Of a stretch of 35,745 nucleotides of DNA, positions 1-35,745 are shown one piece after another. Position numbers and translations under genes: made by a program. How positions within the stretch are numbered: the stretch's first letter is position 1; every line of letters starts with the position of its first letter. Source of the stretch: an uncultured delta proteobacterium (GTDB taxonomy: Bacteria; Desulfobacterota; Syntrophia; Syntrophales; Smithellaceae); NCBI GenBank assembly GCA_903904655.1, contig CAIVDK010000242.1, positions 1 through 35,745 on the forward strand, given 5' to 3'. The notes under the pieces are model-generated. The model ran no database searches. It was not told the origin of the DNA and saw nothing but the letters and a program-made list of their open reading frames with translations.

Positions 1-569
1 CGGCAGGCTACATAACGATGTGAGATGCCGTGGAAGCCGTAGCGGCGGACATGATCCTCTATGTAATAATGATAAGGGACCGCGTAGGTGTATGCATACG
101 CCGGCATGGTCTGGTGGAAAGCTGTGTCGAAGACAGCCACCTGAGGCACACCGGGCATGAGGCTTGTGCAGACATCAATCCCCATAAGGTTCGGCGGGTT
201 ATGGAGCGGGGCGAGTTTCTTGGTTGCCTCGAGGGTTTCCCGTATCGCGGGATCAACGATAACAGAGGTGCGAAAATGTTCTCCGCCGTGAACCACCCGG
301 TGTCCGACGCCGCCAATTTCGCTCATATCCGCCAGAACTCCCTGCTGACCGTCGACAAGATGGGTCAACAGAGCCTGCACGGCTTCGTGATGATTGGCGA
401 GCGGTGTTTTGTTCAGAAAGGTTTCGTGCCCTTGCGCATCATGTTGAAAGACGGCGTTGGTCATGCCGATACGGTCCGCCTGACCTTGAGCCAGGACGAT
501 GTTGTCCTCCATCTCAAAGAGTTTGTATTTGAGCGATGAACTGCCGCAATTTAAGACTAGAATCTTCAA
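1..569 (-). CDS. ackA: Acetate kinase, N-terminal part (runs off the left edge)
   Basis: Acetate kinase interconverts acetate + ATP and acetyl phosphate + ADP in the cytoplasm. It yields ATP when acetate is made, or activates acetate with Pta when acetate is used. Reading leftward, the protein begins MKILVLNCGSSSLKYKLFE, the standard ASKHA phosphate-binding start of the family. It continues with VGHRVVHGG and ends at the window edge in RYGFHGISHRYVA, another family signature, so about 190 of some 400 residues are present. I chose the TTG at 569, preceded by GGAG six bases upstream and giving the canonical MKILVLN start. An in-frame ATG at 581 would add four residues but has no clear ribosome binding site. 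It lies 69 bases after the FAD-rhodanese gene on the same strand with no terminator visible, so read-through from the dsr operon is possible. Confidence 0.93.
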   Translation of the reverse strand, partial: MKILVLNCGSSSLKYKLFEMEDNIVLAQGQADRIGMTNAVFQHDAQGHETFLNKTPLANHHEAVQALLTHLVDGQQGVLADMSEIGGVGHRVVHGGEHFRTSVIVDPAIRETLEATKKLAPLHNPPNLMGIDVCTSLMPGVPQVAVFDTAFHQTMPAYAYTYAVPYHYYIEDHVRRYGFHGISHRYVAC

Positions 570-638
570 TGAACACTCCATCTCTAATCGGTTGCACCCT
601 CTGCTGAATACGTTCCGAATGTGTGTGGCCTGTCCCTA

Positions 639-2336
639 TTATACTAAATCTTCTTTCCACGGCCAGAGATAGATCCCGCCCTCGACGGTGCAGACGTCGG
701 GGAAACCGGCCGCGTCTAGGATCCGCTGGGCTGAAAATCCTCTCAAACCAAGCAGGCAGAGGCAGATGATTTTCTTATCCCTGGGTAGCTCGGCGATTCT
801 CTCATGCAGTTCGTCGAGGGGAATATTGACGACTTTGGGATTGTCGATGTGCGCACGCCGAAATTCCAAATCCGATCTGACGTCCACCATCAACACAGCG
901 TCTTCATGATCCAGAAGCCTCTTGGCCTCCATAACTGTTATTGGTTTCAGTATACCAGAGTTCACATTTTCTGCAACATTGAGAGCGGTGACAAAGACAT
1001 CCAGAGCCGGTGAAAATGGAGGGGCATAGGCCATATCCAAATAAATGATATCCTGAATGGTTGCATCGAGACGCATGGCCGTAGCGGCCACATCAATACG
1101 GCGGGCGACATCGCCTTTTCCCACGGCCTGCAGACCCAAAAGCCTGTGGGTGCCATTTTCAAATATGATTTTCAACGCCATGATTTGACTGTCTGGGTAA
1201 TAATGGGCCTTATCGAATCCACAGACAGAAAGGGCAAAGGCATCCAGGTCCATCTGCTTTGCCTGTGTCTCCGTGATACCGGTGGAACCTACATTGTATT
1301 CAAACGCTTTGCACACGAAAGTGCCCTGTATGCCGGGAAACCTCGAATCCATGCCGCAGATATTGTCGGCAATGACCCGGCCGTGTTTGTTTGCAGTGGA
1401 ACCGAGGGGAATGTAACACGGTTTTCCCGTAATAATATGCTTGTTTTCGACCATATCCCCACCGGCATAAATGGCCGGATCACTGGTCTGCATGAGTGCA
1501 TTGACCTTGAGCGCCCGGGTTTCCCCCAACGCAAGGCCGGCTGCCTCCGCAATCGCCGTATTGGGTTTGAGGCCTGTTGCGACAATGACTATATCGGCGC
1601 GATATTCGTTATTTTTGGTGATGACCTTGTTAATCTTCCCTTCCTCTCCCTCGAAGGAAATGATTTCGGTGTTGAATTCCAAATCCACCCTATTCTCATA
1701 AAAATGTTCCTGGATCAGCGCTGCAATTTCGAAGTCGAGCATTCCCGGAAAGAGCTGGCTTTCGCGTTCCAGCACGGTCACGTTCCATTTCTTGAGGATC
1801 AGTGCCTCGGCGGCCTCGACGCCGATAAATCCCCCACCGACGATCACGGCGGAACCATGCACGTGATTCCGAATCTCCTGGGCGATGGCCGCGGCATCCT
1901 GAATGCGGGTTAAGTGATACACGCCCTTAAGATTCGATCCCGGAATCGGGGGCATCTTCGGTGATGCACCCGCCGCCAGGACCAGCGTGTCATATTCGAA
2001 GGAGAGAGATTCGCCGGTGTTCATGTTTGTTGCACCGACCCTGCGGGTGTTCCTGTCGATATCGAGGACCCTGACGTTCGTATGAATCGTAATATCCTTC
2101 AGATCCTTAAAATATAGCACATCGCGGATTCTGCCGTATGTGGTTTTCATCAGGTCGTCCAGATCGCGGACTTTCCCGGAAAGATAGTACGGGATACCGC
2201 AGGCGGCATAGGAAATGTACTGCCCCTGGTCGAGAATGGTAACCTCATAGTTGGGACGGAGCCGTTTTATGCGCGATGCGGCTTTCGCACCGCAAGCGGA
2301 TGCCCCGATGACAATGATCCTCTTCTTATCATTCAT
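639..2336 (-). CDS. FAD-dependent disulfide reductase fused to a rhodanese domain (CoA-disulfide/polysulfide reductase type)
   Basis: The 565-residue protein joins a pyridine nucleotide-disulfide reductase to a C-terminal rhodanese domain. The N terminus has a nucleotide-binding loop (VIGASACGAKAA) followed by SYAACGIPYYLSG. In that motif Cys46 is the single redox cysteine of CoA-disulfide reductase and NADH oxidase relatives. A second dinucleotide fold is at IVGGGFIGVEAAEAL, and an FAD-binding YAGGDMVE motif follows. The last 100 residues are rhodanese-like with Cys527 in CLLGLRG. This architecture matches CoADR-Rhd/Npsr proteins, known to reduce polysulfide or CoA-persulfide with NAD(P)H. 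The ATG overlaps the dsrP stop by four bases, so translation is coupled to the Dsr membrane complex. A role in handling sulfane sulfur or persulfide during sulfite reduction is inferred. NADH oxidase activity is the main alternative. Confidence 0.88.
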   Translation of the reverse strand: MNDKKRIIVIGASACGAKAASRIKRLRPNYEVTILDQGQYISYAACGIPYYLSGKVRDLDDLMKTTYGRIRDVLYFKDLKDITIHTNVRVLDIDRNTRRVGATNMNTGESLSFEYDTLVLAAGASPKMPPIPGSNLKGVYHLTRIQDAAAIAQEIRNHVHGSAVIVGGGFIGVEAAEALILKKWNVTVLERESQLFPGMLDFEIAALIQEHFYENRVDLEFNTEIISFEGEEGKINKVITKNNEYRADIVIVATGLKPNTAIAEAAGLALGETRALKVNALMQTSDPAIYAGGDMVENKHIITGKPCYIPLGSTANKHGRVIADNICGMDSRFPGIQGTFVCKAFEYNVGSTGITETQAKQMDLDAFALSVCGFDKAHYYPDSQIMALKIIFENGTHRLLGLQAVGKGDVARRIDVAATAMRLDATIQDIIYLDMAYAPPFSPALDVFVTALNVAENVNSGILKPITVMEAKRLLDHEDAVLMVDVRSDLEFRRAHIDNPKVVNIPLDELHERIAELPRDKKIICLCLLGLRGFSAQRILDAAGFPDVCTVEGGIYLWPWKEDLV

Positions 2337-3493
2337 GGGCTTTCCTTTTCGTCGTGCACGGCAATAAATATCTTATAAAGGATCGTCAAAATCATGAATC
2401 CGATCGCCCAAACACCGAGGGTGATGGCAATTTCCGTTCCCGTCGGAACGTATTCGGTTATGGCCTCCAATGGCGAGGGGATAAAGCCGGTCACGACCAG
2501 ACCGAGGCCCTTCTCAATCCAGAGGGAGACAAACACAAAAACGCAGGCTACGGCAAGCCATCCATCGTTGCGGCGGATTGACGGGATGATCAGCATTCCC
2601 AGGGCCGCAAAGGCAAGAACTGCCGATGTCCACATCCACGAAACGAGTTTTGTGTGGCCTTCCAGACCAGTGAAAAGGTAAAGAAAGTGCTGGGTATGTT
2701 CCGGAATCTGACTGTAAAAGGCGGTGAACAGTTCCACAAGGACAAAGAAGATGCTTGCCGCGAGGGCATAGGCCACGATCTTGGAGAGGGACTGAATTGC
2801 TTTAACGCCCGCGTCAAAATGCCCGTAACGCTTTAAGATCAGGCAGAAGATAATCAAGAGGGCGGGGCCGGAGGCAAAGGCGGAGGCCAGAAAGCGGGGG
2901 GCCATAATCGCCGTCAGCCAGAAACTTCTGCCCGGAAGACCGGCATAGATGAAAGCCGTTACCGTGTGGATGCTGATGGCCCAAGGAATCGAGAGATAGA
3001 TCAGCGGTTTGACCCAGCCAGGCGGCGGGATTTCTTTACGATTGCAGGTCAGAATGATCCAACCGGTAAAAATATTGATCAGGAGATAGCCGGAAAGGAC
3101 GATCATGTCCCAGAAAAGAATCGAGGTTGGCGACGGATGCAAGAGGACGTTCATCACGCGGGAGGGCTGGCCGAGATCAACGAAGACAAAGAGTACGCAC
3201 ATGATAACGGCGGCAACGGCCAGAAATTCCCCCAGGACGGTGATCTTTCCGAAGGCCTTGTAGTCATGAAGATAATACGGAAGAACGAGCATGACCGCCG
3301 AAGCGGCAATGCCGACCAGGAAGGTGAACTGGGCGATATAAAGTCCCCAGGACACGTCCCGGCTCATTCCCGTGATGCCTAAACCATAATCCAACTGGCG
3401 AAGGTAGAAGAAAAACCCGATCGCGGCGACAATCAGTAAAAAGATGATCCAGATCCAGTATCCGCGGCTGCCTTTCAGAGATTTTTCCAGCAT
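2333..3493 (-). CDS. dsrP: DsrP, NrfD-like integral membrane subunit of DsrMKJOP
   Basis: DsrP is the polytopic NrfD/PsrC-family quinone-interacting subunit of the DsrMKJOP complex in the cytoplasmic membrane. The product is about 386 residues with roughly ten hydrophobic segments, beginning with YWIWIIFLLIVAAIGFFFYL and including WGLYIAQFTFLVGIAASAVM. I place the start at the ATG at 3493 (MLEKSLKGSRG), with GAGGA five bases upstream overlapping the dsrO stop. A TTG at 3508 would overlap dsrO by eight bases and seems less likely. It follows dsrO, its usual iron-sulfur partner, and overlaps the FAD-rhodanese start by four bases. Identification rests on both the sequence type and the J-O-P order. 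Confidence 0.94.
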   Translation of the reverse strand: MLEKSLKGSRGYWIWIIFLLIVAAIGFFFYLRQLDYGLGITGMSRDVSWGLYIAQFTFLVGIAASAVMLVLPYYLHDYKAFGKITVLGEFLAVAAVIMCVLFVFVDLGQPSRVMNVLLHPSPTSILFWDMIVLSGYLLINIFTGWIILTCNRKEIPPPGWVKPLIYLSIPWAISIHTVTAFIYAGLPGRSFWLTAIMAPRFLASAFASGPALLIIFCLILKRYGHFDAGVKAIQSLSKIVAYALAASIFFVLVELFTAFYSQIPEHTQHFLYLFTGLEGHTKLVSWMWTSAVLAFAALGMLIIPSIRRNDGWLAVACVFVFVSLWIEKGLGLVVTGFIPSPLEAITEYVPTGTEIAITLGVWAIGFMILTILYKIFIAVHDEKESP

Positions 3494-3500
3494 AGTATCC

Positions 3501-4289
3501 TCATACAATATAATAAATCTGCGGCTTGGTTCCCAGGCTTGCGCGCCTCAGCAGGTTAAAACGTTTTTCCAGGAGAAGACGGATTTCCGATTGGGGATTT
3601 TCCATATCTCCGAAAACCAGGGCCTTTTCCTTGCAGGCCAGAACGCAGGCAGGCCCAAGGCCTTTGGCCAGCCTTTCCTGGCAGAAGTTGCATTTCTCCA
3701 CAACGCCTTTGGTTCGCGTCGGGTAATCCGGGTTTATTCTGGCGATAAAAGGCCGGGGGTCCCGGTAGTTCATACTTCTTGCGCCGTAGGGGCAGGCGGC
3801 CATGCAAAGCCTGCAACCGATGCAGCGGTGGTAGTCCATCATCACGATGCCGTCTTGCCTCTGGAACGTGGCCTTCGTGGGGCAAACCCGTACACAGGGC
3901 GGATTGGCGCACTGGTTGCACAAAACCGGCAACTGTAGCTGTTGGAGGGATTTCCCAAGATACGAGTGGCTCTCATTGGGAAAGGCGGCGGCAAACTTTT
4001 CTTTCCAGATCCATTTGACCTCGTCCTTGGGATTGCCGAAATTCGGGACGTTGTGTGTTGCGTGACACGCTGCGATGCAATCCACACAGTCAGCGGGGCA
4101 TTTTGACGCATCTATCGCCATGGCCCAGCGTTTGGCCGTGAGAGCCTTTGATGGCGACAAGGCCTCCGGGAAATTGCTTACGGGGATAATCTTCTCTTTG
4201 GCCCATGCCGGGCAGACGATTGCAGGCGCGATCAGGGAGAGTGTGGACACCCCCGCTATTTTCAGAAATTCTCTGCGATTCGTTGTCAT
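3501..4289 (-). CDS. dsrO: DsrO, periplasmic iron-sulfur subunit of DsrMKJOP with Tat signal
   Basis: DsrO is an exported ferredoxin-like protein of 262 residues that relays electrons between DsrJ and DsrP on the periplasmic side. The N terminus has a twin-arginine signal (NRREFLKIAGVSTLSLIAPA), needed for export of a folded cofactor protein. Cysteine groups for several [4Fe-4S] clusters follow: CPADCVDCIAAC, CNQCANPPCVRVCP, CIGCRLCMAACP and a final CNFC with CVLAC. The layout is that of the NrfC/DmsB/HmeA family. Its ATG overlaps the dsrJ stop (ATGA), showing translational coupling, and dsrP starts seven bases after its stop. Confidence 0.95.
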   Translation of the reverse strand: MTTNRREFLKIAGVSTLSLIAPAIVCPAWAKEKIIPVSNFPEALSPSKALTAKRWAMAIDASKCPADCVDCIAACHATHNVPNFGNPKDEVKWIWKEKFAAAFPNESHSYLGKSLQQLQLPVLCNQCANPPCVRVCPTKATFQRQDGIVMMDYHRCIGCRLCMAACPYGARSMNYRDPRPFIARINPDYPTRTKGVVEKCNFCQERLAKGLGPACVLACKEKALVFGDMENPQSEIRLLLEKRFNLLRRASLGTKPQIYYIV

Positions 4290-4690
4290 TTTTTTGCCTC
4301 CCCGGGAATGTTATGGCAACTGAAGCAGGAAGGCTTAGCGCCCAGATAGTTGTGGCACCGGTCGCAGAACTGTTCCTTGTTGCTGTGGCATTTCAGGCAG
4401 GTGCCGGAAAGGCTTACCTCGAAAACACGTCCGTCGCGTGCCGTGTGAAGACGCTTTCCTTCGCGGATAGCTCCGTCGCGCCAGGTGCCGAGGAACTTCA
4501 TATGGCTTTCGCGCATGAACGATGTGTCTTCCACGCAGCGCTTTTCTTTCAATTGCGCAATGGCGGGCGTATCGAGGCTCAGCTGGGGCGGCGGGGATGT
4601 TTTCCCTTTGCCGTACCAGAAGGGGAACGTGACCACGATGATAAAGATCACCAGTCCCAATGCTATCATGCCCCATTGATGTTTTTTCAT
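4286..4690 (-). CDS. dsrJ: DsrJ, triheme cytochrome c of DsrMKJOP
   Basis: DsrJ is a small periplasmic membrane-anchored cytochrome c. The 134-residue product has one N-terminal hydrophobic anchor (about residues 9-25) and exactly three heme-binding motifs: CLKCH (98-102), CDRCH (109-113) and CFSCH (122-126). Cys52, within RCVEDTSFMRESHM, fits the conserved cysteine proposed in DsrJ as an unusual distal heme ligand (His/Cys ligation); that assignment is family knowledge, not shown here. The start at 4690 has only a weak upstream GGGATG. A 219-bp gap with an inverted repeat separates it from dsrK2, so expression of J-O-P may differ from the genes upstream. Confidence 0.95.
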   Translation of the reverse strand: MKKHQWGMIALGLVIFIIVVTFPFWYGKGKTSPPPQLSLDTPAIAQLKEKRCVEDTSFMRESHMKFLGTWRDGAIREGKRLHTARDGRVFEVSLSGTCLKCHSNKEQFCDRCHNYLGAKPSCFSCHNIPGEAKK

Positions 4691-4749
4691 TTTCTATACA
4701 TCCCGGCTAAAAACACAAGTTGTCATAACCTTTCAGGTCACGCGGTCCC

Positions 4750-4800
4750 GCGGAGGCGGGAATCCAGTACTTTAACATATTTCTGGACTCCCGCCTCCGT
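4750..4800. repeat. Inverted repeat inside the dsr operon (REP/MITE-like hairpin)
   Basis: Arms of 18 bases (4750-4767 and 4783-4800) match at 16 positions around a 15-base loop. The core is GGAGGCGGGA, pairing with TCCCGCCTCC. A related piece, GCGGGAGTGACAC, follows about 30 bases beyond. GC-rich palindromes with the words CGGGAATCCAG and GCGGGAGTGAC resemble the short dispersed repeats common in proteobacterial genomes. It lies in the 219-bp gap between dsrK2 and dsrJ and could attenuate or stabilise the transcript. It has no T-run typical of a strong terminator. Confidence 0.7.
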
Positions 4801-4909
4801 ACCCTAACCACCTGACGGTGGCGCGAGGGCACAAGCGGGAGTGACACGAATTTATTTTCTTTCGCGTAAATAAATATTCGCCTTGTTTAAAAAATCTCCA
4901 AAATATTTT

Positions 4910-6514
4910 TCAACAGCCAACCAATGGCTCTCCCCGCAGGTCGGTGGTACGTTCCTTTTCTCCCGTCATCACCAGCGCGTTGGCCAGAAGTTCGTGGACG
5001 CCCATAACCGTCACCCCCGGAACCCAGTAATCCATGAGCGACGTCAGCGTCGCCCGGTCGATGGCGCAGATGCAGCCCAGACGATTCACATCGTGCCTTT
5101 CCACAACCTTTTTCACGGCCATAGCCCTCGGCATCCCACCGCGCATCCGCGTCTCCATGTTTTCATCATTTCCGAGACCCGCGCCGGCGCCGCAGCATAA
5201 AGTCTTTTCCCGAATGGTGTCTCCAGCCATTTCAAAGAAATGATTGCAGGTTTTTTGAATGATATACCTCGGTTCTTCGAAAAGCCCCATGGCCCGGGCA
5301 GGATTGCATGAATCGTGAAAGGTAAGCCTGATATGGTCGTTTCTTTGGGGATCGAGTTTCAATTTTCCATTCCGGATGAGGTCGGCGGTAAACTCGGTAA
5401 TATGGACCATCTTTGTAGAACGGGCATTTTCGAAGCGGGTTCCCGTGATGGGAGAGACCGGTTCCTGCAGAAAATCGGCGGGGCCGTTCATGGTGCCCAT
5501 GTATTGGTGAATCACCCGCCACATGTGGCCGCATTCACCGCCCAGAATCCACTTGACGCCCAGCCGTTTTGCTTCGGCATAGATCTTGGCGTTAAGGCGC
5601 TTGACCATTTCAGCGGATGTGAACAAGCCAAAATTCCCTCCTTCGGAGGCGTAAGTGCTGAAGGTATAATTCAGGCCGATCTCGTGGAAGAGCATCAGGT
5701 AACCCATGCAGGTAAACGTCCCCGGATCGGCAAAGTAATCGCCTGACGGTGTGACAAAGAGAATATCGGCGCCTTTCTTATTGATGGGCACGTTAACCCG
5801 GATACCCGTCCGGTCTTCGATGTCGTCGGCCATGAATTCGAGCATGTCCTTGATGCCGCCGGGCTGAATGCCCAGGTGATTGCCCGTCCGGAAGCAGTTA
5901 GCTGCCGGTTCGATAACCCAGTTGATGTTGCACCCCACAAGATTGAGAAGTTCCCGGCCCATCATGGTGATTTCCGCCTGGTCGATGCCGAAGGGGCAGA
6001 AGACGGAACAGCGGCGGCACTCCGTGCACTGATAGAAGTAGTAGAACCATTCTTTCAGGACATCAACCGTCAGGTCCCGCGCGCCCGCCAGACGGCCGAA
6101 GCGTTTGCCCGACGTTGTAAAGTAACGGCGATAGACGGAACGCAATAGTTCGGCCCGCAGCACCGGCATGTTTTTCGGATCGCCGGAGCCGATATAGAAA
6201 TGGCATTTATCGGCACAGGCGCCGCACCGGACACAGACGTCCATGAAGAGGCGGAAGGAGCGATATTTTTCCAGGCGCTCCTTCATGCCTTCCAGGATAA
6301 TGGCCTGCCAGTTGTCCGGCAGTTTCCAGTCTTCGTCCGCGGGCTGCCAGGCCCGTGGGTTCGGAAGGTCCAGATAGGTCAGGTTTTTCGCAGCCCCGCT
6401 GTAGCTCCAGGTTCCCGGACGAAAATCGACAGATGTGTCCATCCAGGCCGTCTCGGGCGGCGCGTAGCGGATTTTGATCAACTGATCCGGTTTGGGTATC
6501 TTGGCAAACGACAC
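4910..6514 (-). CDS. dsrK: DsrK, second copy (HdrD-like iron-sulfur subunit, canonical type)
   Basis: DsrK is the cytoplasmic catalytic subunit of DsrMKJOP, related to heterodisulfide reductase HdrD, and is thought to reduce the DsrC trisulfide. The 534-residue protein has two [4Fe-4S] motifs: CVRCGACADKC (Cys94, 97, 100, 104) and CTECRRCSVFCP (Cys163, 166, 169, 173). The C-terminal half carries the CCG-type pieces DSCNPARAMG and TLCCGAGAG that hold the noncubane cluster in HdrB/D relatives. The RCGACADKCHFYIG signature is, as I recall, typical of DsrK sitting directly before dsrJ, so I regard this as the canonical copy. The GTG start at 6514 has AAGGAG six bases upstream, and dsrM2 ends two bases before it. 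Confidence 0.92.
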   Translation of the reverse strand: MSFAKIPKPDQLIKIRYAPPETAWMDTSVDFRPGTWSYSGAAKNLTYLDLPNPRAWQPADEDWKLPDNWQAIILEGMKERLEKYRSFRLFMDVCVRCGACADKCHFYIGSGDPKNMPVLRAELLRSVYRRYFTTSGKRFGRLAGARDLTVDVLKEWFYYFYQCTECRRCSVFCPFGIDQAEITMMGRELLNLVGCNINWVIEPAANCFRTGNHLGIQPGGIKDMLEFMADDIEDRTGIRVNVPINKKGADILFVTPSGDYFADPGTFTCMGYLMLFHEIGLNYTFSTYASEGGNFGLFTSAEMVKRLNAKIYAEAKRLGVKWILGGECGHMWRVIHQYMGTMNGPADFLQEPVSPITGTRFENARSTKMVHITEFTADLIRNGKLKLDPQRNDHIRLTFHDSCNPARAMGLFEEPRYIIQKTCNHFFEMAGDTIREKTLCCGAGAGLGNDENMETRMRGGMPRAMAVKKVVERHDVNRLGCICAIDRATLTSLMDYWVPGVTVMGVHELLANALVMTGEKERTTDLRGEPLVGC

Positions 6515-6516
6515 GG

Positions 6517-7509
6517 CTACTCCTTTTCCACGGGCAATCCCGATGCCTTCATTTTGTCCCGGAACTCATCTTCGTATTCTTCGTAGGTGTGGACCTTGAC
6601 CGGAGCGTTCCACGGATTAACATGACGCTTGCCGCGGTTATTGCTGGCGAGGTTCCGCGTCGGGCTCAGAAAAATCCCTCCGGCGTGCATCAGCTTGCTT
6701 GCGGGAAACCAGACCAGAAGAACGAAAACAAAACAAAGATGCATGTAAAAAACAAGGCTGATGCCCTGGGGCACAACAGGTGAAAAGGTCACCCAACCCA
6801 TCGCCAGGGTTTTTGCCGCGTTGAGATCGGCAGGGAAAAAGTGCCTTGTCAGAAGGCCGGTAGTCACGACACCGGCGATGAGCAGCAGTGAAAAATAATC
6901 GGTAAACAAGGAAATATAACGCACCTGCGGAACAACCACCCGGCGCAGGAATAGGAATGTCAGCCCTACGAGGATGGCGGCATCGCTCAGATAAAGCGTC
7001 GGGATGCCGATCTCGAAGAATCCGTCCAGAGCGGATAGAGCGCCGATCCAGGGGGCGATGGGTTCGACGAAAAAGCGCAGGTGTCGAAGCACGATAATCG
7101 CGAACGACCAGTGGAACAGAAGACCACAAAACCAGAGCCACTTGGCGCTGCCGTAAACGGGCCGCTCGTCAACAATTGCCACGTCCGTATTCCGGAAAAG
7201 AGAACGAAACAGGAAGATCTCCTGAGCCATTCTTCCGATCACACCCCAAGCCCCTGACGGATTTTCTACCGGGTTTGTTTTAATCCAGGGCAGTGATTTT
7301 CCCTGGCCGCAAGTGCTGGGAATGCGGAAGGGAACGGGGGCGCTACCCCATTTTATAATACGATATACAAAACCGGTTAAAAGAATCGCAAAGGCCGCAT
7401 AAGGCACAATAACGATCAGAACATAGGCCAGGCTATGGTTCAAGCCGATCCCGAGAGCCAGCAGGGCCAGAATAAAAAAAGCAAGGATCGATATTAAAAG
7501 GTTCTTCAT
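6517..7509 (-). CDS. dsrM: DsrM, second copy (NarI-like cytochrome b subunit)
   Basis: DsrM is the diheme cytochrome b membrane subunit (NarI/HdrE family) that passes electrons from menaquinol toward DsrK. This copy is about 330 residues from the ATG at 7509 (MKNLLISILAFFILALLALG) and has about six hydrophobic segments. Histidines suitable for heme ligation occur, for example in FHWSFAIIVLRHLRFF and VFYMHLCFVF. An upstream in-frame start at 7554 would overlap dsrK1 and is unlikely. The ribosome site before 7509 is weak. It pairs with dsrK2 immediately downstream and is longer than the first copy (310 residues). Confidence 0.88.
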   Translation of the reverse strand: MKNLLISILAFFILALLALGIGLNHSLAYVLIVIVPYAAFAILLTGFVYRIIKWGSAPVPFRIPSTCGQGKSLPWIKTNPVENPSGAWGVIGRMAQEIFLFRSLFRNTDVAIVDERPVYGSAKWLWFCGLLFHWSFAIIVLRHLRFFVEPIAPWIGALSALDGFFEIGIPTLYLSDAAILVGLTFLFLRRVVVPQVRYISLFTDYFSLLLIAGVVTTGLLTRHFFPADLNAAKTLAMGWVTFSPVVPQGISLVFYMHLCFVFVLLVWFPASKLMHAGGIFLSPTRNLASNNRGKRHVNPWNAPVKVHTYEEYEDEFRDKMKASGLPVEKE

Positions 7510-7525
7510 GACGTCTGTCTCATTG

Positions 7526-9142
7526 TTATTTTGCTTCCCACGATGGTTTCTCACCGAAACGGATTATCGGTTTTTTCATGCCCGCCAGCGCATTAACGAC
7601 TAATTCAACCAGCCCGCCGTAATGCAGCCCGCTGCGTTCTTCTGCATGATAGTAATGGAGGATGTCCCGGATCGCGCCTTTGCAGTTCGAGCAGGGGGCG
7701 CAGACATATTTCGGGACGTCTGGAGGTTCGCCCTCAAAAGCCTTCAGGATCTGGAGGAACTTCTTGCGGGAACTGACCAGATTTCGCCACTCGGCAAAAT
7801 TATATCCCGACATGATGGCAAAGCCGGAACCGCCGCCGCAGCAGTAATTGTCCACGCCATGGGGTGTCATTTCCCGGAATTGCGGCGCGATTTTTCTTAA
7901 AATTCTTCTTTGCGGTTCTACAATTCCCATGGCCCGAACGACATTGCAGGGGTCATGCAGGGTGACGGGAAAATTGTTTTTCAGGGGATCAAACTTTAAG
8001 CGTCCGCTCATGACGATGTCTTCCAGTGTGACCATGGCCGATTCCCGCGGGATGTTGAGATCGCCAGTCAACAGACGGTCGGCAATAACGGTCAGCGCTT
8101 TATGCGCATGGCCGCATTCGCCGATGACAATCTTTTTGACCTTCAGCTTCCGGGCGATATCAGCGTGTTTAACGGCGACACGCGAAAATTGCACGTCGTC
8201 GTACCAGAGACCATAATTGACGGCGTCATATCCGGCTGCTTCCGAAGACATCGTCCATGAAATACCGGCCGCCTGAAAGATGATAGCGAAGGCGCCAACG
8301 TTTTCCGGCCAGGCCAGCATTTCACCGGCATTATGGAGCAGCAGGATGTCCGCCCCTTCCACGTCCCAGGGAATGGAGACTTTATAACCCGTAATCTCTT
8401 CCATTTCTTCCTGAATGAATTCGACACTGTCCTTCGCCGCAGGAGGCGTCATACCGGTGGAAGAACCGACCCGGAGATGCTGGACTGAGCCTTTGTCGTG
8501 GATCTCTTTGGGGGCGATACCCATTTCCTGGGAGAAGAGTTTACGGATTTCGTGATTAATGAGACCGTTGTCCACACCGATCGGGCAAACCGTGGCACAG
8601 CGCCGGCACAGTGTACAGCGATAGGACAATTCGGCAAGACGGGCAATAGTCGTCCAGTTCAAATCAATGTCACCGTTTAGCTTGGCGGTGATTTTGCCGC
8701 CCGGCTTGAGATATTTCCTATAAATCCGGCGCAGGACTTCGGCCCGGAAAATGGGGCGATAGATGTCTTTGCCGCCGCTCATCTCAAAGACGGGACAGGC
8801 ACTGGAACAGGTTTGACATTTGGCGCAGTGTTCCATGGAAAGCATCAGGGGCTGTAAAAAAGTCCAGTTGTTTTCTTTCTCGAAAAGTTTTTTCAGACCC
8901 GAGAGAAACTGGCGGACCAAGGCTTCCTCTTCTTGCTTGGTGGCGGGCTTGGGGATGCCTATAGCGACCGTGTCATCCAGAGAGGCTTCAATGTTATTGA
9001 TTTTTTCCGGTTTCAGAGGCGTCAACGCCCTTTGATTAAAATCCTCATAGGGTGGAGGCAACAGGGAGAGTTCACCCGGGTCAATGTGACACAAGCAGTC
9101 AGATGCTTTGGCGATGTCGGACGGTTTCAGCCTTATGTTCAT
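7526..9142 (-). CDS. DsrK-like, first copy (HdrD-like iron-sulfur subunit)
   Basis: This 538-residue protein has the same plan as the downstream dsrK but clearly different sequence. Two [4Fe-4S] motifs are present: CAKCQTCSSACP (Cys106, 109, 112, 116) and CTLCRRCATVCP (Cys176, 179, 182, 186). The C-terminal half has DPCNVVRAMG, YCCGGGSGF and a later CAPCSNCKGA. It is therefore an HdrD/DsrK family thiol-disulfide reductase subunit. It forms a unit with dsrM1 (ATGA overlap) and precedes the second MK pair. It may be an alternative DsrK partner for DsrC or another disulfide-carrying protein, or part of a larger complex. Its exact electron donor cannot be read from the sequence. Confidence 0.9.
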   Translation of the reverse strand: MNIRLKPSDIAKASDCLCHIDPGELSLLPPPYEDFNQRALTPLKPEKINNIEASLDDTVAIGIPKPATKQEEEALVRQFLSGLKKLFEKENNWTFLQPLMLSMEHCAKCQTCSSACPVFEMSGGKDIYRPIFRAEVLRRIYRKYLKPGGKITAKLNGDIDLNWTTIARLAELSYRCTLCRRCATVCPIGVDNGLINHEIRKLFSQEMGIAPKEIHDKGSVQHLRVGSSTGMTPPAAKDSVEFIQEEMEEITGYKVSIPWDVEGADILLLHNAGEMLAWPENVGAFAIIFQAAGISWTMSSEAAGYDAVNYGLWYDDVQFSRVAVKHADIARKLKVKKIVIGECGHAHKALTVIADRLLTGDLNIPRESAMVTLEDIVMSGRLKFDPLKNNFPVTLHDPCNVVRAMGIVEPQRRILRKIAPQFREMTPHGVDNYCCGGGSGFAIMSGYNFAEWRNLVSSRKKFLQILKAFEGEPPDVPKYVCAPCSNCKGAIRDILHYYHAEERSGLHYGGLVELVVNALAGMKKPIIRFGEKPSWEAK

Positions 9143-10071
9143 TTCATCTCCTTGGGAGCTGAAGACGCTATGTCACGCCAGGATTTGTGCCCGTCCGCGT
9201 TGATGTGTTTTGCCTGCCAGGTCGGTTTGAGTTCAAGATTATTTTTAATAGCGGCTTCCATCTGTCCGCCTCGCCGGTTCGGCACGTCATCCCATTTAAC
9301 ATTGTGATAGAGGAAATACTTCATGAACATATGGGACATGTGCGTGAGCGGAATATAGGCAACCAGAAGCGATGCCGACACGATGGTCAGAAAGCCTGCG
9401 ACATTTTGACCCGGCACATAAAGATTGCGTGAAGATCCTGCTGTCAACAGGCCGAATGTGTATGCTTTTGCGCCTTCCAGAAAGGAATCACCTGAAAGAC
9501 AGGTCGCCAGTGCGGAAATAAAAAAAAGGCCAATAAAAATGATATTGAAATAATCAGAGAAAGACGAATAATCTTTGAGGCTGCGATCAGTCAGCCGTCT
9601 GTAGAACATTCCCAGGCTGCCGATACTCCCCAGGATCAGGCCGCTCCATCCTGCGGCAACGATGAGTCCGGAAAGCAGGAAGCTAACGACTCCAACCGAA
9701 AATCCTCCCAGGGTGAAGCAGGCATGAAGCAGCAGCAGCGCAAAGGTGGCAATCATCAAATACAATCCGAAATGAAGGGGGAAGGAGAACCACCAGAGGC
9801 TTCTGTTTTCCTTCCACAAGCCCCGGAGAAATAAAATTTCCGGCACCATATATTTGAGTTCATTGATGCGCGAGTTTTCATATTTGTCGTTCCACCAGTT
9901 CACCTTTTCCATGTAGGAGCCACCATAGGCTGTCCGGGCGGTTATTTCATGCTGGACCGGATAGATTTCCCATCGGACATGCAGGGGAAGGTTTATTTGC
10001 CTGTAAATCAGGTAACCGGTAGCCCCGATGAACACCATGATGCACAAATAAGATAAAACGTAGAATCCCAT
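9139..10071 (-). CDS. DsrM-like, first copy (NarI-like cytochrome b subunit)
   Basis: The 310-residue membrane protein belongs to the NarI/DsrM/HdrE cytochrome b group. Hydrophobic segments occur at the N terminus (LSYLCIMVFIGATGYLIY) and in four more stretches. Candidate heme histidines are in FPLHFGLYL, LLLHACF and LTHMSHMFMKY. The ATG at 10071 has AGGAAG upstream. Its stop overlaps the start of the first dsrK-like gene by ATGA, so the two are coupled. It lies 119 bases after dsrC, which supports a job in electron delivery to DsrC. Compared with the second DsrM it has a long loop (about residues 30-90) after the first membrane segment. Confidence 0.88.
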   Translation of the reverse strand: MGFYVLSYLCIMVFIGATGYLIYRQINLPLHVRWEIYPVQHEITARTAYGGSYMEKVNWWNDKYENSRINELKYMVPEILFLRGLWKENRSLWWFSFPLHFGLYLMIATFALLLLHACFTLGGFSVGVVSFLLSGLIVAAGWSGLILGSIGSLGMFYRRLTDRSLKDYSSFSDYFNIIFIGLFFISALATCLSGDSFLEGAKAYTFGLLTAGSSRNLYVPGQNVAGFLTIVSASLLVAYIPLTHMSHMFMKYFLYHNVKWDDVPNRRGGQMEAAIKNNLELKPTWQAKHINADGHKSWRDIASSAPKEMK

Positions 10072-10191
10072 AGGATACTTCCTAAAGTCTCCAGTTCTCT
10101 GGTGACTGTCATAGCACTCTAAGTAAAGTTCATCTAATTCGGAGGGTATGGCCCCCTTCTGGCAGAGCAGAATGGAGGCTTCCTCCTCTCT

Positions 10192-10512
10192 TCAGACGCA
10201 ACCCGTTGGTTTCGAAAGCCCCGCCAGTTTGCAGGCGCCTTTGGCCGGTCCGGTGGGGAAGAGTTCATAGAGCTTCTTCATGTCCATCCCGTTGTCTTTG
10301 CAGACCTTGCGGACCATGGGGGCGATGCCGAACTGCTGAAAATAATTCCTCAGATAATTGATGAGTTTCCAGTGTTCCTCCGTAAGCGTACCTTCAATAT
10401 CCTCTGTGTATGCATAGGCCTGTGCAAATTCTTCATTCCAATTGTCGAGCTCCTGCAGAAACCCGTCTTCATCCACTTCGTATGTTTTACCTGCTAATTC
10501 GATTTGCGGCAT
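10192..10512 (-). CDS. dsrC: DsrC, sulfur-carrier substrate of dissimilatory sulfite reductase
   Basis: DsrC accepts the sulfur from DsrAB as a trisulfide between its two C-terminal cysteines and is then reduced by the membrane complex. The 106-residue protein ends CKLAGLSKPTGCV, with Cys94 and the penultimate Cys105 eleven residues apart, as in functional DsrC rather than in TusE-only forms. The conserved DEDGFLQELDNWNEEFA and RNYFQQFGIAPMVRK blocks are present. I start at the ATG at 10512, which has AGGAGG seven bases upstream; a longer reading from 10545 adds 11 residues without support. It lies 16 bases after dsrN. A 119-bp gap follows before dsrM1, where separate processing is possible. 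Confidence 0.97.
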   Translation of the reverse strand: MPQIELAGKTYEVDEDGFLQELDNWNEEFAQAYAYTEDIEGTLTEEHWKLINYLRNYFQQFGIAPMVRKVCKDNGMDMKKLYELFPTGPAKGACKLAGLSKPTGCV

Positions 10513-10528
10513 TCTAAAACCTCCTGCT

Positions 10529-11947
10529 CTATTTAAATGACTCAATTATATTTTGTCCGCTACTTCGATGCTGCCTGGCTGCGCCGATGAGAGCTTCGGC
10601 CCACTGGGGTGCTCCCAGTGCGTGCAGGTGGGTGAAGCTTGCCAGAATATTTTTTCTGCACAGACCGTCGCGCTGACCATCCATTCCTGTTCCCCTCAGG
10701 ACGCGGTAAACTGTGTGTCCGTCGTCTTCTTTTCGAGACAGGATCCTGCAATAATGAAATTCGTGGCCCCTCATCCTGGCGCCGATAGGGAAAAAAGGGT
10801 TTTCCTGATCCACGGTCAAGGTTGTATATCCGTGGCCCTGCGGCCGCTTTTCCATACCGAAGGCAACAGGCAGCGCGCCGACCATCGGATAATGCTTGTC
10901 GCCGATGGTCAGAGTTTCGCCCAGGTAAATAAAGCCTCCGCATTCAGCGTAAATCGGCAGACCTGCTTCGGCCGCCGCTTTCAGGGAACCGCGGAAAGCA
11001 TCGTTTTGGGCGAGGCGACCGACCTGGGTTTCGGGAAAACCACCGCCGATGTATAAGGCATCTACGTCCGGAAGGATTTTTTCATCAAGGGCGCTGATCT
11101 CCACAATTTTTGCGCCCCGATCACTCAGGGCCTCCAAATTTTCGGAATAATAAAACTGAAAGGCGGCATCTTTGATCACGCCGATTGTGACAGGATCTTC
11201 GCCTCTTTGATCGGGGTCGGCTGGATTGGGAAATGCATCAACGCTCCAGGGCGCCGCACTTTCGGCAACCGCAAGAAGTCCCGGAATGTCCAGGTAGTCT
11301 TGGGCGATAACGCCCGCCCTGTCCAGGGCACGCTCTATGCGGTCGTGCTCCTGGGGGGGGATTAATCCCAGGTGCCGATCCGTAAAGGGAAGATCCGTCA
11401 TTCGTGGCACAATGCCATAGACGGGAAGTCCGGCATATTCCTCAATGGCCTGACGGATAACGGCCGCATGACGGCTACCATTCACCCGGCTCAGGATGAC
11501 GCCCCGGATATCGACGTCAGGATCAAGGCTTCGGCATCCCATAACCATCGCTGCTGCTGTTCGTGTGACTTTATCGCAATCGACGACCAGAATGACCGGT
11601 GTATTGAGGAGCTTGGCCAGTTCGGCTGTACTGAATTCCCCCGCGGCATTCACGCCGTCAAAGAGTCCCCGGTTGCCTTCAATGAGGGAAACGGCGCCTT
11701 CTACGGCATGACGTGAAAAAGAGCGGACGACCTCACCGGAACCCATCAGATAGGTATCCAGGTTGTAACAGGGCCGAGATGCAGCCAGGGAAAGCCAGGC
11801 CGCATCGATATAATCCGGTCCCTTTTTAAAGGGCACAACCGGAATGCCTTGCTTTTGCCAGGCAACGGCTATGGCGACGGAAAGTGTGGTTTTTCCCGCG
11901 CCACCCCGCAGGGCGGCCACAATCAGACGTGGGCAGGATCGGTTCAT
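10529..11947 (-). CDS. dsrN: DsrN, cobyrinate a,c-diamide synthase-like amidase (siroheme amidation)
   Basis: DsrN belongs to the CbiA/CobB family of glutamine-dependent amidases. In dsr clusters it is proposed to amidate siroheme to the siro(heme)amide found in DsrAB. The 472-residue protein has an N-terminal P-loop (RGGAGKTTLSVAIA) in the dethiobiotin synthetase-like domain. A C-terminal class I glutaminase-type domain has the nucleophile motif YAECGGFIYLGE and a late HEFHYC segment. It sits between dsrD and dsrC. A role in cobalamin synthesis cannot be excluded from the protein alone, but no other cobalamin genes are near, so the dsr context decides the call. Confidence 0.92.
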   Translation of the reverse strand: MNRSCPRLIVAALRGGAGKTTLSVAIAVAWQKQGIPVVPFKKGPDYIDAAWLSLAASRPCYNLDTYLMGSGEVVRSFSRHAVEGAVSLIEGNRGLFDGVNAAGEFSTAELAKLLNTPVILVVDCDKVTRTAAAMVMGCRSLDPDVDIRGVILSRVNGSRHAAVIRQAIEEYAGLPVYGIVPRMTDLPFTDRHLGLIPPQEHDRIERALDRAGVIAQDYLDIPGLLAVAESAAPWSVDAFPNPADPDQRGEDPVTIGVIKDAAFQFYYSENLEALSDRGAKIVEISALDEKILPDVDALYIGGGFPETQVGRLAQNDAFRGSLKAAAEAGLPIYAECGGFIYLGETLTIGDKHYPMVGALPVAFGMEKRPQGHGYTTLTVDQENPFFPIGARMRGHEFHYCRILSRKEDDGHTVYRVLRGTGMDGQRDGLCRKNILASFTHLHALGAPQWAEALIGAARQHRSSGQNIIESFK

Positions 11948-11962
11948 GGTCCATTACCTATT

Positions 11963-12202
11963 TTAAGAGCACGACCCTTCTTCTTTCGGAAAGAATTCGG
12001 CCAGCACCAGGTACGTAGAACTTCCAGTCGACCAATATTTCAAAACTTCCTCATCGAGCAGTACCTTCACAGCATCCTGAACAGCATGCCGGTCCGCGTC
12101 CGGGAGCCATCTGGTGACGTCCCGGATGTAAAACATTTTTTTGTCACCCTTGGATTTTTCGTGAAAAAGGTCGACGATCTGTTTTTTCAAGTCCTCGCTC
12201 AT
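11963..12202 (-). CDS. dsrD: DsrD, winged-helix activator of DsrAB
   Basis: DsrD is a small winged-helix protein found with reductive dsrAB and reported to stimulate sulfite reduction by DsrAB. The 79-residue product contains the family stretch KGDKKMFYIRDVTRWLPDA and then DEEVLKYWSTGSSTYL. I start at the ATG at 12202, two bases past the dsrB stop, with GGGGG upstream within the end of dsrB; a 44-residue N-terminal extension seen in the open frame overlaps dsrB and is rejected. Its presence is the best single marker that this dsr locus runs in the sulfite-reducing direction. Confidence 0.95.
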   Translation of the reverse strand: MSEDLKKQIVDLFHEKSKGDKKMFYIRDVTRWLPDADRHAVQDAVKVLLDEEVLKYWSTGSSTYLVLAEFFPKEEGSCS

Positions 12203-12204
12203 GT

Positions 12205-13266
12205 TCACCCCCATTTGAACTGCGTAGATGTCCGGAATGTTTCCGTTGCCATATCGAAATCGTCGATATGCTTGTCCGTAAACGGAATGCCTGTCAGGGT
12301 GAAGAACCGCTCCCAGCCGACGCGATCGATCCATTCGCCGACCCGTTCATGCTTTCGGGCGTGGCTTGCATAGACTTCGATGATGTTCTTCACGGCATCC
12401 ACAACCTCCGGCCAGCGCGGCGGGTTGTTGGGAAGAAAAGGAATCGCCAGCTTGGAAAACTTCGGAGCGCTCCGGGCGTTGGAGACTTTGCCTCCGACCC
12501 AGATGGATATTCCGTCGTTTTCAGGATCGGCGATCGGCATGGCCGGACAAACGGTGTAACAGTTTCCGCAATACATGCACTTCTCGTCATTGACGGTGAC
12601 GGTTTTGTTCTTCATATCACCCCGGATGGCGCCTGTGGGGCAGGAAGCTACCGTGGACGGGATTTCACACATGTTCGGTACGCGGGTGTTGTCCACCTTA
12701 GGCACTGTACGGTGAATACCCAGAATGGCGATGTCGGAGCAGTGCACGGCGCCGCACATGTTCAGGCAGCAGGCCAGGGCAATCCGGACATGGGCCGGCA
12801 AGGTTGAAGTTACGAAATACTCATAGATCTCATCCATGAGGGCCTTGACGGGTCCCGAGGCATCGGTGGCGGGGGTGTGGCAGTGGACCCAGCCCTGGGT
12901 GTGGACGATGTTTGATATGGAATGCCCGGTACCGCCGACGGGATAGTTGCGAGTAGCCAGTTCGGCAATCAAGGGCTCGACTTTATCCTTGTCGTCCAGA
13001 AGAAATTCAATATTGTTACGGCTCGTAAAGCGCAGGTAACCGTCACAATATTTTTCCGCGATGTCACAGATTTCCCGGATGTGATCCGTTGAGACCAATC
13101 GCGGGGAACCGGCGCGCACGGTGTAGAGCGCCTCTCCGGATTCCGCAACGTGCATGAGCACGCCCGGTTTGAGAATTTCATGATAGAGCCATTTCCCGTA
13201 ATTTCGCTGAATGACGGGTGGTAGCATGGTTTTATAGTCAGGGGGACCAATGTCTGTTTTTGCCAT
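12205..13266 (-). CDS. dsrB: Dissimilatory sulfite reductase beta subunit
   Basis: DsrB with DsrA forms the cytoplasmic alpha2beta2 enzyme that reduces sulfite by six electrons, with sulfur passed to DsrC. The 353-residue product has the siroheme/[4Fe-4S] ligand regions [17 protein letters not shown] and [14 protein letters not shown] (CC-x3-C). A ferredoxin domain follows with CPTGAIRGD and [12 protein letters not shown]. The ATG at 13266 follows the dsrA stop by one base and has an AAGGAGGTG ribosome site inside the end of dsrA. Length and motifs agree with intact DsrB. Confidence 0.98.
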
Positions 13267-13267
13267 C

Positions 13268-14458
13268 TTACTTCACCTCCTTTTGAATTTCTTCAGGCCA
13301 GAAGAATACATACGGATTGGTTCGGGGCGCTTTAACCATCTGGGGAACGGCGGGCAGGCCTACGGCCCGCAGGAATACCCTCATGCCCAGGCGCGTGATT
13401 AACTCGCCCAATCTTTCCCTGGATTTGCCATGCTCATCCCACCAATCCTGGATGCGGTCAATCAAGTCTTTGAGTTCCGTGTAAGGCGGTTCCAATTTTA
13501 TAAACGGCACGATGACCCAGGAAAGAAGAGCCCCTTGCACAATAGGCGCCTTGCCCCCGACGAGGATGGTCGCGCCCCTCTCCTTGCCCGGCCGCAGGGC
13601 TTTCGGCATCAGGTTGATGCAGTGCATACAGCGGGTGCAGTCCTCATTATATATCTTCAGTTCTTTTCCGTTCCATTCCATACACTTCGTCGGACAGAGG
13701 TCACAAACCTCCTTCTGGATATTGATGGCTGATGCGGCGTAGGCGAGAACTTCCTTCTGGTCGATCTGAATGTCTCCTTTCCATGTCCCGATGACGGAAA
13801 AATCCGACCGGGCGATGGAGGCGACGCAATCATTGGCGCAGGCCGATACCTTGATCTTGAATTTATAGGGAAACATGGGACGGTGCATCTTATCCTGGTA
13901 GTGCATGGTGAGGTTGTAACAAACATCGAGACTGTCAACGCAAGCCCATTCGCAACGCCCCGGTCCGACGCAGGCGGAAGGCGTGCGTAAGGCTGATCCG
14001 GAACCACCGAGGTCAAAACCGGCGGCGGAAAGGTCGTCAAAGCAGGACTGGAGATGCTCGGTTTTCGTACCCAGCAGAATGACATCTCCCGTTGCGCCGT
14101 GCATGTTGGTGAGACCGCTGCCGTGTTTGTCCCAGACATCACAGAGGTTGCGCAGGGCATCCGTCTTGTAGAACCATCCTGTGGGGTGATTGACCCTCAT
14201 GGTGTGAAAGGCCTGAACGTTGGGGAACAGATCGGGTCGATCCGAATAGCGCCCGATGACGCCGGCGCCGTAGCCCTTGACGCCGACAATACCCCCATGC
14301 TTCCAATGACCGATTTTGTCTTTATAAGAAAGTTCCAACTGGCGAAGGAGATCCTCGGCCATGGGACTCTTTTCGGCCGCCTGCTTCATGTCTTTTACAA
14401 AGCTTGGCCACTTTCCCTTTTCCAGTTCATCCAGAAGGGGGGTCTTTAAATCCGCCAT
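13268..14458 (-). CDS. dsrA: Dissimilatory sulfite reductase alpha subunit
   Basis: DsrA is the alpha subunit of dissimilatory sulfite reductase. The 396-residue protein shows the siroheme-[4Fe-4S] signature in full: Cx5C at Cys163 and Cys169 (ACVGPGRC) and Cx3C at Cys207 and Cys211 (CANDC). The inserted ferredoxin domain supplies VCDLCPTKC and CTRCMHC. I start at the ATG at 14458 ([17 protein letters not shown]), which has AGGAGG well spaced upstream; an upstream TTG at 14479 is unsupported. It is the first gene of the dsr train. Its promoter must lie in the 171-bp AT-rich region shared with the divergent broken lysR copy. Confidence 0.98.
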
Positions 14459-14629
14459 GATTTTACCTCCTCTCAACACCGTTCATTTTTTTGGTCCTAA
14501 AGCCCGAATAAAATCCCGACTAAGCCTGCCTTACCGGACTTTATTTTTTCATTTCTACATCATTTTAATAATAAATAACAATTTATAATTTTGATAATAT
14601 TAATCAGTATTATTCATGAAAGACTGGCC
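14459..14629. promoter_or_regulatory. Divergent control region between dsrA and the broken lysR copy
   Basis: This AT-rich 171-bp stretch separates the first dsr gene from the lysR remnant. At 14596-14614 is a dyad (AATATT, seven bases, ATTATT), at the same distance from the lysR start as a better dyad at 34109-34127 before the intact lysR. Nearer dsrA is a direct repeat TCGGG-attttat-TCGGG on the dsrA strand. I see no convincing -35/-10 pair. LysR control of dsrA through the retained site is inference. Confidence 0.45.
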
Positions 14630-14960
14630 ATGACAATTACTCTGAGACAGTTGGAGATTTTCGAAAAAGTTGCCGGTGGCCGGCATGTTACGAAAGCCGG
14701 CGAACAGTTGTTCATCACCCAATCGGCAGTCAGCATGGCTATTGCCGAAGTGGAGAAATTTGCCGACGCGCCTCTTTTTGAGCGCCGCGGCAGGCGGTTA
14801 CTGCTCAATGATCGGGGGCTAGGATTTTGTCTCAGGCGCAGGACGTGCTGCGGCAAGTCGGCACGATAGAGCAGTTGCTGATTGAATCCGTAGGTGAACC
14901 GATAGGCGTATTGAAAGTGGGGGCCAGCACCACGGTTGGCAACTATATTCTTCCTACTAT
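14563..14960 (+). repeat. Left copy of a ~400-bp direct repeat (5' part of lysR and its leader)
   Basis: This stretch matches 34076-34474 in the same orientation. In both copies the lysR ATG lies 67 bases after the repeat start. By eye the coding parts differ at about a dozen positions plus a one-base deletion, close to 95% identity, while the leader is less conserved. Similarity stops abruptly after CTACTAT at 14960. The two copies enclose about 19.1 kb of accessory genes. Confidence 0.9.
14630..14960 (+). pseudogene. Truncated, frameshifted LysR-family regulator
   Basis: The frame opens MTITLRQLEIFEKVA and encodes the winged helix-turn-helix (TKAGEQLFITQSAVSMAIAE), nearly identical to the intact regulator at 34143-35027. 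A one-base loss near 14820, just after LLLNDRG, shifts the frame, and translation would stop at 14869. Continued similarity in another frame (SQAQDVLRQVGTIEQLL) runs to 14960, where the gene is cut and unrelated sequence follows. The effector-binding domain is missing. A short product with only the DNA-binding part (about 79 residues) could in theory be made, but a dead copy is more likely. Confidence 0.9.
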
Positions 14961-14969
14961 TAATTGTAA

Positions 14970-15128
14970 GCAAAGGCACTCAATGTGGCAAACGGCGGAA
15001 CATTCTCAACCGGCCTGCCGGTTGAAGACTACAGCGCAGTCATTTTGACTTACGGGAAAACGACAATAGAAAATCTCTTTTCAATTGTCGCAGGCGTAAA
15101 CACCGGCATCGGAACGATCGCTTTCTAG
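14970..15128 (+). pseudogene. C-terminal remnant of an unidentified gene
   Basis: Directly after the lysR copy breaks off there is an open frame of 52 codons ending at TAG 15126-15128. It contains ALNVANGGTFSTGLPVED and then ENLFSIVAGVNTGIGTIAF. It has no start codon with a ribosome site, but is protein-like and is followed 13 bases later by a strong hairpin, as at a real gene end. I do not recognise the family. It seems to be the tail of a gene whose front was lost at the junction. Confidence 0.4.
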
Positions 15129-15141
15129 AAAATTCAGAATG

Positions 15142-15177
15142 GCCGCAAGGAGGATGCAAAAGCACACTCCTTGCGGC
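15142..15177 (+). terminator. Hairpin after the gene remnant
   Basis: A perfect 11-bp stem GCCGCAAGGAG / CTCCTTGCGGC (15142-15152 and 15167-15177) encloses a 14-base loop. It lies 13 bases after the TAG of the remnant. The downstream flank (TTGAAAAC) lacks a good T-run, so it may be a weak or factor-assisted terminator. Confidence 0.55.
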
Positions 15178-15292
15178 TTGAAAACAAACCATGCGGTCTG
15201 TAGTGTTTCATAGAGGCACCTGTTTCTCTACGTTTGCCTCAAACCTGCCGTCACCCCCCCTGCTTCGGGAGATAGAGGGCGGATGCGTTTCC

Positions 15293-16387
15293 TTATTTTA
15301 TCTCTTCTCTCTTCCAGTTCGCAGGCCACCATGCAGCCGGCTTGATCTGGGGGTGCTGATTTTCTTTAGCTAACATATTGATATTACTGTATAACTTTTG
15401 TCCGTTGATCCCTTTAGCTTGCATTTCCTGAAGCCACTCATCTGTGATGGGTTGTACGGCTTTTCGCCACCGAGCTTTTTCCTCAGGTGGCAGGATGTAG
15501 ATATCATCTCCCCTCTTCTTGAGCTGGGATAAGATGGATTCCCTGCCTTCATCTACCAATGTTCCCAGCAGTATGGTAAGTGATGGAGCGAGTTCCTCAA
15601 ATACCTTCTGAACATCCGGAGGGAGGGAATTCCACTTGTCTAAGTTCATGGCCGTAGGCTGCACGGCCGAGGCGGCGCGAATGATGACATGGTGGTTGAC
15701 CATGTCCGTCAATTTGAAAGCGGCCAGAGGCGTGGTTGGAAATAGCACACCTTTGATGTCCCCCCTTTGCAGGGACATGGTCACGTCCTCGGCCTTAATA
15801 GCCCGGGGAGCGCCTCCAAGAAGCTGAATGATTTGCACGGCGGTTTTTGACCCTCCAAAAAGGGGCAGGCCTTTCATGTCTTCCATTTTTTTCGGCCCCG
15901 GAACCACAAGATGCAGGTTGAGAGCGTCGATATTGTGCACGGCCAGGATCTTTAAACCGTCAAATTCCTTCTTATACTCTGGAACGGTTGTAAGGATTTT
16001 ATAGGTGGTTAAATTTGCCTGTATTCCTGATTCAAAGAGAAATGGGAGGTTGAAAGATCGGGTTACGGGGAACTTGCTCTCTTGAGCCCATACGGGCACA
16101 AACATGGCCATATCAATCACACCGTTTTTTACGGCCTCATGCAGCTGGTTTGCTTTGACCAGGCTTCCTCCATGATACCATTTGAATTTTACTTGCCCTT
16201 TTGTTCGCTTTTCAATTTCAGCGGACCAGGGTAGAAAACCCTTCTGAAACATGGGATGCTTTTCTGTATCGTGGTTTCCCACCCTAATTTCAATGGTTGC
16301 CGCATGGACCACTAACCCTGAAATGAAAAAACCAAAAATGAACATGATACATGCAATACTTAGTGCTGCTTTCTTCTTTGTCATCAT
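15293..16387 (-). CDS. TRAP transporter solute-binding protein (DctP family)
   Basis: DctP-type proteins bind an organic acid-like solute in the periplasm and hand it to a DctQM permease. The 364-residue protein has an N-terminal signal (KKAALSIACIMFIFGFFISG, ending near VVHAA). It then has typical family pieces: GNHDTEKHPMFQKGFLPW, MEDMKGLPLFGG and WNSLPPDVQKVFEE. The start has two adjacent ATGs (16387 and 16384); AAGGAGG is four or seven bases upstream, so the second may be the one used. It follows the fused permease gene by 101 bases on the same strand. The substrate cannot be read from the sequence; carboxylates and sulfonates are the usual class. Confidence 0.93.
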   Translation of the reverse strand: MMTKKKAALSIACIMFIFGFFISGLVVHAATIEIRVGNHDTEKHPMFQKGFLPWSAEIEKRTKGQVKFKWYHGGSLVKANQLHEAVKNGVIDMAMFVPVWAQESKFPVTRSFNLPFLFESGIQANLTTYKILTTVPEYKKEFDGLKILAVHNIDALNLHLVVPGPKKMEDMKGLPLFGGSKTAVQIIQLLGGAPRAIKAEDVTMSLQRGDIKGVLFPTTPLAAFKLTDMVNHHVIIRAASAVQPTAMNLDKWNSLPPDVQKVFEELAPSLTILLGTLVDEGRESILSQLKKRGDDIYILPPEEKARWRKAVQPITDEWLQEMQAKGINGQKLYSNINMLAKENQHPQIKPAAWWPANWKREEIK

Positions 16388-16488
16388 ATAACCTCCTTAT
16401 TAATTATCTTATTAATTATCTTATTATCTATGAAAGTTGACCTATTTTCACTACATTCATCCTCCTTTATGTTATTTTTCGAGTCCGA

Positions 16489-18417
16489 CTATTTTATTTC
16501 CGCAAGAGTATCCATGGCATTGGGCAGAAGCAGGGCGATATCCGGAAATATCGTTAACAGGACAATGACGGCAACCATCACCAGGACGAAAGGCAATACT
16601 CCCTTGAAAATTGTTCCCATGGGGACACCGCCGGCGATGCCATGGATCACAAAGACGTTCATCCCAACAGGAGGTGTGATCTGCCCCATTTCCATCATGA
16701 TGACCATAATGACACCGAACCAGATAGGGTCAAACCCCAGGGCCATGATGGTGGGAAACAAGACCGGCAGAGTAACCATGACCATCGGTATAATATTCAT
16801 CAGCATACCAAGGATCACGTAGAGGAACAGGATAATTGCCAGAAGCAGATACCTTGAGACATTAAGATTTTTCAGATAGCCCGCTAAGTCAGAGGGTATG
16901 TCCGTTAGTGTAAAAAAATTTCCTAAAACGCCAACACCCACCAAGATGACTAAAATCATAGCCGTCATTTCAGTAGTTGTATGCATGGCCCTGATAAGTT
17001 TTTTACGCGATAAACCTCCGCTGATTACAGCGACAACCAAGGCGCCTATGGTGCCCAGCGCAGCCGCCTCTGTAGGCGGCATGATGCCGGAGTAAATTCC
17101 CCCGATCACAAGGAAGATAAGGAAGACAATTGGCCATACGTCCTTGGCGCTTGATAGTTTTTCTTTCAATGATGTTGAAGGCCCCGGGGGGCCTAGTGCA
17201 GGGTTCCACTTACAGCGCAGATAGACCATAAGAGCAAATGCAAGGCACAGGATAATACCCGGTAAGATACCCGCCATGAACAGTTTTGCAATCGATTGCT
17301 CGGTAACGAGCGCATACGCAATAAAGCCTATGCTGGGCGGGATGAGAATCCCCAGCGTTCCTCCTGCAGCAACTGAGGCTGTTGCCAGCGATTCGTCGTA
17401 TCGATAACGTTTCATCTCCGGAAGCGCTACGGATCCCATGGTGGCCGCCGTAGCCATGCTATCTCCGCAAATCGATGCGAATCCACCGCAACCGAATATC
17501 GTTGCAATGGCCAAACCTCCAGGAATACGGCCAACTAATTTAGACGCTGCATTAAAAAGTCTGGCTCCAATGCCGGATTCATAGCACAGATAACCCATGA
17601 GACCGAAGAACGGAATCACGCAAATGTAATAGTGGGCAAAAGCATCATGAAGGTTTAGCCTTAAAACGGAGAAGGCTACTTCAATGCCACTGATATACCA
17701 TAGTCCCAGAAGTCCCATCATAGCCATTGAAAAACCAATGGGAAAACCGATTAACATTACACTGATGAGAAGAGAGACAAATATAATGCCGACTGTAGAA
17801 CGGGGAAGGTCCGGGTTAAAGAATTTCAGCCAAAGAGGAAGTATTGCTAATGCAATGGCGATCACCGCCATTAGGCTTGCCTGAAGCCATGGTCGCTTAT
17901 TGGCTTTAAACATTTCGGCCAGATAGCCCAGCATCTGTCCGAATAAAACAAGAGCTACCAGAGCATATCCAATGACGGCAATGATATAAATCGGCGTATA
18001 AGGGATCATGCTGATGCTTGCTCTTTCACCAGCCTCGTATGCTTCAATAGCGCGTATTACAGATTGCCAAGAAATGATCGAGAAGAGGGCGAATCCCCAG
18101 ATGGAAAAGACGCCGCCCAGGAAAACTTTAACCTTGCTTGATAATTTGGCATTAAGGAGGTCTACACTCACATTTCCTCCCTTAAGAGTTGTATAAGCGA
18201 AAGACAAGAATCCGACCAGTACCATCATAAAGGTTTCAAGTTCAATCAGACCGGAAAACTCATAATTAAAGATAAACCTGGTGAATACGGATAACAGAAT
18301 CAGGAAAGCCATAGCGAGAATCAGAACGCCGCTTGTGAAGGAAAGCCAGCGAGTCAGTGGTTCCATAAAACTGTTTAATCGGTTTTTCGCAAAATTCAAA
18401 TACACTGACGCTCTCAT
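16489..18417 (-). CDS. TRAP transporter fused DctQM permease
   Basis: This 642-residue membrane protein joins the small DctQ subunit (about residues 1-185, four membrane segments, with WLSFTSGVLILAMAFLILLS near the front) to the large DctM subunit (about 190-642). DctM signatures include GFPIGFSMAMMGL, GDSMATAATMGSVALPEM, LGILIPPSIGFIAYAL and GGIYSGIMPPTEAAALG. It drives Na+- or H+-coupled uptake with the DctP protein encoded next. The fused form is common. Upstream lie a 237-bp gap with a palindrome and the Lin0512 gene on the same strand. Confidence 0.94.
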   Translation of the reverse strand: MRASVYLNFAKNRLNSFMEPLTRWLSFTSGVLILAMAFLILLSVFTRFIFNYEFSGLIELETFMMVLVGFLSFAYTTLKGGNVSVDLLNAKLSSKVKVFLGGVFSIWGFALFSIISWQSVIRAIEAYEAGERASISMIPYTPIYIIAVIGYALVALVLFGQMLGYLAEMFKANKRPWLQASLMAVIAIALAILPLWLKFFNPDLPRSTVGIIFVSLLISVMLIGFPIGFSMAMMGLLGLWYISGIEVAFSVLRLNLHDAFAHYYICVIPFFGLMGYLCYESGIGARLFNAASKLVGRIPGGLAIATIFGCGGFASICGDSMATAATMGSVALPEMKRYRYDESLATASVAAGGTLGILIPPSIGFIAYALVTEQSIAKLFMAGILPGIILCLAFALMVYLRCKWNPALGPPGPSTSLKEKLSSAKDVWPIVFLIFLVIGGIYSGIMPPTEAAALGTIGALVVAVISGGLSRKKLIRAMHTTTEMTAMILVILVGVGVLGNFFTLTDIPSDLAGYLKNLNVSRYLLLAIILFLYVILGMLMNIIPMVMVTLPVLFPTIMALGFDPIWFGVIMVIMMEMGQITPPVGMNVFVIHGIAGGVPMGTIFKGVLPFVLVMVAVIVLLTIFPDIALLLPNAMDTLAEIK

Positions 18418-18577
18418 AACATTGGGTCCCCCTTTTTAATTATTAAAAGTTGCAGCTTTATATATGGTTACTTCATACGGTATCTATAACGATTACCACG
18501 AATCCATTATTGGCGCTTTCATCAATAATATACTTGCTTAAGACCTCCTGTCTCATGAATACAATCAAAACATATAT

Positions 18578-18597
18578 ACATTATTATAGCATAATGT
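18578..18597. promoter_or_regulatory. Palindrome overlapping a TATAAT upstream of the TRAP permease
   Basis: Seven-base arms ACATTAT and ATAATGT flank a six-base centre. The minus strand reads TATAAT across the left arm and centre (18583-18588), about 165 bases before the dctQM start. An operator over a promoter -10 element is suggested; no matching -35 was found at the usual spacing. It lies in the 237-bp gap after the Lin0512 gene. Confidence 0.35.
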
Positions 18598-18654
18598 AAA
18601 AAATAAATATTTTCGATTTTTGTCAACAAACTTTTGTCGATTTTTTCATGGATA

Positions 18655-19053
18655 TCAAATTGGTTCCTTTTCCCAGGCCTTGAGAACTTTGCCCATATCT
18701 ACGAATATGGTGATGGCTGCGTTGGCCATAACAACATCTGCTGTTTTATCACCAAACGCTTCGGAAAATGCTATAGGTACCAACAAACCACCCTCAATAA
18801 CTTCAATCTGCTTTCTGCCAAAGGGCAGGGCATTGAGAATAATGTCCTTTTTAACAGAGGTAGGATTGGGGCATCCTATGAGGACATGAACTATCATTTC
18901 GTTGGGGTCACAAATCCTCAAGATTTCCATTATCCCGGCCAAACAGATTCGTCTCACAGCATCTTCGATAGCTCTTGTGGCAGCTTTCGTGGAGTCCTGT
19001 CCATGCTGATCAATGCCGGTTCCCATTTCGATAACAAATCTCTTAAGTGCCAT
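18655..19053 (-). CDS. Lin0512-family conserved protein of unknown function
   Basis: The 132-residue protein begins MALKRFVIEMGTGIDQHGQD and continues TKAATRAIEDAVRR, a pattern I recognise as the Lin0512 family (named from a Listeria protein). Its biochemical role is not known to me. It has no signal peptide or membrane segment and is probably cytoplasmic. It is the first gene of a minus-strand group with the fused TRAP permease and binding protein, so it may act on the imported compound. The GTCAACAAAC-type AT-rich region after its stop suggests a second promoter for the transporter rather than tight coupling. Confidence 0.75.
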   Translation of the reverse strand: MALKRFVIEMGTGIDQHGQDSTKAATRAIEDAVRRICLAGIMEILRICDPNEMIVHVLIGCPNPTSVKKDIILNALPFGRKQIEVIEGGLLVPIAFSEAFGDKTADVVMANAAITIFVDMGKVLKAWEKEPI

Positions 19054-19486
19054 TTGTGGTAGTCTTCTTTGCTAATGTGCTATTATAATGAAAACAACGT
19101 GATACTTAATTATAACTCAGTTGCTAGTTAATATATTAATACATCATTATATAATAATGCTTGACATTCTTTTTTACCTTTGTCAAGATAAAATCCATGG
19201 CAGATAAAAAACTTTGGTCATGACCGGTGCCTGACGGCGCGTAAGACAGAAAAGTTTAAATTTATCGTACTAAACACGTCATGAATAGGTGTCTAATGAA
19301 GAGTTTATCTGGTGCGCCCTCGCGAAGAGATTGTATACAGATGAAACGGAGTCCGTTTTGAAATACGGCGGGGGATAAATTAATCGATTATTTTACTGAT
19401 CACGAAAATGTCGAATGCGTGCAAGATTCAGGTAATGCATCAAAAATAATATATGCCTTTTAAGATACGACGTGAGGAGCTTAAAC
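19054..19486. promoter_or_regulatory. 433-bp divergent intergenic region between the Lin0512 gene and the thioredoxin operon
   Basis: No gene is visible. The left half is very AT-rich, with GTTAATATATTAAT and ATTATATAAT self-complementary runs. A dyad CTTGACA (19160-19166) with TGTCAAG (19181-19187) could be an operator and contains a TTGACA, but no convincing -10 lies at 17 bases. The right end carries GAGGAGC (19475-19481), the ribosome site of the thioredoxin gene. Control of both the TRAP unit and the catabolic series from here is likely but unproven. Confidence 0.45.
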
Positions 19487-19801
19487 ATGATTGAAGAAAT
19501 GACAGACGACACATTTGCTAAGCAGACTGCCCAAGGGATTTGTCTGGTACTTTTTTACAAGAACCCCTGCCCATACTGTCAAACCATGAAGGGTGTGGTT
19601 GAAAAATTTGGGGGTAAGAGTCCGGGTGTTAAGCTATTACAGATTAACGGTCTGGAGCATACAAAAATGGCTGCTCAATTGGGTGTTGAAAGATTCCCTG
19701 ATATTTTCTTCTATAAGGATGGCCTACCAACAATAGCCAGACAGAAGGGGATGACGAATTACCAGGGACTGATGGCGCTTTTGCAGACTATTAAGCACTG
19801 A
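19487..19801 (+). CDS. Thioredoxin-like protein (CPYC)
   Basis: The 104-residue protein has a thioredoxin fold with active site NPCPYC (Cys28, Cys31). A cis-proline follows in RFPDIFFYKDG. CPYC is the glutaredoxin-type active site rather than the CGPC of housekeeping thioredoxins. I start at the ATG at 19487, with GAGGAGC six bases upstream; a GTG at 19472 would place the ribosome site inside the gene. It leads a plus-strand series and is followed 38 bases later by a thioredoxin reductase-like gene, its likely electron donor. The target may be one of the enzymes encoded downstream. Confidence 0.9.
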   Translation: MIEEMTDDTFAKQTAQGICLVLFYKNPCPYCQTMKGVVEKFGGKSPGVKLLQINGLEHTKMAAQLGVERFPDIFFYKDGLPTIARQKGMTNYQGLMALLQTIKH

Positions 19802-19839
19802 TCAGACCGCAAAAGAGAAGAGCTTGGAGAGTAAGAGAT

Positions 19840-20763
19840 ATGGAACAATATGACATTGTTATTCTCGGTGGAGGAATAGCCGGACTCACCGCTGCCGTAT
19901 ATGGGGTTCGGGCCGGTCTTAAAACATTGGTTTTAGAAAAAAACACATGTGGGGGCCTGGCAAACTGGGCAATTGAAATTGAGAATTTTCCTTCTCATGA
20001 GAAGATCGGTGGCCAGGATTTGATGACACGAATCAAAAGCCAGGCTCTGAATCTGGGCGTAGAAATCCGGGAGATTATAGAAGTCGAAGGGATTCAGCTG
20101 GAAGGTCGTTCCAAAGAAATCAAGACAGATGACGGTATTTTTTATTCGAAAACTATAATCGTGGCCTCCGGCCGTGAGCCTATTCCGCTTTCAATCATGG
20201 TGGACAGTGATCACATTCATTACTGTGCCATCTGTGATGGAACGGCTTATCGGGGAAAGGATGTTTTGGTGGTCGGCGGCGGAAACAGTGGAGTATGCGA
20301 TGCTTTGTATCTGTTGAACCAGGGAGTAGGAGGTATTACACTGATCGAGCAGATGGATCGTCTTTTTGCTGCTAAAGTTAGCCAGGAGGCCCTCTTGGCC
20401 CGCCCAGAAGTAAACGTGATGACCTCAACAGAGGTATGTGGCCTTACCGTTGACGGGGATAGCCACCGGGTCACCCTGAGAAATACGCAGACAGCGGCCC
20501 GCCAGGAGATCGAAGTAAGGGGAATTTTCGTTTATATTGGGCAGGTGCCGCATACCAGCTTGTTCAAAGGAATCCTCGAGTTGGATGAGCAGGGCTATAT
20601 TCAGGCAGACGAAACCATGCATACCAACCTGGAAGGCGTTTTCGTGGCTGGAGATGTCAGAAGGAAAAAATACCGTCAATTGACAACCGCCATGAACGAC
20701 GGAACCATCGCGGCCCTTGAGGCGGAAGAATATATTCACAAGAATGCAAGGATGACTAAATAA
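19840..20763 (+). CDS. Thioredoxin reductase-like flavoprotein
   Basis: This 307-residue protein matches low-molecular-weight thioredoxin reductase. It has an N-terminal FAD fold (ILGGGIAGLTAAVYG) and an inserted NAD(P)H domain (VLVVGGGNSGVCDALYL). The redox pair is CAIC (Cys129, Cys132) before DGTAYRGK, and the C-terminal FAD motif is GVFVAGDVR. It should reduce the thioredoxin encoded just upstream. The electron source (NADPH, NADH or ferredoxin) cannot be fixed by eye. The next gene follows after 24 bases. Confidence 0.9.
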   Translation: MEQYDIVILGGGIAGLTAAVYGVRAGLKTLVLEKNTCGGLANWAIEIENFPSHEKIGGQDLMTRIKSQALNLGVEIREIIEVEGIQLEGRSKEIKTDDGIFYSKTIIVASGREPIPLSIMVDSDHIHYCAICDGTAYRGKDVLVVGGGNSGVCDALYLLNQGVGGITLIEQMDRLFAAKVSQEALLARPEVNVMTSTEVCGLTVDGDSHRVTLRNTQTAARQEIEVRGIFVYIGQVPHTSLFKGILELDEQGYIQADETMHTNLEGVFVAGDVRRKKYRQLTTAMNDGTIAALEAEEYIHKNARMTK

Positions 20764-20787
20764 AAAACGAAAGAGAGGAATTAGTTT

Positions 20788-22347
20788 ATGCCAAAAAACG
20801 CAATATTTATTATGTTGGATTCGTTTCAGTTCAACTATATGGGCTGTTACGGTAACAAATGGATGAAAACCCCGAACATAGACCGATTGGCCAAGGAAGC
20901 CATGGTTTTTGATAATGCCTATACTGAAGGACTTCCTACGATTCCCTGCCGACGGGCGATGATGACCGGCCGCTACACGCTGCCTTCCAAGGGCTGGGGA
21001 CCACTTGATCCGGATGATACCACTATAGCCGATATGCTATGGGGCAAGGGCGTGCATACGGGGCTAATTTTTGACACGCCTCCTATGCGTTTGCCTAAGT
21101 ACGGCTATCAGCGAAGTTTTTACGATGTCATCTACGGTCAACATGGCCATGAACTGGATTATGAATACTACCGTCATGATGCAGTGAAAAATGACATGAA
21201 GTATGAAGATTACCTGGATCAGAACATCATTGATAATTTCAGAAAAGATCCGGCTTTCGAACCCTACATTGACCACAATATCGATGAAATAAACTGTATC
21301 CTCAGAAGTCGTCAAAACTGGAAAAATGAGGAAGAAAGCATGCATGCTGCCGTGCTGGTGAACAAGGCAAAAGCCTGGCTGGAGGAGCGCACCAAAGATA
21401 AAGAACATCCGTTCTTCCTGTGGTTCGACTGCTTTGACCCACATGAACCTTTCGATCCCACATCCGTTTGGGAAAACTTCCCCTGCCCGTATGATCCAGA
21501 CTACAAAGGTAAGGAAATGTTTCTGCCGGCGATGGGTCCTGCCAAGCACTACACCGAAGAGCAGCTCCATCATGTCCGCATGCTTTGGGCAGAGAAAATG
21601 ACACTTGTGGACAAGTGGGTCGGGAAACTCCTGGATAAAGTGAAAGAGCTGGGGTTATGGGACAATACGATGATCATCTTGTGCGCTGATCACGGTCATC
21701 CTACCGGCCATGGCGAACACGGCCATGGAATTGTGCGCAAGGTCCATCCCTGGCCCTACGAAGAACTGGCACACATTCCCTTGATTGTGAGGATGCCGGG
21801 TGTTGGCGAGGGGAAACGTAATGCCTCTTTCGTGCAGTCGGTCGACATTACTCCGACAATCCTTGATTGGCTACAGACTCATCAGGAAGCCGCGCATTAC
21901 GGTAAGCATGTTTTGGATTCTAGCGTGAGCAATGTGGACTTCCAAGGATTCAGTTTGCTACCACTGATCCGGGGCGAGAAGGAAAAACTGCGTGACTTTG
22001 CCATTGCCGGTTTCTACGGCTATTCTTGGAGCATCATCCGGGATGATTATTCCTTCATTCATTGGATCAAGAAAGCGAATGCCGAGACCTATGAAGAGAC
22101 AATGGAAATGGTCAATATCATGTACGATTTTGGCGGGGGAGCCGGTGGAAAGTTTTCGAAAAGCTCGCAGACGGAAGAAATGTGGTCGTGCACTCCGGGA
22201 GACATTGTATTACCGGCCGAGGATCAGCTTTTCGACCGTAAGACAGATCCTTTCCAGCTCAAAAACATCATCAAGGAAAAACCAGAAGTCGCCAAGGAGC
22301 TTCTGCAGCAGTTAAAATTGTACATGGCTGAGCTGAAGGCAAGTTAA
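20788..22347 (+). CDS. Sulfatase-fold hydrolase with Thr at the nucleophile position
   Basis: The 519-residue protein belongs to the alkaline phosphatase/sulfatase superfamily (PF00884 type). Metal-site pieces are present: IMLDSFQFNYMGCYG near the start, and ADHGHPTGHGEHGHG with Asp301 and His302. A canonical EELAHIPLIVRMPG follows. The catalytic motif, normally C/S-x-P-x-R before TGR, reads TIPCRRAMMTGR, placing Thr51 at the formylglycine position while Cys54 sits in the variable slot. It therefore cannot form formylglycine there. Thr-type members may be phosphodiesterases, phosphonate hydrolases or phosphotransferases rather than sulfatases. No signal peptide is visible, so a cytoplasmic substrate is likely. 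It sits after the thioredoxin pair in the same direction. Confidence 0.85.
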   Translation: MPKNAIFIMLDSFQFNYMGCYGNKWMKTPNIDRLAKEAMVFDNAYTEGLPTIPCRRAMMTGRYTLPSKGWGPLDPDDTTIADMLWGKGVHTGLIFDTPPMRLPKYGYQRSFYDVIYGQHGHELDYEYYRHDAVKNDMKYEDYLDQNIIDNFRKDPAFEPYIDHNIDEINCILRSRQNWKNEEESMHAAVLVNKAKAWLEERTKDKEHPFFLWFDCFDPHEPFDPTSVWENFPCPYDPDYKGKEMFLPAMGPAKHYTEEQLHHVRMLWAEKMTLVDKWVGKLLDKVKELGLWDNTMIILCADHGHPTGHGEHGHGIVRKVHPWPYEELAHIPLIVRMPGVGEGKRNASFVQSVDITPTILDWLQTHQEAAHYGKHVLDSSVSNVDFQGFSLLPLIRGEKEKLRDFAIAGFYGYSWSIIRDDYSFIHWIKKANAETYEETMEMVNIMYDFGGGAGGKFSKSSQTEEMWSCTPGDIVLPAEDQLFDRKTDPFQLKNIIKEKPEVAKELLQQLKLYMAELKAS

Positions 22348-22578
22348 GATTTCTTTACCAGGCCCAGGCGTAAAGAATTATGAAAAGAGTATGCCTGAAT
22401 TATTGGAGGCCAGAGGTGATCATAGATGGCGGGGTATTTGGGAAACTCGCCATCCATCACCACAATATCTTGCGCTATGGAAAAATAATTTTGAAAATAA
22501 GCGGCGTGATTCAAAGAACAGCTTTTTTACCGGGTGGAACATGACATTGATGTGCATATATATTTCAAGGAGATTTAC

Positions 22579-22875
22579 GTGCAAATCGTTTTCCGAATTT
22601 TCGACAAGGATACAAATCGTGCTCAGTGGACAGAATCGATTCTCTATGAAAGCATGAAGGCCAATAAGATCGAAGGAAAGGTGAGCCAGGTATGCTGCCT
22701 TCAGGAATTCGGCCGACAGGGTGTCAAACAACTTCCCGCGCTGGAGTTGAATGGAATGATGCTGTCTCAGGGAAAACCACTGACTGAGGCCACAATGGCC
22801 GAAACTTGCACCAGGCTGGCGTACGCCCTTCAAAAAATGGGGAAAGCCGGAAAGGAAGTTCTTATCAAAAGTTAG
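22579..22875 (+). CDS. Small thioredoxin-fold protein lacking the N-terminal CxxC
   Basis: The 98-residue product resembles the small redox-active disulfide (Thioredoxin_3-like) family. It has a beta-alpha-beta start and then GVKQLPALELNGMMLSQGK, the typical cis-Pro (Pro53) and following strand-turn. The place where the family carries CxxC reads KDTNRAQW, with no cysteine; instead an adjacent Cys39-Cys40 pair occurs in SQVCCLQEF. It may be a binding or scaffold subunit rather than an oxidoreductase. I start at the GTG at 22579, with AAGGAG six bases upstream; a longer reading from 22534 lacks a ribosome site. It lies between the sulfatase-fold and SDR genes. Confidence 0.65.
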   Translation: MQIVFRIFDKDTNRAQWTESILYESMKANKIEGKVSQVCCLQEFGRQGVKQLPALELNGMMLSQGKPLTEATMAETCTRLAYALQKMGKAGKEVLIKS

Positions 22876-22926
22876 TTGAGAAGCCTTTGCACAAAACAAA
22901 TAAATAAAAAAAGGTAAGAGATCACT

Positions 22927-23688
22927 ATGAGCAAAATGTTTAACGGTGAAGTCGCACTTATAACTGGTGCTAGTTCGGGGATCGGCAGGGCTGTCGCCAT
23001 GGCCTTTGGCGCCGAAGGTGCCCGGGTGGCTGTTTCCGGCCGCAACAGTGAAGAATTGGCCAAAACGGTGAATATGGTTTCGACCAATGGCGGCGAGGCC
23101 TTCGCCGTTAAGGCCGATGTGTCCAAAACAGCTGATGTTCAGGCTATGGTCGCGAAAACTGTCGAGCATTTTGGTGCACTGAACTTTGCCATCAATAATG
23201 CCGGAGTCGCTGGTGATGTTTTTGTGCCGACTGTCAACTACTCAGAAACCACCTGGGACAATGTCATTGGCATTAACTTAAAAGGGGTGTTTCTTTGTAT
23301 GAAGTATGCGCTTCCTCACCTCTTGGCAACAAAAGGTAGCATTGTTAATATTGCTTCTACATCAGGCTTGGTTGCAGGACCGATTGGTTGTGCCTATGTT
23401 GCCAGCAAGCATGGTGTTGTGGGGCTGACAAAGGCGGCGGCACTCGAGTATGCCGACAAGGGTGTGCGCATCAATGCAGTAGCTCCGGCAGTTATCCTTA
23501 CGGAAATGACCGAACGTGGCGGCATCAATGATCCGGCTATCGCAGCCATGATGGTCGCGAAGCATCCCATGGGGCGCATTGGCAGGCCGGAAGAAGTAGC
23601 CAATGCCGTGCTGTGGTTGTGCTCAAAGGGAGCGTCTTTTACGACAGGGCATACCTTGGCAGTCGATGGCGGCTGGTTGATTCCATAA
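22927..23688 (+). CDS. Short-chain dehydrogenase/reductase (SDR)
   Basis: The 253-residue protein is a classical SDR that oxidises an alcohol or reduces a ketone with NAD(P). It shows the nucleotide-binding TGASSGIGRAVA, the NNAG motif, the catalytic YVASK (Tyr157, Lys161) and the usual C-terminal FTTGHTLAVDGGW. SGRNSE after the second strand, with Arg, leans toward NADP(H), but this is not decisive. It precedes a sugar-type aldolase, a kinase and another dehydrogenase, so it may turn a polyol or hydroxy compound into the ketose that the kinase phosphorylates. Its composition is closer to the genes before it than to the AT-rich trio after it. Confidence 0.92.
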   Translation: MSKMFNGEVALITGASSGIGRAVAMAFGAEGARVAVSGRNSEELAKTVNMVSTNGGEAFAVKADVSKTADVQAMVAKTVEHFGALNFAINNAGVAGDVFVPTVNYSETTWDNVIGINLKGVFLCMKYALPHLLATKGSIVNIASTSGLVAGPIGCAYVASKHGVVGLTKAAALEYADKGVRINAVAPAVILTEMTERGGINDPAIAAMMVAKHPMGRIGRPEEVANAVLWLCSKGASFTTGHTLAVDGGWLIP

Positions 23689-23756
23689 TTGTTAAAGAAT
23701 TCATGCTAGTTGAACGGAAATATGCCCTACATTTTTATTAAAAAAGGAGGATAAAA

Positions 23757-24611
23757 ATGGGACTTGTTACTATGGTTGAAATATTGGACAAAGTACACGC
23801 CAATGGCACGGCTGTTCCTGCTTTTGATGCTATTGATCATGCTTCTGTTGAGGCAATAATTAAGGCTTCGGAATCAATTAATAAACCAGTGATTATTATG
23901 GTGCCTGAAGCGGCTTTACCGTTAATTGATGTTGATAACTATTTTGAGTATTTAACTTATCGCCTGGGTAAAACGAAAGTCCCTGTTGCGTTGGAGCTTG
24001 ATCATGGAAAGAGCTTTAATGTGATTATGAAAGCAATCCATGCTGGATTTACCGGTGTAATGATTGATGGATCAGATTTACCCATTGAAGAAAACATTTC
24101 ACTTACAAGAAAAATTGTCGAAATTGCCCACGCGGCAGGCGTTAGTGTCGAGGGTGAAATTGGTCATGTTGCAGGAGGTGAAGGAGACATGACCGAAGGG
24201 AGTGAAGCTGATGAAAATATGTATACCAAACCTGAGGATGCAAAGCGGTTTGTAGAAGAAACTGGAGTTGATGCGCTTGCGGTTGCCATTGGAACAGTAC
24301 ACGGTGTATATAAAGGTACACCCAAGCTCGATTATGAACGTTTGAAAAAGATTAAAAACATTGTAAATGTTCCACTTGTTTTGCATGGAGGTTCAGGTGT
24401 CGCAAAGGAAGATTTCGTTAAAGCTGTGGAAAACGGAATCAACAAGGTCAATCTATTCACTGAAATATCAATGGCAGCTGTTGCACAAAGCATCAATTAC
24501 GCTCAAAAAAAGCAAAACAAATTACACTTTGCGGAACTTGTATTGATCGCTAATAAAACAGTCAACGCAATTGCATTAGATTATCTAAAACTTCTCAGCC
24601 TGGATAATTAA
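23757..24611 (+). CDS. Class II (zinc) ketose-bisphosphate aldolase family protein
   Basis: Class II aldolases cleave ketose phosphates to dihydroxyacetone phosphate plus an aldehyde. The 284-residue protein has the zinc-ligand regions ALELDHGKS, SVEGEIGHVAGGEGDMTEG and VLHGGSGV. It also has KVNLFTEISMA at the phosphate-binding end, as in FbaA, GatY and KbaY. The start has AAAGGAGG upstream. A paired kinase follows 56 bases later, so the substrate is probably the product of that kinase and need not be fructose bisphosphate. Codon use is markedly AT-rich (22 of 60 G+C in the line at 24001), unlike the dsr region or the AOR gene. Confidence 0.92.
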   Translation: MGLVTMVEILDKVHANGTAVPAFDAIDHASVEAIIKASESINKPVIIMVPEAALPLIDVDNYFEYLTYRLGKTKVPVALELDHGKSFNVIMKAIHAGFTGVMIDGSDLPIEENISLTRKIVEIAHAAGVSVEGEIGHVAGGEGDMTEGSEADENMYTKPEDAKRFVEETGVDALAVAIGTVHGVYKGTPKLDYERLKKIKNIVNVPLVLHGGSGVAKEDFVKAVENGINKVNLFTEISMAAVAQSINYAQKKQNKLHFAELVLIANKTVNAIALDYLKLLSLDN

Positions 24612-24667
24612 GGTTCTGTTAACAAAAGGTGAGAAAGAGAGACCAATAAAACAATCTGGAGGAAATT

Positions 24668-26227
24668 ATGAGTAAATACATCATTGCTATTGACCGTGGA
24701 AGCACCAATGTTAAGGCAGTTGTCTTTGACAAAGCTGGTAATGAAGTTTTTGTTTCATCTGTTGCTAGCCAGAAACCTGTTTCTGTACATCCTGGATGGT
24801 GGGAACAGGATATGAATATTATGTGGGAAGGGACGGTACAAGCCATCAAGGGTGTTTTCGAAAACAGCAAGTGTGATGCTTCTGGGCAGTCAGCTTTCTC
24901 TAAACGATCATTTAATGAAATTAAGGCTGATGACATTCTCGGAGTAATTGTCACAGGCCAGGGTAATGGTCTGATGCCCGTCGACAAAAACGGGAATCCA
25001 TCTCGAATGGGGATTTTATCATTGGATAGTCGAGGCGCTGAAATTCATAACAGTTGGATGGCAGACGGCAGGTATATGCAGGCCGCTCAGATTGTTGGTA
25101 TGCCTTTCCCTGCCGGGTCACCGCTTCCCTTGCTTTCTTGGTTTGAAAAGAATCAGCCCGAAGAATTCTCAAAAATAGACAAAATTCTGTTTTCAAAAGA
25201 CTGGATTCGTTTTAAGCTTAGCGGAACTTTGTGTACGGATCAGACGGATGCCAGTGGTGCCGGCCTGATGGCGCTTGCAAAAAATGATTACGCATGGGAT
25301 GTTTTCAATCTGCTTGGCCTTAAGTCAATCAAGGATAAACTTCCAACAATCGTTCCTTCTCATACAGTTGTTGGGGCAGTCACGCGTGGTGCAAGTCTTG
25401 AAACGGGATTGAGAGAGGGAACTCCGGTTCTTTGTGGAGCTCATGATATTGCTGCTTATCCATTTGGTGTTGGTACACTTGATTCAAAAGAACTTGTAAC
25501 GGTTGTTGGAACCTGGGGACTGAATCTCATAGCTACGAAAAGTCTTGAAGGTGCCATAGCAGCTCTGTATCACTGCGTTCCGGGGTATTTTATTACGGGG
25601 CTTGGCGATGGCAACTCTGGCGGATGTCTCGACATTATTGTGGATACAATTTGCCAAAACGAGAAATATCAAGCAGCTCAATTTCAAAAATCGGTTTATG
25701 AAGTGATTGAGGAAGAAATCGAAAAGACAAAACCATCAAGCATTATATTTCAACCATACATTTTTGGCAGTTTGATGAACAGTTCAGCGAGCGCTGGATT
25801 CTGTGGTATTAAGAACTGGCACACAAAGGCCGATATTATGCGTGCTGTTTATGATGGAATTGTCATGGGGCATTATGCATATGTTCAAATGATTCCTGGA
25901 CACGAATCATTTAAATCAATGTGGCTCATTGGTGGTGGCGCAAAAAGCAAAGTATTTGGTCAGATTTTTGCCGATATAACGGGTTTGACCGTTAAAACGA
26001 CAGAGACGCATGAAATCACTGCGCGCGGTGGAGCGCTGAATGCTCTTGTAGGTCTCGGTATCTGCAAATCTCATGAGGACGCATGCATTTCACCTGAAAT
26101 TTCGAAGTTGTATGAACCAAATTTCCAGCGGCACGAATTCTATCAAAAGAAATTTGGGATTTTCAATCAGCTTAGTCAGACAAACGCAGAAGTATGGTCT
26201 ACTCTAAATGAAATGAATAAAAATTAA
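24668..26227 (+). CDS. FGGY-family carbohydrate kinase (LyxK/EryA/YoaC-like)
   Basis: The 519-residue protein is an ATP-dependent sugar or polyol kinase. The phosphate-1 motif is IAIDRGSTNVKAVVFD, GQGNGLMPVDKNG lies in the first domain, GTWGLN in the middle, and the C-terminal FGGY region contains GGGAKSKVFGQIFADITG. The overall pattern is nearer to L-xylulose and erythritol kinases and to Bacillus YoaC than to xylulokinase or glycerol kinase. CTGGAGG precedes the ATG. It is 10 bases from a YoaD-like dehydrogenase, echoing the B. subtilis yoaC-yoaD pair. The substrate is unknown. It is AT-rich and probably acquired together with its neighbours. Confidence 0.9.
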   Translation: MSKYIIAIDRGSTNVKAVVFDKAGNEVFVSSVASQKPVSVHPGWWEQDMNIMWEGTVQAIKGVFENSKCDASGQSAFSKRSFNEIKADDILGVIVTGQGNGLMPVDKNGNPSRMGILSLDSRGAEIHNSWMADGRYMQAAQIVGMPFPAGSPLPLLSWFEKNQPEEFSKIDKILFSKDWIRFKLSGTLCTDQTDASGAGLMALAKNDYAWDVFNLLGLKSIKDKLPTIVPSHTVVGAVTRGASLETGLREGTPVLCGAHDIAAYPFGVGTLDSKELVTVVGTWGLNLIATKSLEGAIAALYHCVPGYFITGLGDGNSGGCLDIIVDTICQNEKYQAAQFQKSVYEVIEEEIEKTKPSSIIFQPYIFGSLMNSSASAGFCGIKNWHTKADIMRAVYDGIVMGHYAYVQMIPGHESFKSMWLIGGGAKSKVFGQIFADITGLTVKTTETHEITARGGALNALVGLGICKSHEDACISPEISKLYEPNFQRHEFYQKKFGIFNQLSQTNAEVWSTLNEMNKN

Positions 26228-26237
26228 GGAGAAATCA

Positions 26238-27281
26238 ATGAAAATCGTATGTGCTTGCGATTTGGCTATCAACCCAAATGTAATGTCTACTATGAAAGAC
26301 CTTGAAAAATTCGGAGCAGAGGTTGTGTTGTTCGAAGACAGTCAAATGCAGACGCCAAAAGCAATTACCGAAGTAATGATTCAAACAGAGCAACATGGCG
26401 CTGATTCAAGTCCTGCAAATCCCGAATTAATTGAACTTTGTAGAGATGCAGATGTAGTTGTCGTTCACGCTTCGCCAATTAATTCAGAAGTACTTAATAA
26501 AGCAGAAAAACTGAAATATATAGCGGTTCTGAGAAGCGGAATTGAAAATATCAATCATGATATTTGCATTACCCGTGGAATTAAGGTTATAAGTGCTCCT
26601 GGACGAAGCGCCCATGCCGTTGCGGACTGCACATTGGGACTTATGTTAGCCGAAGCTAAGAATATTGCGCGCGGTCATAAGGCACTAATGGAAGGAAAAT
26701 GGATTAAGAAATTTGTCAATTTTAACTTTATCCATGACCTTCGGAATTGCACGATCGGAATAATTGGTGTGGGCCAAGTGGGACAGAAGGTTATCGATAG
26801 GCTGAAAGGATTTGGCCCGGAAATTATTGTTCATGATCCGTTCATGACGAATGAACATTTACAGTCTCTCGGCTACACACCAGTGACGATTGAAGAGTTG
26901 TTGAATGCATCTGATTTCGTTTCAATTCATCTGCGTCTTTCCGATAAAACTAAAAATTTTATTGGGGAAAAGGAACTCTCAATGATGAAGCCCACAGCCT
27001 ACTTTATTAATACTGCCCGTGCTGGCCTAGTCGATGAAGACGCACTTGTTTCAGCATTGCAGAACAAAAAGATTGGTGGGGCAGCACTTGATGTATTCAC
27101 TGAGGAGCCACTCGATAAGGATAATCCACTCCTGAAACTTGACAATGTGACCCTCACACCACATGTAGCTGGAACCTCTGTAGATACATTTACAACTTCT
27201 GTAGAAATAATTAAAAATGCTTTGACCGAAATGTTTGAAGACAAGCCAATTAGTGGCTTGGTCATTTCGTCTGTGAAATAA
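26238..27281 (+). CDS. D-2-hydroxyacid dehydrogenase, 3-phosphoglycerate dehydrogenase-like (YoaD-like)
   Basis: This 347-residue NAD-dependent dehydrogenase has the Rossmann motif GIIGVGQVGQKVIDRL. The catalytic Arg is in NTARAGLVDEDAL, the Glu in FTEEPL and the His in TPHVAGTSVD. It lacks the C-terminal ACT domain of full-length SerA. TAAGGAG precedes the ATG, 10 bases from the kinase stop. It may oxidise a phosphorylated 2-hydroxy acid made in the same pathway; serine synthesis is less likely given the neighbours. It is the most AT-rich gene of the group (19 of 60 G+C in the line at 26461). A small hairpin follows the stop. Confidence 0.9.
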   Translation: MKIVCACDLAINPNVMSTMKDLEKFGAEVVLFEDSQMQTPKAITEVMIQTEQHGADSSPANPELIELCRDADVVVVHASPINSEVLNKAEKLKYIAVLRSGIENINHDICITRGIKVISAPGRSAHAVADCTLGLMLAEAKNIARGHKALMEGKWIKKFVNFNFIHDLRNCTIGIIGVGQVGQKVIDRLKGFGPEIIVHDPFMTNEHLQSLGYTPVTIEELLNASDFVSIHLRLSDKTKNFIGEKELSMMKPTAYFINTARAGLVDEDALVSALQNKKIGGAALDVFTEEPLDKDNPLLKLDNVTLTPHVAGTSVDTFTTSVEIIKNALTEMFEDKPISGLVISSVK

Positions 27282-27297
27282 CCCCGGGTTTCTGGGG
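27282..27297 (+). terminator. Short hairpin after the hydroxyacid dehydrogenase
   Basis: CCCCGG and CTGGGG pair around a GTTT loop (six pairs, one of them G-U). It starts right after the stop codon. The following sequence is AT-rich but not a T-run, so this is at best a weak terminator. It marks the boundary where GC-rich sequence resumes. Confidence 0.35.
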
Positions 27298-27393
27298 CAG
27301 ATATATAAAATCATATTAATATGGCCAATCTAATATTTTTTTAAATGTTGCGATTTAAATGTGATCCCTGAAGCATGCGACCGGAGGGTTTCC

Positions 27394-27810
27394 ATGAGTT
27401 ATTCCATAACTGAGTTGTGCAACGGATGCGGAGCCTGCGCCAAAATGTGCCCGGTGAAGGCGATTTCCGGCGAAAAAAAAGAAAGACATATCATCAATGC
27501 AGCCCTCTGCATCGAATGCGGTAGCTGCGGCAGAATATGCCCTGAATCAGCCGTTCTGGATGATCAGGGAATCACGGTTGCCAGGATGAAGAAGGCGGAC
27601 TGGCCGAAACCGGTCATCAACTCGGATCTTTGCTCGGCCTGTGAAAACTGTGTGGCTGTCTGTCCTACCCATGCGTTGGCTATGGCCGATGAACGGCTGC
27701 CTCTGACGAAGAACCGGGCGGTACTGGCGCAACCCGCCAAATGCGTTTCCTGCGGCTGGTGTAAAAATAACTGCCTCTTCGACGCCATCACCATGGGAGG
27801 TGCAGCATGA
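27394..27810 (+). CDS. Polyferredoxin with four [4Fe-4S] motifs
   Basis: The 138-residue protein carries four cysteine groups in a row: CNGCGACAKMCP, CIECGSCGRICP, CSACENCVAVCP and CVSCGWCKNNC. Two back-to-back bacterial ferredoxin domains are implied, with one cluster cysteine group ending in NNCLFDAI instead of CP. The ATG at 27394 has CGGAGGG six bases upstream; a GTG at 27361 lacks support. It overlaps the AOR start by ATGA, so it is translationally coupled and is almost surely the electron acceptor for AOR. It lies 112 bases after the AT-rich trio and has the GC-rich composition of AOR. Confidence 0.92.
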   Translation: MSYSITELCNGCGACAKMCPVKAISGEKKERHIINAALCIECGSCGRICPESAVLDDQGITVARMKKADWPKPVINSDLCSACENCVAVCPTHALAMADERLPLTKNRAVLAQPAKCVSCGWCKNNCLFDAITMGGAA

Positions 27811-29681
27811 AAGAGATTCTCGGAACCAGCAACAAGTACCTCGATATTAACCTGACCGACAAAACCTGGAAAATCCACCAGGCAACTCAGGATGATTTGA
27901 AGATGTTTTTAGGCGGCAAGGGCCTGGGGCTCAAGATATTCTATGACAAGCTGAAAGATAAACTGGGTGATGTGGACCCTCTGGGACCGGATAACCTGCT
28001 CATCTTTGCCAACGGCGTGCTCCTCACAACCGGAGCGCCCTGTTCGGCTCGGTTCGAGGTCATCACTAAGTCGCCGCTGACCGGCTACATGGTGGCCTCC
28101 TCCTGTGGTGGGCCTTTCGGCGAAGCCTGCAAGACCGCCGGATGGGATGGCATCATCATCTCCGGCAAGGCCCAGAAGCCGACGGTGATTCGCTTTGACG
28201 ATCAATCAGTCATCTTCGAGGATGCGGATGATCTATGGGGAGCCAAAACGCATGATACCCAGGAGAGACTCCACCTGGGTCCGAAGGAAGCCGCCGCCGT
28301 GATTGGACCCGCCGGTGAGAACAAAGTCTTCTATGCTAACATCTGCTCCGGCCACCGCTTTGCCGGTCGCGGGGGTGTCGGCGCGGTCATGGGCGCGAAG
28401 AACATCAAAGCCATCGTGGCCCGGGGCAAGGAATATCGCTGCGTACCGGTGAACCGGGAGAAGTTTGAGAAGACCATGAAGAAGGCCAAAGCGCATATCG
28501 CGCGCAGCCCGTTCACCAAAGGGTACAAAGCCTTCGGCACTAACATGAATACGCGTTTCGGCATCGACTCGGGCTACACTCCGGTACGAAACTTTCGTGA
28601 CAGGTATAGTCCCAAGACCGGGGCCATCACCGGTGAGGTCATGGCCGAAAAGTATCAAACGCGGCATTCAACCTGCCGCTACTGTTCGGTGCTTTGTGGA
28701 CACAAGGGCATGTATCCCGACGGAAAGATGCGGCAGATTCCGGAATACGAGACCACCAGCCTGTTCGGCAGCAACATTGAAAATTATGACACGGACAAAA
28801 TCGGGATCTGGAATGACATCATGAACGATATGGGGATGGATACCATTTCCGCAGGGGGAACCATGGCCTGGGCGATGGAGGCCGGTGAAAAGGGACTGCG
28901 TAAAACGGAGCTCTCCTTTGAGAATCATGATAACATTGCCCGCATCCTGGAGGACATCGCCTACCGTCGGAATGAGGGCGCGGAGCTGGCCGATGGATCG
29001 AAGCGTATGAGCGAGAAATACGGCGGCAGGGAATTTGCCATCCATACCAAAGGACTGGAGATCGCGGCCTATGATCCCCGGGCTTGCTGGGGACACGGAC
29101 TTTCCTACGCGGTGCACAACAAAGGCGGCTGTCACCTTGGATCTTATCTTGTGGGTCTCGAGGTGATCATGGGCTTTATGCCGCCTCAGACAAAGATGGG
29201 CAAGGCCTCCTGGGTCGTTTTCTGCGAGGACCTATTTGCCGGAATCAACTCGCTCCAGACGTGCCTGTTCACGGCTTTTGCCATCCTGACGGAGCCGGTT
29301 GTTCCGAAGTACTTCCCGCTGGCGGTTCTGAACGTCGCCACCATTTTGAACCCCGGGATGTCTCAGATGTTGATGAACTGGAGCGTTTACTCCGACTTTT
29401 TCTCCGCCATCACGGGCATCCCAATGAACCAGTGGCAGTTCAAAAAGGCAGGTGAGCGCATCACCAAGCTGGAGCGCTATATGAACGTGCAGATGGGACA
29501 GACACCGTCCGAAGACACATTGCCTGACCGGTTTACGAAAGAGGCAGTGACCAAGTATCCCGTAAATTCCGTGGTGCCCATTTTGCCGATGGTGAAACAA
29601 TATTACGGTATCAGAGGCTATGACCCCAAAACCGCTGGCCCCACGGTGAAAAACTTGCAACGTCTTGGGATTTCGGCTTGA
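27807..29681 (+). CDS. Aldehyde:ferredoxin oxidoreductase (tungsten/molybdenum AOR family)
   Basis: AOR-family enzymes oxidise aldehydes to carboxylates, passing electrons to ferredoxin through a tungsten bis-pterin and a [4Fe-4S] cluster. The 624-residue protein has the typical start (YLDINLTDKTW) and GGKGLGLKIFYDKL. It also has PAGENKVFYANICSGHRFAGRGGVGAVMG split across the pterin-binding domain. Cluster ligands CRYCSVLC (Cys290, 293, 297) are followed by a fourth Cys486 in LQTCLF. Length matches the family. It is coupled to the polyferredoxin. Its neighbours suggest it removes an aldehyde released by the aldolase or works in the reverse, acid-reducing direction; the substrate is unknown. 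Confidence 0.94.
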   Translation: MKEILGTSNKYLDINLTDKTWKIHQATQDDLKMFLGGKGLGLKIFYDKLKDKLGDVDPLGPDNLLIFANGVLLTTGAPCSARFEVITKSPLTGYMVASSCGGPFGEACKTAGWDGIIISGKAQKPTVIRFDDQSVIFEDADDLWGAKTHDTQERLHLGPKEAAAVIGPAGENKVFYANICSGHRFAGRGGVGAVMGAKNIKAIVARGKEYRCVPVNREKFEKTMKKAKAHIARSPFTKGYKAFGTNMNTRFGIDSGYTPVRNFRDRYSPKTGAITGEVMAEKYQTRHSTCRYCSVLCGHKGMYPDGKMRQIPEYETTSLFGSNIENYDTDKIGIWNDIMNDMGMDTISAGGTMAWAMEAGEKGLRKTELSFENHDNIARILEDIAYRRNEGAELADGSKRMSEKYGGREFAIHTKGLEIAAYDPRACWGHGLSYAVHNKGGCHLGSYLVGLEVIMGFMPPQTKMGKASWVVFCEDLFAGINSLQTCLFTAFAILTEPVVPKYFPLAVLNVATILNPGMSQMLMNWSVYSDFFSAITGIPMNQWQFKKAGERITKLERYMNVQMGQTPSEDTLPDRFTKEAVTKYPVNSVVPILPMVKQYYGIRGYDPKTAGPTVKNLQRLGISA

Positions 29682-30284
29682 GGTGTATCTCGGAAGAATG
29701 AATGCGGTCTTACAAACAATGGCATCTTATCCTGGAAATCCAAAATGGCTGAAATTAACTTAGCAGTGGTACCCGAATTAGAGGCAAATCAATTGAAGCC
29801 AAAAGATAAATCAATCGGGATAAGGATGGCTTCATTTAACATTGTTATTTTGATTCTATTCGCTTGCACAACATTTCAACTGGTAATTCTCACTCCAATT
29901 CCAAATCGAAAACCCTTGACTTGTGGGAGTCACTGTCCCGTGTGTTCTATTTTTTCTGCGATCACTCCTACATAGTATGGGTTGAAAGCTTTTACACATT
30001 TGCTTTTCACGTAAATCACGACTTCAATAAATAATTGATTGTCATTTGGTGAAATCAAGGGTGCCGATTAGTGGTGTTTGCGAAACAATATTTTCTTAAA
30101 AAAAGGGGAGCTTTAAGATAATGTATGATTTCTGAATGTGAACCGGTGTTTCATGTACATGCGATAGCATATTTATCTTAATTTCGACTTTTGCAATTGG
30201 CTCAAAAGGATTACACTATGAATCATAGTCCGGGAGTCAATAGATGAGATGATGACTGGGGTATGGGCGACCCTGGATCAGTAT
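29682..30284. other. 603-bp gap between AOR and the GntR regulator gene
   Basis: This AT-rich stretch has no gene I can support. A 76-codon open frame at 29745-29975 contains one hydrophobic run (ASFNIVILILFACTTFQLVIL) but has no ribosome site or recognisable family. No strong terminator hairpin follows AOR. Since AOR reads rightward and the regulator leftward, the two units converge here. Confidence 0.5.
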
Positions 30285-31016
30285 TCACGAATTAATGTCA
30301 ATATCCCTTTCAAAAGCATAGATAGTTGTCAGCTGTTCTTGTATTGCCAGAGGTTTGTTGTCTGCAAGAAAAGCGATCAATGTGCGGTGAAAAATCGGAG
30401 AGCCTTTAGGAATTTCAAGATGCTTCGATGCTGCGGCGTCACAAAACCATGGTCGAATGATTTGCTTGATCTTCACTAGGGTTAAATCGGCGACGACAGT
30501 TTTTATTGGAGATTTATGAAGTTTGGTCTTGGCAACTTGTTTGTATCGCCATGCAGGGACAAAAAGATTGTTAAGGCTCCGCCTTCGGTCATCCGTTTTT
30601 GATATTAGGACAAAGTGTAATTGATAAATTCTATTTTTATTCAAAACATTTTCATGGTTTTGGAAAACAGCATTGATGTGGTTCGGAATATCTACCCAAC
30701 CTGACGATAAAGGTAAAACTTTTTCAGATAGCAGCCGATCTTGAATTTCTCGTATAGCTGAAGACGGAACCCATAAATCGCGGTTCGGACTTTCCTTTAC
30801 GATTGTTCCAACACGCGTTTTTCGGGAAATTAGTCCCTCTTTTTCAAGCATTCCCATCGCCTTACGAATCATTCCATGGCTGATAGAGGTTTGCTTGCTT
30901 AACTCATCGATGCTTGGTAGGCCGGATCCCGGGGGGCGGTCACCAATCATAATTTCTTGCTTCAAGTGTAAATATAATTGAAAATATAAGGGAATGTGTC
31001 CTTTTGTATATGTCAT
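30285..31016 (-). CDS. GntR-family transcriptional regulator with UTRA domain (HutC subfamily)
   Basis: The 243-residue protein has an N-terminal winged helix typical of GntR (IPLYFQLYLHLKQEI, then LPSIDELSKQTSISHGMIRKA and LEKEGLISRKTRVGTIV). A C-terminal UTRA-type effector domain ends in IFHRTLIAFLADNKPLAIQE. Regulators of this class sense a sugar, amino acid or related metabolite and usually repress their neighbours. The likely targets are the catabolic series to the left and GAPDH to the right. A TGTCGACA palindrome at 31128-31135, about 110 bases upstream of its start, is a possible operator. It is moderately AT-rich. Confidence 0.88.
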   Translation of the reverse strand: MTYTKGHIPLYFQLYLHLKQEIMIGDRPPGSGLPSIDELSKQTSISHGMIRKAMGMLEKEGLISRKTRVGTIVKESPNRDLWVPSSAIREIQDRLLSEKVLPLSSGWVDIPNHINAVFQNHENVLNKNRIYQLHFVLISKTDDRRRSLNNLFVPAWRYKQVAKTKLHKSPIKTVVADLTLVKIKQIIRPWFCDAAASKHLEIPKGSPIFHRTLIAFLADNKPLAIQEQLTTIYAFERDIDINS

Positions 31017-31519
31017 GCAAGCCTCTCTCTAGTTCTTAACATCCTACGGTTCATTTGTCACCCGATAAAAAGTTCACAACGCAATCCTGAGCAAACAATA
31101 TATTAGAGCACGTATGTTTTTAACTGGTGTCGACAGACAAATCAGGCCTGAAACCAAGGAATGGTTTCAGTCTATTTTCTAATGTAACTTTTTCCTAACA
31201 TTTAAGCAATCCCAAGTGAAGGTTATTTTTTCTGTTTCTGTTGATGGTAGAAAGACAAGTTTGCAGTTGTCTCCTACTCGAAAAGCCCATTATCTCATAG
31301 AGGCATTCACCTTCTATGGGTGTCACTTTGCCGTGCTCTGTTATGTTGCCTTTGTAACTGCTTGCAATGATCCGAAAATAAGAGGGTCTTGCCATAAACG
31401 TTCTGGCGATCCATCGAGCAAAGGGGTTCAATCCCGTGACCATGAGTGTCTATCGGAATTTTGTTATCCGCAACTTCTATCCAAAGAATCAGCACCTTAT
31501 TTTCAAATTTTTTTTTGTT
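31017..31519. other. 503-bp gap between the GntR gene and GAPDH
   Basis: No convincing gene. TGTCGACA at 31128-31135 may be a regulator site. A hairpin CTGAAACCA / TGGTTTCAG (31148-31156, 31162-31170) with a five-base loop is followed by TCTATTTTCT on the plus strand. On the minus strand two overlapping frames (31307-31495 and 31195-31443) are open in succession, which could be a decayed gene, but neither resembles a family I know. Confidence 0.45.
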
Positions 31520-32518
31520 TTATTTCATAACGAACGACAAGAGTTCCATCATTCTGCTGCAGAATCCCCATTCATTGTCGTACCACGAAAGAATCTTAAC
31601 CATTTTCCCGCCAATCACGGTCGTGTTCGACATATCAACTATTGAGGAATGAGGGTTGCCGCTGAAATCACGAGAGACTAATTCTTCTTCAGAACAGGAG
31701 AGGATGCCTTTCATGGCCCCCTGTGCATAAAATTTAAGTTTTGCATTGACTTCCTGTTTATTGGTTTCCTGGGACAGTATCGCTACAAAATCCACAATGG
31801 AGACATTCGGGGTAGGTACGCGAATGGCTAGTCCATCGAGCCTCCCTTTCATTTCCGGAATGACTTCAGAAATCGCTCTTGCAGCCCCCGTTGTAGTCGG
31901 TATCAGGGAAAGCGCTGCCGCTCTTGCTCTACGTAAGTCTGTGTGTGGTTCATCCTGCACTACCTGATCATTAGTATAGGCATGGATTGTTGTCATCAAA
32001 CCATATTCCAGACCAAACTCTTGATTTAGTATTTTGACAATCGGCGCCAGACAGTTGGTCGTGCAGGAACCCATGGATATCACATGATGCTTTGTCGGGT
32101 CATAGACTTCCTGATTGACCCCCAGCACAACTGTTACGTCTGGTTCTTTAGCCGGGGCGGAGATAATTACCTTTTTGGCCCCTGCCTTAAGGTGTTTTTC
32201 TGCACCTGCCCGGTCGGTGAACTTGCCGGTGCTCTCCAGTACTGCATCCACACCCAAGTCTTTCCATGGCAAAACATCCGGGTCCCTCGCAGTAAAAGTT
32301 TTAATTTCTCTACCATCAATAATAATGCAGTTATTACCCGCCTTGATATCCGCATCCATCCTGCCATAGATGGAATCATATTTCAGCAAGTGGGCAAGCA
32401 CTTTGGCATCTGCGATGTCATTGATCGCCACAAATTCCACATCCGGATTTTTATATCCAGCTCGAAAAACCAACCGGCCAATTCTTCCAAATCCATTGAT
32501 TGCAATCTTTATTTTCAC
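31520..32518 (-). CDS. gap: Glyceraldehyde-3-phosphate dehydrogenase, type I
   Basis: GAPDH converts glyceraldehyde 3-phosphate to 1,3-bisphosphoglycerate. The 332-residue protein begins with the NAD-binding INGFGRIGRLVFRA and carries the catalytic Cys152 in SCTTNCLAP (preceded by SMG rather than the commoner SNA). It has His179 in TIHAYTNDQ and the C-terminal SWYDNEWGF. Asp34 in AINDIAD fits NAD specificity. The GTG start at 32518 has AGGAGG five bases upstream. As a gene next to the island's aldolase and kinase, it would take triose phosphate into lower glycolysis; it may equally be the housekeeping or gluconeogenic enzyme. Confidence 0.96.
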   Translation of the reverse strand: MKIKIAINGFGRIGRLVFRAGYKNPDVEFVAINDIADAKVLAHLLKYDSIYGRMDADIKAGNNCIIIDGREIKTFTARDPDVLPWKDLGVDAVLESTGKFTDRAGAEKHLKAGAKKVIISAPAKEPDVTVVLGVNQEVYDPTKHHVISMGSCTTNCLAPIVKILNQEFGLEYGLMTTIHAYTNDQVVQDEPHTDLRRARAAALSLIPTTTGAARAISEVIPEMKGRLDGLAIRVPTPNVSIVDFVAILSQETNKQEVNAKLKFYAQGAMKGILSCSEEELVSRDFSGNPHSSIVDMSNTTVIGGKMVKILSWYDNEWGFCSRMMELLSFVMK

Positions 32519-32816
32519 ATCATCCTCCTGAAATATTGTTTCTAAAACAAATAATTGTGGCGTTTATGGCGCTTGTTTAATTTTAATAAAACCCTCGCAC
32601 TGACAGACTAATTCAACGGGAATTGACATTAATAATCTTCTGGCCATTTATCTCCAACGACTCGCAAAATTTTTCTTCTAGATCGAATGCGGAAAGGCCT
32701 GAAAACCTTTGATTTTTAGGGTTCAGACCGTCCTGCACCTGTCGGTTGCTTCTTCTGTTGAATACCTCCCGGAAGCGCGCGCTGAATGTTCACATGGCCG
32801 GAGAAACCTGCCGCAT
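32519..32816. other. 298-bp gap between GAPDH and the YeiH-family gene
   Basis: The part next to GAPDH is AT-rich and should hold its promoter on the minus strand, but I see no clear -35/-10 pair. Nearer the exporter gene, a minus-strand frame of about 60 codons without a start codon (roughly 32630-32785, with NPKNQRFSGLSAFDLEEKF) reads protein-like. It may be a decayed gene end. No terminator is clear. Confidence 0.4.
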
Positions 32817-33923
32817 TTATCCCATTCCAAAGAGCATAATCAGGCTCAGACTGGCGATCGAGAGAACAACTGAAACGCACAGACCTAATGTGAACGGTTT
32901 CAGGCCAATCTTGAGTACGACCTGAAGCCGCGTGCCCAAACCGACGCCCGCAAGAGCGGTGAGAATCGCGAACTTTGCTGCCTCGTCAAAACCCTTGAGT
33001 GCGAACGCAGCCACTTGCAATGTGCCCGGCCGGTTGATGTCCTGTGGCAGGATACCCGCGCTGATGCCGATGGTGCGTATGAGCGACATGGTCAGGAAGC
33101 CGATCACGAACCAAGGGATCAGGATACCTCCGCGTGGAACGGTCGATGGTAAGGAGGAGCCCTCCGAAGTCGTCTTGTTATTCAGGAGCAGGCTGATCAT
33201 GATGATAAGGGGCGCCATGATGGTATTGCGCATCAACTTCACAATCGTGGCAACATTCAGAGCGGTTTGACTATACGCAGATCCGACGGCCACAACCTGT
33301 GATGTGTCGTTGACAGCGGTGCCTGCCCACAGCCCGAAAGCGGTATCGCTCAATCCCAAGGCGTGTCCTATCATCGGGTAGATAATGACTGCAATCAGAC
33401 CGAAGAGTGTGATAACGGCGACAGCGAAGCTGACTTCCTCCTCCTTCGCCCCGACGGCGGGCGCAGTTGCCACGATGGCGGTATTGCCGCAGATGGAGGT
33501 TCCGACTCCGATTAGCGCCGTGAGGCGGGGCGCGATTTTAAACAGGTGGCCGATAATGTATGCCGTTGACAGCGCAACCGCAATACATGTGAAAACAAGC
33601 AACATTGCCGCACCGCCGGTTGCCGCTACATCCTGCAGGCTCAGGCGCAAACCGAGCAGAATGATTCCGAAACGCAGTACATGTTCCAGGGCGAATTTGA
33701 TTCCTGCTTCGCAGCTTTCGGAAACACGGAGAGCATTTCGGATGAAAAGCCCCAGGACAACAGCTATTAAGATATCGCTGATCGCTTTGTTCAACATTGG
33801 CCCCGGGATTATTTTATGCAGTAACCGAGCAACTACGGCAATGCCGATAGCCAAGAGCAGCCCCTTCCATATAGGACTCGACCCCCGGGCGATCTTATTC
33901 CATCTTGTTGTTATCAGACGCAT
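32817..33923 (-). CDS. YeiH/UPF0324-family membrane protein (putative sulfate exporter family)
   Basis: The 368-residue protein has about ten membrane segments and the conserved pieces of the YeiH family (PF03601): GPMLNKAISDILIAVVLG, GTSICGNTAIVATAPAVGA, FGLWAGTAVNDTSQVVAVG and GFDEAAKFAILTALAGVGLG. The family is annotated as putative sulfate exporters and some members occur with sulfur-compound catabolism, but transport has rarely been shown. It is divergent from an intact lysR, the same arrangement as yeiH-yeiE in enteric bacteria. A role in moving sulfite, sulfate or another anion is inferred. No ribosome site stronger than AGGAG-like GGAGAAAG is seen before the ATG. Confidence 0.9.
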   Translation of the reverse strand: MRLITTRWNKIARGSSPIWKGLLLAIGIAVVARLLHKIIPGPMLNKAISDILIAVVLGLFIRNALRVSESCEAGIKFALEHVLRFGIILLGLRLSLQDVAATGGAAMLLVFTCIAVALSTAYIIGHLFKIAPRLTALIGVGTSICGNTAIVATAPAVGAKEEEVSFAVAVITLFGLIAVIIYPMIGHALGLSDTAFGLWAGTAVNDTSQVVAVGSAYSQTALNVATIVKLMRNTIMAPLIIMISLLLNNKTTSEGSSLPSTVPRGGILIPWFVIGFLTMSLIRTIGISAGILPQDINRPGTLQVAAFALKGFDEAAKFAILTALAGVGLGTRLQVVLKIGLKPFTLGLCVSVVLSIASLSLIMLFGMG

Positions 33924-34075
33924 AATGGCTTTCTCCTGTGGATATGAAAAGAGCTATTCATCCTGCAGCGTCGTTAATCCCGCTGCTGCAAGACGAGCGT
34001 TAATTTTCCGCAGCGAGCTCGAGAGGTGGTTAATGAAATTGCTCTGCTGACTTTTACTGCTTGCAGGATATATCT

Positions 34076-34474
34076 TTTTAATGATAAATAACAATTCATT
34101 ATTCTTACAATAATCATCAGTATTATTCATGAAAGACTGGGCATGACAATTACCCTGAGACAGTTGGAGATTTTCGAAAAGGTTGCGAGTGGCCGGCATG
34201 TTACGAAAGCCGGCGAACAGTTGTTCATCACCCAATCGGCAGTCAGCATGGCTATTGCCGAATTGGAGAAATTTGCAGATGCACCTCTTTTTGAGCGCCG
34301 CGGCAGGCGGTTACTGCTCAATGATCGGGGGCGTCTGATTTTGTCTCAGGCGCAGGACGTGCTGCGGCAGGTCGGCACGATCGAGCAGTTGCTGATTGAA
34401 TCCGTCGGTGAGCCGATAGGCGTATTGAAAGTGGGGGCCAGCACCACGGTTGGCAACTATATTCTTCCTACTAT
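34076..34474 (+). repeat. Right copy of the ~400-bp direct repeat (5' part of the intact lysR)
   Basis: This matches 14563-14960 in the same orientation, from TTTTAAT 67 bases before the ATG to CTACTAT in codon 111 of the regulator. It is the intact copy: the frame runs on through the whole LysR protein. See the left copy for identity and for the deletion that broke that one. Confidence 0.9.
34109..34127. promoter_or_regulatory. Dyad upstream of lysR, likely LysR binding site
   Basis: AATAAT and ATTATT flank seven bases, giving the T-N11-A type symmetry usual for LysR operators. It lies 16 bases before the lysR ATG and about 185 bases from the divergent yeiH-like start. The left repeat copy keeps the same site with one arm change, next to dsrA. 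Confidence 0.5.
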
Positions 34475-35027
34475 CGTTGGGGACTTTACCCGGAACTATC
34501 CTCGTGCCAGAGCCTGGCTGCAGGTCGGCAATACCGACCAGATCGAGCATGCAGTGGAAACCGGTGCGTTGGACATGGGGATTATCGAGGGACCTTCCCA
34601 TGTCGGTTCGCTTCACTCAACACAATGGAGGAACGATGAGCTTGTTGTGGTCGTCGGAAAGGTACACCCTTGGACAATGCAAAAAAGAGCATCAAAGGCT
34701 ATGCTGGAAAAAGCGCAATGGATCATGCGGGAAAAGGGATCCGGAACCAGAGAGATATTTGAATCTGCGCTGAAGAAAAAAGGCATCAATTGCACCATAT
34801 CTATGGAACTTGGGCACACGGAGGCCATCAAGAAAGCCGTTGAAGCAGGCTTAGGCGTAAGTTGCCTTTCAAGAATGGCGGTGGCTAGAGAGCTTTCTCA
34901 TGAGTGGCTTACGGAAGTGCACACCACTCTTGATTTACGAAGAAATCTGATCATCCTAACCAGAAATGGCGAATACCGCACGGCACTTCTGAAAGCTTTC
35001 CTTTCAATTCTGAACGAGAGCAGATAG
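34143..35027 (+). CDS. LysR-family transcriptional regulator (YeiE/CbbR-like)
   Basis: The 294-residue protein has the N-terminal winged helix (LRQLEIFEKVASGRHVTKAG, then FITQSAVSMAIAELEKF, LFERRGRRLLLNDRG). The effector domain follows, with VGASTTVGNYILPTIV and MREKGSGTREIFE, pieces typical of the YeiE/CbbR group. It is divergent from a yeiH-like exporter gene. YeiE has been reported to respond to sulfite in enterobacteria; whether this protein does is inference. The ribosome site is weak. Its first third is duplicated, in broken form, beside dsrA. It converges with the alcohol dehydrogenase gene over a perfect hairpin. Confidence 0.93.
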   Translation: MTITLRQLEIFEKVASGRHVTKAGEQLFITQSAVSMAIAELEKFADAPLFERRGRRLLLNDRGRLILSQAQDVLRQVGTIEQLLIESVGEPIGVLKVGASTTVGNYILPTIVGDFTRNYPRARAWLQVGNTDQIEHAVETGALDMGIIEGPSHVGSLHSTQWRNDELVVVVGKVHPWTMQKRASKAMLEKAQWIMREKGSGTREIFESALKKKGINCTISMELGHTEAIKKAVEAGLGVSCLSRMAVARELSHEWLTEVHTTLDLRRNLIILTRNGEYRTALLKAFLSILNESR

Positions 35028-35088
35028 AGTCGCACAGTCCGCTCACACTCACAGCAGAAACATTTACAAACACCCGTCGTGCGAAGAC

Positions 35089-35128
35089 TATCGCCATCCT
35101 GATTCGACTATCCATCAGGATGGCGATA
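35089..35128. terminator. Bidirectional hairpin between lysR and the alcohol dehydrogenase gene
   Basis: A perfect 15-bp stem, TATCGCCATCCTGAT with ATCAGGATGGCGATA (35089-35103, 35114-35128), encloses a 10-base loop between two convergent genes. It lacks long T-runs on either side, but position and stem strength make it a likely shared terminator. Confidence 0.75.
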
Positions 35129-35143
35129 CCGTCTCCGGCAGGA

Positions 35144-35745
35144 TTAATACGTTGATTTATAGAGCGCAGCAACCTCACCCGGGTCTCCAACAGGCCGGGC
35201 ATTGAAGAGGGCAGCTGTATCGCAGATCGCGTGGAAGGCGGCCATGTCGAGGCCATCCTCAGGAACACCCACGTCACGCAACCGCATAGGATGGCCTGCC
35301 TCTTTCATCAGCTTTTCAATAGCGTCCGCCGCTGCCAAAGCGGCCTTCTTGTCATCCAGCCCGACGGTGTTCACGCCCATGGCCTGGGCAACCATTGTCA
35401 GTTTATCGGCGGCAAAATCAACATTGAAACGCATCACCGCGGGTAAGACAATACCACAAGCCGCGCCGTGGGGGACATTATAGAGGATTCCCAGGGTATG
35501 GGCCATGGCATGAGCCAGACCGACCTGGGCGATGGTGAAGGCCCAACCGGCCATGGTGGCGGCTATCTGGAGCTGGTTCCTGGCCTTTTCATTTTTGGGG
35601 TTGGTGATAACCTTGGGCAGGTTTTCCTTGATCAGGCGGATGGCCTGGAGGGCCTGACCGTCGCAAATGGGCTGGGCCATGATGCTCGTCAGAGCTTCCA
35701 CGGCATGGGTCATGGCGTCCATAGCGGTTGTCGCCGTTAATCCCG
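35144..35745 (-). CDS. Iron-containing alcohol dehydrogenase, C-terminal part (runs off the right edge)
   Basis: The visible 200 residues start within GLTATTAMDAMTHAVEAL and hold the metal-binding histidines of group III alcohol dehydrogenases (GLAHAMAHTLG, then NVPHGAACGIVLP). The C terminus DPGEVAALYKSTY completes the gene. The family interconverts alcohols and aldehydes with NAD(H); members include ethanol, butanol, 1,3-propanediol and lactaldehyde enzymes, and the sulfoacetaldehyde reductase of isethionate metabolism. The substrate cannot be told from this part. It lies just outside the repeat-bounded island and is convergent with lysR. Confidence 0.94.
   Translation of the reverse strand, partial: GLTATTAMDAMTHAVEALTSIMAQPICDGQALQAIRLIKENLPKVITNPKNEKARNQLQIAATMAGWAFTIAQVGLAHAMAHTLGILYNVPHGAACGIVLPAVMRFNVDFAADKLTMVAQAMGVNTVGLDDKKAALAAADAIEKLMKEAGHPMRLRDVGVPEDGLDMAAFHAICDTAALFNARPVGDPGEVAALYKSTY

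Follow-up and report, generated by a model that had tools for sequence, protein, structure and literature searches.

A threonine-type sulfatase-fold enzyme recurrently paired with thioredoxin in a composite gene cluster next to a dissimilatory sulfite reductase operon

The ten plus-strand genes at 19487-29681 of the window (i.e. the whole stretch of 35,745 nucleotides that was analysed) are a composite and not a single conserved pathway. Their conserved core consists of a thioredoxin (Trx), a thioredoxin reductase-like flavoprotein (TrxR), a sulfatase-fold enzyme with threonine at the catalytic position (Hyd), a Cys-less thioredoxin-fold protein and an uptake system; the association of these components is firm, and the core probably frees sulfur from organic compounds for respiration. 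Our favoured reading, to which we assign a probability of about 0.4, is that a sulfite respirer here has a composite catabolic island, the core of which liberates sulfite from an organic sulfo compound, a sulfate ester being the likeliest candidate.

Each of the ten genes is an open frame, all read in the same direction, and neighbours are separated by 10-231 nt or overlap by 4 nt; profile matches in Pfam and NCBIfam confirmed the families that the sequence-only reading had named. In order, they encode Trx with a CPYC active site (19487..19801; PF00085, E 3e-13), TrxR (19840..20763; alignments to PDB TrxRs, and 261.9 bits against the TIGR01292 cut-off of 343), Hyd (20788..22347), the small thioredoxin-fold protein without CxxC (22579..22875; Thioredoxin_3, E 2e-4), whose GTG start follows AAGGAG, an SDR oxidoreductase (22927..23688; PF13561, E 1e-67), a class II ketose-(bis)phosphate aldolase (Ald, 23757..24611; PF01116, E 3e-86), an XylB/LsrK-like FGGY carbohydrate kinase (24668..26227; PF00370/PF02782, with TIGR01312 at 231 bits, below its cut-off), a D-2-hydroxyacid dehydrogenase (2HDH, 26238..27281; PF02826, E 4.5e-63), a polyferredoxin with several 4Fe-4S motifs (27394..27810; Fer4 families of Pfam) and a tungsten aldehyde:ferredoxin oxidoreductase (AOR, 27807..29681; PF02730, and PDB 1aor at E 2.6e-106). 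The flanking genes are arranged as had been described, all on the minus strand. To the left, and divergent from the ten-gene run, lie the TRAP genes (15293-18417) for the solute-binding protein DctP (15293..16387; NF037995, 102 bits against a cut-off of 50) and a fused DctQM permease (16489..18417; TIGR00786, E 3e-100), followed by a Lin0512-family gene (18655..19053; PF09585, E 3e-34); to the right are a GntR/HutC-type regulator (30285..31016; NCBIfam GntR matches under their cut-offs), which possibly regulates the cluster, and GAPDH (31520..32518). The dissimilatory sulfite reductase operon (2333..14479, minus strand) contains DsrAB (12205-14479; DsrA at 573.7 bits, above the TIGR02064 cut-off), together with CbiA-type DsrN, DsrC and DsrMKJOP-type genes identified by reading the translations. 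A promoter and terminator scan of the cluster gave counts similar to those in shuffled sequence, which argues neither for nor against an operon, and an Rfam scan of the window returned no riboswitches.

Hyd is a member of the sulfatase superfamily (PF00884, E 1.9e-42, 146 bits against a cut-off of 25). The closest structural match of its predicted structure (model pLDDT 83.9) is the S1 sulfatase 6hr5 (Z 34); the matches listed by the fold search were sulfatase-fold relatives only, which does not by itself exclude other folds. Hyd shares its fold (Z 30-34) and the conserved positions D11, R55, H219, D301, H302 and K318 with S1 sulfatases and phosphonate monoester hydrolases. However, where these enzymes convert a Cys or Ser to formylglycine, Hyd has a threonine (T51, in ..EGLPT-IP-C-R..). 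The Thr-type catalytic position proposed earlier is real i.e. T51 is invariant in 51/51 subfamily members, all of which carry T-[I/V]-P-x-R and not the formylglycine-type C/S-x-P-x-R motif, and the six shared positions are likewise invariant in the alignments. Hyd also differs from these enzymes in having a GEHGHG insert, a cysteine (C468) within a W(S/T)CTP loop and a dedicated Trx/TrxR. C468 is invariant in the clade (51/51 members; tree support 100/100), although the confidence of its loop in the window model is low (pLDDT <50), and the distant Thr-type relatives examined have neither C468 nor the insert. Hyd scores below the NCBIfam equivalog cut-offs for PehA (107.5 bits against 900) and choline sulfatase (86.4 bits against 433), and the Pfam scan assigned it to alkaline-phosphatase-type families only, with no match to CysH.

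An alignment-based scan of the genome collection gave 79 loci, where a single-sequence scan gave none, and 49 loci of the Hyd subfamily were found. Same-strand TrxR lay within 4 kb of Hyd in 29/49 loci and same-strand Trx in 27/49, and relatives of the small thioredoxin-fold protein lay within 4 kb in 19/49. The carriers of Hyd-Trx-TrxR belong to several Desulfobacterota lineages, SAR324, one Chloroflexi MAG and one Phycisphaerae MAG. DctP relatives stand beside Hyd in other loci too and DctQM relatives adjoin it in nine, and the Lin0512 gene had no match in other Hyd loci at 1e-20. Across the subfamily, the transporters that accompany Hyd belong to six or more unrelated types, and the genes downstream of it are many and likewise unrelated. 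The Desulfoluna-type loci add nothing to Hyd, Trx and TrxR but a regulator, an EamA exporter and a DASS-type transporter, which is the gene content to be expected if it is the sulfo group that the cell is after. These neighbourhoods do not support the proposal that the ten genes are conserved together as a single route for degrading a polyol-like ester or acid, as the kinase, aldolase and hydroxyacid dehydrogenase do not co-occur with Hyd elsewhere. What is kept with Hyd instead is Trx/TrxR, the small thioredoxin-fold protein and a transporter, and the thioredoxin pair is therefore the heart of the system. The basal clade members (L057 and L059-L062) retain C468 and have no adjacent Trx pair, with a possible TrxR upstream in L059 as the sole exception; both L057 and L059 have a TAXI-type TRAP system near Hyd. 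Hyd was not found in 58 genomes of the same genus, family and order, and the core is therefore probably an acquired trait in the window organism.

The Hyd-Trx-TrxR pairing survives reshuffling of its members. The window Trx/TrxR are 70-71% identical to the pair in locus L064, where Trx (71% identical) adjoins another Hyd that is only 44% identical to that of the window; against locus L021, Hyd is 74% identical and the pair 37-44%. All 28 aligned Trx relatives contain CPxC. In 31/31 TrxR relatives the CxxC is retained as C-[AS]-[ILV]-C-D-G, the NADPH motif HRRxxxR is missing and a Glu (Asp in one) ends the second Rossmann strand, a sequence pattern which suggests that the electron donor is NADH or another donor. 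The model of the small thioredoxin-fold protein (pLDDT 90) has thioredoxin 1ilo as its top match (TM 0.62/0.75).

The sulfur context is consistent with a role in sulfite supply. DsrA is present in the window genome, which is rated 100% complete, and neither AprA nor ATP sulfurylase (Sat) was found in it, so that sulfite would be respirable and sulfate would not; the genome thus has DsrAB without the Sat and AprA that define a dissimilatory sulfate reducer. Across 30 Hyd carrier genomes, DsrA scored above its cut-off in 25 and AprA was present in 22. In the home phylum, 190/395 genomes (48%) have DsrA; with the gene so common, the link to Dsr is only mildly informative, and we claim no strong correlation there. 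The Chloroflexi carrier has DsrA, as opposed to 6/201 sampled genomes of its phylum, and has TusA and DsrE2 directly upstream of Hyd. DsrA occurs in 15/52 SAR324 genomes, and SAR324 may be engaged in sulfur oxidation. At least three carriers (G088, G442 and G462), all MAGs, have neither AprA nor DsrA. The earlier view of a catabolic cluster that has TRAP uptake and lies next to sulfite respiration genes is supported. The core probably exists to serve sulfite respiration, which would then be more than an electron sink.

Our proposal for the chemistry, which is possible and which we put forward tentatively, is that a Thr/Cys active site on the sulfatase fold cleaves sulfate esters or activated sulfonates, the sulfo group becoming sulfite via thioredoxin. 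The TRAP system would import the organic sulfo compound; the metal/Thr51 active site of Hyd would activate the R-O-SO3 group of what is most likely a sulfate ester; Cys468, the cysteine specific to the clade, would then accept the sulfo group and become S-sulfocysteine; and thioredoxin, through its CPxC, would reduce this thiosulfonate, regenerating the thiol and releasing sulfite to the neighbouring DsrAB. The Cys-less thioredoxin-fold protein may act as a helper. The freed alcohol would be processed by locus-specific genes, which in the window may be the SDR, kinase and aldolase, giving triose phosphate and an aldehyde that ferredoxin/AOR would oxidise. An invariant clade-specific Cys with a neighbouring Trx is compatible with a putative PAPS/APS reductase-like S-sulfocysteine mechanism. 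Thioredoxins and glutaredoxins convert S-sulfocysteine to cysteine and sulfite in vitro (PMC3528435), and the assimilatory APS/PAPS reductases depend on thioredoxin or glutathione (PMC10322725). Thermodynamics count against the proposal, as NADH reduction of ordinary alkyl sulfates is uphill on standard values (with assumed potentials) unless sulfite is very low; so do the low model confidence of the C468 loop, the basal clade members that have no adjacent Trx pair and the carriers with neither AprA nor DsrA.

The principle proposed for Hyd is that of thioredoxin-dependent PAPS/APS reductase (CysH) i.e. transfer of sulfo to Cys and release of sulfite by thioredoxin; however, the folds are unrelated, and Hyd would act on a carbon sulfate ester and need neither nucleotide activation nor ATP. 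The sulfonate respiration routes (IslA, HpsG, Xsc and SuyAB), which occur in organisms with or without Apr/Sat, likewise supply DsrAB with sulfite derived from organic sulfur, but use glycyl-radical, ThDP or lyase enzymes instead of an alkaline-phosphatase-fold enzyme with Trx. No signature enzyme of the IslA, HpsG, SuyAB, Xsc or YihQ type was found among the annotated frames of the window. SdsA/BDS1 alkyl sulfatases act on alkyl sulfates and adjoin Hyd in two basal loci (three SdsA-type enzymes, PF14863, in L057 and one in L059), but unlike Hyd they have a metallo-beta-lactamase fold, release sulfate and have no Trx. Open-access literature on sulfatases with thioredoxin in sulfate reducers, reductive desulfation and organosulfate respiration contained no description of a Hyd-Trx system, nor, as the sequence-only reading had held, of a pathway with this exact gene set.

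The aldolase and the FGGY kinase travel as a pair of their own, separate from the core. The window Ald, FGGY kinase and 2HDH have no orthologue in any other Hyd locus; Ald and FGGY form a pair without Hyd in genome G396 at 60-66% identity (60-62% for the kinase), the aldolase is 66% identical to L103:2564-3406, which has FGGY next to it, and no 2HDH was found among 58 relatives at E<=1e-60. Ferredoxin and AOR are a third component of the composite. AOR was considered as a conserved partner of Hyd and rejected, since the only other Hyd locus with an AOR is L064 (33% identity) and the window genome itself has five AFOR_N matches, AOR being one. A linear pathway, in which all ten genes serve to break down a single ester, polyol- or sugar-like, into triose phosphate and an acid and the sulfur context is incidental, would fit the single strand, the short gaps and families suited to hydrolysis, oxidation, phosphorylation, aldol cleavage and aldehyde oxidation, but is improbable given this separate distribution and the presence of Trx/TrxR beside Hyd in most loci without the sugar module. 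The kinase and aldolase might instead perform a sulfo-EMP-like split of a sulfosugar, with Hyd acting on a related ester: the best structural relatives of Ald include KbaY-type class II aldolases, and class II sulfofructose-phosphate aldolases (SqiA) are known. We regard this as very improbable, as the window contains no sulfoquinovosidase, SQ isomerase, PfkB-type SF kinase or SLA reductase and the aldolase is not specifically near any single member.

The alternatives that concern Hyd itself differ in the fate of the sulfo group. Hyd could be an ordinary ester hydrolase that yields sulfate or phosphate and an alcohol, with Trx/TrxR keeping C468, C233 or C20 reduced in a structural or regulatory role, or serving another anaerobic sulfur step e.g. 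DsrC reduction. LtaS/YejM-type enzymes of the sulfatase fold, which Hyd resembles, have a Thr nucleophile and one metal site, and YejM is among the structural matches of the Hyd model; C233 and C20 are also almost invariant, and C468 is missing from the distant Thr-type relatives. We nevertheless consider this reading rather doubtful, because the Trx pair tracks Hyd and not the Dsr genes from locus to locus, for which reason DsrC reduction is ranked low, and because sulfate would not be respirable by an organism without Apr and Sat. It is unlikely that Hyd carries out a reductive desulfonation, in which the Thr nucleophile would attack an activated sulfonate and break its C-S bond, sulfite then being formed when Trx reduces the sulfo-enzyme. 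The same genomic evidence for a sulfite product would apply, the carriers include relatives of sulfonate respirers such as Mailhella, and phosphonoacetate hydrolase provides a precedent for attack of a Thr nucleophile on C-P. However, Hyd retains the sulfatase-type sulfate-binding residues R55, H219 and K318, the sulfur-specific enzymes found as neighbours are sulfate-ester enzymes, and a carbanion leaving group requires special substrates.

Much organic sulfur is present as sulfate esters, whose hydrolysis gives sulfate, and organisms with DsrAB but without Sat/Apr cannot respire sulfate. Release of sulfite from sulfate esters by the core, if true, would let organic sulfate enter the metabolism of sulfite respirers without ATP and without ATP sulfurylase or APS reductase, would explain how Mailhella-type gut bacteria and Dsr-bearing syntroph relatives could live on organosulfates, and would link gut sulfated metabolites to sulfide. 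It would also add a reductive reaction to the sulfatase fold, which to our knowledge is known for hydrolysis and transfer only. Even if Hyd performs plain hydrolysis, dissimilatory sulfur bacteria would still offer a concrete target in this conserved, uncharacterised pairing of a hydrolase with thioredoxin.

All ten plus-strand genes that the sequence-only reading had taken as one undescribed catabolic pathway (19487 to 29681) were recovered, separated by gaps of 10-231 nt and with one overlap. Pfam and NCBIfam searches identified a thioredoxin (Trx, 19487-19801), a thioredoxin reductase-like flavoprotein (TrxR, 19840-20763), the PF00884 Thr-type sulfatase-fold hydrolase (Hyd, 20788-22347) and a small protein with a weak Thioredoxin_3 match (22579-22875), together with an SDR, a class II aldolase, an FGGY kinase, a D-2-hydroxyacid dehydrogenase, a polyferredoxin and an AOR. 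A divergently transcribed TRAP system lies to the left together with a Lin0512 protein, and beyond them is a dsr operon whose DsrA scored 573.7 bits in a profile search; adjoining that operon is a CoA-disulfide reductase-like protein with a C-terminal rhodanese-like fusion (639-2336), possibly with a role in sulfur trafficking. To the right are GntR, GAPDH and, at 32817-35027, a YeiH-type exporter and a YeiE-like LysR regulator, which may act as a pair in sulfite export or stress.

Hyd was not found in 58 relatives from the same genus, family and order; of the 395 genomes sampled across the phylum, 6 carry it. In neighbourhood comparisons Hyd stood next to Trx and TrxR and had neither the kinase nor the aldolase at its side. 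The family alignment, run against 84,980 species genomes, gave 49 close-subfamily loci. With several contigs stopping near the Hyd gene, same-strand neighbours within 4 kb included TrxR at 29 of the 49, Trx at 27 and relatives of the small protein at 19. The aldolase, kinase and hydroxyacid dehydrogenase of the window had no orthologue at any of these loci. In another genome (G396) the aldolase and kinase adjoin as a pair without Hyd, at 60-66% identity to the window's. The proposed hydrolase-kinase-aldolase co-occurrence thus gave way to one of Hyd with Trx and TrxR (probability of a real association about 0.95), and the ten-gene cluster is therefore a composite.

The window's Trx and TrxR are nearest to those of locus L064 (71% and 70% identity), whereas its Hyd is nearest to the L021 enzyme (74%) and shares just 44% identity with the one in L064. 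The pairing has thus been maintained through an exchange of partners. The minimal form, in Desulfoluna, comprises a regulator, Hyd, Trx, TrxR, a transporter and an EamA-type exporter, and lacks carbon catabolism. At least six unrelated transporter types adjoin Hyd, i.e. TRAP, TAXI-type TRAP, TTT, MFS, DASS/CitMHS and NhaC-like (TTT and some MFS assigned by reading sequences), which suggests substrates with varied carbon skeletons and a single removable group in common. A gut MAG, Candidatus Mailhella merdavium, carries at least eight Hyd paralogues (including L030, L031, L034, L038, L045, L046 and L052). Most of these have a transporter to themselves, and few have an adjacent Trx; the MAG is a possible organosulfate specialist.

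In alignments of the Hyd subfamily the formylglycine position is invariably Thr, and D11, R55, H219, D301, H302 and K318 are kept. The AlphaFold model of Hyd (pLDDT 83.9) matches S1 sulfatases at Z up to 34. The clade (support 100/100) is separated from the distant Thr-type relatives examined by a GEHGHG insert behind the D301-H302 motif and by Cys468, invariant in a W(S/T)CTP loop that is modeled at pLDDT under 50 in the window's Hyd. Basal clade members have C468 and lack the adjacent Trx pair. The distant relatives (L070-L099), without C468 or the insert, form a wide and apparently uncharacterised family in Planctomycetota, Armatimonadota, Chloroflexi, Bathyarchaeota and others. CPxC is kept in 28/28 aligned thioredoxins and CxxC in 31/31 aligned reductases, all 31 of which lack the NADPH HRR motif; the small protein is modeled as a thioredoxin fold (pLDDT 90) and has no CxxC.

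The window genome (estimated 100% complete) contains DsrA; AprA and ATP sulfurylase were not found in it. DsrA occurs in most species of the genus (G001-G020). Among 30 carrier genomes, DsrA exceeded the cut-off in 25 (four of them without AprA) and AprA was present in 22; three had neither Dsr nor Apr. It is the Chloroflexi carrier that is informative, because DsrA occurs in only 6/201 genomes of that sample, against 190/395 in the home phylum and 15/52 in SAR324, and it has TusA and DsrE2 immediately upstream of Hyd. Elsewhere SdsA-type alkyl sulfatases come after Hyd, along with a TAXI-type TRAP system (L057, L059), or PF00884-type sulfatases lie close by (L021, L063). These neighbours point to organic sulfate esters, and the substrate is probably an organosulfur compound. 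Following the Hyd-Trx-TrxR set of L021 (8692-13326) are a sulfatase-family protein, an FGGY kinase and a RuBisCO-like protein (MtnW/OiaX-like, scoring below the cut-offs), suggesting a further carbon module that employs the latter. MttB-family methyltransferases and corrinoid proteins, recognised by reading sequences, lie close to Hyd in L049 and L060, hinting at quaternary-amine sulfates as substrates.

From the gene and sulfur data we propose that Hyd would take off the sulfo group, perhaps as S-sulfocysteine on C468, and that two electrons from thioredoxin would release it as sulfite. We hold this reductive chemistry tentatively, somewhat below even odds. In vitro, thioredoxins and glutaredoxins reduce S-sulfocysteine, giving cysteine plus sulfite (PMC3528435), and assimilatory PAPS/APS reductases depend on thioredoxin or glutathione (PMC10322725). 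By a rough estimate with assumed potentials, the NADH-driven reaction runs downhill with high-energy esters (aryl or enol); with alkyl esters it requires a sulfite sink, which DsrAB would provide. In the window the freed alcohol might then pass, in a conjectural order, to the SDR, kinase and aldolase, and the aldehyde product to the AOR.

Follow-up and report, generated by a model that had tools for sequence, protein, structure and literature searches.

A Thr-type subfamily of sulfatase-fold enzymes coupled to a Trx3/TR3 thioredoxin system

In the alkaline phosphatase superfamily, Thr nucleophiles are known from phospho-enzymes, and D-T-D-H is the metal-2 pattern of the phosphotransferases and phosphodiesterases that use them. 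Within the sulfatase family PF00884, LtaS and EptA are Thr-type proteins. The formylglycine-dependent sulfatases (SulfAtlas family S1) begin the motif C/S-x-P-x-R with a Cys or Ser that is converted to formylglycine, and they carry a GKWH signature with the catalytic Lys and His; in Pseudomonas aeruginosa AtsA, these are Lys113 and His115, the latter being the base of the elimination step (PMC5066984). According to the SulfAtlas authors, Thr is found in 30 of the 59 Pfam seed sequences of PF00884, and formylglycine derived from Thr has never been demonstrated (PMC5066984). With Thr so frequent in PF00884, the motif by itself is ordinary for the superfamily.

The other described system that bears on the locus reported here is the DvTrx3/DvTR3 pair of Desulfovibrio vulgaris; we take DvTrx3 to be the desulfothioredoxin of the solved structure 2l6c. 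That structure has been assigned to the D. vulgaris desulfothioredoxin (PMC3817692). Trx3 is described as non-canonical and reportedly without protein disulfide reductase activity, and TR3 as the NADH-dependent thioredoxin reductase specific for it, in which His replaces the Ser before CxxC and the HRR motif for NADPH is missing (PMC5627308). The passages of that paper on DvTrx3 and DvTR3 contain no mention of a sulfatase, and in the open-licence PMC literature we found no account that links a Thr-type sulfatase to a thioredoxin.

The stretch of DNA analyzed here (the window; 35,745 nucleotides of contig CAIVDK010000242.1 from an uncultured delta proteobacterium of the family Smithellaceae) encodes a Thr-type sulfatase-fold enzyme, with genes for a thioredoxin (Trx) and a thioredoxin reductase (TR) directly upstream. 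These features are as follows:

19472 to 19801, plus strand: thioredoxin of the Trx3 (desulfothioredoxin) type, active site CPYC (PF00085, 3.3e-13; best solved match, 2l6c)
19840 to 20763, plus strand: thioredoxin reductase of the TR3 type, HYCAIC, no HRR (PF07992, 8.7e-39; motifs)
20788 to 22347, plus strand: Thr-type sulfatase-fold enzyme, 519 aa (PF00884, E = 1.9e-42; AF2; conservation)
20938 to 20940, plus strand: codon ACG for Thr51, formylglycine position (alignments)
20947 to 20949, plus strand: codon TGC for Cys54, variable motif position, not conserved (alignments)

The open reading frame (ORF) of the enzyme is opened by the ATG at 20788, and its motif around codons 51 and 54 reads GLPTIPCRRAMMTGRY. 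Alignments with solved sulfatases and with sulfatases of related genomes put Thr51 in the formylglycine column and Cys54 at the variable x of C/S-x-P-x-R, which bears out the original prediction for both residues. Because the ORF begins with the domain's first strand (MPKNAIFIMLD), the enzyme probably resides in the cytosol. Its AF2 model (pLDDT 89.4, pTM 0.91) is a confident sulfatase fold, and its top-ranking counterparts among solved structures are sulfatases together with phosphonate monoester hydrolases such as 2w8s, 2vqr, and 4uph (VIA Z 28 to 33).

With the S1 sulfatases and the phosphonate monoester hydrolases, the enzyme shares the fold (PF00884), D11, Pro53, H219, D301/H302, the motif Arg (Arg55), and the later active-site Lys (K318). 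It differs from them in having Thr for Cys/Ser, Ser or Thr for Asp or Gln after D11, and Asp96 in the place of GKWH, where the window enzyme reads FDTP, as well as in its link to Trx3/TR3. By sequence, it has the Thr at the nucleophile position and the D-T-D-H pattern of the Thr-nucleophile phosphotransferases and phosphodiesterases (D11, T51, D301, and H302). Another large uncharacterized Thr-type group of PF00884, the TLPxH proteins (L029 to L032), has the same Thr column, the D-[ST] after the first strand, and the loss of GKWH, but these proteins have His where the window enzyme has the sulfatase-like Arg55. Unlike LtaS, EptA, and the TLPxH proteins, the window enzyme starts directly at the catalytic domain and comes with a redox module.

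Scanning bacterial and archaeal genomes with a profile yielded 79 loci, comprising 49 close ones (L045 to L093) and a second tier of distant ones (L094 to L123) that served as a contrast; the fragment L098, in which the formylglycine column is missing, was excluded from residue counts. Locus counts are based on tblastn and match coordinates, and a scan of genome contigs with a single-protein query gave no match. Thr occupies the formylglycine column in all 49 close loci and in 27 of the 29 distant ones and is therefore neither chance nor a sequencing error; whether it is fixed in the family, which the original prediction had proposed to check, can thus be answered in the affirmative. Residue 54 is V, C, T, A, or still others, and this free variation rules out Cys54 as the nucleophile of the family. 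D11, R55, H219, D301, H302, and K318 are invariant among 62 aligned sequences out of 80 available, and D11 is followed by Ser or Thr in every one of 79 sequences. Asp96 is likewise invariant (79/79) in the sequences that have lost the GKWH signature, whereas all 11 Cys-type sulfatases of that same alignment retain GKWH or GKSH. With Thr fixed and the Lys/His pair of GKWH replaced by Asp96, the enzyme, judging from its sequence, cannot be a standard formylglycine sulfatase. Because GKWH is gone while Asp96 is invariant and the remaining active-site residues are kept, the site is a coherent alternative and not that of a decayed sulfatase.

The two exceptions to the Thr rule are distant loci from Leptolinea (Chloroflexi), in which the column holds Cys. 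Both of these proteins (10001 to 11419 in L100 and 10001 to 11170 in L106) read PCMPAR, a full formylglycine motif, yet they have Asp96 where GKWH would be expected, and they represent either a reversion or a separate chemistry.

In a tree of 78 rows (L089 and L098 left out), the close loci form one clade with support of 100/100, and the partner of the window enzyme is L045. The locus of this closest relative also encodes a Cys-type sulfatase, an FGGY kinase, and a RuBisCO-like protein (8692 to 11755 and 11971 to 13326). Two cysteines are specific to the clade, Cys468 (49 of 49 close loci) and Cys233 (47 of 49), with neither present in any of the 29 distant loci; Cys20 is found in distant loci too and is hence unspecific. 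Cys468 adjoins a low-confidence stretch of the AF2 model, both Cys233 and Cys468 are also found in close loci without a nearby TR, and the two could simply form a disulfide with a structural or regulatory role.

Among solved structures, the closest relative of the window Trx is the desulfothioredoxin 2l6c (3.7e-13), which stands well above ordinary thioredoxins in the Trx profile scores (123.5 bits, with the next at 92 and ordinary bacterial thioredoxins at 60 or less). Its active site is CPYC rather than the CPHC of DvTrx3; among 27 module Trx proteins, CPHC is found in 20, CPNC in 5, and CPFC and CPYC in 1 each. D. vulgaris itself is absent from the genome samples, in which the module Trx proteins reach at most 78% identity with the 2l6c fragment. 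The window TR resembles DvTR3 in having His before CxxC, as do all 30 motifs found, and no HRR, but it lacks the CxQ element at the Trx-binding site and reads DSDHIHYC; CxQ is present in the TR of many relatives (e.g., ECEQVHFC in L048). The genome of the window encodes another TrxR, in which the motifs are the canonical ones (GRGVSYCATC and HRRD), so that the TR/Trx pair of the module is an extra one.

A TR homolog lies within 6.5 kb of the Thr-type gene in 30 of the 49 close loci and in none of the 29 distant ones. In these 30 loci, TR is found within 2.5 kb in 27 cases and on the same strand in 29, and 27 have Trx as well. Among the 19 close loci without TR, the sequence on one side is shorter than 4 kb in 8, and 11 are true exceptions at this search depth, with at least 7 kb on both sides; the TR-less exceptions include the deep branches L081, L083, and L084, where Cys233 and Cys468 are kept. 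On the tree, the TR label changes 8 times versus 24.5 times in shuffles, and 0 of 500 shuffles were as low.

At the genome level, among 199 genomes of the family of G454, a Trx3-type protein is found in 25, a Thr-type protein in 26, and both in 24 (Fisher p = 1.4e-27, uncorrected for kinship), with cut-offs of E ≤ 1e-20 for the Trx3 profile, which was built from module members, and E ≤ 1e-60 for the Thr-type protein; a Thr-type gene starts within 6 kb of 23 of the 28 Trx3 genes in this family. In 395 genomes of the window's phylum, there are 5 Trx3 matches over 110 bits, in 4 genomes and all beside a Thr-type gene, with the next match at 59.6 bits; Thr-type genes without Trx3 are found in G080 and G124. 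Across the loci, the transporters vary (TRAP, MFS, DASS/CitMHS, NhaC-type, or peptide-type ABC), and so do the regulators (sigma-54, histidine kinase, or Crp-type), whereas the enzyme and the Trx pair are constant. Apart from this pair, no recurrent gene of thiol/disulfide metabolism was found near the Thr-type loci. The coupling to Trx3/TR3 is well supported by genomics, and we are highly confident that the enzyme is of the Thr type and functionally tied to Trx3/TR3. What is new is a Thr-type subfamily of the sulfatase fold, defined by TxPxR and Asp96 and coupled to this system.

Some individual loci deserve mention. Culturable strains among the carriers are Desulfoluna spongiiphila (L057), Desulforhopalus singaporensis (L090), and Desulfovibrio cuneatus (L064). 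The bin of “Candidatus Mailhella merdavium” (G447), a gut member of Desulfovibrionaceae, encodes at least 7 Thr-type paralogs (L054, L055, L058, L062, L069, L070, and L076). Several of these paralogs have a TRAP transporter of their own next to them, and the bin also carries two genes for Trx3. In a member of Phycisphaerae (L047), an SdsA1-type alkylsulfatase (1709 to 3613) is found in a cluster with TRAP, Trx3, TR3, and Thr-type genes, a hint at sulfate esters.

The window also encodes dissimilatory sulfite reductase:

12205 to 13266, minus strand: dsrB, dissimilatory sulfite reductase beta (TIGR02066, over cut-off)
13268 to 14479, minus strand: dsrA, dissimilatory sulfite reductase alpha (TIGR02064, over cut-off)

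Positions 639 to 14979 hold dsrAB together with two dsrK-like genes and more DsrMKJOP-like genes. Neither AprA (E ≤ 1e-50) nor ATP sulfurylase (Sat; E ≤ 1e-10) was found in the genome of the window (100% complete, 4.66% contaminated), and its organism is a sulfite reducer rather than a sulfate reducer. The same is true for AprA and Sat in G447, G463, and G474 at these cut-offs, and G453 has no Sat and only a sub-cut-off relative of AprA, the Sat search having covered 19 genomes. For organisms without Sat and AprA, the useful product is sulfite, not sulfate. Close to the end of the window, there is a YeiH-family gene beside one for a YeiE-like LysR regulator (32817 to 33923 and 34143 to 35027), both below curated cut-offs; in other bacteria, the YeiH/YeiE pair is associated with sulfite handling.

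In the wider sample, DsrA passed the cut-off in 31 of the 39 genomes carrying close relatives versus 4 of the 26 carrying distant ones, an association that is confounded by ancestry. It is missing at this level in 8 of the 39, including the complete chromosome of L084 (G468), and the DsrA positives outside Desulfobacterota (SAR324 and Chloroflexi) are two metagenome bins, possibly mixed. AprA is over the cut-off in 27 of 40 dsrA-bearing carriers, so released sulfate could serve these.

The remaining genes around the module are listed below.

15293 to 16387, minus strand: TRAP solute-binding protein DctP (PF03480, 5.1e-38)
16489 to 18417, minus strand: TRAP fused membrane protein DctQM (PF06808, 2.1e-99; PF04290, 1.3e-17)
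22579 to 22875, plus strand: small protein, 98 aa, GTG start, predicted thioredoxin-like fold without CxxC (AF2, Foldseek)
22927 to 23688, plus strand: short-chain dehydrogenase (SDR), local carbon pathway, outside the conserved module (window annotation)
23757 to 24611, plus strand: class II ketose-bisphosphate aldolase-like protein, local carbon pathway (PF01116, 3e-86)
24668 to 26227, plus strand: FGGY sugar kinase, local carbon pathway (PF00370, 1.2e-51)
26238 to 27281, plus strand: D-2-hydroxyacid dehydrogenase, local carbon pathway (PF02826, 4.5e-63)
27361 to 27810, plus strand: 4Fe-4S ferredoxin (NF058577, over cut-off)
27807 to 29681, plus strand: aldehyde:ferredoxin oxidoreductase (AOR) family (PF01314, 3.7e-107)

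The TRAP transporter genes (15293 to 18417) are divergent to the Trx, TR, and Thr-type genes, and a DctQM homolog is found within 6.5 kb in 10 of the 49 close loci. The small protein encoded downstream of the Thr-type gene has a homolog in 6 of the 49; its AF2 model (pLDDT 89.6) has the thioredoxin MtH895 as its best Foldseek match, a weak one (E = 1.4e-3, with none below 0.001). Minimal loci, with a transporter, the enzyme, Trx, and TR but no carbon pathway, speak for sulfur use. The window locus, which encodes an SDR, an aldolase, an FGGY kinase, a hydroxyacid dehydrogenase, and an AOR, shows that use of the carbon moiety is possible too, and, given this pathway, the gain could be carbon rather than sulfur. 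The Thr-type gene was absent, at this depth, from the other 50 searched genomes of its GTDB family, and the G+C content of the module region (15 to 27 kb) is 0.40 to 0.47 versus 0.50 to 0.55 in the dsr region; the module was therefore probably acquired horizontally.

Our best, albeit tentative, reading of these data is a cytosolic enzyme that cleaves organosulfur compounds by means of a Thr nucleophile, is coupled to TR3-Trx3, and perhaps supplies DsrAB with sulfite. Taken separately, the chances of the substrate being an organosulfur compound appear evenly balanced, and the release of sulfite is possible but doubtful. As a putative metal-dependent member of the alkaline phosphatase superfamily, the enzyme would have Thr51 as the nucleophile over a D11/D301/H302 metal site, as family knowledge suggests. 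A transporter (TRAP in this case) would bring in a small organosulfur anion, most likely a sulfate ester, and its sulfo group may pass to Thr51. The resulting sulfo-threonine would be barred from the formylglycine hemiacetal route, with formylglycine and the GKWH His both missing, and would for this reason need resolution by a thiol, either that of Trx3 or that of an enzyme cysteine served by Trx3, for which the clade-specific Cys233 and Cys468 are candidates. A second thiol would then free sulfite, much as in PAPS reductase, and DsrAB could respire it without ATP sulfurylase or APS reductase. In PAPS/APS reductase, a thiol attacks the sulfo group, sulfite leaves, and thioredoxin is the reductant. 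The likeness extends to this proposed logic only: the fold is unrelated, and the substrate of the window enzyme would be an organosulfur compound rather than an adenylyl sulfate. In its most specific form, a reductive desulfatase that would convert imported organosulfates to alcohol and sulfite, not sulfate, via Trx3/TR3 and NADH, the proposal is rather unlikely. No mention of reductive desulfation or a reductive desulfatase, or of organosulfate or sulfate ester respiration, was found in the open-licence PMC literature.

The main alternative, an unlikely one in our estimate, is a Thr-nucleophile phosphodiesterase, phosphonate esterase, or phosphotransferase, with the Trx pair serving some other function of the operon or a reducible substrate. 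It is from such phospho-enzymes that Thr nucleophiles and D-T-D-H are known, and the phosphonate monoester hydrolases 2w8s, 2vqr, and 4uph are among the top structural matches, although they use formylglycine. However, it is not evident what a dedicated Trx3/TR3 pair would do in phosphoester hydrolysis, the carriers are sulfite and sulfate reducers, and the search of the neighbors brought up neither phosphate-regulated genes nor genes for phosphonates. The suggestion in the original prediction that the enzyme may act on a phosphoester or phosphonate thus finds no support, as dsrAB and dsrK in the window, DsrA in the carriers, and the Trx3/TR3 pair point to sulfur.

Less probable still is a hydrolytic Thr-type sulfatase that frees sulfate, with Trx3/TR3 merely keeping Cys233/Cys468 reduced as an on/off switch. 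The confinement of both cysteines to the clade with Trx3/TR3 would fit such a switch, and most carriers, those with AprA, could use the sulfate, but it would have no respiratory use in the window's genome, G447, G463, or G474, and a private TR/Trx pair would be an unusual outlay for a single regulatory disulfide. It is quite improbable that the substrate bears a reducible sulfur (S-sulfonate, thiosulfonate, or disulfide) on which Trx3 would act, with some other group being removed by the Thr enzyme: the reported lack of protein disulfide reductase activity in the non-canonical Trx3 (PMC5627308) is in line with this view, but no thiol/disulfide metabolism gene recurs besides the Trx/TR pair. 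Finally, a degenerate or formylglycine-type sulfatase with Cys54 converted in place of residue 51 can be dismissed with near certainty, even though the window protein has Cys54 and its genome encodes an anaerobic sulfatase maturase over the cut-off (478 bits), because many close relatives have V, T, or A at position 54, the strong conservation of the remaining site argues against decay, and, in a search of 5 genomes for the anaerobic maturase family (aerobic FGE falls outside it), this family was not over the cut-off in G447, with its 7 copies, or in G441, G445, and G474.

Most of the many Thr-type members of the sulfatase family have no assigned function, and the tie to Trx3/TR3 across several phyla is a strong clue for this subfamily. 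If the enzyme is a reductive desulfatase, it would feed DsrAB directly and save the ATP cost of sulfate activation, it would allow organosulfate respiration by sulfite reducers that have neither ATP sulfurylase nor APS reductase, such as the organism of the window and Mailhella, and it would provide a function for the orphan desulfothioredoxin system. If sulfite is released, organosulfur compounds would enter anaerobic sulfur respiration by a route not described before, which would matter for sediments and for the hydrogen sulfide-producing sulfite reducers of the gut. More generally, an enzyme family with a private thioredoxin in sulfite-respiring bacteria hints at an undescribed redox-coupled breakdown of sulfur compounds.
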